Of a DNA stretch of 64,000 nt, positions 1 through 64,000 are shown in pieces. The translations under genes and the position numbers were made by a program. The notes under the pieces are model-generated. The model did no database searches, was not told the origin of the DNA, and worked only from the letters and a program-made list of their open reading frames with translations. Positions within the stretch are counted from its first letter, which is position 1, and every line of letters begins with the position of its first letter. Origin of the DNA: Sinorhizobium terangae (GTDB lineage Bacteria > Pseudomonadota > Alphaproteobacteria > Rhizobiales > Rhizobiaceae); the NCBI RefSeq assembly GCF_009601505.1, contig NZ_WITC01000090.1:33187-97186 (forward strand), in the 5' to 3' direction.

Positions 1-1
1 A

Positions 2-802
2 TATCTCGTATGCCTCAAAGGCATCCTGGTCCGGGAAGGGCTCCGCTTTCTCAATCAGCGAGAGCGCTTCATCTCGTCGCTGGTTCGTCCGCTGCTTTGG
101 CTCTTCGTGTTTGCCGCAGGCTTCCGCCAGGTGCTCGGCGTTTCCATCATCCCGCCCTACAAGACCTACGTCCTGTACGAAGTCTATATCACGCCGGGCC
201 TCTGCGGCATGATCCTATTGTTCAGCGGCATGCAGTCGTCGCTCTCGATGGTCTATGATCGGGAGATGGGAAACATGCGGACCCTGCTGGTCAGCCCCTT
301 TCCGCGCTGGTTCCTGCTGGTCTCGAAGCTGCTTGCCGGCGTCACCGTATCGATCCTGCAGGTCTACGCCTTTCTCGCCATCGCTTGGTTCTGGGGAGTA
401 AAACCGCCATGGACCGGTTACTTCATGGTCCTGCCGGCGCTCTTCCTGGCAGGGATCATGCTCTGCTCGCTCGGCATGCTTTTGTCATCGATGATCAAGC
501 AACTGGAGAATTTCGCGGGGATCATGAACTTTGTGATCTTCCCGATGTATTTCGCCTCTCCCGCACTCTATCCCCTGTGGCGCATTCAGGAATCGAGTCC
601 GCTTCTCTACAAGATCTGCCTTGGAAACCCGTTCACTTACGCGGTCGAGCTGATCCGCTTCGCCCTTTACGGACAGGTCGACTGGGGATCGCTCTTGCTC
701 GTGGTTGCGTTCACCATCCTGTTTCTGGGCGGTGCGATCCTCGCCTATGACCCATCGACCGGCTTGCTCGGCCGCAAGCAGGATACCGGAGGAAACGCGT
801 GA
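2..802 (+). CDS. ABC-2 type transporter permease (5' end outside window)
   Basis: The reading frame is open from base 2, so the start lies left of the window; about 266 residues are visible. They contain several hydrophobic membrane segments and the ABC-2 permease pattern: a cytosolic stretch with YDREMGNMRTLLVSP, followed by alternating helices and a conserved FPMYFASPALYPLW region before the last helices. Its ATPase would be expected just upstream. Position beside xoxF and an exported protein resembles the PedA1A2BC transporter of Pseudomonas putida, an ABC-2 system reported to matter for lanthanide-dependent alcohol oxidation. The cargo here (lanthanide, chelator, PQQ or other) is inference. 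The stop overlaps the next gene at TGATG. Confidence 0.88.
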   Translation, partial: YLVCLKGILVREGLRFLNQRERFISSLVRPLLWLFVFAAGFRQVLGVSIIPPYKTYVLYEVYITPGLCGMILLFSGMQSSLSMVYDREMGNMRTLLVSPFPRWFLLVSKLLAGVTVSILQVYAFLAIAWFWGVKPPWTGYFMVLPALFLAGIMLCSLGMLLSSMIKQLENFAGIMNFVIFPMYFASPALYPLWRIQESSPLLYKICLGNPFTYAVELIRFALYGQVDWGSLLLVVAFTILFLGGAILAYDPSTGLLGRKQDTGGNA

Positions 803-1434
803 TGCTGCGGCTGCTCCTGAGGCGCATCATCCCTGCCGCGGCAGTCGCCGCAGCCGCCGCATGGCCCGTCTTGGCCGCGCAGGGGGACGACCCGGACTGG
901 CCGTGCATCCAGCGCAAGGTTCCGGAACTTTCGCTCGGCCAGGTATGGACCGGCGGAGACCTGCCGCGGACGGCCGCGGACTGGTCCAAGGATTCTGGGA
1001 TTTCTGCCCTGGTGACCGAGCTGTCGGCGCGTCGCGTGCCGCTTGCGGAGGCGCAGCAAAAGATAAAGAGCTACGCGGAAGGCCTTCCGGTGAGCGAGAG
1101 AGAGCGGCACATGACCATGCTCATGCAGGGTCTCTTCGATCATATGAACCGGGAGCGCTCGGACGTCGTCGGCGGCATTGCACGCTACGCCCACAGGCAG
1201 AGGGACATGGCGGCACGCCTGCGTCAGGAGGCTTCTGCCGTCGATGCCCTGCGGGCCAAACCCGATGCCGACACCAACGAACTGACAGCGCGGAGCGATC
1301 GGCTCGCGTTTCAGACTCGCGTCTTTCGGGAGCGGACGGAATCGCTGAGCTTCGTCTGCGAGGTGCCGACACTGATCGAGCAGCGCTTGTACGCGCTGGC
1401 CAAGACGATTGCGGAAGCGCTGAAACACCAGTGA
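802..1434 (+). CDS. Exported protein of the methanol-oxidation cluster, unknown function
   Basis: About 210 residues with an N-terminal arginine-rich then alanine-rich signal peptide (cleavage likely near VLAAQGDD). The mature part is mostly helical and charged, with two cysteines (near PDWPCIQ and SFVCEVP) that could form a disulfide in the periplasm. The ATG at 802 overlaps the upstream permease stop and has GGAGG 8 to 13 bases before it; a GTG at 799 is the alternative. Co-translation with an ABC-2 permease beside xoxF suggests a periplasmic accessory of that transporter. I do not recognise a named domain. Confidence 0.75.
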   Translation: MLRLLLRRIIPAAAVAAAAAWPVLAAQGDDPDWPCIQRKVPELSLGQVWTGGDLPRTAADWSKDSGISALVTELSARRVPLAEAQQKIKSYAEGLPVSERERHMTMLMQGLFDHMNRERSDVVGGIARYAHRQRDMAARLRQEASAVDALRAKPDADTNELTARSDRLAFQTRVFRERTESLSFVCEVPTLIEQRLYALAKTIAEALKHQ

Positions 1435-1605
1435 GACCCCCTAATCTTTCGCCGTCGCCGACGAATTGACGCTCGTTTAGCGCACGCGTATCCTCCTCGT
1501 AGGCTTTCCAACGGGCACCTCGTGAAGGCCGGTTGTCGAACCGGCATGCGTAGCATGCCAGCGAGCGTGATTGCCGTGCGCATGCGCCCAGGGAAAGGTG
1601 CTCCG

Positions 1606-1815
1606 TTGAATCTCGTCGCTCTCGTCCTGACCGTCTGCATGTTGGCGAACCCTACGAATTGCCGCACCGAGCACCTGTATTTCGAGGCGCGGGGATCGCT
1701 TTTCCAATGCATGATGTTGGCTCCGCCCGAGATCGCGAAGTGGTCCGAGGGCCATCCGGGGCTGAAGGTCGTGCGATGGAAATGTGCGTTCCCCGGCAGG
1801 AGCGGGGAAACGTGA
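1606..1815 (+). CDS. Small secreted cysteine-containing protein (about 69 aa), probable TTG start
   Basis: The frame encodes a hydrophobic leader (LNLVALVLTVCMLANP) followed by a compact mature part with CRTEHLYFE, LFQCMMLAPPEIAKW and KVVRWKC. The four cysteines and the APPEIAKW stretch look like a constrained small periplasmic protein and resemble short conserved proteins I recall from Rhizobiales, though I cannot name a family. The TTG at 1606 puts the leader at the N-terminus and has AAAGG upstream; ATG 1582 or GTG 1522 in the same frame would add a basic non-leader extension. It lies in the gap between the exported protein and the ABC binding protein, and ends 25 bases before the latter. 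Confidence 0.6.
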   Translation: MNLVALVLTVCMLANPTNCRTEHLYFEARGSLFQCMMLAPPEIAKWSEGHPGLKVVRWKCAFPGRSGET

Positions 1816-1840
1816 CATCGCGTTTTTGGGAGGTGGCATC

Positions 1841-2833
1841 ATGAATATATCGCGGCGCGTGCTTTGCGCAGCGGCTCTGCTGACAGCAGCAAGTCCTCTG
1901 GGCTTCCATGCCTCGGCAGCCCCGTCCGCTCCGAAAATACGTGTGGGCGTCCTGAAGTTCGGCACGGTGAACTGGGAACTCGACACCATCAAGCACAACA
2001 AATTCGACACGGCCAACGGCGTCGACGTGGAGGTCGTCTATTTCGCCGGCGAGGACGCCACCAACGTCGCGATGCTCGCGGGCGATCTGGACGTCATCGT
2101 GTCCGACTGGCTGTGGGTGTCGCGCCAGCGTTCTGAGGGCGAGGACCTGACGCTCGCACCTTACTCCACGGCCGTTGGCGCCATCATGGTCAAGGAGGAT
2201 GCGCCAATTCGTGCCATCCCCGACCTCGTGGGCAAGAAGATCGGCGTGACCGGCGGATCGCTCGACAAGAGCTGGCTTCTGATCCAGGGGCTGGCGCAGC
2301 GTGACCACAAGATCGATCTGACGAGGGAGGCCGAAATTGTTTTCGGCGCCCCGCCTTTGCTGTCAGAAAAGGCCGTCTCCGGCGAGCTCGATGCGGTCCT
2401 GAATTTCTGGCATTTCTGCGCGCGGCTGGAGGCGAATGGCTTCCGCCGCCTGATCGGCGCCGACGACGCGGCGAGGGCGCTCGGGGCATCGGGACCGGTC
2501 TCGGCGCTGGGATATGTATTCCACGACAAATGGGCGAACGAAAACCCGGATGTGGCGACGAGCTTCATCAAGGCAAGCGCGCAGGCCAAGAAGCTGCTGG
2601 CCGAGTCCGACGCCGAATGGCAACGCCTGGCGCCTGTCGTGCGGGCCGAGGGCAGGGAACTCGAGGTGTTGCGCGACCGCTATCGCGAAGGCATTCCACG
2701 GAGGCCGCTCGCCGAAGAGGAAAGCGACGCCGCCAAGCTTTATGAAATTCTTGCCGAGCTTGGCGGCGAGAAGCTCGTCGGCGAGGCGCGGCACATGGCT
2801 CCCGGGACGTTCTGGGCTGCATTGAAGACATGA
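1841..2833 (+). CDS. ABC transporter substrate-binding protein, NitT/TauT (NMT1/THI5-like) type
   Basis: 330 residues: signal peptide (MNISRRVL to about HASAAP), then a type 2 periplasmic-binding fold of the nitrate/sulfonate/taurine group, with KIRVGVLKFGTVNWELD at the first strand and GKKIGVTGGSLDKSW at the start of the second lobe. ATG 1841 is preceded by GGGAGG; the frame extends upstream to 1784 but without leader character. It overlaps the permease gene by ATGA. The ligand is unknown. Placement beside xoxF makes a C1-related organic ligand, PQQ-related compound or metal chelate possible, but that is inference from context only. Confidence 0.88.
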   Translation: MNISRRVLCAAALLTAASPLGFHASAAPSAPKIRVGVLKFGTVNWELDTIKHNKFDTANGVDVEVVYFAGEDATNVAMLAGDLDVIVSDWLWVSRQRSEGEDLTLAPYSTAVGAIMVKEDAPIRAIPDLVGKKIGVTGGSLDKSWLLIQGLAQRDHKIDLTREAEIVFGAPPLLSEKAVSGELDAVLNFWHFCARLEANGFRRLIGADDAARALGASGPVSALGYVFHDKWANENPDVATSFIKASAQAKKLLAESDAEWQRLAPVVRAEGRELEVLRDRYREGIPRRPLAEEESDAAKLYEILAELGGEKLVGEARHMAPGTFWAALKT

Positions 2834-3657
2834 CGGCAGGGTTCGGATCGGAGAACGGCGTATCCGCAAGCCGGCGCTCACGCACGGTCACCCGTGGGAT
2901 CGGCGGCGCCTTGCCTGCGGCGACGGCGCTCGCGTCGCTCCTTGGACTATGCCTGCTCTGGGGCATCGCGGCCGAGGTCTGGCCGAGCCGTGCGTTTCCG
3001 CCGCCGCTCGAGGTCTGGCGGGTCCTCCTCAAGGAGGCGGCGAGCGGCGACCTCGGCTATCACGTGGCGATGACGCTTTGGCGGGTCGCAGCCGCCTACG
3101 TTGTCGCCATGGTCGTCGGTTCGGTCATCGGTGTCCTGCTCGGCACGCACCGGCGGGCGGATTCCTTCTTCAATCCGTGGCTTGTCCTCTTTCTCAACCT
3201 GCCGGCCCTGGTCGTTATTGTCCTCGCCTACATCTGGTTCGGCCTGACGGAGGCCGCCGCGATCGGCGCCGTCGCGATCAACAAGATACCCAATGTCGTC
3301 GTCACCATGCGCGAGGGTGCGCGCGCGCTCGATCCCCGGTTTGCGGAAATGGCCGCAGTCTACCGGCTGGGGTGGCTCGACCGCATCCGCCATGTCCTGA
3401 TGCCGCAGTTGCAGCCCTATTTCGCCGCCGCCTCGCGCTCCGGCATTGCGCTGATCTGGAAGATCGTGCTCGTCGTCGAGCTGCTCGGCCGGTCCAGCGG
3501 CGTCGGCTTCCAGATCTATCTCTATTTTCAGATATTCGATGTTGCCGCCATCCTTGCCTACACGCTAGCCTTCGTGGCCATCATGCTGTTGATCGAACTC
3601 CTTCTGGTGCAGCCACTTGAACGACATGCAACCCGCTGGCGTCGCCGCCCCGCTTAA
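2830..3657 (+). CDS. ABC transporter permease, SsuC/TauC-like
   Basis: 275 residues of the binding-protein-dependent inner-membrane permease type. There is an N-terminal helix (ATALASLLGLCLLWGIA), the FPPPLEVW segment common in SsuC/TauC proteins, about six membrane segments in all, and an EAA-type cytoplasmic loop (EMAAVYRLGWLDRIRHVLMP) that contacts the ATPase. It starts at an ATGA overlap with the binding protein and its 3' end overlaps the ATPase gene, so the three genes form one tightly coupled operon. Confidence 0.9.
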   Translation: MTAGFGSENGVSASRRSRTVTRGIGGALPAATALASLLGLCLLWGIAAEVWPSRAFPPPLEVWRVLLKEAASGDLGYHVAMTLWRVAAAYVVAMVVGSVIGVLLGTHRRADSFFNPWLVLFLNLPALVVIVLAYIWFGLTEAAAIGAVAINKIPNVVVTMREGARALDPRFAEMAAVYRLGWLDRIRHVLMPQLQPYFAAASRSGIALIWKIVLVVELLGRSSGVGFQIYLYFQIFDVAAILAYTLAFVAIMLLIELLLVQPLERHATRWRRRPA

Positions 3658-4366
3658 GGTCGACATTACCGAGAAGACGTTCCGGTCGGCGGAGGGCGTT
3701 ACGATTGTCGCGTTGCGCGGACTTTCCTTCGAGGTGAGGCAGGGCGAATTCGCCTGTCTGCTGGGGCCCTCGGGCTGTGGCAAGACCACGACACTGCGAA
3801 TCCTGCTCGGTCTCGATCGGCAATTTTCCGGCAGCTATCGACTGCCCGAAGGCGGCTCCAACCGAATTGCTGCCGTCTTCCAGGAGCCGGTGCTTCTGCC
3901 CTGGCGGACGGTGGAGCAGAATGTCCGCCTTGCTCTCTCTCCGCATCTCAGGGACAAGGACCTGAACTGGCTGTTCGAAATCCTCGGTCTCTCGGCCATG
4001 CGGTCGCTCTACCCTTCGGAACTTTCGCTTGGGCTTGCGCGCCGCGCCGCCCTTGCGCGGGCCTTCGCCACGGAGCCCGCCATTCTCTTTCTGGACGAGC
4101 CTTTCACCTCGCTCGACGAACGCACCGCCGACAGATTGCGCCGCCTCCTGATGACGGTGTGGGCGGCGAGGCCCACAACCGCCCTGATGGTGACCCACAA
4201 TCTGCGCGAGGCCCTCCTGCTTGCCGATCGCATCATCGTGCTCTCGCCGCGCCCGGCGCAGGTGCTGGGGATTTTCGAAGTGGGCCTCTCGCGCCATTTG
4301 CGTGACACGCCGGCGCTCGACAATCTCGTTTCGGCTTTTCACAATCGGTTTCCGGACACGGCGTGA
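3626..4366 (+). CDS. ABC transporter ATP-binding protein, SsuB/TauB-like, with altered signature motif
   Basis: About 246 residues. Walker A is GPSGCGKTT, the Q-loop is in VFQEPVLLPW, Walker B is AILFLDEP and the H-loop is MVTHN, all intact. The ABC signature, normally LSGGQ or LSGGM, reads LSLGL here (YPSELSLGLARRAALARA), an unusual loss of the first glycine and of the glutamine position. ATG 3626 is chosen over an in-frame TTG at 3617; either start overlaps the permease 3' end. It should power uptake of the ligand bound by the 1841-2833 protein, provided the changed signature still supports ATP hydrolysis. Confidence 0.88.
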   Translation: MQPAGVAAPLKVDITEKTFRSAEGVTIVALRGLSFEVRQGEFACLLGPSGCGKTTTLRILLGLDRQFSGSYRLPEGGSNRIAAVFQEPVLLPWRTVEQNVRLALSPHLRDKDLNWLFEILGLSAMRSLYPSELSLGLARRAALARAFATEPAILFLDEPFTSLDERTADRLRRLLMTVWAARPTTALMVTHNLREALLLADRIIVLSPRPAQVLGIFEVGLSRHLRDTPALDNLVSAFHNRFPDTA

Positions 4367-4399
4367 TCGCGGGCCAAAGCCGCCATCCGCTGATTGGGC

Positions 4400-4744
4400 T
4401 CAGAAGCAGCGGACGTCCGCTTCGGCCTGCGCGCGTCTCAGTTCGGCGATGGCGGATTTTGCCGGTGCACTTTGCCGGAACAGGGCCCCGCTTTCGCCGG
4501 TCTGAAGTCCGAGGCTCCTGAACGTCGCGGCTGCCTCATAGCGTTCATAGGGCACGATCGAGGCGATGACATCAATGGAGCAGGAACAGCTCTCGAGCGC
4601 GGCCCGTGTTTCGCCATTGGCTTTCATGCAGCCATACACATAGTCGACGATTGCAACGGTCGGGTAGCTTCCGGCTGCCGATGCCGTCGCAGCACACGAG
4701 AACGCCGCGAGGAAGGCGATCACGTCCAAGTTACCAGTGGTCAC
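4400..4744 (-). CDS. Small exported cysteine-containing protein next to xoxF
   Basis: 114 residues with a short hydrophobic leader ending in CAATASAAG. The mature protein has a compact helical look with YVYGCMKANGE, LESCSCSIDVIAS, PYERYEAAATF and a C-terminal EADVRCF, giving a cluster of four mature cysteines. The start is GTG with GGAG about nine bases upstream. It lies convergent to the ABC ATPase and divergent from xoxF. I recall similar short exported proteins beside PQQ-dependent dehydrogenase genes, so a periplasmic role in dehydrogenase maturation or electron transfer is plausible. This is recall and inference, not shown by a named domain. Confidence 0.65.
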   Translation of the reverse strand: MTTGNLDVIAFLAAFSCAATASAAGSYPTVAIVDYVYGCMKANGETRAALESCSCSIDVIASIVPYERYEAAATFRSLGLQTGESGALFRQSAPAKSAIAELRRAQAEADVRCF

Positions 4745-5197
4745 GATGAAATCTCCAGGTATTGAGGTATAGATTGGCGACAGGTTGGGCCGATCTGTAG
4801 CTGTATTATTATAGTAACTATTCTGGCGGAACAGACCTAAATTCTACAGATATTAGTAATATATGTGTTGCATAGCAGCAATTTTTTGTTGTTGTGCCGC
4901 ATTCATAGCGATTGTTGCGCCGCATCCGCAGCGTCTATTTAATCTTGCCTAAGACCGTCTAATCGCCTATTCTACCTGACGTTTCCGGCTTCAAGCCTTG
5001 TCTCTTGGGAGCGTAAATGTCGCGTCGGTCAAGAGGACGGGCAATAACGGTGCCCTCTGCCCATCCAACTGAACCGTGAAACTTTGAAGTAAGCAGATAT
5101 CCCACGACAAGCACGACAGAGCTTGGGCTGGCCTTGTGGTCGCCCGAGGATTGTGATGACGCGCCTCGGGTCCACACTGACACCGGGAGGAATCCGC
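4745..5197. promoter_or_regulatory. xoxF upstream region with near-identical direct repeats
   Basis: 453 bases without a supported gene, markedly AT-rich between about 4790 and 4950. Two 14-base direct repeats, TTGTTGTGCCGCAT at 4889-4902 and TTGTTGCGCCGCAT at 4912-4925, differ at one base and are 23 bases apart, about two helical turns. That layout suits binding of an activator dimer or two adjacent dimers. The region must carry the promoters of xoxF and of the divergent 4400-4744 gene. No -35/-10 pair is convincing. The xoxF ribosome binding site is GGGAGGA near 5187. Confidence 0.5.
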
Positions 5198-7099
5198 ATG
5201 CGCATACTCGGAAAACTAAGTCTGCCGATGACCGCCGTTGGAGTTCTGATGGCGGCCCTTGCCGGAAATGCGTTCGCCAATGATGAACTGATGAAACTGT
5301 CGAGCGACCCGAAGAACTGGGCGATGCCAACCGGCGACTATGCAAACACCCGCTATTCGAAACTTAACCAGATCAACAAGGACAACGTCAAAAACCTGCA
5401 AGTCAAATGGACGTTCTCCACTGGCGTGTTGCGCGGCCATGAAGGCGGCCCGCTCGTGATCGGCGATGTGATGTACGTCCATACGCCGTTCCCGAATACC
5501 GTCTATGCCCTTGATCTCAAGAACGACGGGAAGATCCTCTGGAAATACGAGCCAAAGCAGGATGCGAACGTTATTCCGATCATGTGCTGCGACACGGTCA
5601 ACCGCGGTCCGGCCTATGGTGACGGCAAGATCATCCTGTACCAGGCTGACACCATGGTCACGGCGCTCGATGCCAAGACCGGCAAGGTCGCTTGGCAAGC
5701 TCAAAATGGCGAAAAAATCGACGGGAGCCTGTCCGAGTCCGGCACATCCGCTCCTATGATAGTAAAGGACAAAGTAATCGTTGGCATATCGGGTGCAGAA
5801 TTTGGCGTCCGCGGCCATGTCACCGCTTACAATCTGAGTGACGGCAAGCGTGTGTGGCGAGCATATTCCACGGGTCCCGACTCCGAAACGCTGATTGATC
5901 CCGAGAAGACCACGCATCTCGGCAAGCCTGTCGGCAAGGATTCCGGGATGAACACATGGGAAGGCGAGCAGTGGAAGACCGGCGGCGGTACGACATGGGG
6001 ATGGTACTCCTATGATCCAAAGCTCAACCTGATCTACTACGGGACGGGCAACCCTTCGACCTGGAACCCCAACCAGAGACCCGGCGACAACCGCTGGTCG
6101 ATGACGCTCATGGCGCGTGACGTCGATACTGGTCAGGCCAAGTGGCTTTACCAGATGACGCCGCACGACGAATGGGACTTTGACGGCGTCAACGAGAACA
6201 TTCTGGTCGACGGCATGGAAATCAACGGTCAGCCGCGCGACGTGGTCGTGCACTTTGACCGCAACGGCTTCGGCTACACCCTTGACCGTGCAACGGGTGA
6301 GCTTCTGGTTGCCAAGAAATACGATCCGACGGTGAACTGGGCGACCGAGGTCGTAATGGATCCCAAGAGCGAACAGTATGGGCGTCCGCAAGTCGTAAAC
6401 GAGTACTCCACCGAGTATAACGGCGAGGACGTCAACACCAAGGGTGTCTGCCCGGCAGCACTGGGAACGAAAGACCAGCAACCGGCAGCCTATTCGCCAA
6501 AGACCAAACTGTTCTACGTGCCGACCAACCATGTCTGCATGGACTACGAGCCGTACAAGGTGAGCTACACGGCCGGTCAGCCCTATGTGGGCGCGACCGT
6601 GAACATGTATCCCACACCCAAGAGCCACGGCGGCATGGGTAATTTCATTGCCTGGGACGCGGCCAAGGGTGAGATCGTCTGGTCGAAGCCGGAGCAGTTC
6701 TCGGTGTGGTCAGGTGCGCTCGCAACCGAAGGCGACGTCATCTTCTATGGCACGCTCGAAGGCTACATCAAGGCCGTGGATACGGCGGGAAATGAACTCT
6801 ACAAGTTCAAGACACCCTCCGGCATCATCGGCAACATCAACACCTTCGAACACGACGGCAAGCAGTACATAGCAGTCCTGTCGGGTGTTGGCGGCTGGGC
6901 CGGCATCGGACTCGCCGGCGGCCTACTGGGAGCTGAGGGTGCAGCAGCGTGGCAGCAGGCGGTTGCCGGTGAAAAAGCTCCGACCGAGGAAAGTCAGAGC
7001 ATCGCCACAGCAGGGCTGGGTGCAGTCGGCGGTTATGCTGCCCTGGCGAACTACACAACGCTCGGCGGTCAGCTGACCGTCTTCGGTCTTCCGGATTGA
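5198..7099 (+). CDS. xoxF: XoxF-type lanthanide-dependent methanol dehydrogenase, PQQ enzyme
   Basis: 633 residues with a signal peptide (MRILGKLSL to NAFA). It is a periplasmic eight-bladed propeller quinoprotein oxidising methanol, and often formaldehyde, using PQQ. The vicinal disulfide is Cys130-Cys131 ([10 protein letters not shown]); metal ligands are Glu201 (GAEFGVRG) and Asn285 (GTGNPSTWN); the catalytic Asp327 is followed by Asp329 in EWDFDGVNE. That extra aspartate marks XoxF, where calcium MxaF enzymes have alanine, and indicates a lanthanide cofactor. ATG 5198 has GGGAGGA upstream; the frame extends to 5123 without leader character. No mxaI or MxaF gene is present. Electrons should pass to the downstream xoxG cytochrome. 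Confidence 0.97.
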
Positions 7100-7115
7100 T
7101 GAGCTGTTCAAGAAT

Positions 7116-7141
7116 GATGGGGCTGCCGGCGCAGCCCCATC
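7116..7141. terminator. Perfect hairpin between xoxF and xoxG
   Basis: An 11-base perfect inverted repeat (7116-7126 with 7131-7141) around the four-base loop CGGC begins 16 bases after the xoxF stop. There is no T-run after it, so it is not a classical intrinsic terminator. It may protect or partly end the xoxF transcript and so set xoxF above xoxG. Confidence 0.6.
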
Positions 7142-7255
7142 AGACATCGGCCGCCCGAGGCAGCCACTGCCGGGCAGTCCGCATTTCCGTGTGTGCAAAC
7201 CCCGATAAGTCCTGCTGGAGCATCGGTTCCGGTTTTTCAAAGCTTGGAGTTGCTG

Positions 7256-7780
7256 ATGGCCTTTCGTAACGTAGTTCTGGCGCTCTGCGCCGTGTTCCCG
7301 TTCTTGATCCCCGGAAATGTTACAGCGGTAGACGACAAGCAGAAAGCCGCAGCAGTCAAAGACGAAGACGGCAAATACTTCGATGCGGAGGGAAACCCGA
7401 CATTCAAGTTCCAGAGTGATGGGACGGTCGACTGGTACACCTTCAGCGGTTACCGGCGCTATCACGCGGACTGTCATGTCTGTCACGGTCCTGATGGGAT
7501 GGGATCGAGTTATGCACCCGCCTTGGCCACGACCGTGAAGAACATGGATTATCCGACCTTCATCTCGATCGTTGCGGAAGGTCGCAAGAATGTCGGCGGC
7601 GGCAAGGAAAACGTTATGCCGGCGTTCGGCGACAACAAGAACGTCTACTGCTACCTCGACGACATCTACGTCTACCTGCGCGCACGCTCCGTCGGCGCCG
7701 CGCCTCGAGGTCGTCCGCCCAAGAAGGCCGACAAGCCCGAAGCGGCGAAGGCCTATGAGGCGTCCTGCATGGGGGAATGA
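7256..7780 (+). CDS. xoxG: XoxG-type cytochrome c, electron acceptor for XoxF
   Basis: 174 residues with a hydrophobic signal peptide (MAFRNVVLALCAVFPFLIPG). A single haem site CHVCH spans residues 73-77, and Met121 in VMPAFG is a likely axial ligand. Length and position directly after xoxF match XoxG/cytochrome cL-like partners that reoxidise the dehydrogenase in the periplasm. ATG 7256 has GGAG seven bases upstream; the frame runs up to 7193 without leader features. The 3' end lies 1 base from xoxJ, so the two genes are translationally linked. Confidence 0.92.
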   Translation: MAFRNVVLALCAVFPFLIPGNVTAVDDKQKAAAVKDEDGKYFDAEGNPTFKFQSDGTVDWYTFSGYRRYHADCHVCHGPDGMGSSYAPALATTVKNMDYPTFISIVAEGRKNVGGGKENVMPAFGDNKNVYCYLDDIYVYLRARSVGAAPRGRPPKKADKPEAAKAYEASCMGE

Positions 7781-7781
7781 C

Positions 7782-8645
7782 ATGGCACGCGCCGTCCACC
7801 GGACCTGCAAGACAGCCCTCCTCGCTGCCACAATGGTCGCGCTGATGCCGCTGAAAGCGCAGTCCCAGAGCGCCGGGCTCGGGGCGGCTGGCGAACTGGT
7901 CGACCCGGACAGGCTGCGGGTCTGTGCCGACCCGTCCAACATGCCCTTCTCCGACAAGAGCGGCGAGGGCTTCGAGGATAAGCTCGCCAAGATGGTCGCA
8001 ACCGCGACAGGACGCAGTTCCGTCGCCTATACGTGGTTTCCCTCGGTCACCGGCTTTGTGCGCAATACACTCGGCGCCAATCGCTGCGACATCATCATGG
8101 GCTATGCTCAAGGGGACGAGCTCGTCCAGAATACCAACGCCTATTACCGCTCCTCCTACGTGCTGCTCTACAAGAAGGACGGCGACCTTGCCGGCGTCGA
8201 AACGCTGACCGATCCGAAGCTTGCAGACAAGCGAATCGGCGTGGTCCAGGGAACGCCACCCTCCGCGAACATGGCAATCGCAAAACTGATGCGCAAAGCG
8301 AAGGTGTACCCTCTCATGGTCGACACGCGGGTATCGGCATCGATGGCGGAGGTCATGATCCGCGATATGCTGGCTGGCGTGATCGACGCCGCCGTGATCT
8401 GGGGTCCGATGGCGGGCTATTACGCCCGCAAGTCCGGGGCCGATCTGGCGCTCGTGCCCCTGACAAGGGAGAAGGGGGGCCAGCGCATGACCTATCGGAT
8501 CACCATGGGCGTGCGGCCTTCCGATCAGCAATGGAAACGCACGCTCAACGCCTTCATCAGGGACAACCAGGCGGAAATCAACAAGCTCCTGCTCTCCTAT
8601 GGCGTTCCGCTGCTCAACGAACACGACGAGAGAATCACGCAGTGA
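7782..8645 (+). CDS. xoxJ: XoxJ/MxaJ-like periplasmic partner of XoxF
   Basis: 287 residues: signal peptide through KAQSQS, then a bacterial type 3 periplasmic-binding fold beginning DRLRVCADPSNMPFSD and including GFEDKLAKMVA and KRIGVVQGTPPSANMA. XoxJ proteins are encoded with xoxF and xoxG and are thought to help activate or mature the dehydrogenase; they are not importers. ATG 7782 has GGGGGAA upstream and lies just after the xoxG stop. The third gene of an xoxFGJ operon, it is followed after 99 bases by gfa. Confidence 0.92.
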   Translation: MARAVHRTCKTALLAATMVALMPLKAQSQSAGLGAAGELVDPDRLRVCADPSNMPFSDKSGEGFEDKLAKMVATATGRSSVAYTWFPSVTGFVRNTLGANRCDIIMGYAQGDELVQNTNAYYRSSYVLLYKKDGDLAGVETLTDPKLADKRIGVVQGTPPSANMAIAKLMRKAKVYPLMVDTRVSASMAEVMIRDMLAGVIDAAVIWGPMAGYYARKSGADLALVPLTREKGGQRMTYRITMGVRPSDQQWKRTLNAFIRDNQAEINKLLLSYGVPLLNEHDERITQ

Positions 8646-8744
8646 CGTTCGAATGCCTGCTGCATGATTCGTTAAATCGGGTAGGATTCGAGGGAACATG
8701 AAGCAGGCCGAAGGGCCACTTCGGCACAACAGGGAGGAGACGCA

Positions 8745-9320
8745 ATGGATAGTTCAATTCGCATTCATCCGGCCGTGGATGGCGGCGTCAAACCCGCGAG
8801 TCCGGATTTTGCCGGAGGCACGCTTGTTTGTGCCTGCACCGACAGGCCAGTCAAGGTCAGGATCGAGGGGCAGATTGCCCACAACCACGCTTGCGGCTGC
8901 ACCAAATGCTGGAAACCAAGCGGCGCCGATTTCTCCATTGTCGCGGTTGTTCCGCACGACAAGGTGACCGTGCTCGAGAACGGCGACAAGCTGCAAGTGG
9001 TCGACCCGTCCGCATTGATCCAGCGGCACGCCTGCAGGGAGTGCGGCGTTCATATGTATGGGCCGGTGGAACGGGAACATGCCTTCCAGGGGCTGGACTT
9101 CATTCACCCCGAACGCTTCCAGGAGTCGGGCTGGGCCCCCCCGGGCTTCGCAGCCTTCGTCTCCTCCATCATAGAATCGGGAGTCGACCCCAGCCGCATG
9201 GATGGCGTTCGGGCGCGCCTCAGGGAGCTGGGGCTGGAGCCCTATGATTGCCTGTCGCCAGCGCTGATGGACTATGTTGCCACCTGGGTCGCCAAGAAGT
9301 CGGGCGCCCTTCCGAGCTGA
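8745..9320 (+). CDS. gfa: S-(hydroxymethyl)glutathione synthase, formaldehyde-activating Gfa
   Basis: 191 residues of the Gfa/CENP-V family. Zinc-binding cysteines appear as [17 protein letters not shown] and [12 protein letters not shown], and the length matches full Gfa enzymes. Gfa is credited with condensing formaldehyde and glutathione in the first step of glutathione-linked formaldehyde oxidation, so it takes the product made by XoxF. The next enzyme (glutathione-dependent formaldehyde dehydrogenase) is not in the window. Start ATG 8745 has GGGAGGAG upstream. Confidence 0.94.
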
Positions 9321-9610
9321 CCCGCGCAGCAGCCGTGTCAGCGCGCTGGCCAGGGAGCTGGCACGGCGCTGGCACGGCGCTTGGACGCATACTTCGCGGG
9401 TAGGAAGGACCAGCAGTTGCGCGCCCGCGCGACTGCCGTGGAACTATTGTTGCTTGCCCGCGGCGTGCTTGTGGGCGCCTGTCGCACAAACGGTCACCGC
9501 ACGACACAGGTCCATCAGACGAACCGCATCAGCGGGCGCGCCGAAAACGGGTTGAAGTCGGAGACCGGACGCACGATTCTTATGTCATCGGAATCGTGGA
9601 GGTCCACGTG
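9321..9610. other. Gap between gfa and ogt, no supported gene
   Basis: 290 bases. A short frame at 9381-9611 has no start site signal or recognisable domain. An 11-base unit (GCTGGCACGGC) is repeated in tandem at 9357-9378. The ribosome binding site of ogt (GGAGG near 9598) is at the right end. It might hold remnants of a degraded gene, but nothing can be named. Confidence 0.4.
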
Positions 9611-10162
9611 ATGCACCATTACCTCATCTTCGAAACGGTTGGCGGCTTCTGCGGCATCGCCTGGAACGACAACGGAATAACGCGCTTCCAGCTGCCGACA
9701 AAAGATGCCGCCGCGGCGGAGCGGATGCTGTTGCGCCGCCTCCCCAATGCCGAACCCGGCACGCCTACGCCCGACGTGCTTGAAGCAGTTGCGGCCGCGA
9801 AGCGCTACTTCGAGGGCCAGGAAACCGACTTCTCCGACATCAGGCTCGATCTCGCCGGGCAGGAAGCGTTTTTCAGGCAAGTTTATGCTGCAGCCCGGCG
9901 TGTCCGCTGGGGACAGACGACCACCTACGGCGCGTTGGCGAAGGAGCTCGGCGCCGGGCCGGAAGCGGCGCGCGACGTCGGCCAAGCCATGGCCAAGAAT
10001 CCGGTTCCACTGATTATTCCCTGCCACCGCGTCTTGGCGGCCGGCGGCAAGATCGGCGGTTTCTCGGCGCCGGGCGGTGCCACGGCAAAGACCCGCATGC
10101 TGGAGCTGGAGGGCGTCCATGTCGACCCGCCGCAGCCGGCGCAACAAACCTTCGGCTTCTAG
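9611..10162 (+). CDS. ogt: Methylated-DNA-protein-cysteine methyltransferase (O6-alkylguanine repair)
   Basis: 183 residues. The C-terminal DNA-binding and catalytic domain has VRWGQTTTYGALAKELG and the active site IIPCHRVL with acceptor Cys138. The N-terminal half is the divergent Ogt/Ada-C type domain. The protein moves alkyl groups from O6-methylguanine to its own cysteine and is then spent. ATG 9611 has TGGAGGTCC upstream. Presence beside formaldehyde genes may be chance; the gene has its own leader. Its stop codon forms the foot of the first intergenic hairpin. Confidence 0.95.
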   Translation: MHHYLIFETVGGFCGIAWNDNGITRFQLPTKDAAAAERMLLRRLPNAEPGTPTPDVLEAVAAAKRYFEGQETDFSDIRLDLAGQEAFFRQVYAAARRVRWGQTTTYGALAKELGAGPEAARDVGQAMAKNPVPLIIPCHRVLAAGGKIGGFSAPGGATAKTRMLELEGVHVDPPQPAQQTFGF

Positions 10163-10316
10163 CGCGGGATGAGGAAAAATGTGTACGGTTTTCCGCCCGC
10201 ATCCCGCGCTAACTTATTAGAATCGATCACATTTATGATTTTAGGTCGATCGGACCTAAAATCGGGATCTGATGTATGTCGCCCAAAAGTGTGCAGCGGT
10301 TTTGGGACAACGACAT
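10161..10316. repeat. Cluster of three intergenic hairpins of rhizobial type
   Basis: Three inverted repeats follow one another. 10161-10210 has perfect 11-base arms (AGCGCGGGATG/CATCCCGCGCT). 10237-10263 has perfect 11-base arms (GATTTTAGGTC/GACCTAAAATC) with a five-base loop. 10276-10316 has outer arms ATGTCG/CGACAT and inner CCCAAAA/TTTTGGG. The first and third share the inner pattern AAAA..GTGT..CGGTTTT, also present at 52104-52123. I recall such mosaics as common in Sinorhizobium intergenic regions. They may end ogt transcription. Confidence 0.65.
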
Positions 10317-10791
10317 GTATAAAAGCCATGGCCTACTGCACCGCATCCACTTTCGTCATTCCGCTTGAAGGCCAGGCATCCCGGCTTGCCCCGTCCAGCC
10401 GTCTACGCGGCCAAGTGAACGCCGTAGCTTGGATATCAGGCGGACCGAGCGATTTGCCGCATTAACCACAAATCCATGTAATCCGGGCGTTGACCTCCGT
10501 GAGCCTGTTAAAGTTTCATTAACGAAACTATAAGTTCAAAAACGAATAGGGACGAGAAGATTTGGAACTAAAAAATCTAGGTCTCTTGGAGATTGCATAC
10601 TATTCGACATCGAGGAATTGTATAAAATTTTAACGAGGGGAGCGTCTGCGCCACCATTGTATTCTCTCAGACTATTTATGTCTGTCTCGATTGATTTACC
10701 ATTTCAATGAAAACGCTCGACAGTTAACTCTTGCTGTCGATATCCCGTCTATATTTTTCCGCGTTGTCTGCGGACGTCAGAGTATCTCGTC
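10317..10791. promoter_or_regulatory. Long AT-rich leader upstream of the polysaccharide locus
   Basis: 475 bases without a supported gene, the most AT-rich long stretch in the window. It must carry the promoter of asnB and probably of the four-gene module. Small inverted repeats are visible: GTTTC/GAAAC around 10514 and TCGACAG/CTGTCGA at 10717-10740, 52 bases before the start codon. TATAAA near 10620 could be a -10 element but lacks a well-spaced -35. AT-rich leaders of this kind are typical of promoters silenced by MucR-type regulators in rhizobia; that reading is inference. Confidence 0.4.
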
Positions 10792-12729
10792 ATGTGTGGT
10801 TTTGGTGGCTATTTCGGCTCTGTTCCGGATGGAAGGGCTCTTCTTGAGAAGATGACGGTTGCGATTGCCCATCGCGGACCGGACGAACACGGTGCTTTCA
10901 CCGCGCCGCAGGCTGGTCTTGGCCATGTCAGGCTGTCGATCGTCGGCTTGGGCGATGGCCAGCAGCCGATGTCCGATGCCACGGGCGAACTGACGATCGC
11001 CTTCAACGGCGAGATCTTCAACTATGTCGAACTGCGCGACGAGCTTCGCACCAGAGGCCGCCGCTTCCGCACGTCCAGCGACACGGAAGTCATCCTCCAT
11101 CTCTACGATGAAATGGGCGAGGATTGCGTGTCCCGGCTCAACGGCGACTTCGCCTTTGCGCTGTGGGACAACCGTCGTCGGCGGATGCTGTTGGCGCGCG
11201 ACCGCATGGGCGTCAGGCCGCTGTTTTATGCGATGCGGGCGGGAACGCTCTATTTCGCCTCCGAGGTGAAGGCGCTCCTCCAAGTCCCAGGTATTCCCGC
11301 GGAGATCGACCCGATCGCGCTCGATCAGATTTTTACGCTCTGGGCGCCGATTGCGCCGCGCACGCCGTTCAAGGATATCTTTGAACTCGAACCGGCGAGC
11401 CTGATGGTTGCCGACGACCGCGGCGCAGCTACACGGACCTATTGGAACCTGGCATTTCCGGAGAGGGATGCGCGGTCGCGGGATATCGACGAAGGTGAGG
11501 CTGCCGAGGAACTGCGCGCGCTTCTGACCGATGCGACGCGCATCCGCATGCGGGCCGACGTCCCGGTCGGCGCCTACCTGTCGGGTGGCCTCGATTCGTC
11601 CATCGTGTCGGCGCTCGCTGTCGGCATGGCGCCGCAGGGCCTTCGAACCTTTTCCGTGACCTTCGACAGCGCCGAACATGACGAGAGCGCCTTCCAGCAC
11701 GAGATGGCTGCGGCACTCGGCACCGATCACAGGGCCGTTGCCTGCCATGCCGGCGACATTGCGAAGGTTTTTCCCGACGTCATCCGTTTTGCGGAGAGGC
11801 CGGTGCTTCGAACGGCGCCGGCCCCCCTGTACCAACTCTCCGGTCTTGTGCGCGATTCCGGCCTGAAGGTGGTGCTCACGGGGGAGGGGGCCGACGAAGT
11901 CTTCGCGGGCTACGACATCTTCAAGGAAGCGCGCGTGCGCCGCTTCTGCGGTCGGCAGCCCGGCTCCCAGATAAGACCGCACCTGTTCCGCAAGCTCTAC
12001 CCCTACCTCCCAGGCCTCAAGCAGCAGTCGTCCGAATATCTGGCGGCATTTTTCGGTGCCGGGAACGATCCGCTTGACGACCCGCTCTTTTCGCATCGCC
12101 CGCGGCTCAAGGGGACGGCGGCGACGAAAATGTTCTTCTCGGGCGATTTGCGCGCGAAGCTCGCGGGTTACGATGCGGCCGATGAACTCATTGGCCGCTT
12201 GCCCGAAGCCTTCGGTCGCTGGCATCCGCTGCATCAGGCGCAATATCTTGAAAGCCGTTTCCTTCTGCCGGGCTACATCCTTTCGAGCCAGGGCGACCGC
12301 ATGGCGATGGCCCATGGAGTCGAGGGTCGGTTCCCCTTCCTCGATCACCGTCTTGTCGAATTCGCGGCGGAACTGCCGCCGGAAATGAAGCTTAAGGGTC
12401 TGGTGGAGAAGCACATCCTGCGTGAGGCGACGAAGGATCTGTTGCCGCCTTCGATCGGCAAGCGGACCAAGCAGCCCTATCGCGCACCGGACAGCCATTC
12501 CTTCAGCGGCCGGGGCGAACTCGACTATGTGCGCACCGCCATGGGCGAAGAGGCGATCGCCGCCGGTGGCCTCTTCAACCCAAGCGCGGTGACGAAACTT
12601 TACGAGAAGTGCCGGGCACGCCCGGCTTCCGGCTTCCGCGACAACGCGGCGTTCGTCGGCATCCTGTCGACGCAACTGTGGCTGCAAACATTCACCGGCA
12701 CGAGCATCCGCGCGGCGGAAGCTGCCTAA
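10792..12729 (+). CDS. Asparagine synthetase B-type glutamine amidotransferase
   Basis: 645 residues. Cys2 (MCGFGGYF) is the N-terminal nucleophile of the glutaminase domain, supported by HRGPDEHG and FNGEIFNY. The synthetase domain starts near residue 255 with the ATP pyrophosphatase loop SGGLDSS (264-270), and EGADEVFAGYD follows. Glutamine-derived ammonia would be moved to a carboxylate activated as an adenylate. Rather than making free asparagine, AsnB paralogues in polysaccharide and carrier-protein clusters often amidate a specialised substrate; the ACP and ligase genes directly downstream favour that here. No clear Shine-Dalgarno precedes ATG 10792. Confidence 0.92.
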   Translation: MCGFGGYFGSVPDGRALLEKMTVAIAHRGPDEHGAFTAPQAGLGHVRLSIVGLGDGQQPMSDATGELTIAFNGEIFNYVELRDELRTRGRRFRTSSDTEVILHLYDEMGEDCVSRLNGDFAFALWDNRRRRMLLARDRMGVRPLFYAMRAGTLYFASEVKALLQVPGIPAEIDPIALDQIFTLWAPIAPRTPFKDIFELEPASLMVADDRGAATRTYWNLAFPERDARSRDIDEGEAAEELRALLTDATRIRMRADVPVGAYLSGGLDSSIVSALAVGMAPQGLRTFSVTFDSAEHDESAFQHEMAAALGTDHRAVACHAGDIAKVFPDVIRFAERPVLRTAPAPLYQLSGLVRDSGLKVVLTGEGADEVFAGYDIFKEARVRRFCGRQPGSQIRPHLFRKLYPYLPGLKQQSSEYLAAFFGAGNDPLDDPLFSHRPRLKGTAATKMFFSGDLRAKLAGYDAADELIGRLPEAFGRWHPLHQAQYLESRFLLPGYILSSQGDRMAMAHGVEGRFPFLDHRLVEFAAELPPEMKLKGLVEKHILREATKDLLPPSIGKRTKQPYRAPDSHSFSGRGELDYVRTAMGEEAIAAGGLFNPSAVTKLYEKCRARPASGFRDNAAFVGILSTQLWLQTFTGTSIRAAEAA

Positions 12730-12751
12730 AACAAGACAGGAAGGATGAGAC

Positions 12752-13018
12752 ATGACAGAAACGATCAAGGACAGCGTCAAGGCGTTCATCATCGAGAATT
12801 TTCTCTTCGGTGACACATCCTACGAACTCGCCGACACGGCATCGCTGATCGAGAACGACATCATAGACTCGACCGGCGTGCTGGAGCTCGTCGCTTTCAT
12901 CGAAGACCGCTTCGGCATCGCCATGACCGACGCCGATATCGTCCCGGCAAACCTCGACTCGCTCGCACGCATTTCCGCATTCATCGCGGCGAAGTCCGCA
13001 GTGCCGGTCTCGGCATAG
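12752..13018 (+). CDS. Acyl carrier protein
   Basis: 88 residues with the helical carrier fold and the phosphopantetheine site at Ser40 in NDIIDSTGVLEL, where DST replaces the usual DSL. It is a stand-alone specialised carrier, not the fatty acid AcpP, which would be encoded in a fab cluster. AGGAAGG lies upstream of ATG 12752. Its neighbours, an adenylate-forming ligase and an amidotransferase, suggest it is loaded with a small carboxylic or amino acid by the next gene's product. Confidence 0.92.
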   Translation: MTETIKDSVKAFIIENFLFGDTSYELADTASLIENDIIDSTGVLELVAFIEDRFGIAMTDADIVPANLDSLARISAFIAAKSAVPVSA

Positions 13019-13046
13019 ACAGCGACGGATTGGGGGCGCCACGCGC

Positions 13047-14594
13047 ATGCGGTTCGAGCAATTTTTGATCAGGAACGCCGGAGCAAACGGCGGCAAGGCG
13101 GCGCTCGTCACCGAGCGCAAACGGCTCAGCTATGAGGAGCTCGATGATCTCTCGACCCGCCTCGCCGCCGCCCTCGCTGCAAACGGCGTGAAGCGGAACG
13201 ACCGGGTTCTGGTCTTCATGGACAATTGCTGGGAGGCGGCGGTTTCGATCTTCGCGATCCTCAAGGCCGGCGCGACCTTCAGCCCGATCAACGCGTCGAC
13301 CAAGTCCGACAAGCTCGCCTATATCATCGGCGATTGCGACGCGGCGGCGATCCTCACCCAGGCCAAGTTGATGCCGATCGTCGCGGAGGCGCGCGACCTT
13401 CTGCCCGGCGCGCCGCCTTTCGTTGCTTCAACCGCGGTGCCGGGAGGCCGGACGCCGGAAGGAGCCGCTTCGTTCGAGGATTGTCTGGCGGCAGACCCTT
13501 CGCCCGTTCCCCACGGCGGCATCGATGTCGATCTCGCCATGCTGATCTACACCTCCGGGTCGACCGGCCGGCCGAAGGGGGTGATGATGACGCATCGAAA
13601 TATCGATGCGGCTTCGGAATCGATCACCACCTATCTGCGCAACACGCCCGATGACGTCATCCTCAACGTCCTGCCGCTCGCGTTCGACTACGGCCTCTAC
13701 CAGCTCTTGATGACGGTCCGGCTCGGGGCGACGCTCGTGCTCGAAAGATCCTTCGCCTTCCCGCAGGCGATCTTCGAGCGGATTCGCGCCGAAGGCGTGA
13801 CGGGCTTTCCCCTGGTGCCAACGATGGCGGCGATGATCCTGCAGATGCGCGATCTCGAGCCCGGCTTCCTGCCGAGCCTTCGCTATATCTCGAACACCGC
13901 CGCGGCGCTGCCGCCGGCCCATATCGCGCGTTTGCGAGAACTCTTCCCCTCTGCTCGGCTCTATTCCATGTACGGCCTGACGGAATGCAAACGCTGCACC
14001 TACCTGCCGCCTGAGGAACTGGATCGTCGGCCGGGATCGGTCGGCATCGCCATTCCCAACACGGAAGCCTTTGTCGTCGACGATGAGGGAAACCGGGTGC
14101 CGCCGGGCGTTCCTGGCGAACTGGTGATCCGCGGCCCGCATGTGATGCAGGGATACTGGCGCAACGACGCGGCGACCGAGCGCATGCTGCGGCCCGGCCC
14201 GAACCCGTGGGAAAAGGTGCTTTACACCGGAGATCTCTTCCGCACCGACGAGGAGGGCTTCCTCTATTTCGTCGGCCGCAAGGACGACATCATCAAGACG
14301 CGCGGCGAAAAGGTGGCGCCGAAGGAAGTCGAGACCGTGCTGCACGCCCATCCGGGAATTGCGGAAGCGGTCGTGATCGGTGTTCCTGATCCGGTGCTTG
14401 GGTCTGCGATCGGCGCGCTTGTCGTCCTTTCGGATCCGGCACTGAGCGAGAAGGACATCATTCGTCACTGCGCCCGCCATCTCGAGGATTTCATGGTGCC
14501 GAAGATCGTCGAATTCCGCACCGAACTCCCGAAGACCGATACCGGCAAGGTCAGCCGCAGGCTGGCGGCGGAAACATTGGAGCTTGCAGAATGA
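13047..14594 (+). CDS. AMP-forming acyl/aminoacyl ligase loading the carrier protein
   Basis: 515 residues of the ANL adenylate-forming superfamily. The P-loop is YTSGSTGRPKGVMMTH (about 168-183), the A5-like motif is YSMYGLTECK, and the A8 region is YTGDLFRTDEEGFLYFVGRKDD. The C-terminal catalytic lysine lies in PKTDTGKVSRR. Length fits stand-alone ligases such as DltA-like or acyl-CoA/ACP synthetases. The preceding gene encodes a carrier protein, so loading of that ACP is the natural reading. The substrate cannot be read from sequence. It overlaps the next gene by ATGA. Confidence 0.9.
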   Translation: MRFEQFLIRNAGANGGKAALVTERKRLSYEELDDLSTRLAAALAANGVKRNDRVLVFMDNCWEAAVSIFAILKAGATFSPINASTKSDKLAYIIGDCDAAAILTQAKLMPIVAEARDLLPGAPPFVASTAVPGGRTPEGAASFEDCLAADPSPVPHGGIDVDLAMLIYTSGSTGRPKGVMMTHRNIDAASESITTYLRNTPDDVILNVLPLAFDYGLYQLLMTVRLGATLVLERSFAFPQAIFERIRAEGVTGFPLVPTMAAMILQMRDLEPGFLPSLRYISNTAAALPPAHIARLRELFPSARLYSMYGLTECKRCTYLPPEELDRRPGSVGIAIPNTEAFVVDDEGNRVPPGVPGELVIRGPHVMQGYWRNDAATERMLRPGPNPWEKVLYTGDLFRTDEEGFLYFVGRKDDIIKTRGEKVAPKEVETVLHAHPGIAEAVVIGVPDPVLGSAIGALVVLSDPALSEKDIIRHCARHLEDFMVPKIVEFRTELPKTDTGKVSRRLAAETLELAE

Positions 14595-15598
14595 ACATCC
14601 GTCCGGACCAGGATAAATTTGTCTTCTCGGCCGAGGCCCTGAAGTTAGACGCGGCCGTGGAGACGGATCGCATCGTCGAAGGGCTGCGCGCGCAACTGCG
14701 CGGCATGCGCAAACGCGGTCTCGTGCTCGGCCTTTCCGGCGGCATCGATTCCAGTGTCTCGGTGGCGCTCGCCGTGCGCGCCGTCGGCGCGAAGAACGTC
14801 TTCTGTCTGTTCATGCCCGAAAACGACTCCGATCCGGAGAGCCTCCGCCTCGGCCGACTGGTGGCGGAAACCTTCGGCGTCGAGGCGGTCGTCGAGGACA
14901 TCGGCCCAACGCTCGCAGCGATGGGTTGCTACGAACGCCGCGATGCCTTCATCCGGGAGCTTGTTCCTGATTATGGGCCGGACTGGGCATCGAAGATCGT
15001 CATCGCCAATGCGCTTGAAGGCGATGGCTACAACATCTCCTCGCTGGTCGTCCAGGATCCGGAGGGAAAACAGACGAAGTTACGCATGCCGCCCTCGGTC
15101 TATCTCGGCATTGTTGCCGCGACCAACATGAAGCAGCGCACGCGCAAGCAGATCGAATATTATCACGCCGACCGGTTGAACTTCGCCGTTCTCGGAACCC
15201 CGAACAGGCTCGAATACGACCAGGGCTTTTTCGTCAAGAACGGTGACGGCGCGGCCGATGTCAAGCCGATCGCGCATCTTTACAAATCGCAGGTCTATGC
15301 GCTCGCCGCGCATCTCGACGTCCCTGAGGAGATCCGGCGCAGGCCGCCGACGACGGACACCTATTCGCTCGCGCAGACGCAGGAGGAGTTCTACTTTTCA
15401 CTGCCCTACGACCGCATGGACCTTTGCCTCTATGGTCTGAACAATGGCATCAGCGCCGAGGAGGTTGCCCGCGTGGCGCAACTGACGGCGATCCAGGTGG
15501 AGCGCGTCTGGGCGGATATCGCCGCCAAGCGCAAGGCGACGCGCTACCTGCACCTCGGGCCGCAGCTCGTTCAGCCAGTCGAGGAAATCGGCCACTGA
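14591..15598 (+). CDS. NAD synthase (NadE)-like ATP pyrophosphatase without glutaminase domain
   Basis: 335 residues of the NadE family. The PP-loop is SGGIDSS (49-55), and KLRMPPSVYLGIVAATNMKQRTRK and NRLEYDQGFFVKNGDGAADVKPIAHLYKSQ are NadE-like. The N-terminal nitrilase domain of glutamine-dependent NAD synthases is absent, so it would need free ammonia or a partner. Two roles are possible: an extra ammonia-dependent NAD synthase, or a recruited amide-forming enzyme acting with the AsnB-type protein on a carrier-bound or sugar substrate. ATGA overlap with the ligase argues for the second. The last gene of the first plus-strand operon. Confidence 0.85.
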   Translation: MNIRPDQDKFVFSAEALKLDAAVETDRIVEGLRAQLRGMRKRGLVLGLSGGIDSSVSVALAVRAVGAKNVFCLFMPENDSDPESLRLGRLVAETFGVEAVVEDIGPTLAAMGCYERRDAFIRELVPDYGPDWASKIVIANALEGDGYNISSLVVQDPEGKQTKLRMPPSVYLGIVAATNMKQRTRKQIEYYHADRLNFAVLGTPNRLEYDQGFFVKNGDGAADVKPIAHLYKSQVYALAAHLDVPEEIRRRPPTTDTYSLAQTQEEFYFSLPYDRMDLCLYGLNNGISAEEVARVAQLTAIQVERVWADIAAKRKATRYLHLGPQLVQPVEEIGH

Positions 15599-15661
15599 CC
15601 GGAATAGGGGCAGAGTTCTTTGATTCCACGCATCGTGCTTTCCGAAAATCGGGCCGATGCG

Positions 15662-16774
15662 CTAGTCAAAGCGACCACCGAACACACGGTTCCATTGTTC
15701 GCCTGCGAGCCCGTTCATGAAGCCTTGCGCGTTGCGGAAGGCTTCGACGAGTTCCTGGTCGCGGGAGTGGACGACGGTCGAGGCTGCATGGACGAAAGCA
15801 ATGCGGCGGCCAAGCATTGCTTCCAAGAGGGCAGGCTGCGTTCGCCCGCGCAGGCCCGCGACACCGCGCGCGGCCGCATGGTCGATGAGGCAGTCGACGA
15901 CCGGACCGGCCTGCCCCGGCGCGGCAAGGACCTGGAGCACCCGGGCGATGCCGCCGGCACGCACGTGGTAGAAAAACGCGCCCACCGGGGTGCCGCCGCG
16001 CGCGGTGACGGCGGCGAAGACCGGCTCGCCAAATTCCGGCTTCTCGACGGCATCCGCCAGCACGTGATCGAGTTGCCCCGGCGCCCAGTCGGGGCGCAAT
16101 GCAAACTGCGCCGTCAACCGTTCGAAGAGAGCGCCGAAGGCGTGCCGGTCGATATCGGCAACGTGCAAAGCCCCGCGGGCGGACGGGTCTTCCGCCAGCC
16201 CCGACCAGCGCAATCTGCCGCGGTCCATCCTGCTGCGATAAAGGTGATCGACCGAGCGCGCCAGTGGGCTTAGCAGGCGGGCCGGGCGGACACGGCTTGC
16301 AACGAGATCGAGCGCAAAGGCCGAAGGTCGGACGACCCGTATCCATTCGAGGCTGTATTGCGGAAGCGCGATGCCGCGCAGCTTCGTCCACATTTGCGTG
16401 GAAACTTCGCTTGCAGTCTCGCTGAAGGAAAGATCCTGCGGGCCGGCGAGAAAAGCCTTGAGGAGCCGCGCGCCGGCAAGCGGGTCACTCTCGTGCCCTT
16501 CGACCATCAGCGATCCGCAGATCGCGGCGCGCAACCGTCTGCCATTGAAGGTCATCGGCAAGGCATTCACGCCAACGAACCCGGAAACGCGCCCCCCGCC
16601 GTTGACATGGACGAGCGGCGAGATTTCCGGGTCGCATCCGGGCGATTCCAGGTAGAGCTGGCGGAGATAATCGATGAAGCCTGGCGGCGTGGTTTTCCCG
16701 TTGCGGAATACCTTCTGGAACAGCCCGGCAACCGCCGGAATGTCCGCCGCCTCCAAAGGACGGATATCGCTCAT
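15662..16774 (-). CDS. GNAT-like acyltransferase family protein (paralogue of 19033-20181)
   Basis: 370 residues. The N-terminus IRPLEAADIPAVAGLFQKVF is a typical GNAT opening; GRVSGFVGVNALPM and the later TPVGAFFYHVRAGG look like two GNAT half-domains in tandem. It shares its architecture and short motifs with the plus-strand protein at 19033-20181, including C-terminal LAGEQWNR against LASESWSR. Acyl transfer to an amino sugar or to a carrier-derived intermediate is plausible, the acceptor unknown. It starts in ATGA overlap with the upstream methyltransferase gene and is convergent with the NadE-like gene. Confidence 0.75.
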   Translation of the reverse strand: MSDIRPLEAADIPAVAGLFQKVFRNGKTTPPGFIDYLRQLYLESPGCDPEISPLVHVNGGGRVSGFVGVNALPMTFNGRRLRAAICGSLMVEGHESDPLAGARLLKAFLAGPQDLSFSETASEVSTQMWTKLRGIALPQYSLEWIRVVRPSAFALDLVASRVRPARLLSPLARSVDHLYRSRMDRGRLRWSGLAEDPSARGALHVADIDRHAFGALFERLTAQFALRPDWAPGQLDHVLADAVEKPEFGEPVFAAVTARGGTPVGAFFYHVRAGGIARVLQVLAAPGQAGPVVDCLIDHAAARGVAGLRGRTQPALLEAMLGRRIAFVHAASTVVHSRDQELVEAFRNAQGFMNGLAGEQWNRVFGGRFD

Positions 16775-17508
16775 TCGCCGCGTCCTTCGAATGCGTTGAC
16801 CGCGCTCTCGCCAGCGCGTCTCTGCACCAGTGCGACGCGTGGTTTGCCTGCTGCGTCGGTGGCAAATGTCACGGCACCATAGGCCTTGGTCCGGGCGAGA
16901 AGTGCTGCCGCCTGCCGTTCCTGTCCTTCTCCGAACTCGAACAGCAACCAGCCGCCCGGCTTCAGAAAGGCAATGGCGTCGCGCACCAGGCGTTGATGGA
17001 TGGATATGCCATAGGGACCGCCGTCGAAGGCTTCGCGCGGCTCGGTTGCCAGAAGATGGGCGCTGTCGCCTTCGAGATGCGATGTCGAGATGTAGGGCGG
17101 ATTGCAGACGATCAAGTCGACCGCGCCTTCCAGCTCCTCGCCCTCGAGCGCCGCGAAAAGGTCGCCCTGCCGGATGGTCACGCGCTCCTGAAGGGCAAGA
17201 CGCTCGACGTTGCGGCGAGCAAGCGCCACCGTGCTGTCGGTCAGATCCGCGCCCCAGACGCGTGCGGAAGGAATGTCGGCCGCGATGCCGAGCGCAAGGT
17301 TACCCGAGCCGCAGCACATGTCGATGACTGTCGCCTGCCCGGCATGATCGCGAAGGATGGCGGCGGCACGGCGCCCGAGGAGTTCTGTTTCCTCCCTTGG
17401 CACCAGGACGTCCGGCGCCAGCTCGAGTTCGACGTCCATAAACCGGACGAGGCGAACCGAGGGGGCGCCTGCCTGATTACCGTGCAAATGATCGTGGCCC
17501 TGCTGCAC
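16771..17508 (-). CDS. HemK/PrmC-like N5-glutamine-type methyltransferase lacking the N-terminal domain
   Basis: 245 residues. SAM-binding motif I is IDMCCGSGNLALG (63-75) and the NPPYIS catalytic motif of HemK/PrmC enzymes is at 136-141. VPREETE, which lies near residue 85-90 in PrmC, is at 36-42 here, so the helical release-factor-binding domain is missing. It is therefore probably not the housekeeping release factor methyltransferase but one acting on another amide, amine or hydroxyl group. GTG 17508 has AAGGAG seven bases upstream. Paired by ATGA with a GNAT-like gene in a polysaccharide locus. Confidence 0.82.
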   Translation of the reverse strand: MQQGHDHLHGNQAGAPSVRLVRFMDVELELAPDVLVPREETELLGRRAAAILRDHAGQATVIDMCCGSGNLALGIAADIPSARVWGADLTDSTVALARRNVERLALQERVTIRQGDLFAALEGEELEGAVDLIVCNPPYISTSHLEGDSAHLLATEPREAFDGGPYGISIHQRLVRDAIAFLKPGGWLLFEFGEGQERQAAALLARTKAYGAVTFATDAAGKPRVALVQRRAGESAVNAFEGRGE

Positions 17509-17720
17509 GAACGCTCCTTCGGTTTTGGGGATGGAAAATCAGATCGTCGCGGACCCTATCCCATCCAGGTAAACGGAAACTGAAATGCAATTGATGCGAG
17601 TACGTTAACCGCGCAATCATTTCTGCGTGGTACTGTCCGCGGATGCCGGTGACCGCGCGGACCACCCGTCCGCCCCGAATGCCGTGCACAACGTCGGGCA
17701 GTCGTCAAAGGCAGATCGCA

Positions 17721-19043
17721 ATGGCTTCGGAATGCGCAACAGAACCGGGCAGGTACAAGCCATTTCTGCCGATGCTCCTATCCTATGTTGCCTCCGGCGG
17801 CAGTCTCGTCGTCGGGTCCGCGGCGCAGCTTCTGACCTTCGCTATCCTGGCTCGCTGGCTCGGTGTCCATGAGTTCAGTATCTTCGTTGCGGTTACCGCA
17901 ATCGCCAACATAGCCGTTCATTTGTGCGGGCTCGGCGCCATGGAATGCCTGGTGCGCCGGGTCGCACGCGATCGCGCCATCTATCCGCAAATGCTTGGTC
18001 ACAACATCATCCTGACTGCGGCAAGCGGCGCGGCGCTGGTCCTGATCGGGGCGGCCGTCCTGCCATTCTTTCTCAAGCTTTCCGCCGAACCGCTGACGAA
18101 CGTCGCGGTGATCACCCTGATGCTCGTGACCAATGTCGTGCTGGTTCGCATCATTGTGCTGGTGGAGCAGATCTTTCTCGCCCATTCCGACTTCGCTTCG
18201 GCGAATGTCGTCGTAGTCGGTTTCGCGGTCGCGCGGACAGTTGCGGCGGCGCTTGCCTGTATTGCCTTCGGCGTCGCCACGGTCGCGTCATGGGCCGTCT
18301 GGCAGTTCGTGTGCCATGTTCTGGCGGCCTTGGCCTGCATATGGGCCATTAAGGGGCTCGGCCGGCCACGCTACTGCATCGTGCGGGAGGAATTGCCGCA
18401 AGGCCTCTATTTCAGCATTCCGTTTATCCTGCGCGCGGTGCGCCAGAACGCCGACCTGCTGGTCCTCAGTCTCGTCGCGACCGCTGAGATCGTTTCGAGC
18501 TACAGTGTTGCGCGCCGGATGCTGGAGAGCAGCTATCTGTCCGTCGAGGCGCTGCATCGCCTCATTTACCCCGGTTCGGCAAGAATTTCCGCGGCTGGGC
18601 TGCACCATGCGCTGGAGCGGGTGCGAAAGGTGCTGATCGCCTCCACCGCCATCAGCGTCGCTGCGGCCGTGGTGGTTTTCGTGTTGGCGCCGATCCTGCC
18701 CTATCTGTTCGGCCAGGATTACATTTCTCTCGTCGCATTCGTCAGAAAGCTTTGCTGGGTCATCGTACCGATGGCCATCTGGTCCGTAGCGGTGGAAGCG
18801 CTCGGCGCCTCGGGTTACCACGCTGCCCGGGCGACGGTGATGGGACTTGGCAGCGTAGCGGGGGCGGCGCTCGCCGCGTGGGCGAGTTGGTATGCCCCGC
18901 CTGTCGGCACATTCGTTTCGTTCTATGTGATCGAGATTGCGATGGTTGTCGCCACATGGAGTGTGTTCCTGCATTTCGTCCGGCACGACAGGGAGCAGGC
19001 CGGCCGGCCGGAGGCTTCGGCAAGGATGGTGCATGAAGGCTGA
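17721..19043 (+). CDS. Polysaccharide flippase, Wzx/MurJ-like MOP family
   Basis: About 440 residues, almost entirely membrane segments (around 12), in the layout of oligosaccharide flippases that move undecaprenyl-linked repeat units across the inner membrane. The first segment, SYVASGGSLVVGSAAQLLTFA, and the central RAVRQNADLLVLSLVATAEIVSSYSVARR fit the family. ATG 17721 is chosen because AAAGG lies upstream and the segment 17643-17720 encodes an uncharacteristic basic stretch. Overlaps the next gene by 11 bases. Confidence 0.88.
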   Translation: MASECATEPGRYKPFLPMLLSYVASGGSLVVGSAAQLLTFAILARWLGVHEFSIFVAVTAIANIAVHLCGLGAMECLVRRVARDRAIYPQMLGHNIILTAASGAALVLIGAAVLPFFLKLSAEPLTNVAVITLMLVTNVVLVRIIVLVEQIFLAHSDFASANVVVVGFAVARTVAAALACIAFGVATVASWAVWQFVCHVLAALACIWAIKGLGRPRYCIVREELPQGLYFSIPFILRAVRQNADLLVLSLVATAEIVSSYSVARRMLESSYLSVEALHRLIYPGSARISAAGLHHALERVRKVLIASTAISVAAAVVVFVLAPILPYLFGQDYISLVAFVRKLCWVIVPMAIWSVAVEALGASGYHAARATVMGLGSVAGAALAAWASWYAPPVGTFVSFYVIEIAMVVATWSVFLHFVRHDREQAGRPEASARMVHEG

Positions 19044-20181
19044 GTTGCGGGGTGCTCAATCGGCGCCGGCCGGCGAAACCGACCTGTGCCGATCCGTCGG
19101 CATAAGGGCCATGGAGCGCGCCGACGTCCCCACGATCGGCAAGCTGTTCAAGAAGGTTTTCCGCAAGACCGACCATGAGGGGGGAGAAGACCTCGAGCAC
19201 TATCTGGAGACCGTCTTCTTCGGCAGTCCCCATTATACTCCGGCGTGCGGCAGCGTCGTCCACGAGAATGGCGCAGGTGACATCGACAGCGCGATTCTTG
19301 CGCTTCCATTCGAGTTCCTGGTCCACGGCCGCCCAACCGTCGCCCGGCTTCTCTGCGCCTTCATGGCGGACGGCAAGGCCGGTGCAGCGGGTGCCGCGCG
19401 TCTTGCCCGCATGATGCGCGCGGCGCGCCAGGAGATGTGTTTTTCGGACAGTTCGTCTCCGGTGAGCGCCGACCACTGGGTTGCCGGCGGCGGCGTCGTT
19501 CTGCCCATCCAGAGTCTCGAATGGCGACGTTCCTTTCGGCCGTTCGTCGCGGGCGCTCTCCTTGCGAGCCGGCGCGTTCCGCTGACGCGGTCGCGTGCCG
19601 TGATCGGCGCGCTTGGTTTGGCGGATCACGCCCTGCGTTGGCGGGCGCCGTCGACGAAACCGAGTTCGGTACCGGGATTCGAGACGAGGCCGACAAGCCT
19701 TGAGGAATTCCGCCAGTGCGCGGGACCGATGCTCAAGCGCTTTTCGGTTCGCCCGATCTGGTCGAAATCCGAATTCGATTGGCTCGCCGGCGTTGCCTCG
19801 TTGAACAGAAGTCTTGGCGCGTTGCAGTGCCGGAAGGTGATTTGTGAACGCGGCCGGACCGTCGGTGCCTTCCTCTTCTTCGGCAAAGGGAACCGGATCG
19901 CCAATGTGCTGAACGTGCTTTGCGAGGAGGGACGCGAATTCGACGTCACTGCCGAAATGTTCGCCTCACTCGATCGCGAGGGCTATGCCGCCGCGGTCGG
20001 CATGGCACAGCCCTTTCTGATGAATGCCATCTCGCGCCAGCGATGGCTGTCCTTCCGTCACCGCGGGTACTTCTGCTTGGTCACGCGTCACGCCGACCTC
20101 ATGGACGCGGCAGCGCGCAATGACATCTATATCGGCGGCCTCGCCTCGGAGAGCTGGAGCAGGCTGCTCACGGATTTCTAA
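19033..20181 (+). CDS. GNAT-like acyltransferase family protein (paralogue of 15662-16774)
   Basis: 382 residues. GIRAMERADVPTIGKLFKKVF matches the opening of the protein at 15662-16774, and RTVGAFLFFGKGNRIANVLNVL and GGLASESWSRL match its later segments, so the two are diverged paralogues with a two-lobed GNAT-like layout. ATG 19033 has AAGGA seven bases before it and sits inside the flippase 3' end. The frame continues upstream to 18937, but that part is the flippase read in another frame. Probably modifies a sugar residue or lipid-linked intermediate. Confidence 0.75.
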   Translation: MKAELRGAQSAPAGETDLCRSVGIRAMERADVPTIGKLFKKVFRKTDHEGGEDLEHYLETVFFGSPHYTPACGSVVHENGAGDIDSAILALPFEFLVHGRPTVARLLCAFMADGKAGAAGAARLARMMRAARQEMCFSDSSSPVSADHWVAGGGVVLPIQSLEWRRSFRPFVAGALLASRRVPLTRSRAVIGALGLADHALRWRAPSTKPSSVPGFETRPTSLEEFRQCAGPMLKRFSVRPIWSKSEFDWLAGVASLNRSLGALQCRKVICERGRTVGAFLFFGKGNRIANVLNVLCEEGREFDVTAEMFASLDREGYAAAVGMAQPFLMNAISRQRWLSFRHRGYFCLVTRHADLMDAAARNDIYIGGLASESWSRLLTDF

Positions 20182-20353
20182 GGAAAGGTGCTGTGTTTTT
20201 CCGGCCGCACTGATCACGAGGGCGGCGGAAGGTTACCGACCGCAAGCTGTACTTAACGGAATATTCACCCTGCCAGCCTAGTTCTTGACAATCGATGCGG
20301 GGTACGCAGGGCGCTCTTTGCTGGCTTCAAGGGCATGCGTGGGGAAAAGACGG

Positions 20354-21964
20354 ATGTATCGGCGGAGCGAGCCCGAAGAACAAGGATTACGCCTGCAGAC
20401 ACGCTATCGGCGGCTTCGCTCCGGCGAAGGCTCGCTGCTCGATCTCGTCCCCACACCGGAGGAGGAAGAGGCAATTCTTCCTGAGGTCCGCGGCTCCGAA
20501 GACCGCAGGGCGTCGTTCCGCGCGGTGAATTCTCCGCCGCGCCCGGTAGCCCGGGAACCGGTACAGCCGACCGTTGGCGAATGGCTCACTCGCTTCCAAC
20601 TCATCGGCGAGATCGGCATCGATGACGTGATCCTATGGCTGCGCGACGGAATGCGGTGGATCGTCCTTGCCGTCGTTCTTTGCGTTGCCGCTGCCCTTGC
20701 CTATGCGCTGACGGCGTCGCCGCGATACACCGTCTATACCGACATCGTCGTCGATCCGTCCAACCTCAACGTTGTCAGCGATGACGTCTTCACCAGCAAC
20801 CCGCAGCGCGACGCGCAACTGCTGGAGGTCGAAAGCAAGCTCAGGATTCTCACGTCGCGCAACGTTCTGGCGCGCGTCATCGACAAGCTGCAACTGACGA
20901 AGGATGTTGAGTTCGTCAAACCGTCCCCGCTGGATTTTCTGAAGAACCTGCTCCGGTCGGATCAGGAGGAAGCCGCCGACAATCACCTGGCGGCGCTGCG
21001 CGCTCTGACGGAGCGGGTCGAGGCGCGGCGGGAGGAACGCTCCTTCGTCGTCGTCATGAAGGTCTGGAGCGAGGAACCGGAGAAGGCCGTCGTCCTGTCG
21101 GACGCGATCGTCGATGCCTTTGAAACGGAGCTTTTCCAATCGGCCGCGGAAAGCGCCGGCCGCGTCGCCCAGAACCTGAACGCCCGCCTTGACGAACTGC
21201 GCCGCAACGTGACCGAGGCCGAGAAGAAGGTCGAGGATTTCCGCCGTGCGAATGGATTGCAGTCGACCAACGGCGAGCTCGTCAGCAACCAGCTTTCCAG
21301 CGAGCTCAACACCCAGGTGCTGGCCGCCCAGCAAGGCTTCATCCAGGCTGAGACGCGTTACAAGCAGATGAGCGCGGCGATCGCTAACAAGCAGACGGCG
21401 AGCGCTTCGGTTTTCGAATCCGCCAACATGACGAGCCTGCGGCAGCAGTATAACACGCTGCAGCAGCAGATCGGTTCGATGCGGCTGATCTACGGCGAAA
21501 GGCACCCGCGCCTCGTTTCCGCGCGCTCCGAACGCACGACGCTCGAAGCCGCCATGGACGAGGAGGCCCGGCGTATCCTGGAGCGCGCGAAAGCCGATTT
21601 CGACCGGGAGCAATCCGCCCTCGACGCGCTGCGCGCCAAGGCACGCGCCGAGAAGTCCAATGTCTTCACCGACAACGAGGCCCAGGTGCAGCTGCGCGAC
21701 CTGGAGCGCGACGCGCGGGCAAAGGCGGCGATCTATGAAACGCACCTCGCTCGCGCCCAGCAGATCGCCGAGCGCCAGCAGATCGACGCGACCAATGTCC
21801 GCGTCATCTCGCGCGCGATGCCGCCGAACTCCCGAACCTGGCCGCCCCGGACGTTCATCCTCCTGATTGCCGGCGGCGTGGCAGGGCTCCTCATCGGTGT
21901 GGCAGCCGCGCTGAGCCTTGGCCTGTGGAGGTACGTTCGCGGCGCGCGGCCGATAGCCGGATAA
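20354..21964 (+). CDS. Polysaccharide chain length determinant, Wzz/GumC type without kinase domain
   Basis: 536 residues. A charged cytoplasmic N-terminal region of about 110 residues precedes the first membrane helix (WIVLAVVLCVAAALAYAL). A long periplasmic part rich in coiled coil follows (NARLDELRRNVTEAEKKV onward), then the GNVR-like proline-rich PPNSRTWPPR just before the second helix. It stops soon after that helix, so the C-terminal tyrosine kinase seen in many co-polymerases is absent. It sets chain length with the polymerase encoded next. ATG 20354 has GGGGAAAAG upstream. Confidence 0.9.
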   Translation: MYRRSEPEEQGLRLQTRYRRLRSGEGSLLDLVPTPEEEEAILPEVRGSEDRRASFRAVNSPPRPVAREPVQPTVGEWLTRFQLIGEIGIDDVILWLRDGMRWIVLAVVLCVAAALAYALTASPRYTVYTDIVVDPSNLNVVSDDVFTSNPQRDAQLLEVESKLRILTSRNVLARVIDKLQLTKDVEFVKPSPLDFLKNLLRSDQEEAADNHLAALRALTERVEARREERSFVVVMKVWSEEPEKAVVLSDAIVDAFETELFQSAAESAGRVAQNLNARLDELRRNVTEAEKKVEDFRRANGLQSTNGELVSNQLSSELNTQVLAAQQGFIQAETRYKQMSAAIANKQTASASVFESANMTSLRQQYNTLQQQIGSMRLIYGERHPRLVSARSERTTLEAAMDEEARRILERAKADFDREQSALDALRAKARAEKSNVFTDNEAQVQLRDLERDARAKAAIYETHLARAQQIAERQQIDATNVRVISRAMPPNSRTWPPRTFILLIAGGVAGLLIGVAAALSLGLWRYVRGARPIAG

Positions 21965-21977
21965 GGGAGCCGCAGGT

Positions 21978-23309
21978 ATGAGCAGTGCCACCTACAGCGA
22001 GGACCGGTCCACCGAGACCCTGATGGCGCCGGCCGGAACCTTTCTGTTCATGGCGATGTTCCTGTTCCTGTGGATCTCCATCGACCCCTTTGTCGACCTG
22101 ACGGGTGAGGCGATCCTGGACCCCTCGGCCGGCAATTCCAGTCGGCTGAATCAGATCATATCCCTGGCTCTCTTCGCCGGCACGCTTTGCTACGGCGTGC
22201 TTCATCCGATGCGGAATATGATCCTGCAGCCGCGCCTCCTTCTGACCGTCCTGTTCACCTGGTTTCTTCTCGTTTCGGTCATTTCCGCGCATCCGATCTT
22301 GGGCATCAAGGGCGTCGTTCTCAGCGTCATGATGGCGGTTAACGCCAGCATCTATCTGTTGATGCCGGCTTCGGAACGGCATTTCGCCAAGATGCTCGGG
22401 ATCGGCACGCTCATCATGCTGGCGGTTGCCTATTACGGCATCCTTTTCAAGCCGACGCTTGCCATCCATCAGGCTTCGGAACTGCGTGAACCGATGAATG
22501 CTGGGTTGTGGCGAGGCCATTTTCCGCACAAGAACAGCGCCGCCGCCGCGATGGTGATTGGCGCCTTCTTCGGTTTCTTCGTCATGAACACCTGGTCGCG
22601 CCTCGCCGGCATCGCGATCATTGCGCTGTCCTGCGTCTTTCTCGTCCACACCGGTGGAAAGACCTCGACGGCGATGCTTCCGGGGATATTGATCCTCGCA
22701 TGGCTTTTCGAGCATGCGCGATTCCTGCGCATTCCGATCGCCGTCGGTGGCGTCGGGCTCTTCAATCTCTTCGCCGTGGGCTCGGCCGTCTTCATTCCGC
22801 TCGGTGAGTTCATTAGCGGGCTTGGTATCGACGCGACTTTCACGAACCGGGCCGACATCTGGCGCTTCGCCTTCTCGGCGCTCGCGGAGCATCCGTTGCT
22901 TGGCTATGGCTTCAGGGCCTTCTGGCAGACGGAAGAATTGGTCTACAGCGGCGGATCGGTGGAAACGTGGGCCGTCGCCGCGGCCAACGGGCACAATTCC
23001 TACCTGGACACAGCATTGATGACCGGATTTCCCGGGCTGATCCTGACCGTCATCTGGGTCATTCTGCTGCCGCTTCGCGACATCTCCCGGATCGCTCCGG
23101 ATCGCGAGCACTCCCATCTCACGCGGCTGTTCATTCGCGTCTGGCTTTACACGATTTTCCATGCCGGCCTCGAGACGTTGTTCTTCGAAGGCGGGAACCT
23201 CATCTGGTTCACGTTCATGTTCGCGCTCTACGGCCTGCATCTCCAGTCGTCGGCGGTTTTGACGGTCGATCGGCAATCGGTGAAAAGCAGAAAGGTGGCG
23301 CATGCCTGA
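21978..23309 (+). CDS. O-antigen ligase/polymerase (Wzy/ExoQ-like) membrane protein
   Basis: 443 residues with about ten membrane segments and the large periplasmic loop of the Wzy/WaaL family. Diagnostic stretches are LWRGHFPHKNSAAAAMVIG, RADIWRFAFSALAEHPLLGYG and NGHNSYLDTALMTGFPG. It should join lipid-linked repeat units into polymer with the Wzz-type protein just upstream, 13 bases away. Its 3' end overlaps the deacetylase gene by 8 bases. Confidence 0.9.
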   Translation: MSSATYSEDRSTETLMAPAGTFLFMAMFLFLWISIDPFVDLTGEAILDPSAGNSSRLNQIISLALFAGTLCYGVLHPMRNMILQPRLLLTVLFTWFLLVSVISAHPILGIKGVVLSVMMAVNASIYLLMPASERHFAKMLGIGTLIMLAVAYYGILFKPTLAIHQASELREPMNAGLWRGHFPHKNSAAAAMVIGAFFGFFVMNTWSRLAGIAIIALSCVFLVHTGGKTSTAMLPGILILAWLFEHARFLRIPIAVGGVGLFNLFAVGSAVFIPLGEFISGLGIDATFTNRADIWRFAFSALAEHPLLGYGFRAFWQTEELVYSGGSVETWAVAAANGHNSYLDTALMTGFPGLILTVIWVILLPLRDISRIAPDREHSHLTRLFIRVWLYTIFHAGLETLFFEGGNLIWFTFMFALYGLHLQSSAVLTVDRQSVKSRKVAHA

Positions 23310-24057
23310 GATCGCACGGAAGATCGACGGGTTGGTCGATCGCTTGGCAAACCGGCTGATCTGGCGCTTTGCCCGGCAACGGCTGAGGCTCGAAACCGAG
23401 GTGCCGCTCGTCTCCTTCACCTTCGACGACGTTCCCGACACGGCACTCGACTACGGGGCAGCCATTCTGGAGCAGCACGGTGCGCGCGGCACCTTCTACA
23501 TCGCTGGCGGGCTTGCAGGGCAGGTGGAACCGGACCGAACGCTGATCTCACCTGCCGGCTGCAGTGAACTGCTCGCGCGCGGACACGAAATCGGCTGCCA
23601 CACCTTCTCGCATCGCAGGATGCGGGACATGTCCGCGCTTGGCCGCGATCTCGACCGCAATGCGGCCTACCTCGATGGCGTCGGTGTTGCCTCCGCTCCG
23701 GCAAATTTCGCCTTTCCGTACAATGCGGCCTGGCCCTTGGCGCGTCCGGAGCTTCGCAGGCGCTATCGCACCTGTCGGGCTGGCGGTGAGGCCATCAATC
23801 GCGGAATGGTGGATCCGCTGATGCTCAAGGGCGTCGAGATCCGGCAGCCGGAGCAGCATGCACGCGCGCTGACGCGCTGGATAGACGACGTCGTCGAGCG
23901 CCCGGGCTGGCTCGTCTTCTTCACACATGACATCGCCCCGTCGCCAACGCCCTATGGCTGCACGCCGGAAACCTTCGATCATCTGGTCCGCCATGCGGTC
24001 GACAAGGGATGCCAGGTGCTTCCGGTCGATCAGGTGCTCGACCGGATCAACTGGTGA
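23302..24057 (+). CDS. Polysaccharide deacetylase, NodB homology domain
   Basis: 251 residues. SFTFDDVPDTALDYG carries the first NodB motif (TFDD) and EIGCHTFSHRRM carries the metal-binding HxxxH pair. GARGTFYIAGG is the usual strand 2. It has no signal peptide, so it probably acts in the cytoplasm on lipid-linked or nucleotide sugars, removing N- or O-acetyl groups. A deacetylase and two GNAT-like acyltransferases in one locus suggest exchange of an acetyl group for another acyl group, which is inference. Confidence 0.92.
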   Translation: MPEIARKIDGLVDRLANRLIWRFARQRLRLETEVPLVSFTFDDVPDTALDYGAAILEQHGARGTFYIAGGLAGQVEPDRTLISPAGCSELLARGHEIGCHTFSHRRMRDMSALGRDLDRNAAYLDGVGVASAPANFAFPYNAAWPLARPELRRRYRTCRAGGEAINRGMVDPLMLKGVEIRQPEQHARALTRWIDDVVERPGWLVFFTHDIAPSPTPYGCTPETFDHLVRHAVDKGCQVLPVDQVLDRINW

Positions 24058-24066
24058 GATGCACGG

Positions 24067-25311
24067 ATGGCGAGTTTCGGGAATGCCAGGAAAAAGTTGC
24101 TTGCGATCAACAACTACTTCTATCGCCGCGGTGGTGCGGAGACGGTGTTTTTCGATCACATGAGCATGTTCGGTGAGATCGGCTGGGACGTCGTGCCGTT
24201 CGCCATGCAGCACGATCGCAACGAAGCTTCGCCGTGGTCGGGCTATTTCGTATCGGAAATCGAATACGGCCGGCAGACGGGCCTGCTGCGGAAAGTCTCT
24301 CAAGCCGCGAGCGTCATCTATTCCCTCGAGGCGCAGCGCAACATCGGACGGCTCATCGAGCAAGTGCGGCCGTCGGTCGCCCACGCCCACAATGTCTATC
24401 ACCATCTGTCGCCGGCAATCTTCTCGACACTCAAGTCCGCCGGCATTCCGGTGGTGATGACCGTTCACGACCTCAAGCTTGCCTGTCCGTCCTACAAGAT
24501 GCTCCGCGACGGAAAGGTCTGCGAGGATTGCAGCGGCGGGCGCATCTACAATGTGCTGCGTCACCGTTGCGTCAAGGACTCCGTATCGCTCAGCGCCGTT
24601 GTGCTCGCCGAAACCATGCTGCACCGCCTGCTCGGACTCTACCGCAAACGGGTGGATCGCCTCGTGGTGCCGAGCCGGTTTTACCTGGAAAAGCTGGCCG
24701 AATGGAACTGGCCGCACGAGAAGATGGTCCACGTCCCGAACTTCGTCGATGTCGAGGAGTATCGCGACGACTGGCAGGAGGAAGACTATTTCGTCTTTGC
24801 CGGCCGGCTTGCTCCGGAGAAGGGGATTGCGACGCTGATCCGGGCCGTCGCCCTCTCGAAACAGCGGCTGATAATCGCCGGTACCGGACCGGAGGAGGCG
24901 GGCCTTCGGCAACTCGCGGCCGAGCTCGGCGCGGACGTAAGTTTCGCCGGCTATCTTTCAGGTGAGGATCTGCATCGCCTGATCGGCCAGTCCCTGGGGC
25001 TCGTGCTTCCCTCCGAATGGTACGAGAACGCACCTGTCAGCATTCTTGAGACCTATGCGCTCGGGCGCCCGGTTATCGGCGCGGCGATCGGCGGCATTCC
25101 GGAAATGGTGAAGGAAGGCGAGACCGGCCTGCTGGCGGCGCCCGGCGATGTCGAAGATCTCGCCAGCGCCTTGAGTGCCATGGCGGCGCTTGCACCAGCC
25201 GCTCGCGCGCAAATGGGCACTGCGGGCCGCGCCTGGATCGCCAGCGAGTTCTCCGCGGCGGCCTATCGCGCCAGGACGCTCGACGTCTACGCAGCGCTTG
25301 GGGCTGCCTAA
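24067..25311 (+). CDS. Glycosyltransferase family 4 with internal cysteine cluster
   Basis: 414 residues, GT-B fold. The N-terminal acceptor half opens with NNYFYRRGGAETVFFDHM; the nucleotide-sugar half has FAGRLAPEKGIATLIRAV and the ESILE-type region PVSILETYALGRPVIG. Between them, near residues 139-170, four cysteines are spaced C-x11-C-x2-C-x12-C (LACPSYK, KVCEDCSG, RHRCVK), which could bind zinc; the same cluster occurs in a GT4 subgroup I recall from exopolysaccharide loci. It adds one sugar to the lipid-linked repeat unit on the cytoplasmic side. Confidence 0.92.
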   Translation: MASFGNARKKLLAINNYFYRRGGAETVFFDHMSMFGEIGWDVVPFAMQHDRNEASPWSGYFVSEIEYGRQTGLLRKVSQAASVIYSLEAQRNIGRLIEQVRPSVAHAHNVYHHLSPAIFSTLKSAGIPVVMTVHDLKLACPSYKMLRDGKVCEDCSGGRIYNVLRHRCVKDSVSLSAVVLAETMLHRLLGLYRKRVDRLVVPSRFYLEKLAEWNWPHEKMVHVPNFVDVEEYRDDWQEEDYFVFAGRLAPEKGIATLIRAVALSKQRLIIAGTGPEEAGLRQLAAELGADVSFAGYLSGEDLHRLIGQSLGLVLPSEWYENAPVSILETYALGRPVIGAAIGGIPEMVKEGETGLLAAPGDVEDLASALSAMAALAPAARAQMGTAGRAWIASEFSAAAYRARTLDVYAALGAA

Positions 25312-25450
25312 GAAGCTGGACGCTGCTGCAGCATCCCTACTGCGCAATCGTCTGATTTTCGCGCATTTCCTTCGAAGTTTAAGGAATTTCTTACGGAGAG
25401 CGTAGGCGCTTGCGGTGCATACCCAAGGGAAATCCTTGGGGCTGACAACC

Positions 25451-26755
25451 ATGAGCAGAAAGTCCGGAGTCTCGAGAAATCGGATGGCGCAATCGGGCGC
25501 CTTGCCGCGCGCACACAGTATGGCTGCCGGTCAAGTCCCGTCGACCGTGGCGGATGAGCTGAGGACGGCCGCTGGTGGCCGCGGCGCCGGTCTTCCGGAA
25601 GAGCTCGCAAGCATTCCTCGGTCTCAGGCCGGCCGGCGTGGCCGGCGGCGCGTCGTGATGCTCGGTTTGCGCGGCATCCCGAACGTCCAAGGCGGCGTCG
25701 AGAAGCATGTAGAGATGCTCGCGGGCAAGCTCGTCGAGCATGGTTGGGACGCCGACGTCATCGGACGCCGTCACTACCTTCAGAAGCCGTCGTCGTTTTC
25801 GTGGAACGGAATTCGCGTCTTTCCGCTCTGGGCACCGCGACTGATGGCGTTGGAAGCCTTCGTGCATACGTTCGTGGGGGTCTGTTTCGCGGCTTTGCGC
25901 CGACCCGATATCCTGCATATTCATGCAGTTGGACCGGCGCTCCTTGTGCCGCTCGCAAGGCTTCTCGGCATGAAGGTGGTCGTCACCCATCATGGCTACG
26001 ACTACGACCGGCAGAAATGGGGTACCTTCGCCAAGCGCATGCTGCGTCTCGGGGAGTTCATGGGCATGCGTCTTTCTCACGGCCGCATCGCGATTTCGAA
26101 GGAAATCGTTCACGCCATGGGAGAGCGGCACAGGGCAGCCGTAACCTTTGTCCCGAACGGCGTTGCCGTTTCGCCCGTCCGCGGCGGTACCGGCATCCTC
26201 GACGAGTTCGGACTGGCGCCGCGCCGATATATTCTGCTGGCCGCCCGGCTTGTCCCGGAAAAACGCCAGACCGACCTGATCCAGGCATTCGCAAAGCTCG
26301 GCAGCGCCGACTTCAAGCTCGTGCTCGCCGGTGACGGGGAGTTCGAGACGCCCTATGTTCAACAGGTGCGGGCAATGACCGCAAATGTCGCGGGCGTCGT
26401 TCTGGCAGGCTTTCAGACCGGCGATCGGCTGGCGGAGCTCTTCGCCAACGCCGCCCTCTTCGTGCTTCCTTCCAGCCACGAGGGCATGCCGATTGCGCTC
26501 CTGGAGGCAATGGCCCACGGCCTGCCGGTGCTGGCGAGTGACATCGTCGCCAACCGCGAGCTGGACCTGCCTTCCGACGACTATTTTCCGCTGGGCGATA
26601 TCGACGCGCTTGCGACGGCGATCGGCAGCAAGATTGCCAACCCGCCGAGCGAGGAGCAGGTCCTTTCGAAGATCAGGCATGCCGAGCTCACCTATAGCTG
26701 GACGGGGGTCGCCGCAAAGACGCTTGCGGTATACGGGTCACTGTTGTCGAAGTAA
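25451..26755 (+). CDS. Glycosyltransferase family 4
   Basis: About 434 residues. After a low-complexity N-terminal extension of some 70 residues comes VVMLGLRGIPNVQGGVEKHVEMLAGKL, the GT-B start with its GG loop. AARLVPEKRQTDLIQAFAKL and EGMPIALLEAMAHGLPVLAS form the donor-binding half, with the conserved EGMP and E residues of GT4. The start is uncertain: ATG 25451 has only a weak GGGG upstream, GTG 25415 and ATG 25484 are alternatives, and the family normally begins near GRRRVVML. The 139-base gap before it may hold a promoter. Confidence 0.9.
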   Translation: MSRKSGVSRNRMAQSGALPRAHSMAAGQVPSTVADELRTAAGGRGAGLPEELASIPRSQAGRRGRRRVVMLGLRGIPNVQGGVEKHVEMLAGKLVEHGWDADVIGRRHYLQKPSSFSWNGIRVFPLWAPRLMALEAFVHTFVGVCFAALRRPDILHIHAVGPALLVPLARLLGMKVVVTHHGYDYDRQKWGTFAKRMLRLGEFMGMRLSHGRIAISKEIVHAMGERHRAAVTFVPNGVAVSPVRGGTGILDEFGLAPRRYILLAARLVPEKRQTDLIQAFAKLGSADFKLVLAGDGEFETPYVQQVRAMTANVAGVVLAGFQTGDRLAELFANAALFVLPSSHEGMPIALLEAMAHGLPVLASDIVANRELDLPSDDYFPLGDIDALATAIGSKIANPPSEEQVLSKIRHAELTYSWTGVAAKTLAVYGSLLSK

Positions 26756-26861
26756 GCCGGCCCTCCCGCGGCGCCGCGGTAATGCTTTGCACGGATGCGC
26801 GTTTTTCCTTGGGGCCGGTGCCGATCCGGGGAAGACAGGTCACGACGATTTGGATTGAAGC

Positions 26862-27230
26862 ATGAATTTCAGACGCATCGCATCACTGCTCGCCTGGCTG
26901 CTGTTCGGCGTGATCGCCTATTCGACGCTGTCTCCGATCGGCATGCGCCCCCATATCGGCACATGGGTGCATGTCGAAAGGTTTGGCGCTTTCGGACTCC
27001 TCGGCTTTCTATTCATGATCGGCTATCCGGGACGTTTGCCGTTCGTCGTTGCAATCGTGCTTGGTACGGCGGTCGGATTCGAATTGCTGCAAATGCTGTC
27101 CATGGATCGTCACGCGCGTTTGGGAGACCTTGCGGTCAAGCTCGCGGGCGGGGCGTGTGGCATTGCTGCGGGTTGGTTGATGGCGCGGCGGCTGCCGCGA
27201 ATAAACCAAAACTCAAATTATCCCGGTTAG
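26862..27230 (+). CDS. VanZ-like membrane protein
   Basis: 122 residues with four hydrophobic segments. It has the VanZ family pattern: an early FGVIAYSTLSPIG, HVERFGAFGLLG with the conserved H and E, then GFELLQ and a D-rich turn before the last helix (RLGDLAVKLAGGACG). Small VanZ-like proteins are frequent in exopolysaccharide and exosortase-type loci, where they may assist membrane steps of polymer export; their biochemical role is not settled. Start ATG 26862. Confidence 0.85.
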   Translation: MNFRRIASLLAWLLFGVIAYSTLSPIGMRPHIGTWVHVERFGAFGLLGFLFMIGYPGRLPFVVAIVLGTAVGFELLQMLSMDRHARLGDLAVKLAGGACGIAAGWLMARRLPRINQNSNYPG

Positions 27231-27290
27231 AAAACGCTGCGGGAACGGCTTTGGCGCTCGCGACACCCTGCCGATATCTTGGGGGCTCTT

Positions 27291-28289
27291 TTGACAGTAT
27301 CCGTCATCATCAAGACCTTGAACGAAGAGAAGCGGATCGCCGCGACGATCGAAAGCGTCGTTGCGGCGCTGGCGGGCAAGGAGGGCGAAATCATCATTGC
27401 CGACAGCGGATCGTCCGACCGGACCGTGGAGATCGCCGCGCAATATCCCGTCACCATCGCGCAGATCGTCCCGCCGGCGCTTCCGAGCTGCGGTATCGGG
27501 CCGCAGCTCGGCTTCCAATATTCCCGACATCCCTTCGTCTGCCTGATGGACGGCGACATGCTGCTCGATGCTGGCTTTCTCGACGAGGCGATCGCCTTTC
27601 TCGCGGAAAATCCCTCGGTAGGCGGTGTCACTGGCCACGTGGAGGAGAAGCTCGTTTCCAACCTGGAATTCGCCCGGCGCGTCAACCGCAATGCGCCGGA
27701 GAACCGCATTGGCCCGATCGACCGCATGAATGGAGGCGGCCTCTATCGGCGCGCCGCCATCGAGGACGTCGGCTATCTTTCGGACCGGAATCTTCACGGC
27801 TACGAGGAGTTCGAGCTCGGTGTGCGGCTTCGAAGCGCCGGCTGGGGTCTCCATCGCCTCGACCGCCGCTTCGTCCAGCATTTCGGTCACACCGTCAATT
27901 CCTACCGCCTGCTCGTCCGTCGCTGGAAGAGCAAATATCTTTATGGCATCGGCGAATTGCTGCGTGCTTCGCTCGGAAAGCCTTATTTCCTTCAGGTGCT
28001 GCGGGAACTGCCGGAACTGAAACTGTGGGCGCTCGTCTATCTCTGGTGGGCGCTGTCTCTCGGCCTGATCCTGTTCCTGCCGCACAAAGGCATGGCGATA
28101 GCATCGGTCTCGGCGATGTTTGCGGCTGTTGTGCTGTTGGTCAGCCTCAAGAAGGGCAGCCTCGGCATGGGCCTTTATACGGTCGTTGCCTGGTTCTTCC
28201 ATGCCGCGGCGTTACCGGTTGGCTTGTTCCGGTCGCGGCTAAAGCCGGGCGCGCCGATCGAGAGCAGAATCCTCGGCAAGCCCGCATGA
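27291..28289 (+). CDS. Glycosyltransferase family 2, probable TTG start
   Basis: About 332 residues. The GT-A core starts immediately with LTVSVIIKTLNEEKRI, then IIIADSGSSDRTVEIA and MDGDML (the DxD-type metal site). After YEEFELGVRL come two or three C-terminal membrane helices (WALVYLWWALSLGLILFL onward). TTG 27291 has GGGGG five bases upstream; TTG 27279 in frame has no such signal. The stop overlaps the start of the hydrolase gene (GCATGATGA). Confidence 0.88.
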   Translation: MTVSVIIKTLNEEKRIAATIESVVAALAGKEGEIIIADSGSSDRTVEIAAQYPVTIAQIVPPALPSCGIGPQLGFQYSRHPFVCLMDGDMLLDAGFLDEAIAFLAENPSVGGVTGHVEEKLVSNLEFARRVNRNAPENRIGPIDRMNGGGLYRRAAIEDVGYLSDRNLHGYEEFELGVRLRSAGWGLHRLDRRFVQHFGHTVNSYRLLVRRWKSKYLYGIGELLRASLGKPYFLQVLRELPELKLWALVYLWWALSLGLILFLPHKGMAIASVSAMFAAVVLLVSLKKGSLGMGLYTVVAWFFHAAALPVGLFRSRLKPGAPIESRILGKPA

Positions 28290-30451
28290 TGAGCCGCCTA
28301 CCGCTGGCCGCAGCAACGATTTTCCTCAGCTGTTTGCCAGCTCACGCCTCCGACCAATGGCTGCCGGTCCGGGAAATCTCGCTCGAGGTTCAGACGGGCA
28401 GTCCGCTCGACTTCTCGCCTCTCTTGCCGAACGAGACCATCGATGCGGGCCATCGGCTGATTGCCGGCCCGACGGGTCAACTCGCCTTCGCTGAAGCGCC
28501 GGAGAAACCGGTCCGGATGCTCTGCGCCTCGCTCGCCTGGAGCCCGGCGTCCGGCGGTTTTCCCGATCATGACGGCGCCGACCGTTATGCCCGTCAACTG
28601 GCGCTGCATGGCTACAACATCGCGCGGCTGCACTTCACCGATGCGAGCCTGATGTTCGGCCGGCAGGAGGATTTCGACTTCGATCCGGAGACGGTCGACC
28701 GCATCCACTACCTCCTTGCCGCGCTCAAGCGCAACGGCATCCATTGGATCATGGACGGCCTGTCGTCGCCGCGCGGTGCCTACGGCGGCTACGACGATCG
28801 CTGGGACGCTAGCGGAAACCTGAAGCTCCAGCTTCATTTCGATGAGGAAGCTTTCGCCCATTGGAGGACGCTGCAGGAGAAATTCCTGGCGCGGATCAAT
28901 CCCTATACGGGCGTGGCGCCGATCCGTGACGAGGCTCTGGCGCTGGTGATCCTCGCCAACGAGAACGGCATCGAGTTCGACGGCGTCGTGCATGATCGCC
29001 CCGGCAAGCCGCCCTATGATCCGGCTCTGGCCTTGCCCTTCAACCGGTGGCTTCAGAAACGCTACGCGTCGACCGAGGCGCTCGCGAAAGCCTGGGGCGA
29101 TCTTGAGGACGACGAACGGCTCGAAGCAGCCTCCGTGAAATTGCCCGCCGATCGTTACGCCGACACTCCCCGCTTGCGCGACCTCCAGGCCTTCATCGTG
29201 GAGGTAGAGCGATCATCGGCGGCGCGGATGAGCAAGACCCTGCGCGACCTCGGATACAAGGGGCTGATCAGCACCTACAACAACTGGCCGACAGTGCAGA
29301 CGGGCTTGAGCAGGCGCGACCTCGAGGCCGTGACGATGAATACCTATCACGATTGGGTCGGCGGTTATTCTCCGGGGAGCTCACTCCTGCAGGCAAGCTC
29401 GATCGCGGACAGCGCCAACTATGTGCGGATGGTCGCCGCCGCGCGCTGGTTCGGAAAACCCTTCGTCGTCAGCGAATACGATCATCTTTTCTGGAACCGC
29501 TATCGTTACGAAGCGGGACTCGTGATGCCGGCCTATGCGGCGCTGCAGGGTTGGGATGTGCTCTGCAGGCATGGCCATGGGCCGATCGCGCTCGCCTACG
29601 GTGAGCCCTATCCTCACAAGAAGGCGATGCTTCCCTATGCGATCGCCCTCGATCCGGTCGCCCGGGCGGGTGAAACGCTTGCGGCGCTCGTCTACCGGCG
29701 GGGAGACGTGGCGACCTCGGGCATCACGATCCCCTTTGCGGTGCGCGGCGAGGACGATCTTGGCGAGGACATGCAGGCGCGCGAGCCGGAGCAATTGACC
29801 GATCTGGCTTTAGTCGGCCGCATAGGCTTGAAGCGCTCGGACCCGTCGCGACTCGAGATCGGCGTCGCGCAACCGCGGAACCAGGCGAGTGCGGACATTC
29901 TCGCCGAGTTCCGCGACATCGGCATCCTTCCAGCCGGCAATGCCACGGACATCGAAAGAGGGCTCTATGAGAGCGACACGGGAGAGATCGTGCTGCAGCG
30001 CGCCACCGGGCAATTGCGAGTCGCGACGCCTTCGACCGAAGCCGCCGCATTTTCCTCCCTTCGTGAGCCGATCGACCTCGGTATTCTGCGGATAGAACGG
30101 TCAGATGGGAACGGGCTTGTCGCGCTGTCGGCGCTCGACACGCCCGCAACCCTCGCCAATAGCCGGCGTTTTCTGTTGATCTTTGCGACCGATGCCCAGA
30201 ACACCGGCATGATCTTTCGTGACAGCGAAGAAAAGGTCATCACGGATTTCGGCAGATTGCCGGTCCTGATCCGAAAGGGTGAAGTCGACTTGTCCCTGTC
30301 GAGAAGCGCAGTGAAATGGAAACTGTCACCCATCGGCCTCGACGGCACCGTTCATTCGCCGGTTGAAAGCGGTGCAGGGCCGATCTCGTTCCGCCTTTCG
30401 AACGATGCGCCCGACGGGCCGACCACCTATTTTCTTCTGGAGTTCGAATAG
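28286..30451 (+). CDS. Secreted glycoside hydrolase, clan A (cellulase/beta-glycosidase-like)
   Basis: 721 residues with a signal peptide (MMSRLPLAAATIFLSC to AHAS). A TIM-barrel region spans about 75-420. The proposed acid/base is Glu226 in VILANENGIEF and the nucleophile Glu397 in KPFVVSEYDHLF, the spacing and contexts seen in clan GH-A families. A beta-rich C-terminal part of about 300 residues follows. Such enzymes in polysaccharide operons trim or release the polymer in the periplasm or outside. The same frame stays open far upstream to 26795, but that is chance reading of VanZ and GT2 sequence. The last gene of the polysaccharide operon. Confidence 0.88.
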   Translation: MMSRLPLAAATIFLSCLPAHASDQWLPVREISLEVQTGSPLDFSPLLPNETIDAGHRLIAGPTGQLAFAEAPEKPVRMLCASLAWSPASGGFPDHDGADRYARQLALHGYNIARLHFTDASLMFGRQEDFDFDPETVDRIHYLLAALKRNGIHWIMDGLSSPRGAYGGYDDRWDASGNLKLQLHFDEEAFAHWRTLQEKFLARINPYTGVAPIRDEALALVILANENGIEFDGVVHDRPGKPPYDPALALPFNRWLQKRYASTEALAKAWGDLEDDERLEAASVKLPADRYADTPRLRDLQAFIVEVERSSAARMSKTLRDLGYKGLISTYNNWPTVQTGLSRRDLEAVTMNTYHDWVGGYSPGSSLLQASSIADSANYVRMVAAARWFGKPFVVSEYDHLFWNRYRYEAGLVMPAYAALQGWDVLCRHGHGPIALAYGEPYPHKKAMLPYAIALDPVARAGETLAALVYRRGDVATSGITIPFAVRGEDDLGEDMQAREPEQLTDLALVGRIGLKRSDPSRLEIGVAQPRNQASADILAEFRDIGILPAGNATDIERGLYESDTGEIVLQRATGQLRVATPSTEAAAFSSLREPIDLGILRIERSDGNGLVALSALDTPATLANSRRFLLIFATDAQNTGMIFRDSEEKVITDFGRLPVLIRKGEVDLSLSRSAVKWKLSPIGLDGTVHSPVESGAGPISFRLSNDAPDGPTTYFLLEFE

Positions 30452-30523
30452 AGCTCGAAAACTAGAATCGAGCGCGACTGCTCACCCTTGCAACCCAAGG
30501 ACGCCAACGCGCGTTTTTTGCTC

Positions 30524-30554
30524 TTGAACCTCTAGCCACTAGAGGTCGTAGCCT
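30524..30554 (+). promoter_or_regulatory. MerR-family metal-responsive promoter of the ZntA-type ATPase
   Basis: TTGAAC at 30524-30529 and TAGCCT at 30549-30554 are separated by 19 bases, longer than the usual 17, which is the hallmark of promoters twisted open by MerR-type activators. The spacer is filled by a perfect 8-base inverted repeat, ACCTCTAG/CTAGAGGT (30528-30546), with a three-base centre. It lies 28 bases before the ATPase start. A ZntR/CadR/CueR-like protein encoded elsewhere would bind it; no merR-type gene is in the window. Confidence 0.75.
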
Positions 30555-30581
30555 GCTTCCAGGTTTCACAAGGAGCAAGGA

Positions 30582-32834
30582 ATGGCGGGCAACGTTCAGG
30601 AAAGCAGATATCGCATCGAGGGTATGGATTGCGCGTCCTGCGCGGCCAAGATCGATACCGCCGTGCGGCGCGTGGGCGGTGTGCAGGATGTCAGCGTGTC
30701 GGTGAGCGCAGGCACAATGACCGTTCGTCATGCGGACGGGCACGAAGTCGGCCCGGCGATCGTGCGCAAGGTCGGCGGCCTCGGCTACCGGCTCCTGCCG
30801 CTCGCCGGCGCGACGGTCGGCAAGCCATCCGGCGCTGGCGACCATGGCTGCTGCGACCACGCGCACGGGCACGACCACCATCCGTCAGCGGGCGAACCGC
30901 CCCATCGGCATTCCGGCACGGCTCGCCCTGTGTTCAGCGAAAGTCATGACCGTGGATCCTTTGCCGCCGGCCCCTGGTGGAGGACGGCCAAGGGACAGCT
31001 TGTCGTTGCCTGCGGCCTCGCGCTCGCTGTCGCCTATGGTGCCGGCAAGTTTCTACCGGCGACCGAGCCCTGGATTTTCACGCTCGCCATGCTCGTCGGC
31101 CTCGTGCCGATTGCAAGACGCGCGCTGATGGCAGCACTTGCCGGCACGCCCTTCTCGATCGAGACGCTGATGACCGTTGCCGCCGTCGGGGCGGTCTTCA
31201 TAGGCGCCACCGAGGAAGCGGCGATGGTCGTTTTCCTCTTCCTGATTGGCGAGCTTCTGGAAGGCGTCGCCGCCAGCAAGGCTCGCGCGAGCATCCAGTC
31301 GCTGACTGCGCTCGTGCCGAAATCGGCACTCATCGAGATTGACGGCCGGACAAGCGAGGTCCCGGCCGAGAGCTTGCCGGTCGGGGCGACGATCCTCGTG
31401 CGGCCGGGCGACAGAATTCCGGCCGACGGCGCGATTGTTTCCGGCGAAAGCATGGTGGACGAAGCGCCGGTGACCGGGGAAAGCACGCCCGTTCGCAAGG
31501 AAGAGGGCGACAGCGTATTCGCCGGCACTGTCAATGGCGACGGCGCGCTGCGTGTGCGCGTCACTGCCGCTTCCGCCGACAACACCATTGCACGCGTCAT
31601 CCGGCTGGTTGAGGAAGCGCAGGAGATGAAGGCGCCGACGGAGCGTTTCATCGACCGCTTCTCCCGCTACTACACGCCGGCAGTCGTCATCGTCGCCGCG
31701 TTGGTTGCGGTGATGCCGCCACTGCTCTGGGGTGCGGCCTGGAGCGATTGGATCTACAAGGGACTCGCGATCCTGCTCATCGGTTGCCCCTGCGCACTGG
31801 TGATATCGACGCCGGCGGCGATCGCCGCGAGCCTCTCGGCCGGTGCGCGACGCGGTCTGTTGATGAAGGGCGGGGCCGTCCTCGAAAGCATCGGCCGGAT
31901 CACCGCCGCCGCCTTCGACAAGACCGGCACGCTTACCGAAGGCAAGCCGAAGGTCACCGATGTCGTCGGCTTCGGCCTGGCGGAAGCGGAAATCCTTCGG
32001 TATGCGGCCGCGCTTGAACAGGGTTCCAGGCATCCGCTTGCACTGGCTATCCGCAACCGCGTCGATGCCGACGGGTTGCTGCTGTCCCCGGTCGCAAGCG
32101 CCAGGTCGATCGGCGGCAAAGGAATCGAGGGCTCAGTCGACGGGGTTATGCTTTTCCTCGGTTCGCCACAGGCAGCCGAGGAGCGCGTGCCACTCTCCGC
32201 GGCTGAGAAGCTGCGGATCGCGAGCCTTCACGATGAGGGAAAAACCGTTTCCGTGCTGGTCGTCGATGGCCGCGCCGCGGGGGCGCTGGCAATGCGCGAC
32301 GAGCCCCGTGCCGACGCAGCGAAGGGCGTGAAAGCGCTGAGCGACGCCGGTATCCGCGTCGTCATGCTGACGGGCGACAACCGCCGCACGGCCGAGGTGA
32401 TCGGCCGCCCGCTTGGAATGGAGGTCCGTGCCGGGCTCCTGCCGGAGGATAAGCAGCGCATCGTTGCCACGCTGAAAACCGAGGGGCTGCACGTTGCCAA
32501 GATAGGCGATGGCATCAATGACGCGCCGGCGCTCGCAGCAGCCGATGTCGGTATTGCCATGGGCGGTGGAACGGATGTTGCCCTCGAAACCGCCGACGCC
32601 GCCTCGTTGCATGCGCGCGTTTCCGACATCGCCGCCATGGTCAGGCTTTCGCGGGCGACGATGCGCAATATCTACCAGAACATCGGCATGGCGCTGGGCT
32701 TGAAAGCCGTCTTCCTCGTCACCACCATCGCCGGCGTCACCGGTCTCTGGCCGGCGATCCTGGCGGATACCGGCGCCACCGTTCTGGTGACCATGAACGC
32801 CTTGCGGCTCTTGCGGCCGCCGGCCTTGGCGTGA
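30582..32834 (+). CDS. zntA: P1B-type Zn/Cd/Pb-exporting ATPase
   Basis: 750 residues. The N-terminal heavy-metal domain has GMDCASC (Cys17, Cys20). A His-rich linker at about 87-109 (GCCDHAHGHDHH) follows, then the membrane segments with CPC at 402-404, the phosphorylated Asp446 in DKTGTLTEGKP, and the hinge GDGINDAPALAAADVG. CPC plus the His-rich linker points to zinc, cadmium or lead export rather than copper, though copper is not excluded. AGGAG precedes ATG 30582. Controlled by the 19-base-spacer promoter just upstream. Stands alone between the polysaccharide and nucleoside operons. Confidence 0.93.
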   Translation: MAGNVQESRYRIEGMDCASCAAKIDTAVRRVGGVQDVSVSVSAGTMTVRHADGHEVGPAIVRKVGGLGYRLLPLAGATVGKPSGAGDHGCCDHAHGHDHHPSAGEPPHRHSGTARPVFSESHDRGSFAAGPWWRTAKGQLVVACGLALAVAYGAGKFLPATEPWIFTLAMLVGLVPIARRALMAALAGTPFSIETLMTVAAVGAVFIGATEEAAMVVFLFLIGELLEGVAASKARASIQSLTALVPKSALIEIDGRTSEVPAESLPVGATILVRPGDRIPADGAIVSGESMVDEAPVTGESTPVRKEEGDSVFAGTVNGDGALRVRVTAASADNTIARVIRLVEEAQEMKAPTERFIDRFSRYYTPAVVIVAALVAVMPPLLWGAAWSDWIYKGLAILLIGCPCALVISTPAAIAASLSAGARRGLLMKGGAVLESIGRITAAAFDKTGTLTEGKPKVTDVVGFGLAEAEILRYAAALEQGSRHPLALAIRNRVDADGLLLSPVASARSIGGKGIEGSVDGVMLFLGSPQAAEERVPLSAAEKLRIASLHDEGKTVSVLVVDGRAAGALAMRDEPRADAAKGVKALSDAGIRVVMLTGDNRRTAEVIGRPLGMEVRAGLLPEDKQRIVATLKTEGLHVAKIGDGINDAPALAAADVGIAMGGGTDVALETADAASLHARVSDIAAMVRLSRATMRNIYQNIGMALGLKAVFLVTTIAGVTGLWPAILADTGATVLVTMNALRLLRPPALA

Positions 32835-33055
32835 AGAATCGGCCCGTCGCCGTTTTACAGCGACAATTGCCTGATACGGCTGTGTATATTCACGCTGGAC
32901 TCTCACCAGCGATCCGGTGAGAGTATAAGGAGATCGCGATTGAGGGCTTTCGCGCCCGAAAATCGATGATAAACTTATACCAAATGGTAAAAAATTGCCG
33001 GCACGGTTTGGGACGAAGACCGAAGCAGGGCGAGATTGGGGATCGCAGGGCCAAT
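32835..33055 (+). promoter_or_regulatory. Upstream region of the nucleoside transporter operon with inverted repeats
   Basis: 221 bases with no gene. A perfect 9-base inverted repeat, ACTCTCACC/GGTGAGAGT, lies at 32899-32924 around an 8-base spacer; TATACCAAATGGTAA at 32977-32990 is a second short palindrome about 70 bases before the start. Either could be an operator for a nucleoside-responsive repressor. The ATG 33056 has AGGG seven bases upstream. Confidence 0.45.
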
Positions 33056-34591
33056 ATGGACAATATTGCCATCGAATTGCGTGGGATCGATAAGAGTTTC
33101 GGCCCCGTCCACGCCAATAAGAATATCAATCTCAAGGTTCGCAAAGGCACGATCCACGGCATTATCGGAGAGAACGGCGCCGGCAAGTCGACCTTGATGT
33201 CGATCCTCTATGGCTTCTATCAGGCCGATAGCGGTGAGATCGTCGTGAATGGTCGGCCGGTTTCGATCCGCGACCCGAATGCGGCGATCTCGGCCGGCAT
33301 CGGCATGGTGCACCAGCATTTCATGCTGGTCGAGAATTTCACCGTGCTCGAAAACGTCATGCTCGGTGCCGAGGACAGCCAGGTTCTCAACAAGGGCATC
33401 GCCAAGGCGCGGCAAGAACTGAAGCGGCTGGAGAAGGAATACGCGCTCGAGGTCAATCCCGATGCGCTGATCGAGGAGCTGCCGGTCGGTCTCCAGCAGC
33501 GCGTGGAAATCCTGAAGGCGCTCTACCGCAAGGCCGATATCCTGATCCTCGACGAGCCGACCGGCGTGCTGACGCCGGCCGAAGCCGATCATCTCTTCCG
33601 CATCCTCGGGCAGCTCAAGGCCCAGGGAAAGACGATCATCCTCATCACGCACAAGCTTCGTGAAATCATGGCGATCACCGACGAGGTTTCGGTAATGCGG
33701 CGCGGCGAGATGGTCGCGACCCGCAATACCCGCGAGACCTCTGTCGAGGAGCTTGCCGAGCTGATGGTCGGCCGCCGGGTGCTGCTCCGGGTGGAGAAGG
33801 GGGAGAGCTCCCCGGGCGATGTGAAACTTTCGGTGCAGGGGCTTACCGTCAAGGACAGCCGCGGCGTCACCATGGTCGACGACGTCTCCTTCGAGGTGCG
33901 GGCCGGCGAGATCGTCGGCATTGCCGGTGTGGCTGGCAATGGCCAATCGGAACTGCTCGAAGCGATCGCCGGCATTCGCAAGGGGACCTCCGGAACGGTG
34001 CTGCTCAACGGCGAGTCCGTCGATGTGACCGGCCATAGAGATCCTGCCGCGCTCAGGGCTCGCGGGCTGGCGCATGTGCCGGAGGATCGCCATCATGTCG
34101 GCCTCGTCCTGAAGTTCGAAGAGAGCGAGAACGCCATCCTCGGCTATCACAACGATCCGCGCTACCTGAACGGCGTCTTCCTGAACATCGACGCGATCCG
34201 CGAGGATGCCGAGGAGAAGATCGCCAAATACGACATCCGCCCGCCGAACGCCCGGTTGAAGACGGCCAATTTCTCCGGTGGCAACCAGCAGAAGATCGTG
34301 CTTGCACGCGAGATGGAGCGCGGACCGGACGTGCTGATCATCGGCCAGCCGACCCGCGGCGTCGACGTCGGCGCCATCGAGTTCATACACAAGCGGATCA
34401 TCGAAATGCGCGACCAGGGCAAGGCCGTCCTGCTCGTCTCCGTCGAACTCGATGAGATCCGCGCGCTTTCCGACCGCATTCTCGTGATGTTTGCCGGACG
34501 TGTCGTCGGCGAGCGCAGCCCCGATGCGACCGAGGGCGAACTCGGTCTCCTGATGGCCGGTGTCGAAGGCCGCAAGGAGGCCGCGGAATGA
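33056..34591 (+). CDS. ABC transporter ATP-binding protein, two-domain, nucleoside (Bmp/RbsA-like) type
   Basis: 511 residues with two ATPase domains. Domain 1 has GENGAGKST and, in place of a standard signature, ELPVGLQQRVEILKALY, with LILDEPTGVLTP. Domain 2 has the weaker GVAGNGQSE loop and FSGGNQQKIVLAREM. This tandem type with a reduced second Walker A powers basic-membrane-protein-linked nucleoside or sugar importers. The short SIRDPNAAISAGIGMVHQHFML is characteristic of nucleoside members. ATGA overlap with the permease gene. Location beside cdd, punA and deoA supports nucleoside uptake. Confidence 0.93.
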   Translation: MDNIAIELRGIDKSFGPVHANKNINLKVRKGTIHGIIGENGAGKSTLMSILYGFYQADSGEIVVNGRPVSIRDPNAAISAGIGMVHQHFMLVENFTVLENVMLGAEDSQVLNKGIAKARQELKRLEKEYALEVNPDALIEELPVGLQQRVEILKALYRKADILILDEPTGVLTPAEADHLFRILGQLKAQGKTIILITHKLREIMAITDEVSVMRRGEMVATRNTRETSVEELAELMVGRRVLLRVEKGESSPGDVKLSVQGLTVKDSRGVTMVDDVSFEVRAGEIVGIAGVAGNGQSELLEAIAGIRKGTSGTVLLNGESVDVTGHRDPAALRARGLAHVPEDRHHVGLVLKFEESENAILGYHNDPRYLNGVFLNIDAIREDAEEKIAKYDIRPPNARLKTANFSGGNQQKIVLAREMERGPDVLIIGQPTRGVDVGAIEFIHKRIIEMRDQGKAVLLVSVELDEIRALSDRILVMFAGRVVGERSPDATEGELGLLMAGVEGRKEAAE

Positions 34592-35721
34592 GCACGCCTT
34601 ATGCAAAGCTTCCGGGCTGGGTCGAGTACGGTCTGGTCCCGCTGATCAATCTTGCCGTCGCCTTCATCGTCGCCGGACTTGTCGTCCTGCTCGTCGGCGA
34701 AAATCCATTCGAGGCCGCCTATCACCTGATCAACGGCGCCTTCGGTCGTGGCGAATATATCGGCTTCACGCTCTACTATGCGACGACCTTCATCTTTACC
34801 GGTCTTTCCGTCGCCGTGGCGTTCCACTGTGGGCTCTTCAATATTGGCGGTGAAGGGCAGGCCTATGTCGGCGGCATCGGGGTGGCGCTCGCCTGCCTCT
34901 GGCTGGACCAGACCATGCCCTGGTATGTGGTCTTCCCGATCGCGATCATCGGTTCGGCCTTCTTTGGCGCGCTCTGGGCGTTCCTGCCCGGCTGGTTGCA
35001 GGCAAAGCGCGGCAGCCATATCGTCATCACCACCATCATGTTCAACTTCATTGCCTCGAGCCTGATGGTCTACCTGTTGACGCGGGTCCTCAAGCCGCTC
35101 GGGTCGATGGCGCCGCAGACGCGCACCTTTGCCGAGGGCGGGCAACTGCCGAAACTCGACTGGCTGCTGTCGATCTTCGGTCTGAACATCGGGACGGCGC
35201 CGTTCAACATCTCCTTCCTGCTGGCGCTGGCCGCCGCCTTTGCCGTCTGGGTGCTGATCTGGCGCACCAAACTCGGCTACGAGATGCGGACCATGGGCCA
35301 CAGCCCCTCCGCCGCGCGTTATGCCGGCATCCGCGAAAGCCGCATCACCGTCATCGCCATGATGATCTCGGGCGGGCTTGCCGGCATGATGGCGCTGAAC
35401 CCGATCATGGGCGAACAGTTCCGCATGCAGCTCGATTTCGTCCAGGGCGCAGGCTTCGTCGGTATCGCGGTCGCGCTGATGGGCCGCTCTCATCCGGGCG
35501 GCATCATTCCTGCCGCGATCCTCTTCGGCGTGCTTTACCAGGGCGGTGCCGAGATCGCGTTCGAAATGCCGTCGATCTCACGCGACATGATCGTCATCAT
35601 CCAGGGCCTCGTCATCCTCTTTGCCGGCGCGCTCGAAAACATGTTCCGCCCCGCGATTACCCGTGTCTTCGCGATGCGGGGCCAGCGCGCGGCCGCCGTC
35701 GTCCAGACCAAGGGAGCCTGA
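34588..35721 (+). CDS. Nucleoside ABC transporter permease (first subunit)
   Basis: 377 residues of the branched-chain/sugar permease superfamily in the nucleoside (BmpB/NupP-like) group. It has about ten membrane segments, HCGLFNIGGEGQAYVGGIG near residue 77, and ITTIMFNFIASSLMVYLLTR in the middle. The pair FNIGGEGQ here and FDIGLEGK in the next gene is typical of the two permease subunits of such transporters. It forms the inner membrane channel with the 35726-36697 product. Confidence 0.92.
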   Translation: MSTPYAKLPGWVEYGLVPLINLAVAFIVAGLVVLLVGENPFEAAYHLINGAFGRGEYIGFTLYYATTFIFTGLSVAVAFHCGLFNIGGEGQAYVGGIGVALACLWLDQTMPWYVVFPIAIIGSAFFGALWAFLPGWLQAKRGSHIVITTIMFNFIASSLMVYLLTRVLKPLGSMAPQTRTFAEGGQLPKLDWLLSIFGLNIGTAPFNISFLLALAAAFAVWVLIWRTKLGYEMRTMGHSPSAARYAGIRESRITVIAMMISGGLAGMMALNPIMGEQFRMQLDFVQGAGFVGIAVALMGRSHPGGIIPAAILFGVLYQGGAEIAFEMPSISRDMIVIIQGLVILFAGALENMFRPAITRVFAMRGQRAAAVVQTKGA

Positions 35722-35725
35722 AGCC

Positions 35726-36697
35726 ATGGATTTCTTCCACGTCCTCGTCGTGCTCCTGGAATCGACGATCCGGGTCTCCGTGCCGCTGATCTTTGCGGCG
35801 CTCGCCGGGCTCTTCACCGAGCGGGCCGGCGTGTTCGATATCGGCCTCGAAGGCAAGATGCTGGGTGCCGCCTTTGCGGCCGGCGCCGTCGCCGCCGTAA
35901 CCCAATCGGTCTGGATCGGCCTCATCGCCGCGATCCTGATCTCGGTGCTCCTGTCGCTCGTCCACGGCTATGCCTCGATCACCCAGCGCGGCAACCAGAT
36001 CGTCTCGGGCGTCGCGATCAACTTCATCGTCGCCGGTTCCACGGTCATCCTAGGCGAGGCCTGGTTCCGCCAGGGCGGCCGCACGCCCGCGCTTGCCGAA
36101 GGCGCAAGGTTCCAGATCATCAATTTCCCCGGGGCGGACGCGATCCGGGAGGTGCCGATCCTCGGGCCGATCTATGCGGATGTGCTTTCCGGGCATTTCC
36201 TGCTCACTTACCTTGCCTTCGCCATGGTGCCGGCAAGCTGGTGGATCCTCTATCGCACGCGTTTCGGCCTGAGGCTGCGCGCCGTCGGCGAGAATCCGGG
36301 AGCGGTCGATACGGCCGGCATATCGGTGATCTGGCTGCGTTACCGCGCGGTCATCTGCTGCGGCATTCTCTGCGGCTTCGCCGGCGCCTACCTGTCGCTG
36401 GCGATGACGGCCGGTTTCGTCAAGGGCATGACCGCGGGCAAGGGCTACATCGCGCTTGCGGCCTTGATCTTCGCCAAGTGGCGGCCCAAGAACGTCATGC
36501 TCGCCTGCCTGCTCTTCGGTTTCCTCGATGCCCTTGCCATCCGTTTGCAGGGCACGCCTCTGCCGCTTGTCGGCCAGGTTCCGGTGCAGTTGATGCAGGC
36601 GCTGCCTTACATTCTGACGGTCATCCTGCTTGCGGGCTTTATCGGCAAGGCCATTCCGCCCAAGGCGGGTGGCGTGCCTTACGTGAAGGAGCGCTAA
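35726..36697 (+). CDS. Nucleoside ABC transporter permease (second subunit)
   Basis: 323 residues. The N-terminal part has TIRVSVPLIFAALAGLFTERAG and FDIGLEGKMLGAA, and about nine membrane segments are seen. ATG 35726 has AGGGAG upstream; an upstream extension to 35621 is only a frame inside the previous gene. Its TAA overlaps the ATG of cdd (TAATG), so uptake and cytidine deamination are translated together. The operon has no basic membrane lipoprotein (substrate-binding) gene in view. Confidence 0.92.
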   Translation: MDFFHVLVVLLESTIRVSVPLIFAALAGLFTERAGVFDIGLEGKMLGAAFAAGAVAAVTQSVWIGLIAAILISVLLSLVHGYASITQRGNQIVSGVAINFIVAGSTVILGEAWFRQGGRTPALAEGARFQIINFPGADAIREVPILGPIYADVLSGHFLLTYLAFAMVPASWWILYRTRFGLRLRAVGENPGAVDTAGISVIWLRYRAVICCGILCGFAGAYLSLAMTAGFVKGMTAGKGYIALAALIFAKWRPKNVMLACLLFGFLDALAIRLQGTPLPLVGQVPVQLMQALPYILTVILLAGFIGKAIPPKAGGVPYVKER

Positions 36698-37092
36698 TGA
36701 TGGAGAACGATCTGTTCCTCGCTGCGCGTGAAGCCATGGCAAAGGCGCATGCGCCCTATTCCAAGTTCCCGGTAGGTGCCGCCATCCGGGCGGAGGACGG
36801 CAAGATCTATACCGGCGCGAATATCGAAAACCTGTCGTTCCCGGAAGGCTGGTGCGCCGAGACGACGGCAATCAGCCACATGGTCATGGCCGGTCAGCGC
36901 AAGATCATGGAAGTTGCCGTCATCGCCGAGAAGCTTGCGCTCTGTCCGCCCTGCGGCGGCTGCCGGCAGCGGTTGGCGGAATTCTCCGGCGCAAGCACAC
37001 GCATCTATCTCTGCGACGAGACGGGCGTGAAGAAGACGCTGGCGCTCTCCGACCTCCTTCCGCACAGCTTTGAGACAGAGATCCTCGGATGA
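36697..37092 (+). CDS. cdd: Cytidine deaminase
   Basis: 131 residues, the length of the tetrameric zinc enzyme. Motifs are HAPYSKFPVGAA, GANIENLSFP, WCAETTAI with zinc ligand Cys53 and catalytic Glu55, and PPCGGCRQ with Cys86 and Cys89. It converts cytidine and deoxycytidine to uridine and deoxyuridine in salvage. AAGGAG lies 8 bases upstream, and the gene is coupled at both ends: TAATG with the permease and ATGA with the phosphorylase. Confidence 0.96.
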   Translation: MMENDLFLAAREAMAKAHAPYSKFPVGAAIRAEDGKIYTGANIENLSFPEGWCAETTAISHMVMAGQRKIMEVAVIAEKLALCPPCGGCRQRLAEFSGASTRIYLCDETGVKKTLALSDLLPHSFETEILG

Positions 37093-37886
37093 GCGAAGCG
37101 GCGGAATACCTGAAGACAAAGCTCAGCGGCCTTGCGCCGCGCTACGGGATTGTGCTCGGCTCCGGGTTAGGTGCGCTGGTCGAGGCCGTGGAGAAGCCGG
37201 TTCGCATCCCCTATGCAGAGATCCCGGGGTTTCCGGCAGGCGGCGTCTCCGGCCATGCCGGCGAACTGGTGGCGGGCAAGCTCGGTGGCGTGCCCGTCGC
37301 GATGCTCTCCGGCCGCGCGCATTATTACGAGCGGGGCGACGCCAATGCGATGCGCGCGCCGATCGAGACGCTGAAGCGGCTCGGCATCGAAAGCCTCATC
37401 CTGACCAATTCGGCCGGATCGCTGCGGGAGGATATGCCCCCGGGCTCGGTGATGCGCATCGCCGATCATATCGGCTTTTCCGGCTCCAACCCGCTGATCG
37501 GCGTCGAGGGCGACGCTCGCTTCGTCGGGATGACGAATGCCTATGACGCCGAGCTTGCCGAGCGGATGCAGAAGGCTGCGGCCCGGCTTGGCATTCCGCT
37601 CCAGAGCGGCGTCTACATGTGGTTCTCAGGCCCGAGTTTCGAGACGCCGGCCGAAATCAGGATGGCGCGCATTCTCGGGGCGGACGCCGTCGGCATGTCC
37701 ACCGTTCCCGAAGTCATCCTGGCGCGGTTCTTCGGATTGCGGGTTGCCGCTGCCTCGGTGATCACCAATTTCGGCGCGGGCATGACCGGCGCGGAACTCA
37801 GCCACCACGAGACGAAGGATATGGCGCCGGTCGGCGGCAAGCGGCTGGCCGCGATCCTGAAAGAGATGATTGCGAGCGAAGCCTGA
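37089..37886 (+). CDS. punA: Purine nucleoside phosphorylase (trimeric, PunA-type)
   Basis: 265 residues. VLGSGLGALVEAV near the start is the phosphate-binding region of the trimeric family, with LSGRAHYYERGD and LTNSAGSLREDMPPGSVM. YMWFSGPSFETPAEIRM is the purine and ribose site. It splits inosine, guanosine and their deoxy forms into base and (deoxy)ribose-1-phosphate, feeding deoB on the opposite strand. ATGA overlap with cdd. Confidence 0.93.
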   Translation: MSEAAEYLKTKLSGLAPRYGIVLGSGLGALVEAVEKPVRIPYAEIPGFPAGGVSGHAGELVAGKLGGVPVAMLSGRAHYYERGDANAMRAPIETLKRLGIESLILTNSAGSLREDMPPGSVMRIADHIGFSGSNPLIGVEGDARFVGMTNAYDAELAERMQKAAARLGIPLQSGVYMWFSGPSFETPAEIRMARILGADAVGMSTVPEVILARFFGLRVAAASVITNFGAGMTGAELSHHETKDMAPVGGKRLAAILKEMIASEA

Positions 37887-37900
37887 ACGGCGGCCTGACC

Positions 37901-39211
37901 ATGCTCCCACAGGAAGTCATCCGACAGAAGAGAAACGGTGGCCAGCTCGAAGCGGCCGAGATCGCCGGCTTCGTCAAGGGCATTGCCGACGGTTCCATCT
38001 CGGAAGGCCAGGTTGCCGCCTTCGCGATGGCGGTGTGGTTCTCCGGCATGAGCCGCGACGAATGCGTGGCGCTGACGCTGGCGATGCGCGATTCCGGCGA
38101 CACGCTCGACTGGAGCGCGATGGGTCGCCCGATCGTCGACAAGCATTCGACCGGCGGCGTCGGCGACAATGTTTCGCTGATGCTGGCACCCATCGTCGCC
38201 GGCTGCGGTGCCGCGGTGCCGATGATATCCGGCCGGGGCCTCGGTCATACCGGTGGCACGCTCGACAAGCTTGAATCGATTCCGGGTTACAACATTCAGC
38301 CTGACCCGGCGCTCTTTCGCAAAGTGGTCGACGAAGTCGGTTGCGCCATCATCGGTCAGACCGCGAATCTCGTGCCCGCGGACAAGCGCCTTTACGCAGT
38401 TCGCGACGTGACCGCGACGGTCGATTCGGTGCCGCTGATCACCGCTTCCATTCTGTCGAAGAAGCTTGCCGCAGGGCTCCAATCGCTTGTGCTCGACGTT
38501 AAGCTCGGCAACGGCTCGTTCCTGACCGATGCCGACGAGACCGAGATCCTCGCGCGCTCGCTCGTCGATGTCGCGAACGGTGCTGGCGTTCGCACGTCGG
38601 CCCTGGTCACCGACATGAACGAGCCGCTCGCGGACGCGGCGGGAAATGCGCTCGAAATCGACAACTGCCTTGCTTATCTGCGCGGCGAGAAAAAAGGCAC
38701 GCGTCTTGACACAGTCGTCATGGCGTTTGCCGCGGAGATGCTCGTCGCCGCTGGTCTGGCGCCCGATCCGGATCAGGGAGAAGCGATGGCGCGTCACGCG
38801 CTTGAAAGCGGTGCCGCGATGGAGCGTTTCGGCCGCATGGTCCATCTGCTCGGAGGACCGGCCGACTTTGTCGACCGGCCGCAGGCCTATCTGAGAAGGG
38901 CGCCCGTGGCGGTGGCCGTGGAGGCGAGCCGGGACGGCTATCTTGCGAGCTGCGAGACGCGCGAGCTCGGCATGGCGGTGATTGCGCTCGGCGGCGGGCG
39001 AACCCGTCCAGACGACCGGATCGATCACAGCGTCGGCCTCTCGGGCCTGCAGCCGCTCGGGACGAAAGTGAGCAATGGCGAGCCGATCGCATTCGTCCAT
39101 GCGGCCGATCGCAACACGGCCGACGATATAGCAAAAAAGGTCGCGGCGCTCTACACGATCGCCGACCGAAGGCCGGATCCGCGCCCGATCATTGTCGCCC
39201 GCATCACCTGA
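37901..39211 (+). CDS. deoA: Thymidine phosphorylase
   Basis: 436 residues. It begins MLPQEVIRQKRNGG, the usual DeoA start. The family signature KHSTGGVGDNVSL carries phosphate-binding residues, followed by SGRGLGHTGGTLDKLES and TANLVPADKRLYAVRDVTATV. It converts thymidine and deoxyuridine to base and deoxyribose-1-phosphate. The frame runs upstream inside punA, but ATG 37901, 14 bases after the punA stop, is the family start. The final 8 bases overlap the convergent protease gene. Confidence 0.96.
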   Translation: MLPQEVIRQKRNGGQLEAAEIAGFVKGIADGSISEGQVAAFAMAVWFSGMSRDECVALTLAMRDSGDTLDWSAMGRPIVDKHSTGGVGDNVSLMLAPIVAGCGAAVPMISGRGLGHTGGTLDKLESIPGYNIQPDPALFRKVVDEVGCAIIGQTANLVPADKRLYAVRDVTATVDSVPLITASILSKKLAAGLQSLVLDVKLGNGSFLTDADETEILARSLVDVANGAGVRTSALVTDMNEPLADAAGNALEIDNCLAYLRGEKKGTRLDTVVMAFAAEMLVAAGLAPDPDQGEAMARHALESGAAMERFGRMVHLLGGPADFVDRPQAYLRRAPVAVAVEASRDGYLASCETRELGMAVIALGGGRTRPDDRIDHSVGLSGLQPLGTKVSNGEPIAFVHAADRNTADDIAKKVAALYTIADRRPDPRPIIVARIT

Positions 39212-39728
39212 CGAGATACAGCGCTCCGTTCTCGACACGATAGGACGATAGCCGGCTCAGGAAGCTCATGCCGACGAGCATGCCGGAAAGCGCCTTGTCG
39301 GGAAGGACCATGGCATCGACATCCTTGAGCGTGATGCCGCCGATCTCGACGCGATCCAGACTGACATAGGCTGCCTCGACGATGCCGTTGGCCGTCTGCG
39401 CCCGCGCACTGAAGGCGAGGCTGCCGACGGAAATGCCGAAGCGACGAGCAGCCGAAGCATTGATGGCAATTGTGCTTGCGCCGGTGTCGACGAGACCCCG
39501 TTCCGCCCGTCCATTGATGCGGAACGTGCCGAAGAAATGACCGGTTGGATCGGCTTCAAGGACGATGCTCTTGCCGCTCGCATATTTGGCGGCGGTAGCG
39601 GGCGCGGTGCGCTGAGCGTCTTCAGCCGTCGCTTCGTTCCGTCTTTCGAGATAGCTTGAAGCGAGGTCGGGAACGACCAATGCGACAAGAGCAAGGCCGC
39701 CGGCAAAGACGAGTAGACGTGCAAACAT
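39204..39728 (-). CDS. Membrane-anchored retropepsin-like (clan AA) aspartic protease
   Basis: 174 residues: one N-terminal membrane helix (ARLLVFAGGLALVALVVP), a linker, then a single retroviral-type protease lobe with GLVDTGASTIAIN (catalytic Asp81) and LSGMLVGMSFLSRL. It matches the TIGR02281-like bacterial proteins of this length; the active enzyme would be a dimer in the periplasm. Its role is unknown. It is convergent with deoA, overlapping by 8 bases, and separate from upp. Confidence 0.88.
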   Translation of the reverse strand: MFARLLVFAGGLALVALVVPDLASSYLERRNEATAEDAQRTAPATAAKYASGKSIVLEADPTGHFFGTFRINGRAERGLVDTGASTIAINASAARRFGISVGSLAFSARAQTANGIVEAAYVSLDRVEIGGITLKDVDAMVLPDKALSGMLVGMSFLSRLSSYRVENGALYLVR

Positions 39729-39818
39729 TGCTCAGCTCTCCGGCATCGATTCTGTAGTCGGTGTCGCAGGCGACCACACGCGCTTCTCCATCTGAACAGA
39801 AGATCGCTAACGGGATGC

Positions 39819-39845
39819 AAAAAAGCCGCCGGGAATCCGGCGGCT
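39819..39845 (-). terminator. Intrinsic terminator of the upp transcript
   Basis: AGCCGCCGG/CCGGCGGCT arms (39824-39832 and 39837-39845) with the loop GAAT. On the minus strand the stem is followed by six T residues (A-run 39819-39824). It lies 37 bases beyond the upp stop codon, the right position for ending deoB-add-upp transcription. Confidence 0.85.
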
Positions 39846-39881
39846 GCACGCAAGTCTTATGATGTGGTTAAGAAAGGGAAA

Positions 39882-40511
39882 CTATTTGGTTCCGTACATG
39901 CGGTCGCCCGCATCGCCCAGGCCGGGCATAATGTAGCCCTTTTCATTAAGGTGACTGTCGATCGCGGCCGTGAAGATCGGTACATCCGGATGGGTAGACT
40001 GAAAGTTCTGGATGCCTTCCGGCGCCGCGAGCAGGCAGAGGAAACGGATGTTCTTCGCACCACGTTCCTTGAGCTTGTCGATCGCCGCGATCGAGGAATT
40101 GCCGGTGGCGAGCATCGGGTCGACGACGATGACGAGGCGCTCCGACAGGCTGTCCGGCGCCTTGAAATAATATTCGACCGGCTGCAGCGTCTCGTGATCG
40201 CGATAGACGCCGATATGCGAGACGCGCGCTGAAGGCACGAGTTCGAGCATGCCCTCAAGCAGGCCGTTGCCGGCGCGCAGGATCGACGCGAAGACAAGCT
40301 TCTTGCCCTCGAGAATGGGCGCGTCGGTCTCCATCATCGGCGTTTCGATGCGTTCCATGGTGAGTTCGAGGTCGCGCGTCACCTCGTAGCAGAGCAGCGT
40401 CGATATTTCCCTAAGCAGCCTGCGAAAGCCTGCCGTCGACGTTTCCTTCTTGCGCATGATGGTCAGCTTGTGCTGCACAAGCGGATGATCGATGACTGTC
40501 ACGCCGTCCAT
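39882..40511 (-). CDS. upp: Uracil phosphoribosyltransferase
   Basis: 209 residues, full length. [23 protein letters not shown] is the PRPP-binding region, and [14 protein letters not shown]-like residues close the C-terminus ([15 protein letters not shown]). It makes UMP from uracil released by nucleoside phosphorolysis, so it completes the pyrimidine salvage chain begun by cdd and deoA. It follows add after a 103-base gap holding a hairpin, and ends at a strong terminator. Confidence 0.97.
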
Positions 40512-40552
40512 GGCTCTTCCCCTAATAACTTGGACATGGGCCTCTTTTCCAC

Positions 40553-40592
40553 GGAAAGAGCGGAAGCTGCAAGTGATTGTATCGCTCTTTCC
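40553..40592 (-). terminator. Hairpin between add and upp
   Basis: A perfect 10-base inverted repeat GGAAAGAGCG/CGCTCTTTCC with a 20-base loop lies between add (stop at 40615) and upp (start at 40511). There is no T-run, so it may reduce read-through or stabilise transcript ends rather than stop transcription outright. Confidence 0.45.
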
Positions 40593-40614
40593 AGCCTTCG
40601 CCGACCGGGACCGT

Positions 40615-41583
40615 CTAGAGGGCGGCGAACAATCTCTGCCTTGTCGCCTCGTCGACGAAGGCGGCCTCGATCGCCGTTCTCGTCATCCCGTTTATCTCGC
40701 TGTCCTCGAAACCCATGACCGTCGACGCGATGTCGTATTCCTGCGCCAGCGACGTGTGGAAGAAGGGCGGATCGTCGGAGTTGAGCGTGACGCGCACACC
40801 GGCTGTGTACAACGCCTTGAGAGGATGCGATGCGAAGTCCGGGAAGACCTGTAGCGAAACGTTGGAGCCGGGGCAGACTTCAAGAACGACGCCTTCGTCC
40901 GCCAGCCGCTTCACAAGGTCTTCGTCCTCGATCGCCCGCACGCCGTGGCTGATCCGCGTTGGCCGCACGTGGTCCAATGCATCGCGCACGCTGAAAGCGC
41001 CGGAAAGTTCGCCGGCGTGGATCGTCAGCCCGAGGTCCGCGTCGCGGACGATATCGAAGGCGCGGGAAAATTCGGCGACGCTGTGCATCCGTTCCTCGCC
41101 TGCCAGATTGAAGCCGGTAACGAGGGGATGCCGCAACCTGGCTGCATATTCAGCGGTCCTGATCACCGCCTCCGGTCCGAGGTGGCGGATACCGGTGATC
41201 AGCATGCGCGATTCGATGCCGGTCTTTGCCTTCGCCGCATCCATGCCAGCGGCAAGACCTTCGATGTAGGCGTCCGCGCCGAGGCCGACCGTGTTGCCAT
41301 GGTCCGGCGAAACGATGATCTCGCTGTAGATCGTGCCCGCTTCGGCGAGCTCGCTCAGATAGGCCTCAGCCAGAAGCGCGTAGTCGCCCTCAGTGCGAAA
41401 CAGCGACGCGACGCTGTCGTAGCACTTCAGGAAACTGGTGAAATCGTCCCAGACATAGGCCTTGTCGCGGATGATCGCGCTGGTATCGACCCCGTATTTC
41501 CTTGCCTGCCTCAGCGCGAGCTCCGGCGGCGTCGCGCCCTCGATGTGGCAATGCAGTTCGGCTTTCTTCAGGTGAAGGGTCAA
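40615..41583 (-). CDS. add: Adenosine deaminase, TTG start
   Basis: 322 residues. AELHCHIEG holds the first metal-binding histidines, then [14 protein letters not shown] and [10 protein letters not shown] with the remaining metal and catalytic residues. It deaminates adenosine and deoxyadenosine to inosine forms used by the phosphorylase. The TTG at 41583 overlaps the deoB stop (TTGA) and has GGGAG eight bases upstream. No ATG exists near the family N-terminus; the 58-residue upstream extension is deoB read in another frame. Confidence 0.95.
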
Positions 41584-42800
41584 ATGAGGCTTCTCCCATG
41601 CGGGCCCGGCGCGATGCCAAGGTGCCTGGCAACCGTCTCGCCGATATGCGCGAATGTGTTTGCGACGCCAAAGGAGCGGCTGCGCAACGAGGGACCGAAC
41701 ATCAGCACCGGCACACGCTCGCGCGTATGGTCGGTTCCCCGCCATGTCGGATCGCAACCATGATCGGCGGTCAGGATGACGATATCGCCCGGCTTGAGGC
41801 GACGGTCGAGATCCGGCAGGCGCTGGTCGAAGGCTTCGAGTGCGGCGGCGTAACCCGGGACATCACGGCGATGACCATAGAGCATGTCGAAATCGACGAA
41901 GTTGGTGAAGACGAGATCGCCGTCCTCGGCCTCGTCGATCGCCGCGAGGCTGGCATCGAAGAGCGCCATGTTGCCATTGGCTTTGGTGAGCTTTGTCAAG
42001 CCCTGATGGGCGAAGATATCGCCGATCTTGCCGACGGCATGTACCTTGCGTCCGGCCTCCTTCAGGCGGTCGAGAACCGTCGGCTCCGGTGGCAGCACCG
42101 AGTAATCGCGGCGGTTGCCGGTGCGCGTGAAGTTCTGCGCGTTATCGCCGACGAACGGGCGGGCGATGACGCGGCCGATACTGTAGTCGTCGACGAGCCG
42201 GCGGACGACCTGGCAAAGTTCAAGCAGCCGATCGAGCCCGAAGCTCTGCTCGTGCGCGGCGATCTGGAAGACGGAATCGGACGAGGTATAACAGATCGGT
42301 TTTCCGCTCTGCCTATGCTCCTCGCCGAACCGGGCGATGATTTCGGTGCCGGAGGCATGGCAGTTGCCGAGGATGCCGGGAATATCGCCCTCGCGGCAGA
42401 TCGCCTCGACGAGCTCGGCGGGAAACGCGTCTCCTTCCGAGGGGAAATAGCCCCAGTCGAACATCACCGGCGTGCCGGCGATTTCCCAATGGCCCGATGG
42501 CGTGTCCTTGCCGCGCGAGGTTTCGCTGGCGGCGCCATAGACGCCATAGACCCGCTCCGGCAGCGGCATGCCGGCGGGCAGGCGCCCGGTTGCAAGCTTC
42601 GCCGCGTGCATCAGCCCGAGCGCGGACATGTTCGGCAATTGCAGCGGCCCTTCGCGCAGCCCCGCGCGATCACCGGCGCCGGCCGCGCAGAACTCGGCGA
42701 TATGCCCGAGCGTATCGGCCCCAAGGTCGCCAAAGGCGTCGGCGTCCGGCGCGCCGCCGATGCCGAAGGAATCGAGTACGAAAAGGAATGCACGCGCCAT
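41580..42800 (-). CDS. deoB: Phosphopentomutase
   Basis: 406 residues of the alkaline phosphatase superfamily. [24 protein letters not shown] opens with metal-binding aspartates (motif [11 protein letters not shown]); [14 protein letters not shown] and [12 protein letters not shown] carry the rest. It converts ribose- and deoxyribose-1-phosphate, produced by punA and deoA, to the 5-phosphates. First gene of the deoB-add minus-strand operon, coupled to add by a four-base overlap. Confidence 0.96.
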
Positions 42801-42935
42801 GAGACACCCGGTTATCCGGAGCGCGTCAGGAAGAGCCGCGATCCGGTGTTGCTTGCCGCGCGGGGAGCGATCCGCGCAATCCGGGAGGAATAGCGCGGGG
42901 AAGCGCGCATTGCAATTGACGCCGTGAAGCGGTCG

Positions 42936-43523
42936 TCAGCAGTCCGTGCATTTGATCGTGTCGCCAAAGCGCTGGCGATAATAGGACGTCTTGGAGAGAT
43001 CGATCGTCTTCAACGTGCTGTCTTCGAGCCCCGGGGCAAAGAGCAGGAGGTCGTGTGGCACGACAAGCTCCGTGCGTACGACGAAGGCGTTCACGGCGTC
43101 GAGTTCGGCCGGGACGGTGGCGGTCGAGCCGACGGTATAGGGCGTTGCGCCGTTCTGGTCCCGCGACCAGACGACCTTCCCGCTGGTGGTGCCGGTGACC
43201 TGTATGCCGGTGATCTTCAGCGAATAGCCCGTGCTGTCGTACGGCGCCGTGATGCTCAGGGCAACATACTTCATGTTGTCCAGCAGCGCTTTGTTGACGT
43301 CGGTCTGCCGGGAGACGATGTCGGCGACGGCGCTCGATGCGCGCGCGACCTTGCGGGCCACGGTGAAACCAAGAGAAATCTCGAAGGCGCCGATGTAGAG
43401 CATGAGCAACAATGGCGCGATGATGGCAAACTCCACCGCACCGACGCCGCGCCGGTCCCGAGCAAGCGCCGTCAGCGACCCCGAGATGCCCCGCGCAAAC
43501 GAAAATGCAGGCGAGCGTCTCAT
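42936..43523 (-). CDS. TadE/TadG-like minor pilin of the Flp pilus
   Basis: 195 residues. DRRGVGAVEFAIIAPLLLMLYIGAFE is a TadE-type prepilin segment: a short basic cytoplasmic lead, a glycine, the +5 glutamate and a hydrophobic helix. After the helix, a beta-rich periplasmic part ends CTDC, two cysteines likely disulfide-bonded. Such pseudopilins are cleaved by the prepilin peptidase and support pilus assembly. It follows the second TadE-like gene by 7 bases. Confidence 0.88.
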   Translation of the reverse strand: MRRSPAFSFARGISGSLTALARDRRGVGAVEFAIIAPLLLMLYIGAFEISLGFTVARKVARASSAVADIVSRQTDVNKALLDNMKYVALSITAPYDSTGYSLKITGIQVTGTTSGKVVWSRDQNGATPYTVGSTATVPAELDAVNAFVVRTELVVPHDLLLFAPGLEDSTLKTIDLSKTSYYRQRFGDTIKCTDC

Positions 43524-43530
43524 GGCGACC

Positions 43531-44157
43531 TCAGTAATTTTCGTTGCGGAAGGTCGCAGTTGCGACCATTAGGAAATCCCGGGGCATGCTGCTGCCGGCA
43601 GGGCGGAGATTCGTGACATAGGGCCGGACAAGGTCGGTTATCACTTCCCAACGATAGTAGGCGCGCACCATCGTGAACGCTCCGGCCCCTCCCGGCGTGA
43701 ACTGGAAGCCGCTCGTGTCCAGATCGGAGGACGAGGAGGAGCCAATCCTTGGAACCGCAGTCGGAAACTGCGTGAGATCCGTGATATTTCGAACATCGAG
43801 ATAGAGCTTGTCGGGCTCGTTTACTTCGGTCGCCGAACAGGGCATCAGGATCGTGATCTCGTCGCAAAAGGCCTGGCGGAACTGCTCTTTCGTCTTGAAG
43901 CCGGGCTTGCTGCTGTCCTCGAAGGTAATCTCCCCGGTGCGGATTTTCCGTGCCAGCGTGTCCGTCGCGTTGGCGAGCAGTTGCTCGCCCGCAAAGGCGA
44001 CGAAGGTTTCGATCGATGCGAAGACAATCACAAAGAAGGGAAGAGCCAGGAGCGCGAACTCTATGGCCGTCGCGCCCTTTCGATCGCCGAAAAAGCGCCG
44101 AAGCAGGCCGCGGAGCGCACAGTTCCGCAGAGATGATGTCTTTCGCTCAGTCGCCAT
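43531..44157 (-). CDS. TadE-like minor pilin of the Flp pilus
   Basis: 208 residues. FGDRKGATAIEFALLALPFFVIVFAS carries the prepilin-like glycine and glutamate with a helix, as in TadE. A periplasmic domain follows with FCDEITILMPCSA cysteines and a serine run (SSSSSD) in a flexible loop. First of the TadE pair on the minus strand and 111 bases after the secretin N-domain gene; together they form the operon divergent from the pilins. Confidence 0.88.
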   Translation of the reverse strand: MATERKTSSLRNCALRGLLRRFFGDRKGATAIEFALLALPFFVIVFASIETFVAFAGEQLLANATDTLARKIRTGEITFEDSSKPGFKTKEQFRQAFCDEITILMPCSATEVNEPDKLYLDVRNITDLTQFPTAVPRIGSSSSSDLDTSGFQFTPGGAGAFTMVRAYYRWEVITDLVRPYVTNLRPAGSSMPRDFLMVATATFRNENY

Positions 44158-44268
44158 TGCGCCGTTCCGTCATGCACGTCCGATCCGTCAAAAATAAATG
44201 CGGAGCGTTGAATTTTCGTTTGCGATGACCGGAAGAATTTTAGCGATCTTGAATTCTTTTCAGGTGTG

Positions 44269-44691
44269 TCAGTTGGCGCCTGCAGCCGATGCCTGGCGCT
44301 CGGCGTGGCGCTCGCAGTTGGGCGTGCAGGAAAGGACCGTGCGCGAAGTCTGCTTGTAGACACGCACTGTATTGCCTTCGTCGATCGACACCAGAATGCG
44401 TTCATCGACGATGGCGTTTCCGTCCTGGTCAAGGATCACGAGATTGGTCGTGCCGAAGTTGCGCCCCGTCAGCACAATCGTCTTCGAATCCGCGACCGTC
44501 GCATCGGCGACTTCCGAATTACCAATGATCACCTTGCTGACCGGCCGGTCGAGCTTCAGTACGCGCGCGTGATCCATATACACGCGCATCATCTGTTCCT
44601 GCGCATGCGTGGCGAACGGCGCGAACATGCCGACGAGCGCTGCGCCGAATGTGAGCCTGGCGATCCACTTGTGCGGGAGGAACGTGTCCAT
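44269..44691 (-). CDS. Pilus assembly protein with stand-alone secretin N-terminal domain
   Basis: 140 residues: signal peptide through THAQEQ, then VYMDHARVLKLDRPVSKVIIGNSEVADATVADSKTIVL, which matches the N-terminal pilus domain of CpaC/RcpA secretins, where the 47021-48556 product has VVVDLPTDAHDILVADPSLADAV. The secretin barrel itself is absent. The C-terminus has two cysteines (LSCTPNCERH). It may cap or guide secretin assembly in the periplasm. Divergent from pilA with a 251-base shared upstream region. Confidence 0.82.
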   Translation of the reverse strand: MDTFLPHKWIARLTFGAALVGMFAPFATHAQEQMMRVYMDHARVLKLDRPVSKVIIGNSEVADATVADSKTIVLTGRNFGTTNLVILDQDGNAIVDERILVSIDEGNTVRVYKQTSRTVLSCTPNCERHAERQASAAGAN

Positions 44692-44942
44692 GGTGCTTCC
44701 TGCTGAGATGTCCGGCGCATCTTCGCCTCTTTTGGTGAATGAACCGTTACCCGGATGCGCGGCAATTTAAGGCATCCCTTTCTTGCACATTTACCCAAGA
44801 AAGCGGGATGGCCGCTTAACTTCACGGTAACCGGTTTCCTTAAGCCGATGGCAATTCGCCCCTTGTAGCGTCCTTTCATCCGATCAACGGCAACAGTTGG
44901 CGGAAGTGCTGAACAACAAACACGTGAAGTAGGAGAATCACC
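44692..44942. promoter_or_regulatory. Divergent promoter region between pilus operons
   Basis: 251 bases between the minus-strand accessory operon and the first Flp pilin. An inverted repeat TTTCTT/AAGAAA with nested ATCCC/GGGAT ends lies near 44773-44808. The section from 44885 to the pilin start is repeated before the second pilin. No promoter boxes are convincing. AGGAG lies 7 bases before the pilin ATG. Confidence 0.4.
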
Positions 44943-45125
44943 ATGAAGACCATTTTCGCTCGCCTTATGAAGGACGAGTCCGGTGCGACGGCAATCGAAT
45001 ACGGCCTGATCGCAGCTCTGATCTCTGTCGCCCTGATCACCGGCGCAACGTCGCTTGGCGGCACGCTGAACACGCTTTTTGTCGATCTCGGCAACAAGAT
45101 GACCACGGCTGAAGGCAAGTTCTAA
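44943..45125 (+). CDS. pilA1: Flp/Fap-type major pilin, first copy
   Basis: 60 residues, typical Flp pilin size. DESGATAIEYGLIAALISVAL contains the prepilin cleavage region (after G in SG or TG), the Glu-Tyr pair at mature positions 5-6 and the hydrophobic helix that packs the pilus core. It differs from the second copy at four of 60 positions. It is processed by the CpaA-type peptidase downstream and secreted by the CpaB-F/TadBC machine for surface attachment. Confidence 0.95.
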   Translation: MKTIFARLMKDESGATAIEYGLIAALISVALITGATSLGGTLNTLFVDLGNKMTTAEGKF

Positions 45126-45234
45126 GTCGCAGCCGCTGCGAATGCCGAGAGACACCTCGTCTCGAATGACGCCACGTCAACGGCAGACAGTTGGTGGAAG
45201 TGCTGAACAACAAGTGAACCAGGAGAAAATCACT

Positions 45235-45417
45235 ATGAAGACGATTTTCGCTCGCCTGCTGAAGGACGAAACCGGTGCGACTGCCATCGAATACGGCTTG
45301 ATCGCAGCTCTGATCTCGGTTGCCCTGATCACCGGCGCGACGTCACTCGGCGGAACGCTGAACACACTCTTTGTCGATCTTGGTAACAAGATGACCACGG
45401 CTGAAAGCGCGTTCTAA
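45235..45417 (+). CDS. pilA2: Flp/Fap-type major pilin, second copy
   Basis: 60 residues, 56 identical to the first copy (changes at 9, 13, 58 and 59; the tail reads TTAESAF instead of TTAEGKF). The start at 45235 follows AGGAGAAAATCACT; the upstream in-frame extension to 45142 is the duplicated leader. A strong terminator follows at 45440, so the two pilins form a short highly expressed unit apart from the assembly genes. Confidence 0.95.
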   Translation: MKTIFARLLKDETGATAIEYGLIAALISVALITGATSLGGTLNTLFVDLGNKMTTAESAF

Positions 45418-45439
45418 AACGTGGCAATCAGTTCCAAAT

Positions 45440-45477
45440 GAGGAGAGCCGCTTCCGCTGAAGCGGCTCTCCTCTTTA
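45440..45477 (+). terminator. Intrinsic terminator after the pilin pair
   Basis: A perfect 14-base stem (45440-45453 with 45460-45473) around the loop CCGCTG, followed by TTTA. It ends the pilin transcript, so pilin can be made in excess of the assembly proteins; partial read-through into cpaA is possible. Confidence 0.85.
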
Positions 45478-45508
45478 GGAAGGACGCGCTATCGTAGCCG
45501 CGCCGCCG

Positions 45509-46054
45509 ATGGTGAATGACATAACACCGGTAGATGACGTCATGATAATTGCCTGTATTTTGGTCATTTTTCCGCTCTGCCTTACCCTTGCGGCTTTCAC
45601 CGATCTTCTCACGATGACAATTCCGAACCGGGTGTCGGTCATCCTGATAGGCGCGTTCATTGTCGTCGCACCCTTCGCCGGGCTCGACATTGGACAGATC
45701 GGCCTTCACGTCTTGGCGGCTATCGCTGTTTTTGCCGTCTGCTTCTGCCTGTTCGCGCTTAACGTTATGGGCGGAGGTGACGCCAAGCTCCTGACCGCAA
45801 GCGCCATTTGGTTCGGCCTCAACGTCTCGCTCGTCGCGTTCCTTGTTTACGTATCCATTTTTGGCGGCATCCTGACGCTCGCCGTTCTGTTCCTGCGCAA
45901 GCAGGAGAACACGATCCTCGCCAGCGGCATCCCGGTACCGGCCCTGCTTCTGACTGCCAAGAAGATCCCGTACGGCGTTGCCATCGCGCTTGGTGGCTTT
46001 GCGGCCTATCCCTCATCGCCACTGATGCAGGCTGCATTCGCGCAGCTTTCATAA
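45509..46054 (+). CDS. cpaA: Prepilin peptidase, CpaA/TadV type
   Basis: 181 residues, nearly all membrane segments. The two catalytic aspartates of type IV prepilin peptidases are visible as Asp32 in AAFTDLLTMTIPN and Asp91 in NVMGGGDAKL. It lacks the N-methyltransferase domain of PilD, as Flp peptidases do. It should process pilA1, pilA2 and the TadE-like proteins. ATG 45509 is used; ATG 45542 would also keep all helices. Confidence 0.93.
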   Translation: MVNDITPVDDVMIIACILVIFPLCLTLAAFTDLLTMTIPNRVSVILIGAFIVVAPFAGLDIGQIGLHVLAAIAVFAVCFCLFALNVMGGGDAKLLTASAIWFGLNVSLVAFLVYVSIFGGILTLAVLFLRKQENTILASGIPVPALLLTAKKIPYGVAIALGGFAAYPSSPLMQAAFAQLS

Positions 46055-46188
46055 ATGCTCGCCCGCAGCTGGTGAGATCAATCCACGCAAGCATTCGTTA
46101 ACCACGTCCGTATCGGGCTCGTTAACCATAATTACACCAATTCCTGATCAATCTGGCCCAGGGGCATTCTTGGGGCTTGGGGACGATC

Positions 46189-47001
46189 ATGAAACCGGTG
46201 CGCATCATCATTCTGGCGGTGGCCGTGACCTCGGCTGCCATGGCCGGACTGCTCGCGATGAAGCTGACCCGTGGTCCCGCGCCGCAAACAGCCGAGCCAG
46301 TCATCGAGCAGGCGCCGACAGTCAATGTGCTGGTCGCCAGCAAGAGCCTGCCGGTTGGTTCGCGGCTCGGAGCCGACGCGATCCATTGGATGGCCTGGCC
46401 GAAAGACGGCATCGTCGAAGGACTGATTACCGAGGAAAACCGTCCGGGTGCGGTCGAAGACCTTTCAGGCGCCGTCGTGCGCCTGCCGATCTTCACCGGC
46501 GAGCCGGTCCGCCAGGAAAAAATCGCCGATTCCTCGAGCCGCATCATGTCGTCGCTGTTGCCTGCGGGAAAGCGGGCGGTTGCGACAGAAATCACCGTTG
46601 CCACGGGCGCGGGCGGCTTCATCCTGCCGAACGACCGCGTCGACGTCATCATGGTGCGCAAGTCCGATAACGACGGCGTCTATCTGACCGAGACGGTGCT
46701 GAGCAACGTCCGGGTACTGGCGATCGATCAGCAGGTCGAAGAGAAGGACGACGGCTCGAAATCGGTGGTCGGTACCACCGCGACGCTGGAACTGACGCCC
46801 GATCAATCCAAGGTCATGACGGTTGCACAGCAGATGGCCGAGCGCATTTCGCTGGCGCTTCGCAGCGTCGCCGATGCGCAGGAGGCCGATACCAACGCTG
46901 CAGACTATCTTTTGAGCGGTGACGGCCAGCCGAGCATTCAGCTCATCAAATCGGGCTCCATCGTCAAAAGCGACGGTGCCACTGGCCAGAACGAGAAATG
47001 A
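46189..47001 (+). CDS. cpaB: Flp pilus assembly protein CpaB/RcpC
   Basis: 270 residues. An N-terminal membrane helix (RIIILAVAVTSAAMAGLL) is followed by the SAF domain, VNVLVASKSLPVGSRLGADAI, as in RcpC/CpaB, and by GAGGFILPNDRVDVIMVRK. It spans the periplasm between the membranes and is thought to assist secretin function. ATG 46189 has TTGGGGA upstream; GTG or ATG 46177 adds only four residues. Confidence 0.93.
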   Translation: MKPVRIIILAVAVTSAAMAGLLAMKLTRGPAPQTAEPVIEQAPTVNVLVASKSLPVGSRLGADAIHWMAWPKDGIVEGLITEENRPGAVEDLSGAVVRLPIFTGEPVRQEKIADSSSRIMSSLLPAGKRAVATEITVATGAGGFILPNDRVDVIMVRKSDNDGVYLTETVLSNVRVLAIDQQVEEKDDGSKSVVGTTATLELTPDQSKVMTVAQQMAERISLALRSVADAQEADTNAADYLLSGDGQPSIQLIKSGSIVKSDGATGQNEK

Positions 47002-47020
47002 AGATCGAGCGGGGCGCAAG

Positions 47021-48556
47021 GTGAAGCGGAACGGAAACATATTTCGGACGTCGATCGCAGCGGGTCTGTCGTTCTGCCTGACGTTCTCGGGCATGGCACT
47101 GCCGGTCGTGCCTGCGGCCGAGGCGGCCGCATCGTCGGTCGTAAGAATCGCAAACAGCGGTCCGGGCGTCAAAAAAACAATCAGCCTCGGCCTCAACAAG
47201 GCCGTCGTCGTCGATCTCCCAACGGATGCCCACGACATCCTGGTCGCCGATCCGTCGCTCGCCGATGCGGTCACCCGCACCTCCCGGCGCATCTATTTGT
47301 TCGGCAAGGCCGTCGGTCAGACGAATATTTTCGTCTTCGGGCCGAACGGCGAGGAAATCGTCAGTCTTGAGATTGCGGTCGAGCGTGATGTCGCCGGCCT
47401 CGAAGCGAATCTCCGCCGCTTCATTCCGGATGCGGACATCAACGTCGAAATCGTTTCGGACAACGTCGTCCTCACCGGCACCGTCCGCACGCCGCTCGAC
47501 TCCACCAAGGCAGTCGATTTGGCGCAGGCCTTCCTCAAAGGCGGTGAGGCGACGACGCGCAACATCACCGCACAGGGAAACAACGGCGACGCGGATATCT
47601 TCGCCGAAGACCGGCAAACCTCCCAGATCGTCAATTTGCTGACGATCGAGGGTGACGACCAGGTGACGTTGAAGGTGACCGTCGCCGAAGTCAGCAGGCA
47701 GGTGCTGAAGCAACTCGGCTTCAACGGCAGCGTCGGGGACGGCGAGAGCGGTATCGGTTTCCGCAATCCTGCCAACCTTGGTGACGCGATCAGTGTAGGG
47801 GCCAATGCCCTCATCAAGGGATCGATCGGTCCAACGACCATTTCGAGCTACATCAACGCCATGGAACAGGCAGGCGTCATGCGGACGCTTGCAGAGCCCA
47901 GTCTGACCGCGATTTCCGGGCAGGAGGCCAAGTTCTATGTCGGCGGAGAATTCCGCCTGTCGGGCGTGCAGGAAGTAAAGAAGGATGACGCAACGGGCGA
48001 ACCGACGGTTACGCGCGAGGTGAACGATGTCGAATATGGAATTCGATTGAACTTCAAACCCGTCGTTCTCGGTCCCGGTCGCATAAGTCTGGCGATCGAG
48101 ACGGATGTGTCCGAGCCGACCTATGAGGGCTCGGTCGTGACGGGCAACGGCGCAAACGCCATACCCGGCAATACTTTCCTGGGTATCCGCCGGCGCGAGG
48201 CTTCGACGAGCGTCGAACTGCCCTCCGGCGGCTCCATCGTCATCGCCGGTCTGGTCCAGGATAATATTCGTCAGGCGATGTCGGGCCTGCCGGGCGCCGC
48301 TAAAATCCCGATCCTCGGCACGCTGTTCCGCAGCAAGGATTTCCAGCGCAACGAGACGGAGCTCGTCATCATCGCGACGCCCTATCTGGTGCGTCCGGTC
48401 GCCCGCAGCGCGATTTCGCGTCCCGACGATAATTTCAATCCGGCCAACGATCTCGACAGCTTCTTCCTCGGCCGCGTCAACCGGATCTACGGACGTCCGG
48501 AGGCGCCGGCGCCTGTCGGTCGCTATCACGGCAATGTCGGCTTCATCTACAAATAG
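47021..48556 (+). CDS. cpaC: Outer membrane secretin of the Flp pilus, CpaC/RcpA, GTG start
   Basis: 511 residues with a signal peptide (LSFCLTFSGMALP to EAAA). The N-terminal pilus domain (SLGLNKAVVVDLPTDAHDI) and a BON-like segment precede the secretin domain, which has VTLKVTVAEVSRQVLKQLG, LAEPSLTAISGQEAKFYVGGE and the C-terminal VPIL-like GLPGAAKIPILGTLFRS. It forms the outer membrane pore. The GTG at 47021 is the family start; the frame upstream lies within cpaB. Confidence 0.95.
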   Translation: MKRNGNIFRTSIAAGLSFCLTFSGMALPVVPAAEAAASSVVRIANSGPGVKKTISLGLNKAVVVDLPTDAHDILVADPSLADAVTRTSRRIYLFGKAVGQTNIFVFGPNGEEIVSLEIAVERDVAGLEANLRRFIPDADINVEIVSDNVVLTGTVRTPLDSTKAVDLAQAFLKGGEATTRNITAQGNNGDADIFAEDRQTSQIVNLLTIEGDDQVTLKVTVAEVSRQVLKQLGFNGSVGDGESGIGFRNPANLGDAISVGANALIKGSIGPTTISSYINAMEQAGVMRTLAEPSLTAISGQEAKFYVGGEFRLSGVQEVKKDDATGEPTVTREVNDVEYGIRLNFKPVVLGPGRISLAIETDVSEPTYEGSVVTGNGANAIPGNTFLGIRRREASTSVELPSGGSIVIAGLVQDNIRQAMSGLPGAAKIPILGTLFRSKDFQRNETELVIIATPYLVRPVARSAISRPDDNFNPANDLDSFFLGRVNRIYGRPEAPAPVGRYHGNVGFIYK

Positions 48557-48564
48557 GTCGGGTC

Positions 48565-49293
48565 ATGAACAAGCGAAACGCCACGCAGAACAGTCCTGAA
48601 AGGCAGACCCGGATGTTCCTCGAACGAAGCCGTCTTCCCATGCTCGCGCTCGCCATTGCCGCCGGACTGCTTGCAAGCTGCGGCACCAAGGACAAGCTCG
48701 CGACCGGCGCGCTCCCCGACGATTATCGTACACGGCACCCGATCGTCATCGCCGAGGCCGAGCGGACTATCGACATTCCCGTCGCATCCGGCGACACGCG
48801 GCTCTCCCAGGGCACGCGCGACGTCGTCCGCGGATTTGCCGCGGAATACCGCAATGCGTCGACCGGCGTCATCCAGATCGTGCTGCCGCGCGGATCGGCC
48901 AACAGCCATGCCGCCCAAGTCGTCCGCAGGGATATCCGCCGTCAGTTGGCAGCGGTCGGGATACCGGCGAAAAGAGTGATCGAAACTGGATATGAAGCTG
49001 GTGCAACCGGCGATGCGGCGCCCATTCGCCTGAGCTATGTCGCGATCGCCGCGCAGACCGCACCCTGCGGCGAGTGGCCGGAGGATCTGACGCTCAACAC
49101 GCTCCAAAACCGCAACTACTACAACTTCGGTTGCGCCACGCAGTCCAATCTCGCCGCCCAGATATCCAATCCGACGGATCTCATTGGCCCGCGCCAGATG
49201 TCGCCGATCGATGCCGAGCAGCGTGGCGAAGTAATCAACTCCTGGCGCGGCACGGACACCGACAACGGCGGCACGACAATCATCTTCAATTGA
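48565..49293 (+). CDS. cpaD: Flp pilus assembly lipoprotein CpaD
   Basis: 242 residues. The leader ends in a lipobox LLASC, giving a lipid-modified Cys after about 38 residues. The mature part has the CpaD pattern RHPIVIAEAERTIDIPV, a helix with RDVVRGFAAEYR and the conserved APCGEWPEDL and NYYNFGCATQSNLAAQI, with paired cysteines. It acts in the periplasm or outer membrane, possibly as secretin pilotin. ATG 48565 lies 8 bases after cpaC. Confidence 0.93.
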   Translation: MNKRNATQNSPERQTRMFLERSRLPMLALAIAAGLLASCGTKDKLATGALPDDYRTRHPIVIAEAERTIDIPVASGDTRLSQGTRDVVRGFAAEYRNASTGVIQIVLPRGSANSHAAQVVRRDIRRQLAAVGIPAKRVIETGYEAGATGDAAPIRLSYVAIAAQTAPCGEWPEDLTLNTLQNRNYYNFGCATQSNLAAQISNPTDLIGPRQMSPIDAEQRGEVINSWRGTDTDNGGTTIIFN

Positions 49294-49312
49294 CGGGGCC
49301 CGGGGAAAAGCG

Positions 49313-50599
49313 ATGAGCGCCATTGAATACAGCATCGACAGCGGCGGAGCGGCGGACTTTTCCGCCGACGCGGCGCGCCCGGGCGACCTCGACCAGTTGA
49401 GGCCGCTGCCGCGCATTTCGATTCATGCGTTCTGCGAAAGCGAGACGGTGCAGCGGCTCATGGAGCGTTGCGGCCAGGATCGCCGCATGGCGAAGGTCAG
49501 CCTTCGGATCACCGGCGGCAGCATCGCCGCCGCCGCAAACATGTTCGCCAGCGTATCGACCCCGAACCTGATCATCCTGGAAGCCGCCACCGAACCGCGC
49601 TCGTTGCTTGCCGAGCTCGCGCCCTTGGCGGAAGTTTGCGATCCGAGCACCAAGGTGATCATTATCGGCCGCCACAACGACATCGCGCTCTATCGTGATC
49701 TGATCCGCCACGGCATTTCAGAATACATGGTTGCCCCGGTGTCGATGGCGGATGTCCTGACGGCGGTTTCGGCGATCTTCGTCGACCCCGAGGCCGAGCC
49801 TCTGGGTCGCAGCCTTGCCTTCATCGGCGCGAAGGGCGGCTGCGGCTCGTCTATCATCGCCCACAATTGCGCCTGGGGCATTTCCAATCTGTTTTCGACG
49901 GAGACCATCCTCGCCGATCTCGACCTGCCATATGGCACGGCGAACATCGATTTCGACCAGGATCCGCCGCAGGGCATTTCGGAAGCGGTGTTTGCACCGG
50001 ATAGACTGGACGAGGTCTTCCTCGACCGCCTTCTGACGAAATGTTCCGAGCATTTGTCCTTGCTTGCCGCGCCTTCAATGCTCGATCGCGCTTACGATTT
50101 CGAGGCAGGCGCCTTCCATCCGATCCTCGAAATTCTGCAGCGCAGCGCGCCTGTCTCGGTCCTTGACGTGCCGCATATCTGGTCCGATTGGACACGCTCG
50201 GTTCTGGCCGAGGCCGACGAAGTGGTCGTCACGGCCGTTCCGGACCTCGCCAGCCTCAGAAACACCAAGAACCTCTTCGACGCGCTGAAGAAAATCCGTC
50301 CGAACGACAAGGCGCCACACCTCATCCTCAACCAGGTGGGCATGCCGAAGCGGCCGGAAATCGCACCGAACGAGTTCTGCGAGTCGCTCGAGCTAGAAGC
50401 CGCCGCCATCATCCCCTTCGATGCGGTTCTTTTCGGCAACGCCTCCAACAGCGGACGCATGATCGCGGAAATCGACAAGAAATCTCCGGTCGCAGAGACC
50501 TTCTCGCAGATGGCGCATCTCCTGACCGGGCGCGCGACGATCAAGAAGGCACGCAAGGGGGGACTCGGCAAGGTGCTGGCCCGGCTCCGCGGGCGGTAG
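49313..50599 (+). CDS. cpaE: CpaE/TadZ, ParA-like pilus localisation ATPase
   Basis: 428 residues. The first 150 resemble a response-regulator-like receiver domain without phosphoacceptor features; ILIAG-type strand LIILEAATEPRSLLAEL fits. A ParA/MinD-like ATPase domain follows from about 160, with the altered Walker A FIGAKGGCGSSIIAHN seen in CpaE proteins. CpaE/TadZ marks the cell pole and recruits the pilus machine. GGGGAAAAG precedes ATG 49313. Confidence 0.93.
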   Translation: MSAIEYSIDSGGAADFSADAARPGDLDQLRPLPRISIHAFCESETVQRLMERCGQDRRMAKVSLRITGGSIAAAANMFASVSTPNLIILEAATEPRSLLAELAPLAEVCDPSTKVIIIGRHNDIALYRDLIRHGISEYMVAPVSMADVLTAVSAIFVDPEAEPLGRSLAFIGAKGGCGSSIIAHNCAWGISNLFSTETILADLDLPYGTANIDFDQDPPQGISEAVFAPDRLDEVFLDRLLTKCSEHLSLLAAPSMLDRAYDFEAGAFHPILEILQRSAPVSVLDVPHIWSDWTRSVLAEADEVVVTAVPDLASLRNTKNLFDALKKIRPNDKAPHLILNQVGMPKRPEIAPNEFCESLELEAAAIIPFDAVLFGNASNSGRMIAEIDKKSPVAETFSQMAHLLTGRATIKKARKGGLGKVLARLRGR

Positions 50600-50624
50600 G
50601 CAATGAAGCAACCGGATTGAAGTG

Positions 50625-52091
50625 ATGTTTGGCAAACGCGGAAATGAAGGTTTTGGCAAGGCTGGTGTAACGAGCCCCGTGGTTCCGCCGCCCATGCCGG
50701 CCGCACAGCCGATTGCTGTGGAGCGACCGGTGGCGCCCGTTATCGCCGAAGCCGTTGTCGCCCCGGTCCGTCCGCAACCGGCGGCTCCGCCGGCGCGCCG
50801 GCGCGCGACCAGGGACGAGGACTATTACGACACCAAATCGCAGGTCTTTTCTGCGCTGATCGACACGATCGACCTCTCGCAGCTCTCAAAGCTCGACACC
50901 GAGAGCGCGCGCGAAGAAATTCGCGATATCGTCAACGATATCATCACCATCAAGAATTTCGCGATGTCGATCGCGGAGCAGGAGGAACTGCTCGACGACA
51001 TCTGCAACGACGTACTCGGATATGGGCCGCTGGAGCCGCTGCTTGCGCGCGACGATATCGCCGACATCATGGTCAATGGTGCTGGCCAGACCTTCATCGA
51101 AGTCGGCGGCAAGGTGCAGGAATCGGAAATCCGCTTTCGCGACAACGCGCAATTGCTATCGATCTGCCAGCGCATCGTGAGCCAGGTGGGCCGCCGCGTC
51201 GACGAATCGAGCCCGATCTGCGACGCGCGCCTGCCCGACGGATCGCGCGTCAACGTCATCGCCCCACCCTTGGCGATCGATGGCACGGCGCTGACGATCC
51301 GCAAGTTCAAGAAAGACAAGCTGACGCTCGAACAATTGGTGCGCTTCGGATCGATCACGCCGGAGGGTGCTGTCCTCCTGCAGATTATCGGCCGCGTCCG
51401 CTGCAACATCGTCATTTCGGGCGGTACCGGTTCGGGCAAGACGACGCTGCTCAATTGTCTCACGCGCTACATCGACAGCGACGAGCGGGTCATCACCTGC
51501 GAGGATTCGGCTGAACTGCAGCTGCAGCAGCCGCATGTGGTGCGCCTCGAAACCCGCCCGCCGAACATCGAGGGCGAGGGCGAGATCACTATGCGCGACC
51601 TCATCAAGAACTGCCTGCGCATGCGCCCCGAACGCATTATCGTCGGCGAAGTGCGCGGACCAGAGGTCTTCGACTTGCTGCAGGCGATGAACACCGGTCA
51701 CGACGGTTCGATGGGCACGATCCACGCCAACACGCCGCGGGAGTGCCTGAGCCGCATGGAATCGATGATTGCCATGGGCGGCTATACGCTGCCGGCCAAG
51801 ACGGTTCGGGAAATCATCGCGGGCTCGATCGACGTTATCATCCAGGCTTCGCGCCTGCGCGACGGATCCCGCCGGATCACGCACATCACCGAAGTGGTCG
51901 GCATGGAAGGCGACGTGATCATCACGCAGGACCTGATGCGCTACGAGATGGACGGCGAGGACGCCAATGGCCGGATCATCGGCCGGCACGTTTCGACCGG
52001 CATCGGCCGGCCGCATTTCTGGGACCGCGCCCGCTATTTCAACGAGGACAAGCGGCTCGCCGCGACGCTCGACGCGATGGAAAAGAACTAG
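50625..52091 (+). CDS. cpaF: CpaF/TadA pilus secretion ATPase
   Basis: 488 residues. After a proline-rich N-terminal tail comes the type II/IV secretion ATPase core: Walker [15 protein letters not shown] near 264-277, ARG-type [16 protein letters not shown], Walker B-region [17 protein letters not shown], and the [16 protein letters not shown] region. It drives extension and, in Tad systems, probably retraction of the pilus. ATG 50625 has a weak upstream signal; GTG 50622 is equally possible. Confidence 0.96.
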
Positions 52092-52095
52092 GGCA

Positions 52096-52190
52096 ATTCC
52101 AGGAAAAGCGTGTAGCGGTTTTCCGTCTGGAATCGCTTAATTTCAAAGAGTTAGATCATTTCACTGTTTTAAGGAAACAATGAAATGATC
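52096..52190. repeat. Two intergenic hairpins between cpaF and tadB
   Basis: 52096-52133 has ATTCCAG/CTGGAAT arms with inner GGAAAA/TTTTCC around GCGTGTAGCGG, the same inner pattern as in the hairpins at 10161-10210 and 10276-10316. 52154-52190 has perfect 10-base arms GATCATTTCA/TGAAATGATC and a shorter inner stem. The operon may continue through them; the next gene starts at 52257. Confidence 0.65.
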
Positions 52191-52256
52191 GAGAGCGGGA
52201 CAGGCGCGAAGAACGACTTCGCATCGCCCCGCTAGAGCAAAGGAACAGGTTCGACG

Positions 52257-53267
52257 ATGTTCGGCGTAGACATCACCGTTCTGGCATTGGCTGGCCTCGT
52301 CGCGGTCGCGGCGGCTGGACTCGCCTACGGTGTGCTCTTCTCGCGCATCGAGAGCGAGAAGAAGGCCGAAGGCCGCTTCCGCCGGGTCAGCGCTGCAGAG
52401 ACGGACCGGACCAAGATCAAGGCGGCACGCGATCGCGTCACCGAGATGTCGAAACGGCGCAAATCCGTCCAGGATTCGCTGAAGGAGCTCGAAAAGAAGC
52501 AGCAGGAAAAGTCGGCGAAGGCCGCTCCGTCGATGAAGATGCGCTTGGCGCAGGCCAACCTCTCGATGTCGGTGCCGCAGTTTTATGTGTTCAGTGCCAT
52601 TTTTGGCCTGTTTGCGTTTCTGTTGACATTCGTTGCCAGCGGCAAATTGCTGATTGCCGTCGGCGTCGCGCTGATCGCCGCTGCCGGCTTGCCGCGCTGG
52701 ATCGTCGGCTTCATGATCAAGCGGCGCTGCAAGAAGTTCCTGGACGAGTTCCCGAACGCACTCGATGTCATGGTGCGCTCGATCAAGTCCGGTCTGCCGC
52801 TGAACGACGCGCTGAGGCTGATTGCCAGCGACGGACAGGAGCCGGTCAAGACGGAATTCCGTCGGGTCGTGGATTCCCAGCAGGTGGGCCTCACTGTGCC
52901 GGAAGCCTGCGGTCGCATGATCCAGAGCATTCCCCTGCCGGAGGTGAATTTCTTTGCGATCGTGATCGCCATTCAGGCACAGGCGGGCGGCAACCTTTCG
53001 GAAGCGCTCGGCAATCTCTCCAAGGTCCTGCGCGAGCGCAAGAAGATGAAGGCGAAGGTGAATGCCTTGTCCATGGAGGCCAAGGCATCCGCCTGCATCA
53101 TCGGCGCGCTGCCTGTCATCGTTGCGACGCTCGTCTATCTTACGTCGCCCGAATACATGTTGGTCCTCTTCACCGATCCGCGCGGCCACCTCATCATGGG
53201 GGTGTCCGCCGTCTGGATGAGCATCGGCATCTTCGTGATGCGCAACATGATCAATTTCGACATTTGA
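52257..53267 (+). CDS. tadB: Flp pilus platform protein TadB (CpaG)
   Basis: 336 residues of the GspF/TadB family. An N-terminal helix, a basic coiled-coil-prone cytosolic stretch, then helices and the conserved FLDEFPNALDVMVRSIKSGLPLNDALRLIASD motif of the type II secretion F domain, with AIQAQAGGNLSEALGNLSKVLRERK near 225-250. It forms, with TadC, the inner membrane platform on which CpaF acts. Confidence 0.94.
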   Translation: MFGVDITVLALAGLVAVAAAGLAYGVLFSRIESEKKAEGRFRRVSAAETDRTKIKAARDRVTEMSKRRKSVQDSLKELEKKQQEKSAKAAPSMKMRLAQANLSMSVPQFYVFSAIFGLFAFLLTFVASGKLLIAVGVALIAAAGLPRWIVGFMIKRRCKKFLDEFPNALDVMVRSIKSGLPLNDALRLIASDGQEPVKTEFRRVVDSQQVGLTVPEACGRMIQSIPLPEVNFFAIVIAIQAQAGGNLSEALGNLSKVLRERKKMKAKVNALSMEAKASACIIGALPVIVATLVYLTSPEYMLVLFTDPRGHLIMGVSAVWMSIGIFVMRNMINFDI

Positions 53268-53277
53268 GGATGCTTCG

Positions 53278-54261
53278 GTGGATGCCTGGGTAAAAACGCT
53301 GACAGATCCGAACATCGTCATTGCCGTCCTGGTCTCGATGGCGGTGCTGGCGACGTTTTATTCGCTTGTGGTTCCCTTCTTCGAGCAAGGCGATCTGACG
53401 AAGCGGATGAAAGCGGTGGCGACCGAACGCGAACAGATTCGCGCCCGCGAGCGCGTACGCCTGAACGCCGAGGCTGCCAGCGGCAAGGCGAGCCTCAGGG
53501 CGCAGAACAACACCTCGGTGCGGCAGATCGTCGAGCGGCTGAACCTGAAGCAGGCGCTGGTGGATGACAACACGGTCAACCGCCTGAAGACGGCAGGCTA
53601 TCGATCGCAGAACGCGCTCAATACCTTTCTCTTTGCCCGCTTCTGCCTGCCTTTCATGTTTCTGATCATTGCCGTCGTCTACATCTTCGTGCTGGGGAAT
53701 TTTGCCGACAAACCATTGATGCTCAGGCTGCTCTTCGCCGTCGGCTTCGCCTATCTCGGTTTCTACGCGCCGAATATCTTCATCGCCAATGCCGTCTCCA
53801 AGCGCCAGCATTCGATCCGCCGTGCCTGGCCCGACGCGCTGGACCTTCTGCTGATCTGCGTCGAATCGGGCGTCTCCATGGAACTTGCCATGCGTCGCGT
53901 TGCCGACGAGATCGCGGCGCAATCGCCGCCGCTCGCCGAAGAGCTGGTGCTGACGACCGCCGAGCTTTCGTTCCTGCCGGATCGGCGCGTCGCACTCGAA
54001 AATCTCGGCCTGCGCACCGGCATCGAGGATGTAAAGTCGGTGACCCAGGCGCTGATCCAGGCCGATCGTTACGGCACCCCCGTGGCGCAGGCCCTGCGCG
54101 TGCTGGCGCAGGAAAGCCGTGACCAGCGCATGAATGCGGCGGAAAAGAAGGCAGCGGCACTGCCGCCGAAGCTCACCGTCCCGATGATCCTCTTCTTCCT
54201 GCCGGTGCTCGTCGCCGTCATTTTGGGCCCGGCGGGGATACAGGTTGCGGACAAGTTTTAG
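53278..54261 (+). CDS. tadC: Flp pilus platform protein TadC (CpaH), GTG start
   Basis: 327 residues, paralogue of TadB. The F domain is represented by WPDALDLLLICVESGVSMELAMRRVADE and SVTQALIQADRYGTPVAQALRVLAQESRDQRM, with terminal helices LTVPMILFFLPVLVAVILGP. The GTG at 53278 has GAGGA eight bases upstream, within 10 bases of the tadB stop. Last plus-strand gene of the pilus operon. Confidence 0.94.
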   Translation: MDAWVKTLTDPNIVIAVLVSMAVLATFYSLVVPFFEQGDLTKRMKAVATEREQIRARERVRLNAEAASGKASLRAQNNTSVRQIVERLNLKQALVDDNTVNRLKTAGYRSQNALNTFLFARFCLPFMFLIIAVVYIFVLGNFADKPLMLRLLFAVGFAYLGFYAPNIFIANAVSKRQHSIRRAWPDALDLLLICVESGVSMELAMRRVADEIAAQSPPLAEELVLTTAELSFLPDRRVALENLGLRTGIEDVKSVTQALIQADRYGTPVAQALRVLAQESRDQRMNAAEKKAAALPPKLTVPMILFFLPVLVAVILGPAGIQVADKF

Positions 54262-54360
54262 GGCGCATCGGTTTCATGTGAGGCGCCTATCGACACAAAG
54301 ATCGCCGTAACGCCTTGAACTGGTAACCGAATCCGTTGTTCGCGCAGCCTCTCAGCGGAG

Positions 54361-54487
54361 TCATCTTCGGGCTTGACCCGGGGATCCAAATACAAGCCCG
54401 TTCTGCATGGTGTAGGTCCACGCTGGCAAAAGTCTTCGGGCTCTTGGGAGGCTTGCGCATGGATCCTCGGGTCAAGCCCGAGGATGA
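54361..54487. repeat. Long inverted repeat with 28-base arms
   Basis: Arms 54361-54388 and 54460-54487 are reverse complements at 26 of 28 positions (core GGGCTTGACCC/GGGTCAAGCCC) around a 71-base centre. It lies between tadC and the convergent TPR gene. It may end both transcripts, and looks like the palindromic intergenic elements common in Rhizobiales. The flanks 54262-54360 and 54488-54522 hold nothing recognisable. Confidence 0.6.
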
Positions 54488-54522
54488 CGGTGGGGGTGGC
54501 CGCGAGGCGTGAAAAGACCGCG

Positions 54523-55338
54523 CTAGTTCGTGTTTCCGTCGTCCGCCTTGGCGAGCTGCTTCCAGGCGCCCTGCTGTGACAGCATGGATCTCAGATAGGC
54601 GACGTTCGCTTCGGCTTGCTCTGCTGTCAATTCCTGCCGGGCGATCGCTTCGGCTTCCTGGAAGCGCCCCTGGAGGCCGACAGCGAGCGCGAGGTTCTGC
54701 CGCACGCTGCTGTCGGCGCCGGGCTGATCGGCGGCCGATTTGAGATAGGTCTCGGCGGTCTTCAGATCCTTTGTCAGCAGATAGGACATGCCGAGATTGG
54801 AGAGCACGGAGGGCTCGTTGGGGCGAAGATCGAGGGCCTCGCGGTACCTGAGGCGCGCTTCCGACGACCGGCCGAGCTGGTCGAGGACGGCACCCTCCGC
54901 GGATTTCAGCTTCCAATCCGGACGGTCTGGCGTTTGCGCCCGGCTGATCGTCGCCAATGCCTGTTCGAGCTGGCCGGCTGCGGCCTGCGCCTTGCCGTAG
55001 GCACCCAGAACCTCGCGGTCCGAAGGATGGTTGATCGCCACCTGCTGCATGACAGCAAGTGCCTGCTCGTTGCGGCCGGTCATGCGCAACAGGTTGGCGT
55101 AGTTGAGGCCCGCCTCGCGATCCTTGGGATTGCGCTCATAGGCCTGTCCTATGCTCTCTGCCGCCTGCGACAGTTCGGTTGCGTTCATCGACTGCACGGG
55201 TTTCGAGAGCGTCGGGATCGAGCCGGTGGTGAGCTCCTTCTTCTGTTGGCCGGCGCAGCCGGCAAGCGACAGCGCGACAAGCGCGACGGCTGTACCCTGA
55301 ACGAGACGAGGGAGTAGGGAAGTGGCTTCAGCGGTCAT
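54523..55338 (-). CDS. Tetratricopeptide lipoprotein, TadD-like
   Basis: About 271 residues. The leader ends in a lipobox LSLAGC, and at least four TPR-like helical repeats follow (for example REAGLNYANLLRMTGRNEQALAV, RLRYREALDLRPNEPSVLSNLGMSYLL). TadD proteins in Tad loci have this form and help secretin localisation. ATG 55338 has GGGGG eight bases upstream and leads straight into the leader; ATG 55356 would add six residues. Confidence 0.85.
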   Translation of the reverse strand: MTAEATSLLPRLVQGTAVALVALSLAGCAGQQKKELTTGSIPTLSKPVQSMNATELSQAAESIGQAYERNPKDREAGLNYANLLRMTGRNEQALAVMQQVAINHPSDREVLGAYGKAQAAAGQLEQALATISRAQTPDRPDWKLKSAEGAVLDQLGRSSEARLRYREALDLRPNEPSVLSNLGMSYLLTKDLKTAETYLKSAADQPGADSSVRQNLALAVGLQGRFQEAEAIARQELTAEQAEANVAYLRSMLSQQGAWKQLAKADDGNTN

Positions 55339-55469
55339 GAGTGGTGCCCCCAGCATGCGTTCGCACCGGAACTCCCAACATCAGCGGCGCAACTTTCACT
55401 CCAGCAATAATCTGTTAACCCTAACGGAGCGTTAATCGCGCAATCCGTTTCTGTCAGTCGAGGACTTCC

Positions 55470-56861
55470 ATGGCTCCCTATCAGTTCATCGAGCGGCCGT
55501 CGCCGTTCAACACCAGCACCGGCAAGACGCTGCCGATCTTCGCGGTGACGCCGGCGCATATCGAAACGGGGAGCATCGATCCGATTGCGCTCGACTGGGC
55601 TAAGAAGGCGGGGTTCAAGGCGGAGTCCGGCGCCGTCCTTCTCATTCCGTCATCCGACGGTCATCTCGGCGGCGCGCTGTTCGGCCTCGGCGCCAATCCC
55701 TCGGAAGCCCCGTTCCTGGCGGGAAAACTCGCCCGCGCGCTGCCTGCCGGCAAGTGGCATATCGAAACGGCGCCGTTGACCGCCAACCGCCTGGCTCTCG
55801 GCTACGGCCTCGGTTCCTATCGCTTCGAGCGCTACAAGTCCGCCAAGGCGGAGGCGCCGACACTGCTCATCCCTGCCGACGCCGATGCGACCGATATCAA
55901 GCGGCAACTCGCCGGGGTCTTTCTGGCGCGCGACCTCATCAACACGCCGACCAACGACATGGGGCCGGAGGCGCTGGAGGCAGCGTTCCGGGCGCTTGCC
56001 AGCCACTACAAGGCCGACGTCTCGGTGATATCGGGCGAGGCGCTGCTGGCGCAGAATTTCCCGCTGGTCCACACGGTCGGCCGGGCCAGCGCCGAGGCGC
56101 CGCGGCTTCTCGAGATGCGTTGGGGCAAGAAGGGTCACCGGCGCGTGACGCTCGTCGGCAAGGGCGTCTGCTTCGACACCGGGGGGCTCGACATCAAGCC
56201 GGCCTCCTCGATGCTGCTCATGAAGAAGGACATGGGCGGTGCCGCCAACGTCATGGGCCTCGCGCTGATGATCATGGACGCCAAGCTGAAGGTCGATCTG
56301 CGCGTCATCGTTCCGGTGGTCGAAAACTCGATTTCGTCAAACGCCTTCCGTCCGGGCGACATCTACCGGAGCCGAAAGGGCCTGACGGTGCAGATCGACA
56401 ATACCGACGCCGAGGGCCGGCTGATTCTCGCCGATGCGCTCGCCTATGCCGACGAGGAGCAAACCGACCTCATCATCGACATGGCGACGCTGACGGGCGC
56501 TGCCCGCGTCGCGCTCGGTCCCGATCTGCCGCCGTTCTTCACCGACGATGCCACGCTTGCCAATGATCTCGCCGAGGCAAGCCTTGCGGTCGATGATCCG
56601 ATGTGGCGGATGCCGCTCCATATGGGCTACGACAAGGATGTCTCCGCCCGCATCGCCGATCTCACCAACGCACCCGCGGGCGGCATGGCCGGATCGATCG
56701 CGGCGGCACTCTTCCTCAAGCGCTTCGTGACGAGCGCGAAGAGCTGGGTGCACTTCGACATTTTCGGCTGGGCACAGGCCGAGCGCCCCCATTCTCCCAT
56801 CGGCGGCGAGGCACAGGCGATCCGGGCGCTTTATCATCATATCGGCCGCATCGCAGGGTAG
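55470..56861 (+). CDS. Leucyl aminopeptidase family M17 metallopeptidase
   Basis: 463 residues. The C-terminal catalytic domain has GKGVCFDTGGLDIKPASSMLLMKKDMGGAANVMG, with metal-binding Lys and Asp, and NTDAEGRLILADALAYA, the M17 signature with the catalytic Arg. MATLTGAARVALG follows. It removes N-terminal residues from peptides in the cytoplasm, needing two divalent metals. It is rhizobial type, shorter than E. coli PepA. GAGGA precedes ATG 55470. Confidence 0.93.
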   Translation: MAPYQFIERPSPFNTSTGKTLPIFAVTPAHIETGSIDPIALDWAKKAGFKAESGAVLLIPSSDGHLGGALFGLGANPSEAPFLAGKLARALPAGKWHIETAPLTANRLALGYGLGSYRFERYKSAKAEAPTLLIPADADATDIKRQLAGVFLARDLINTPTNDMGPEALEAAFRALASHYKADVSVISGEALLAQNFPLVHTVGRASAEAPRLLEMRWGKKGHRRVTLVGKGVCFDTGGLDIKPASSMLLMKKDMGGAANVMGLALMIMDAKLKVDLRVIVPVVENSISSNAFRPGDIYRSRKGLTVQIDNTDAEGRLILADALAYADEEQTDLIIDMATLTGAARVALGPDLPPFFTDDATLANDLAEASLAVDDPMWRMPLHMGYDKDVSARIADLTNAPAGGMAGSIAAALFLKRFVTSAKSWVHFDIFGWAQAERPHSPIGGEAQAIRALYHHIGRIAG

Positions 56862-56875
56862 CCTCTCATCAGTCT

Positions 56876-56945
56876 CTGCCCCTCGTCCCGCTGCCGCAAC
56901 CTTCTCTCCATCAAAATGGGAGAAGGTGCCGGCAGGCGGATAAGG
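56876..56945. repeat. Intergenic repeat after the aminopeptidase gene
   Basis: TGCCCCTCGTCC is followed by a hairpin, CCTTCTC to GAGAAGG (56900-56926), and TGCCGGCAGGCGGATAAGGG. The order of blocks matches the element at 58278-58423, so the two belong to one repeat family. It may end transcription of the aminopeptidase gene. Confidence 0.5.
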
Positions 56946-57031
56946 GCCCCCACAATCACGCGACAAAAGAAACGCTTGCGTAACGATCGAACGGCTATTT
57001 TCCCGGAACGTGGTTTAAGCAGGAGTTTCCC

Positions 57032-57382
57032 TTGCCGGTCGAGCTTACGCCCTCCCAAGCTTTGGGGCTCTGGCATTCGGTGACGCTCGAACAGGTCCGG
57101 GTCGATAGCCGCGACCTGACGCTGCGCCAGATGGCTATCCTCTTGCAGATCTACCTCGTTCCGCCCCCGCACACGGTCCGAGGGCTTGCCGCGACGCTCG
57201 GTGTGACGAAGCCGGTTATCACCCGCGCGCTCGATACCATGGGCGCGCTCGGCCTCGTCGACCGGGTACGCGACGAGCGCGACCGCCGCAACGTTGTCAT
57301 CAAACGTACGGTCGAAGGTGCACTTTATCTTGAAAAGTTCGGCGATCTGATCATCAATCAGGGTCGAACATTGTCCTTGTGA
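57032..57382 (+). CDS. MarR-family transcriptional regulator, TTG start
   Basis: 116 residues of the winged helix type: LRQMAILLQIYL, VRGLAATLGVTKPVITRALDTMGALGLVDRVRDERDRRNVVIKRT shows the recognition helix and wing with the conserved DxRD. It is shorter than many MarR proteins and may bind DNA without the long dimerisation tail. The TTG at 57032 has AGGAG six bases upstream. It overlaps the hydrolase gene by four bases (GTGA), so the regulator may sense cell-wall peptides; this is inference. Confidence 0.88.
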   Translation: MPVELTPSQALGLWHSVTLEQVRVDSRDLTLRQMAILLQIYLVPPPHTVRGLAATLGVTKPVITRALDTMGALGLVDRVRDERDRRNVVIKRTVEGALYLEKFGDLIINQGRTLSL

Positions 57383-58245
57383 GTCTGCCCATGTCGCAAT
57401 TGCCTGACCGCCGCCTCAATGCCTATCGTGAGGATCTTGCAGAGGAGCGACTGCGCGGCGTTGTCGAAGCGCCGCGCTATGTCGAAGGCACGCCCGCGAC
57501 CATCTCCGTTTCCGTGACCCCGCTGCGGAGAAGGCCCGATCTCGCGTGCGGGACCGACACCGAATTGCTTTACGGGGAGACCGCGCGTGTGTTGGACGTT
57601 GCGGGCGGCTGGGCATGGGTCAAGGCCGATCTCGACGGCTATGTCGGCTATGTGCCCGAGGCAGCGCTGAGTTCTTCAAATGCGCCGGCGACCCACTTCG
57701 TTGCGGTGCCGCGTACATTCGTCTATCGCGGCGCCGATCTGCGCTTTCCACAGGCCTTCGCCCTTTCCATGGGGAGCCGCGTGCATGTTGTCGGCGAAGC
57801 CGAAACCCGTGGGACGCGATACTTCCTCTTGGACAGCGGATTGGCCGTCATCGCCAATCATTGCGTCCCGGCCAACGAGGCACTCGCGGGCGACTATGTG
57901 AGTGTGGCGACACGCTTTCTGGAAACCCCTTATCTCTGGGGCGGCCGGTCCGGCTTCGGCATCGATTGCTCCGGCCTCGTGCAGCTATCGATGCAGATGG
58001 TGGGAAGTGATGCGCCGCGCGACTCCGACATGCAGGCGCGTGGGCTTGGCCGCGCTATCAGCCGCGAGGAGCTCCTTCGCGGTGACCTTGTCTTCTGGAA
58101 GGGCCATGTGGCGATCATGGAGGACGAGAAGACGCTGGTTCACGCCAACGGCCATACCATGACGGTCGCCCGCGAGGGACTGGAAGACGCCATCCGCCGC
58201 ATTGGCTGGCTCTACGACCAGCCAACCGGCTACCGCCGGCCGTAG
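57379..58245 (+). CDS. NlpC/P60 family cell-wall hydrolase with SH3 domains
   Basis: 288 residues. Two SH3-like regions (about 45-95 and 110-165) precede the NlpC/P60 domain: catalytic Cys197 in GFGIDCSGLVQLS, His243 in FWKGHVAIM, and the third polar residue in HANGHTMTV. No signal peptide is obvious, so it may act on recycled muropeptides in the cytoplasm, which fits the leucyl aminopeptidase upstream. GTG 57379 overlaps the regulator stop; ATG 57391 is an alternative start. Confidence 0.9.
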   Translation: MSLPMSQLPDRRLNAYREDLAEERLRGVVEAPRYVEGTPATISVSVTPLRRRPDLACGTDTELLYGETARVLDVAGGWAWVKADLDGYVGYVPEAALSSSNAPATHFVAVPRTFVYRGADLRFPQAFALSMGSRVHVVGEAETRGTRYFLLDSGLAVIANHCVPANEALAGDYVSVATRFLETPYLWGGRSGFGIDCSGLVQLSMQMVGSDAPRDSDMQARGLGRAISREELLRGDLVFWKGHVAIMEDEKTLVHANGHTMTVAREGLEDAIRRIGWLYDQPTGYRRP

Positions 58246-58277
58246 AGCGGGACCGTCGGGTGTTTTTGAAAACTTGG

Positions 58278-58423
58278 TTGCCCCTCATCCGCCTACCGGC
58301 ACCTTCTCCCCGAAGGCGGGGAGAAGGGGATGCCGCGCTCCCTCGGCTTCCTCTGTCGGCGTGGCGAGCGGGGACAAGTCCCTTCGCCCCGCTTGCGGGG
58401 AAATGGCTAGGGTGAGGGGGCAA
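58278..58423. repeat. Intergenic repeat with two hairpins
   Basis: The 208-base gap 58246-58453 is mostly this element. Its ends TTGCCCCTCA and TGAGGGGGCAA are near-complementary; inside are a hairpin CCTTCTCCCC/GGGGAGAAGG (58302-58327) and CCCCG/CGGGG (58387-58400). It lies between convergent genes and probably ends their transcripts. Related blocks occur at 56876-56945. Confidence 0.65.
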
Positions 58424-58453
58424 TCCGCAGCGTCAAACCCTCGCTGCGCCCTA

Positions 58454-59413
58454 TCAGTAGCCGGCTAATCTATCGACCACATGCTCCAGCGGCAGGCCGC
58501 TTTCGAACCGGGCGATCTGCTCTTCGACATGGGCAAAGAGTGCCCTGACGTCGGAGGAGGCGGCGACATGCGGTGTCACATAGACGTTGGGCATGGTCCA
58601 GAAGCGGCTGTCCGGTGAGAGGGGCTCCTCCTCGAAGACGTCGAGCGACGCCGCCGCAAGCACGCCGGAATCGAGGCATTCCAGGATATCGGCCTCCACC
58701 TGGCTGCCGCCGCGTCCGGCATTGATGAACACCGGGGCGCCAAGCGGCCCCTTGCGGCTGAGTTTTGCGAACAGGTCGGCGTTGAAGATGCCTTTGGTTT
58801 CCGCTGTCAGCGGCAGCAGGCCGACGAGAAAGTCCGTGCGGGCAAGGAAGGCGTCGAGGTCGGCGGCGCCGTAGGTGTCCATGCCCTCCATCGCCCGCTT
58901 CGTCCGCGACCAGCCGACGACCTTGAACCCCATCGTCGCGAGCTTGCGGGCCGCGTCCTGGCCAAGCACGCCCATGCCCATGATCCCGACCGTGACGTCG
59001 GCAGCCTCCGGCTGGATGAGGTCTCGCCACTCCCGCTTCTGCGCCAGGGCCTCGTAGGCGCGATGCTGGCGCAGGTGCAGGAGGCACTGCATCACCACCC
59101 ATTCGCTCATGCGTGTGGTCAATGTCCGGTCGACGAAGCGCACGAGCGGGACGTTCGGCAAGCCCGGCAGCGTCAGGACGTGGTCGACGCCAGCGCCGCC
59201 GGAAAACACCACCTTCAGGTCGGGCGCGCGCGAAAAGAGATCCGGGGCCGATTTCCAGACCACGGCGTAGTCGATGCCGGAGAGATCGCGATCCTTTTGC
59301 GCCGGATCCGCGCGATTGATCACTTCGCGATCGGGAAACGCGCCACCGAGAGCGGCCTCTACTTCCTCAGGAATGAATTTCAGGTCGACGATGACGGGAC
59401 TCTTGGCGGGCAT
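58454..59413 (-). CDS. D-isomer-specific 2-hydroxyacid dehydrogenase, GhrA-like
   Basis: 319 residues. The Rossmann motif is VGIMGMGVLGQDAARKLATMG; catalytic Arg lies in INAGRGGSQVEADI, the Glu in FEEEPL and the His in VTPHVAAS. The FSGGAGVDHVL segment resembles GhrA glyoxylate/hydroxypyruvate reductases. It reduces a 2-oxoacid with NAD(P)H in the cytoplasm; the exact substrate cannot be read. Encoded just after the peptide transporter ATPase, with 10 bases between them, so possibly the last gene of that operon. Confidence 0.88.
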   Translation of the reverse strand: MPAKSPVIVDLKFIPEEVEAALGGAFPDREVINRADPAQKDRDLSGIDYAVVWKSAPDLFSRAPDLKVVFSGGAGVDHVLTLPGLPNVPLVRFVDRTLTTRMSEWVVMQCLLHLRQHRAYEALAQKREWRDLIQPEAADVTVGIMGMGVLGQDAARKLATMGFKVVGWSRTKRAMEGMDTYGAADLDAFLARTDFLVGLLPLTAETKGIFNADLFAKLSRKGPLGAPVFINAGRGGSQVEADILECLDSGVLAAASLDVFEEEPLSPDSRFWTMPNVYVTPHVAASSDVRALFAHVEEQIARFESGLPLEHVVDRLAGY

Positions 59414-59423
59414 TCTCGGAACT

Positions 59424-61052
59424 CTATTGACGTATGGCGGAAAGATTGACGGCTTCGAGATTGAAGGCGGCAGCCATCAAAGCCTTGGTGTAGTCTTCGC
59501 CCGGTGCCTCGAAGATGCGCTCCGCCGGTCCCTGTTCGACCACCTTGCCGAGCCGCATGACGATCATCTCGTTGGCAAGCGCACGCACGACCTTGAGATC
59601 GTGGCTGATGAACAGATAGGCGAGATTGTGCTTGCGCTGGAGATCGCGGAGCAGGTCGACCACCTGCGCCTGAACGCTCATGTCGAGCGCCGATGTCGGC
59701 TCGTCGAGCATGACGAATTGCGGCTTCAGCACCATGGCGCGGGCAATTGCGATGCGCTGTCGCTGGCCGCCGGAAAATTCGTGCGGATAGCGCCAGCGGG
59801 TCGCCGGATCGAGCCCGACCTCCTGAAGGGCGGCCGCCACGCGCGCGTCGCGTTCCTCGCCGGAAAGGGCGTTTTCGTGGATCTTCAGTCCTTCGCCGAT
59901 GATGTCGGCGATCGACATGCGCGGGCTCAGCGAACCATAGGGATCCTGGAAGACCACCTGCATCCGGTTTCTGAGCGGCCGCATTTCGCTGAAGCTGTAG
60001 GCGTCGATGTCCTTGCCGACAAAGGCGATGCGCCCCTTGGACGAGATGAGGCGCGTCAGCGCGAGACCCAGCGTCGTCTTGCCCGAGCCGGACTCGCCGA
60101 CGACGCCGAGCGTCTGGCCGGCGCGAAGCGTCAGGTCGACGCCGTCCACGGCTTTGACATGATCGACGACACGGCGCATGAAGCCTGCCTTGATCGGGAA
60201 CCAGACCTTCACGTCCCTGGCCTCGATGACGATCGGCTTCGAGGCGTCAGAGGGCGGAGGCTCGCCCTTGGGCTCGGAGGCGAGCAGATGCCGCGTATAG
60301 GCGTGCTGCGGGTTGGCGAATATTTCCGCCGTCGGGCCGGTCTCGACGATCTTGCCCTTGGTCATGACGCAGACCCGGTCGGCGATCTTGCGGACGATCC
60401 CGAGGTCATGGGTGATGAAGAGCATGGACATGCCGTGCTCATCCTTGAGCGACTTCAGAAGTTCCAGGATCTGCGCCTGCACGGTCACGTCGAGCGCCGT
60501 CGTCGGCTCGTCGGCGATCAGGAGTTCCGGCCGGTTGGCGAGCGCCATGGCGATCATGACGCGCTGGCGCTGGCCGCCGGAAAGCTGGTGCGGATAGGCG
60601 CCGAGGCGCTTTTCCGCTTCGCGGATGCCCACCTGGTTCAGGAGCTCCAGCGTTTTCGCCCGTGCGACGGCGCCCTTGATGCCCTGGTGCAGGTCGAGAA
60701 TCTCGCCGATCTGCTGCTCGATCGTGTGCAGCGGGTTCAGCGACGTCATCGGCTCCTGGAAGATCATCGTGATGTCGTTGCCGCGGACATGCCTCAGCTC
60801 CGCGTCGCTCGCCTTCAGGAGATCCTTGCCGTTGAAGAAGATCTCGCCGCTCGGGTGGCTTGCGGCCGGGTAGGGCAGCAGCTTCAGGATCGAATTTGCC
60901 GACACCGACTTGCCCGAGCCCGATTCGCCGACGAGTGCGACCGTCTCGCCGCGCTTGATGTCGAAGGAAATATGATCGACCGCGACCGATGTCTCGCCGC
61001 CCTGATGGAAGGCGACGGAGAGATCGCGCACGGAAAGGAGGGGCTCTGTCAT
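59424..61052 (-). CDS. yejF: Peptide ABC transporter ATP-binding protein, two-domain YejF type
   Basis: 542 residues with two fused ATPase domains. Domain 1: [48 protein letters not shown] (signature plus Walker B). Domain 2: [41 protein letters not shown]. The open frame reaches 62153, but the extra part is the permease gene in another frame. ATG 61052 has GGTGAG upstream; GTG 61064 overlapping the yejE stop is possible. It powers oligopeptide or microcin C-like uptake. Confidence 0.95.
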
Positions 61053-61060
61053 CGTCGCGC

Positions 61061-62194
61061 TCACCGGAACGTCTTTCGTGGATCGAAGGCGTCGCGCGTC
61101 GCTTCGCCGACGAAGATCAAGAGCGAAAGCATGACCGACATGGCCGAGAAGGCCGTCAGCCCCAGCCACGGCGCCTGCAGGTTGGATTTGCCCTGTGCGA
61201 TCATTTCGCCGAGCGAGGGCGAACCCGGCGGCATGCCGAAGCCCAGGAAATCGAGCGAGGTCAGCGTCGTGATCGAGCCGGAAAGGATGAAGGGCAGGAA
61301 GGTGAGGGTGGCGACCATCGCATTCGGAAGCAGGTGCCGGTACATGATGGTGCCATTGCCGACGCCGAGGGCGCGTGCGGCGTTCACATATTCGAAATTG
61401 CGGGCTCTCAGGAATTCGGCCCGCACGACGGCGACGAAGCCGACCCAGGAGAAGAGCAGCATGATGCCGAGCAGGATGAAGAAGCCAGGCGGCAGGATGG
61501 CGGCGATGATCAGCAGGATGTAGAGCACCGGCATCGACGACCAGATCTCGATGAAGCGCTGAAGAAGCAGGTCGGTCCATCCGCCGAAATAGCCTTGGAT
61601 CGCCCCCGCCGAAACTCCGATCACGGCCGACGCGATTGTCAGCAGTAGACCGAAGAGGACGGAGATGCGGAAGCCGTAGATCATCCGCGCCATCACGTCG
61701 CGCGCCTGGTCGTCGGTGCCGAGCCAGTTGAGGTTGCCGAGCGTGCAGCCCGGATCCGCCGCACCTTGCGGGTAGGCGGAGCAGCGCTCCTCCTTGCTCA
61801 TCAGCCAGAAAGGCGGCGTCGGCGCCGAATGGGGAATATTCGAGTTGACCGTCTGGTAGGAATAGCGGATCGGCGGCCAGATCATCCAGCCATTGGCCTG
61901 AATCTCGTCTCGAATGAAGTCCGATCGGTAGTCCGTTTCGGCAAGAAATCCGCCGAACTTCTCCTCGGGATAGTTGAACACAACCGGAAACAGAATCTCG
62001 CCCTTGTAAGAGGCGATGATCGGTTTGTCGTTGGCGATGAATTCCGCAAACAGACTGAGGCCGAAGAGCACGAGAAAGATCCACAACGACCAGTAGCCGC
62101 GGCGGTTGGCCTTGAAATTCTGCCAGCGCCGCCGCCCGATCGGCGTCAACCACCCCTTTTCCGGCGCGCCGGAATATGCCGAGACCACGCTCAT
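61061..62194 (-). CDS. yejE: Peptide ABC transporter permease, YejE type
   Basis: 377 residues. After an N-terminal helix comes the long periplasmic insert typical of YejE (YPEEKFGGFLAETDYRSDFI, WMIWPPIRYSYQTVN, ERCSAYPQG), then LGTDDQARDVMARMIYGFRIS and an EAA-type loop (EYVNAARALGVGNGTIMYRHLLPNA). ATG 62194 overlaps the yejB stop by one base; upstream extension is out-of-frame yejB. Confidence 0.95.
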   Translation of the reverse strand: MSVVSAYSGAPEKGWLTPIGRRRWQNFKANRRGYWSLWIFLVLFGLSLFAEFIANDKPIIASYKGEILFPVVFNYPEEKFGGFLAETDYRSDFIRDEIQANGWMIWPPIRYSYQTVNSNIPHSAPTPPFWLMSKEERCSAYPQGAADPGCTLGNLNWLGTDDQARDVMARMIYGFRISVLFGLLLTIASAVIGVSAGAIQGYFGGWTDLLLQRFIEIWSSMPVLYILLIIAAILPPGFFILLGIMLLFSWVGFVAVVRAEFLRARNFEYVNAARALGVGNGTIMYRHLLPNAMVATLTFLPFILSGSITTLTSLDFLGFGMPPGSPSLGEMIAQGKSNLQAPWLGLTAFSAMSVMLSLLIFVGEATRDAFDPRKTFR

Positions 62195-63276
62195 CAGACG
62201 TCCCTCCGTTCGAAGTCGATGCGCGGGTCGACCCAGGTGTAGATCAGGTCGGAGATCAGACCGACGAAGAGGCCCATCAGCGAGAAGATGTAGAGCGTCG
62301 CAAAGACGATCGGATAGTCGCGTTTGACGACGGCGTCGTAGCCGAGCCGGCCGAGTCCATCGAGGGAGAAGATGTATTCGATCAACAGCGAGCCTGTGAA
62401 GAAGGCGGAGATGAACGCGCCGGGAAAGCCGGCGATGACGATCAGCATGGCGTTGCGGAAGACGTGACCGTAAAGCACCCGCCGCTCGCTCAAGCCCTTG
62501 GCGCGCGCTGTCGTGACATACTGCTTCTTGATCTCGTCGATGAAGGAGTTCTTGGTGAGCAGCGTCGTCGTCGCGAAGGCCGAAAGCAGCAGCGTGATGA
62601 GCGGCAGCGTCATGTGCCAGAAGTAGTCGAGGATCTTCTGCCACCAGGGGAGTTCATAAAAATTGTCCGAGACGAGCCCGCGCAGCGGGAACCAGTCGAA
62701 GAAGGATCCGCCGGCGAAAACCACAATCAGGAGGATGGCGAACAGGAAACCCGGTACGGCATAGCCGACAATGATGATGCCGGATGTCCAGACATCGAAG
62801 GTGGACCCGTCGGTGACGGCTTTCCTGATGCCGAGCGGGATCGAGATGGCATAGGAAAAGATGAGGATCCAGAGGCCGAGCGAGATGGAGACCGGCATCT
62901 TGTCGATGATGAGGTCGACGACGGACGTATTGCGGAAGAAGCTTTCGCCGAAATCGAAGCGGGCATAGTTCCACATCATCGACAGGAAGCGCTCGAGCGG
63001 CGGCTTGTCGAAGCCGAACTGCTTCTCGAGCTTTGCGATGAATTCGGGATCGAGGCCCTGCGCCCCGCGATATCGGCCGCCCTCGTCGCCGCCACCCTGG
63101 AGCAGATCGCCGCCGCCGCCGGTGAGCCGGTCCGATCCGGCCGCGTTCGTCAGCTCCGAAATTACCTGCTCCACCGGACCGCCCGGCGCGAACTGCACGA
63201 CGGCGAAGGAGATGGCCATGATCCCGACGATCGTCGGGATCATCAGGAGCAGCCGACGCAGGATATAGGCACCCAT
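62194..63276 (-). CDS. yejB: Peptide ABC transporter permease, YejB type
   Basis: 360 residues. [20 protein letters not shown] is the usual DppB/YejB start. A glycine-rich insert ([16 protein letters not shown]) occupies the first periplasmic loop, which is common in YejB. The EAA loop is [25 protein letters not shown] 179-base gap separates it from yejA, with no recognised element. With YejE it forms the inner membrane channel. Confidence 0.95.
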
Positions 63277-63455
63277 CAGGCGAACCTCGGCATCGTGTTG
63301 CCGCCGATCGCGTCGATCCGCGGTGCTTCGGGTTGCCGTCTATTTCGTCTCAATGCCTGATACTCCTTGCCGTGCCTTTCGGCCCCGGCCACTGCCGTAT
63401 TTAAGTGATTCGCTCTTTACATTTGGAATCGAGAGCCAGCTCGAGCGCAAGGGTT

Positions 63456-64000
63456 TCATTGGTTGGCGGCGGCCGACCACCACCAGATGTCCGGAAAGCC
63501 GATCGCGTATTTCGGCAATTCCGGCGGCCTGCCGACCGTATCGCGATAGGCGATATTTGCTGCCTTCGGGTAGTAGAGCGGCACGACATAATGGTGGGCG
63601 AGCAGCACCCGGTCGAGCGCCTTCGTGGCGGCAACGAGCGTCTCTCGATCCTTGGCGAATATGACGCGATTGATCAGGGCGTCGACGCCCGGATCGGAGA
63701 TACCGGCATAATTTCTCGAACCCTGGCGTGACGCCGATTTCGACCCCCAGAAGTCCTCCTGTTCGTTTCCCGGGCTCAAGGTCTGCCCCCAGACTTCCCA
63801 GGTCATGTCATAGTCGAAGGCCCGCTCGCGGTTGGTATATTGCGACGGGTCGACGGTACGCACACTCGCCTCGATGCCGATCCGCTTGAGGTTCTGCGCG
63901 TAGGGCAGCACCACCCGCTCCAGCATCGGACTGCTCAAGAGAATCTCGAAGGAAAACGGCCTGCCGGTCGCCGTATTGACCATGCGGCTGCCTTTGAGCT
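63456..64000 (-). CDS. yejA: Peptide ABC transporter substrate-binding protein, YejA type (N-terminus outside window)
   Basis: The frame is open to the right edge; about 181 C-terminal residues are visible. They show the type 2 (SBP_bac_5) fold ending of YejA-like proteins: LLSSPMLERVVLPYAQNLKRIGI, YDMTWEVWGQTLSPGNEQEDFWGSK, NYAGISDPGVDALI and the tail GFPDIWWW. It binds peptide ligands in the periplasm and delivers them to YejB and YejE. The true start lies beyond base 64000. Confidence 0.92.
   Translation of the reverse strand, partial: LKGSRMVNTATGRPFSFEILLSSPMLERVVLPYAQNLKRIGIEASVRTVDPSQYTNRERAFDYDMTWEVWGQTLSPGNEQEDFWGSKSASRQGSRNYAGISDPGVDALINRVIFAKDRETLVAATKALDRVLLAHHYVVPLYYPKAANIAYRDTVGRPPELPKYAIGFPDIWWWSAAANQ

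What the first reader, a model, noticed from the sequence alone, without database searches (positions are those of the whole stretch)
10792..15598. Amidotransferase, carrier protein, adenylation enzyme and NadE-like enzyme form one polysaccharide-linked module
Seen: four genes on one strand with short gaps or overlap encode an AsnB-type protein (Cys2, SGGLDSS), a carrier protein (Ser40), an ANL ligase and an ATP pyrophosphatase without its own ammonia source. Known: AsnB-type proteins, ligases and carrier proteins recur together in XrtA/PEP-CTERM exopolysaccharide loci, but no exosortase is here. Inferred: the ligase loads a carboxylic or amino acid on the ACP, AsnB or the NadE-like enzyme amidates it, and the product decorates the polymer made by the downstream genes. 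A dedicated carrier route to polymer amidation in rhizobia would be new to me.
Basis: partly seen in the sequence, partly recalled or inferred. Interest (0 to 1): 0.72.

Follow-up and report, generated by a model that had tools for sequence, protein, structure and literature searches.

The report
Carrier-protein amidation and acyl-transfer cassette
Four neighbouring genes form a widespread bacterial cassette that probably loads a small acid onto a dedicated carrier protein, makes amides and passes the product on, often near polysaccharide genes; one member, now labelled an enzyme that makes the cofactor NAD, may have been put to another use.

Summary
The four genes are real, at the stated coordinates. 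They form a strongly conserved unit: AsnB, carrier, ligase and NadE-like lie on one strand in the same order in 79 of 80 best related loci (the 80th is cut by the end of the stored DNA), and together, partly in other orders, in 8 of 9 loci from unnamed Pseudomonadota genomes. Ligase and carrier are orthologues of S. meliloti SMb20650/SMb20651 (inferred); a paper reports that co-expressing SMb20650 in E. coli yields acylated SMb20651. The NadE-like is a separate branch (100/99) and not the genome's only NAD synthase. A fifth, overlooked partner is a tandem-GNAT acyltransferase family (68 of 80), a plausible transfer step. The polysaccharide link is supported but not obligatory: such genes lie within 10 kb in 45 of 80 loci against 0 of 20 controls, and 14 of 20 tested genomes without them nearby have no window-type flippase. 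Amino-acid loading is not secured. Which acid is loaded and what is amidated remain inferred. New variant of a known kind, with a possibly misnamed enzyme family.

The parts
10792..12729 (+). AsnB-type glutamine amidotransferase (Cys2, SGGLDSS)
   Evidence: only protein of the genome over the TIGR01536 cut-off
12752..13018 (+). free-standing carrier protein, DST motif, Ser40; inferred orthologue of S. meliloti SMb20651
   Evidence: best solved match a peptidyl carrier protein; Ser 93 of 93, Thr 92 of 93; IDST also in S. meliloti 1021
13047..14594 (+). adenylate-forming ligase (NRPS adenylation / TIGR03098 type); inferred orthologue of SMb20650
14591..15598 (+). NadE-like ATP pyrophosphatase (NF002048 family), no glutaminase domain, added stretch between about residues 108 and 177
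15662..16774 (-). tandem-GNAT acyltransferase (GNAT1), probable transferase of the cassette
   Evidence: (pLDDT 92.4), (68 of 80 loci hold a member of this family)
16771..17508 (-). HemK/PrmC-type methyltransferase (NPPY), frequent neighbour
   Evidence: 42 of 80 loci; motif
17643..19043 (+). Wzx-like flippase of the adjoining polysaccharide locus
   Evidence: 31 of 80 loci
19033..20181 (+). second tandem-GNAT paralogue (GNAT2), about 30% identical to GNAT1
   Evidence: 28 of 80 loci
20285..21964 (+). Wzz/Wzc-type chain-length protein
21978..23309 (+). Wzy/O-antigen ligase-like polymerase
23302..24057 (+). polysaccharide deacetylase
24067..25311 (+). family 4 glycosyltransferase
25415..26755 (+). 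family 4 glycosyltransferase
27279..28289 (+). family 2 glycosyltransferase

Best explanation
A portable carrier-protein cassette. Step 1 (reported for the orthologues): the ligase adenylates a carboxylic acid and loads it on the dedicated DST carrier. Step 2 (inferred): the AsnB-type enzyme releases ammonia from glutamine and turns a free carboxylate, most likely on the carrier-bound acyl group, into an amide; the NadE-derived enzyme, which has no glutaminase of its own, makes a second amide (or amidates the acceptor) with that ammonia. Step 3 (inferred from fold and co-occurrence): the tandem-GNAT transferase moves the amidated acyl group from the carrier to an amine, most likely of an amino sugar; the HemK/PrmC-type methyltransferase may then methylate an amide nitrogen. 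In this genome the product would decorate the repeat unit made by the adjoining Wzx/Wzy locus; elsewhere the same cassette serves other polymers or products.
For: Four genes together in 79 of 80 loci, with three gene orders among 8 of 9 loci from other genomes and a fourth in Azospirillum, so that selection rather than one inherited operon keeps them together. Carrier acylation on co-expression of the ligase in E. coli, reported in PMC7232532. Carrier nearest to peptidyl carriers, ligase to NRPS adenylation domains. NadE-like: NAD-synthetase fold, kept ATP loop, but a branch of its own with 100/99 support, an added stretch and changes at positions fixed in NadE, e.g. Thr to Val215. All 20 genomes tested hold a further NAD-synthase match; 19 clear, 1 partial. 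Tandem-GNAT fold, family in 68 of 80 loci, 0 of 20 controls. Polysaccharide genes in 45 of 80 against 0 of 20; one copy within an XrtA-type EPS locus and one in an Azospirillum EPS locus.
Against: 35 of 80 loci have no polysaccharide gene in the stretch held, 22 of them with full 10-kb flanks. No match to the window-type flippase in 14 of 20 such genomes. L175 shows no AsnB within 20 kb. No acid, amide or acceptor has been identified. The NadE-like scores over NAD-synthase cut-offs and keeps several positions shared with true NAD synthetases.
Confidence: 0.45

Rival explanations
1. The cassette makes a diffusible amide (small peptide-like metabolite, osmolyte or signal); the neighbouring polysaccharide genes are incidental in part of the lineage.
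For: Stand-alone copies: Shinella HZN7 and Mesorhizobium WSM1497 plasmids with no polysaccharide gene annotated within 15 kb (the gene tables are incomplete) and none found by my profiles; a compact GNAT-AsnB-carrier-ligase-NadE cassette beside TniB/TniQ genes in Nitratireductor; 35 of 80 loci without polysaccharide genes nearby.
Against: 45 of 80 against 0 of 20 controls near polysaccharide genes; the link recurs in Azospirillum and in another class. Among the gene clusters shared by the related loci, apart from the four genes and the GNAT none reaches half of the 93 loci, so no exporter or further enzyme is constant.
Confidence: 0.25
2. Lipid route: the ligase loads a fatty acid on the carrier and the tandem-GNAT acylates an amine, giving an amide lipid or acylated glycolipid.
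For: Carrier's best NCBIfam model is the ornithine-lipid carrier (58 bits, under its cut-off of 130); GNAT1 resembles N-myristoyltransferase; [quoted passage not shown] coli; fatty-acid ligases such as FadD5 are among the solved relatives.
Against: SMb20650 could not replace FadD in S. meliloti or E. coli; the highest-scoring solved relatives of the ligase are NRPS adenylation domains; two amide-forming enzymes are hard to place.
Confidence: 0.15
3. NadE-like is a true ammonia-dependent NAD synthase and AsnB a true asparagine synthetase that happen to lie beside a ligase-carrier pair.
For: Both score over curated cut-offs of such families; NadE-like keeps the ATP loop and several positions shared with NadE; AsnB is the genome's only protein over the TIGR01536 cut-off.
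Against: The four stay together across classes in changed order; a Gln-type NadE of 567 aa is encoded elsewhere; separate, long branch in the tree.
Confidence: 0.12

Closest known systems
XrtA/PEP-CTERM exopolysaccharide loci (ligase TIGR03098, amidotransferase TIGR03108, FemAB-type protein, deacetylase)
   Same: Related ligase and AsnB families; a Vibrio XrtA locus has AsnB, FemAB-type protein and deacetylase together; one NadE-containing copy (L171) lies in such a locus
   Different: No exosortase in this genome; ligase and AsnB score under the XrtA cut-offs; a NadE-like partner is constant here
S. meliloti SMb20650/SMb20651 ligase-carrier pair (Ramos-Vega 2009, not held; cited in PMC7232532)
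   Same: Inferred orthologues: 91% and 85-86% identical, on pSymB, DST motif
   Different: In the passages seen the ligase is treated as a FadD homologue and the carrier as of unknown function; the words asparagine and NAD do not occur in the main text of PMC7232532
OxyD-type malonamate-forming amidotransferase of oxytetracycline biosynthesis (PMC6164072, passages)
   Same: An amidotransferase (AsnB kinship recalled) that makes an amidated acyl starter unit
   Different: Polyketide starter; no adenylation ligase or NadE-like (recalled); homology to OxyD not tested
V. cholerae O1 tetronate genes (PMC3441752, passages; carrier and ligase roles recalled)
   Same: Acid attached to the amino group of a polysaccharide sugar by a dedicated gene set
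   Different: No amidating enzymes (recalled); homology not tested
Ammonia-dependent NAD synthetase
   Same: Fold (TM 0.87 to 1xng by target length) and ATP loop
   Different: Added stretch, changed fixed positions, separate branch

Membership tests
NAD(+) synthase (NadE) | fold and ATP-pyrophosphatase loop | tested here: met
NAD(+) synthase (NadE) | curated cut-offs of NAD synthase models | tested here: met
   NF002048 533 against 313, TIGR00552 145 against 64 bits
NAD(+) synthase (NadE) | falls among housekeeping NadE in a tree | tested here: not met
   43 module rows are one side of a branch, support 100/99, in 100% of 200 bootstrap trees
NAD(+) synthase (NadE) | positions fixed in NadE kept | tested here: inconclusive
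   many kept (E208, D219, D223, K232), others changed (V215, K186, T257)
NAD(+) synthase (NadE) | converts NaAD to NAD | not testable with these tools
   needs enzyme assay
XrtA/PEP-CTERM EPS system | exosortase present | tested here: not met
   PF09721: 0 matches in the whole genome
XrtA/PEP-CTERM EPS system | ligase over TIGR03098 and amidotransferase over TIGR03108 cut-offs | tested here: not met
   458 against 592 and 443 against 817 bits
Asparagine synthetase (TIGR01536) | curated cut-off | tested here: met
   515 against 267 bits
Asparagine synthetase (TIGR01536) | amidates free aspartate | not testable with these tools
   needs enzyme assay
NAGGN amidotransferase (TIGR03104) | curated cut-off | tested here: not met
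   381 against 570 bits
Amino-acid:carrier ligase (DltA/NRPS type) | Asp that binds the alpha-amino group kept | tested here: inconclusive
   D in 76 of 94, N/G/T/S in 17, gap in 1; mapping to GrsA Asp235 is recalled
Long-chain acyl-CoA ligase (FadD) | supports growth on oleate | not tested
   reported negative for the orthologue SMb20650

The most novel reading that the evidence does not exclude
NF002048/PRK00876 'NAD(+) synthases' are not NAD synthases but a repurposed NadE that forms an amide within a carrier-protein pathway, fed with ammonia by a partner AsnB; with the tandem-GNAT they make up a mobile system that attaches amidated acyl groups to bacterial surface polymers.
Probability: 0.4. 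Interest if true: 0.7.

Novelty: new variant of a known kind. Interest (0 to 1): 0.5.

Why it matters
A protein family that annotation models name NAD(+) synthase is tied to a carrier, a ligase and an amidotransferase in 79 of 80 loci of the main set, so many records may be misnamed, and a carrier of unknown function in a model legume symbiont gets a testable pathway. If the amide is placed on a surface polymer it would add a carrier-based amidation and acylation route to polysaccharide chemistry.

Tried and rejected
Considered and set aside: membership of the XrtA system (no exosortase, scores under the cut-offs); NAGGN synthesis; sole NAD synthase. Amino-acid loading as the favoured substrate was dropped. 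A promoter/terminator scan gave nothing over shuffles: 1 promoter-like site against a mean of 1.5, 5 terminator-like against 6.7. Planktothrix AsnB lies in another cluster with nadB. My heuristic label 'gln' is wrong for L162 and L164, which group with ammonia-type NadE. In one search nine of the 52 module rows are second copies of loci fetched twice; they were dropped for the tree.

Literature, all in a partial library: search 28 (at least 4 of 5 terms for the partners) and one search (at least 4 of 6) found 0 papers; one search (at least 3 of 5) found 105, of which 15 were listed and seen as titles and abstract starts, none reporting the module there; searches found no paper with SMb20649, SMb20652 or SMb20653 (tag numbers guessed from gene order); one search listed 16. 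Ramos-Vega 2009 and Santos 2018 are not held, so earlier mention of the partners there is not excluded.
Full report
Observation. The four ORFs are at the stated coordinates on the + strand, with gaps of 22 and 28 nt and a 4-nt overlap. NCBIfam places AsnB in TIGR01536 (515 bits, cut-off 267) and the NadE-like in NF002048/PRK00876 (533, cut-off 313; also over TIGR00552, 145 against 64); the ligase is nearest TIGR03098, the exosortase-A-associated ligase, but under its cut-off (458 against 592); the carrier is under the cut-offs of all 5 families it matches. The window lies in a 7.08-Mb genome close to Sinorhizobium/Ensifer: the best relative of the NadE-like in the scan is 98% identical, in Ensifer sp. 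IC3342.

The unit is conserved. In 79 of 80 all four genes lie on one strand in the order AsnB-carrier-ligase-NadE; in the 80th (L120) the stored DNA begins within the ligase. By record title nearly all 80 are Hyphomicrobiales, so they are not independent. Elsewhere, NF002048 passes its cut-off in 15 of 398 Pseudomonadota genomes, with a gap between 465 bits and the next match at 93, and in 1 of 14 control genomes, not named. I fetched 9 of the 15 loci (one of the others is the window itself, five were not examined): 8 of 9 hold all four genes, in three different orders; in L169 two genes lie between AsnB and the rest; L175 has no AsnB within its 20 kb. Azospirillum has carrier-ligase-AsnB-NadE. 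Pairwise distances of the four proteins across 91 loci correlate at 0.78-0.94, as expected of genes inherited together.

The partner that was missed. The ORF at 15662-16774 (-) has no Pfam or NCBIfam match at E 0.001. Its AlphaFold2 model (pLDDT 92.4, pTM 0.90) matches N-myristoyltransferases and GNAT proteins such as 2i00 (E 6e-14 at best, TM about 0.5): a tandem-GNAT acyltransferase. In Shinella and Nitratireductor it is the first gene of a compact five-gene cassette. In L169 and Azospirillum L040 a different protein with weak GNAT matches follows the NadE-like. The HemK/PrmC-type neighbour was found in 42 of 80.

Ligase and carrier. On pSymB of S. meliloti 1021 the only strong carrier match (85%, E 9e-43) lies beside the ligase (91%) and has IDST; the second, weak match (E 0.006) has DSLE and no ligase match nearby. 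PMC12391972 (passage seen) says SMb20651 has a DST motif and unknown function. PMC7232532 (passages seen) says SMb20650 is on pSymB and cotranscribed with SMb20651, that its expression with the carrier and AcpS in E. coli gives acylated SMb20651, citing Ramos-Vega 2009 (not held), and that SMb20650 cannot replace FadD. From these I infer that SMb20650/51 are the orthologues. The acid must then be one that E. coli has. The highest-scoring solved relatives are NRPS adenylation domains, followed by a mixture of oxalate, malonate, fatty-acid, prolyl-carrier and beta-aminoacyl-carrier ligases; for the carrier, peptidyl carriers. The Asp that binds the alpha-amino group in NRPS domains (mapping recalled) is D in 76 of 94, otherwise N 5, G 5, T 6, S 1, gap 1; Arg316 and Met308 are kept in 94 of 94. 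So an amino acid is possible but not secured; the invariant Arg would fit an acid with a second carboxylate (inference).

NadE-like. The model (pLDDT 86.8) has the NAD-synthetase fold. Where it aligns with 2e18, 70 residues (108-177) stand against 17. Against 18 rows labelled ammonia-type and 21 labelled glutamine-type (two of the latter mislabelled) it keeps the ATP loop and E208, D219 and K232, but the added stretch holds residues fixed or nearly so in 52 module rows (P126, W132, K135, R165, Y171), and Thr is Val215 and Leu is Thr257. Kept positions such as D223 leave true NAD synthesis possible. In an 82-row tree the 43 module rows are one side of a branch (100/99; the program flags long branches). 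This genome has a 567-aa Gln-type NadE elsewhere; all 20 further genomes tested hold another NAD-synthase match, 19 clear and one (G582) partial. A paper on A. brasilense (PMC7646526, passage seen) mentions a third NadE without glutaminase domain, detected in extracts but not bound by GlnZ; I infer that it is the module protein.

AsnB. It is the only protein of the genome over the TIGR01536 cut-off. The best solved match is a hydroxyamidotransferase, 7ylz. A precedent for an amidated acyl starter is OxyD of oxytetracycline biosynthesis (PMC6164072, passages; that related enzymes act on a carrier-bound acid is recalled). A Sphingomonas mutant screen lists 12 insertions in an exosortase-associated amidotransferase of a cell-associated polysaccharide cluster among colony-morphology mutants (PMC11340318, passages), which fits a polysaccharide role for that kin.

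Polysaccharide link. Among loci with full 10-kb flanks it is 40 of 62. The profiles favour window-like loci and miss some: L168 was counted as without, yet has a Wzy_C protein. Thirty-five of 80 show none, though 30 of these 35 keep a GNAT. In 20 of the 35 I searched the whole genome for the window-type Wzx: 6 have it, three of them 11 to 16 kb away on the same contig, and 14 show no match; draft genomes may be incomplete. L171 lies inside an XrtA-type locus (TIGR03006 over its cut-off; TIGR03007, 3015, 3016 and 3018 under theirs), and L168 has a TIGR03015 match under its cut-off.

Mechanism. Shown or reported: fold and family of the parts, co-occurrence, carrier acylation with the orthologous ligase. 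Inferred: amide formation by AsnB and the NadE-like, transfer by the tandem-GNAT, an amino sugar as acceptor, methylation of an amide nitrogen.

Novelty. Ligases and AsnB-type amidotransferases of XrtA EPS loci are known (NCBIfam names). The constant NadE-like partner and the GNAT cassette were not found in print in searches of a partial library. New variant of a known kind.

Noticed in passing
L198:10776-16761 (Nitratireductor rhodophyticola plasmid): Compact GNAT-AsnB-carrier-ligase-NadE cassette beside Mu-type transposase, TniB and TniQ genes: possible mobile spread.
   Followed up: partly
L038:16056-28359 (S. meliloti pSymB): minCDE, a two-component system, an EAL protein and an L,D-transpeptidase lie between the four genes and the GNAT1/HemK/Wzx/GNAT2 part.
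   Followed up: no
window 17643-20181: A second tandem-GNAT paralogue (about 30% identical to GNAT1) directly after Wzx, suggesting two acylations.
   Followed up: partly
window 28286-30448: 721-aa frame without Pfam match after the GT2 gene, with a probable signal peptide by eye; by eye it resembles a protein shared by 8 of the related loci (cluster 18).
   Followed up: no
window 5123-8645: PQQ dehydrogenase and cytochrome c, XoxF/XoxG-like by recall, with a periplasmic binding-type protein by eye, upstream of the module.
   Followed up: no
L197:5260-8869 (Planktothrix agardhii plasmid): AsnB relative directly after an L-aspartate oxidase (nadB) gene, with aminotransferase and amidase genes: another NAD-pathway relative beside an AsnB.
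   Followed up: no
L173:8379-9413: A thioesterase-domain protein precedes the NadE-like where the tandem-GNAT is missing, with sugar-nucleotide and aminotransferase genes downstream.
   Followed up: no
L116: A contig titled Bacillus subtilis carries the cassette at 71% identity, much like the Pseudochrobactrum copies; probably a mislabelled record.
   Followed up: no
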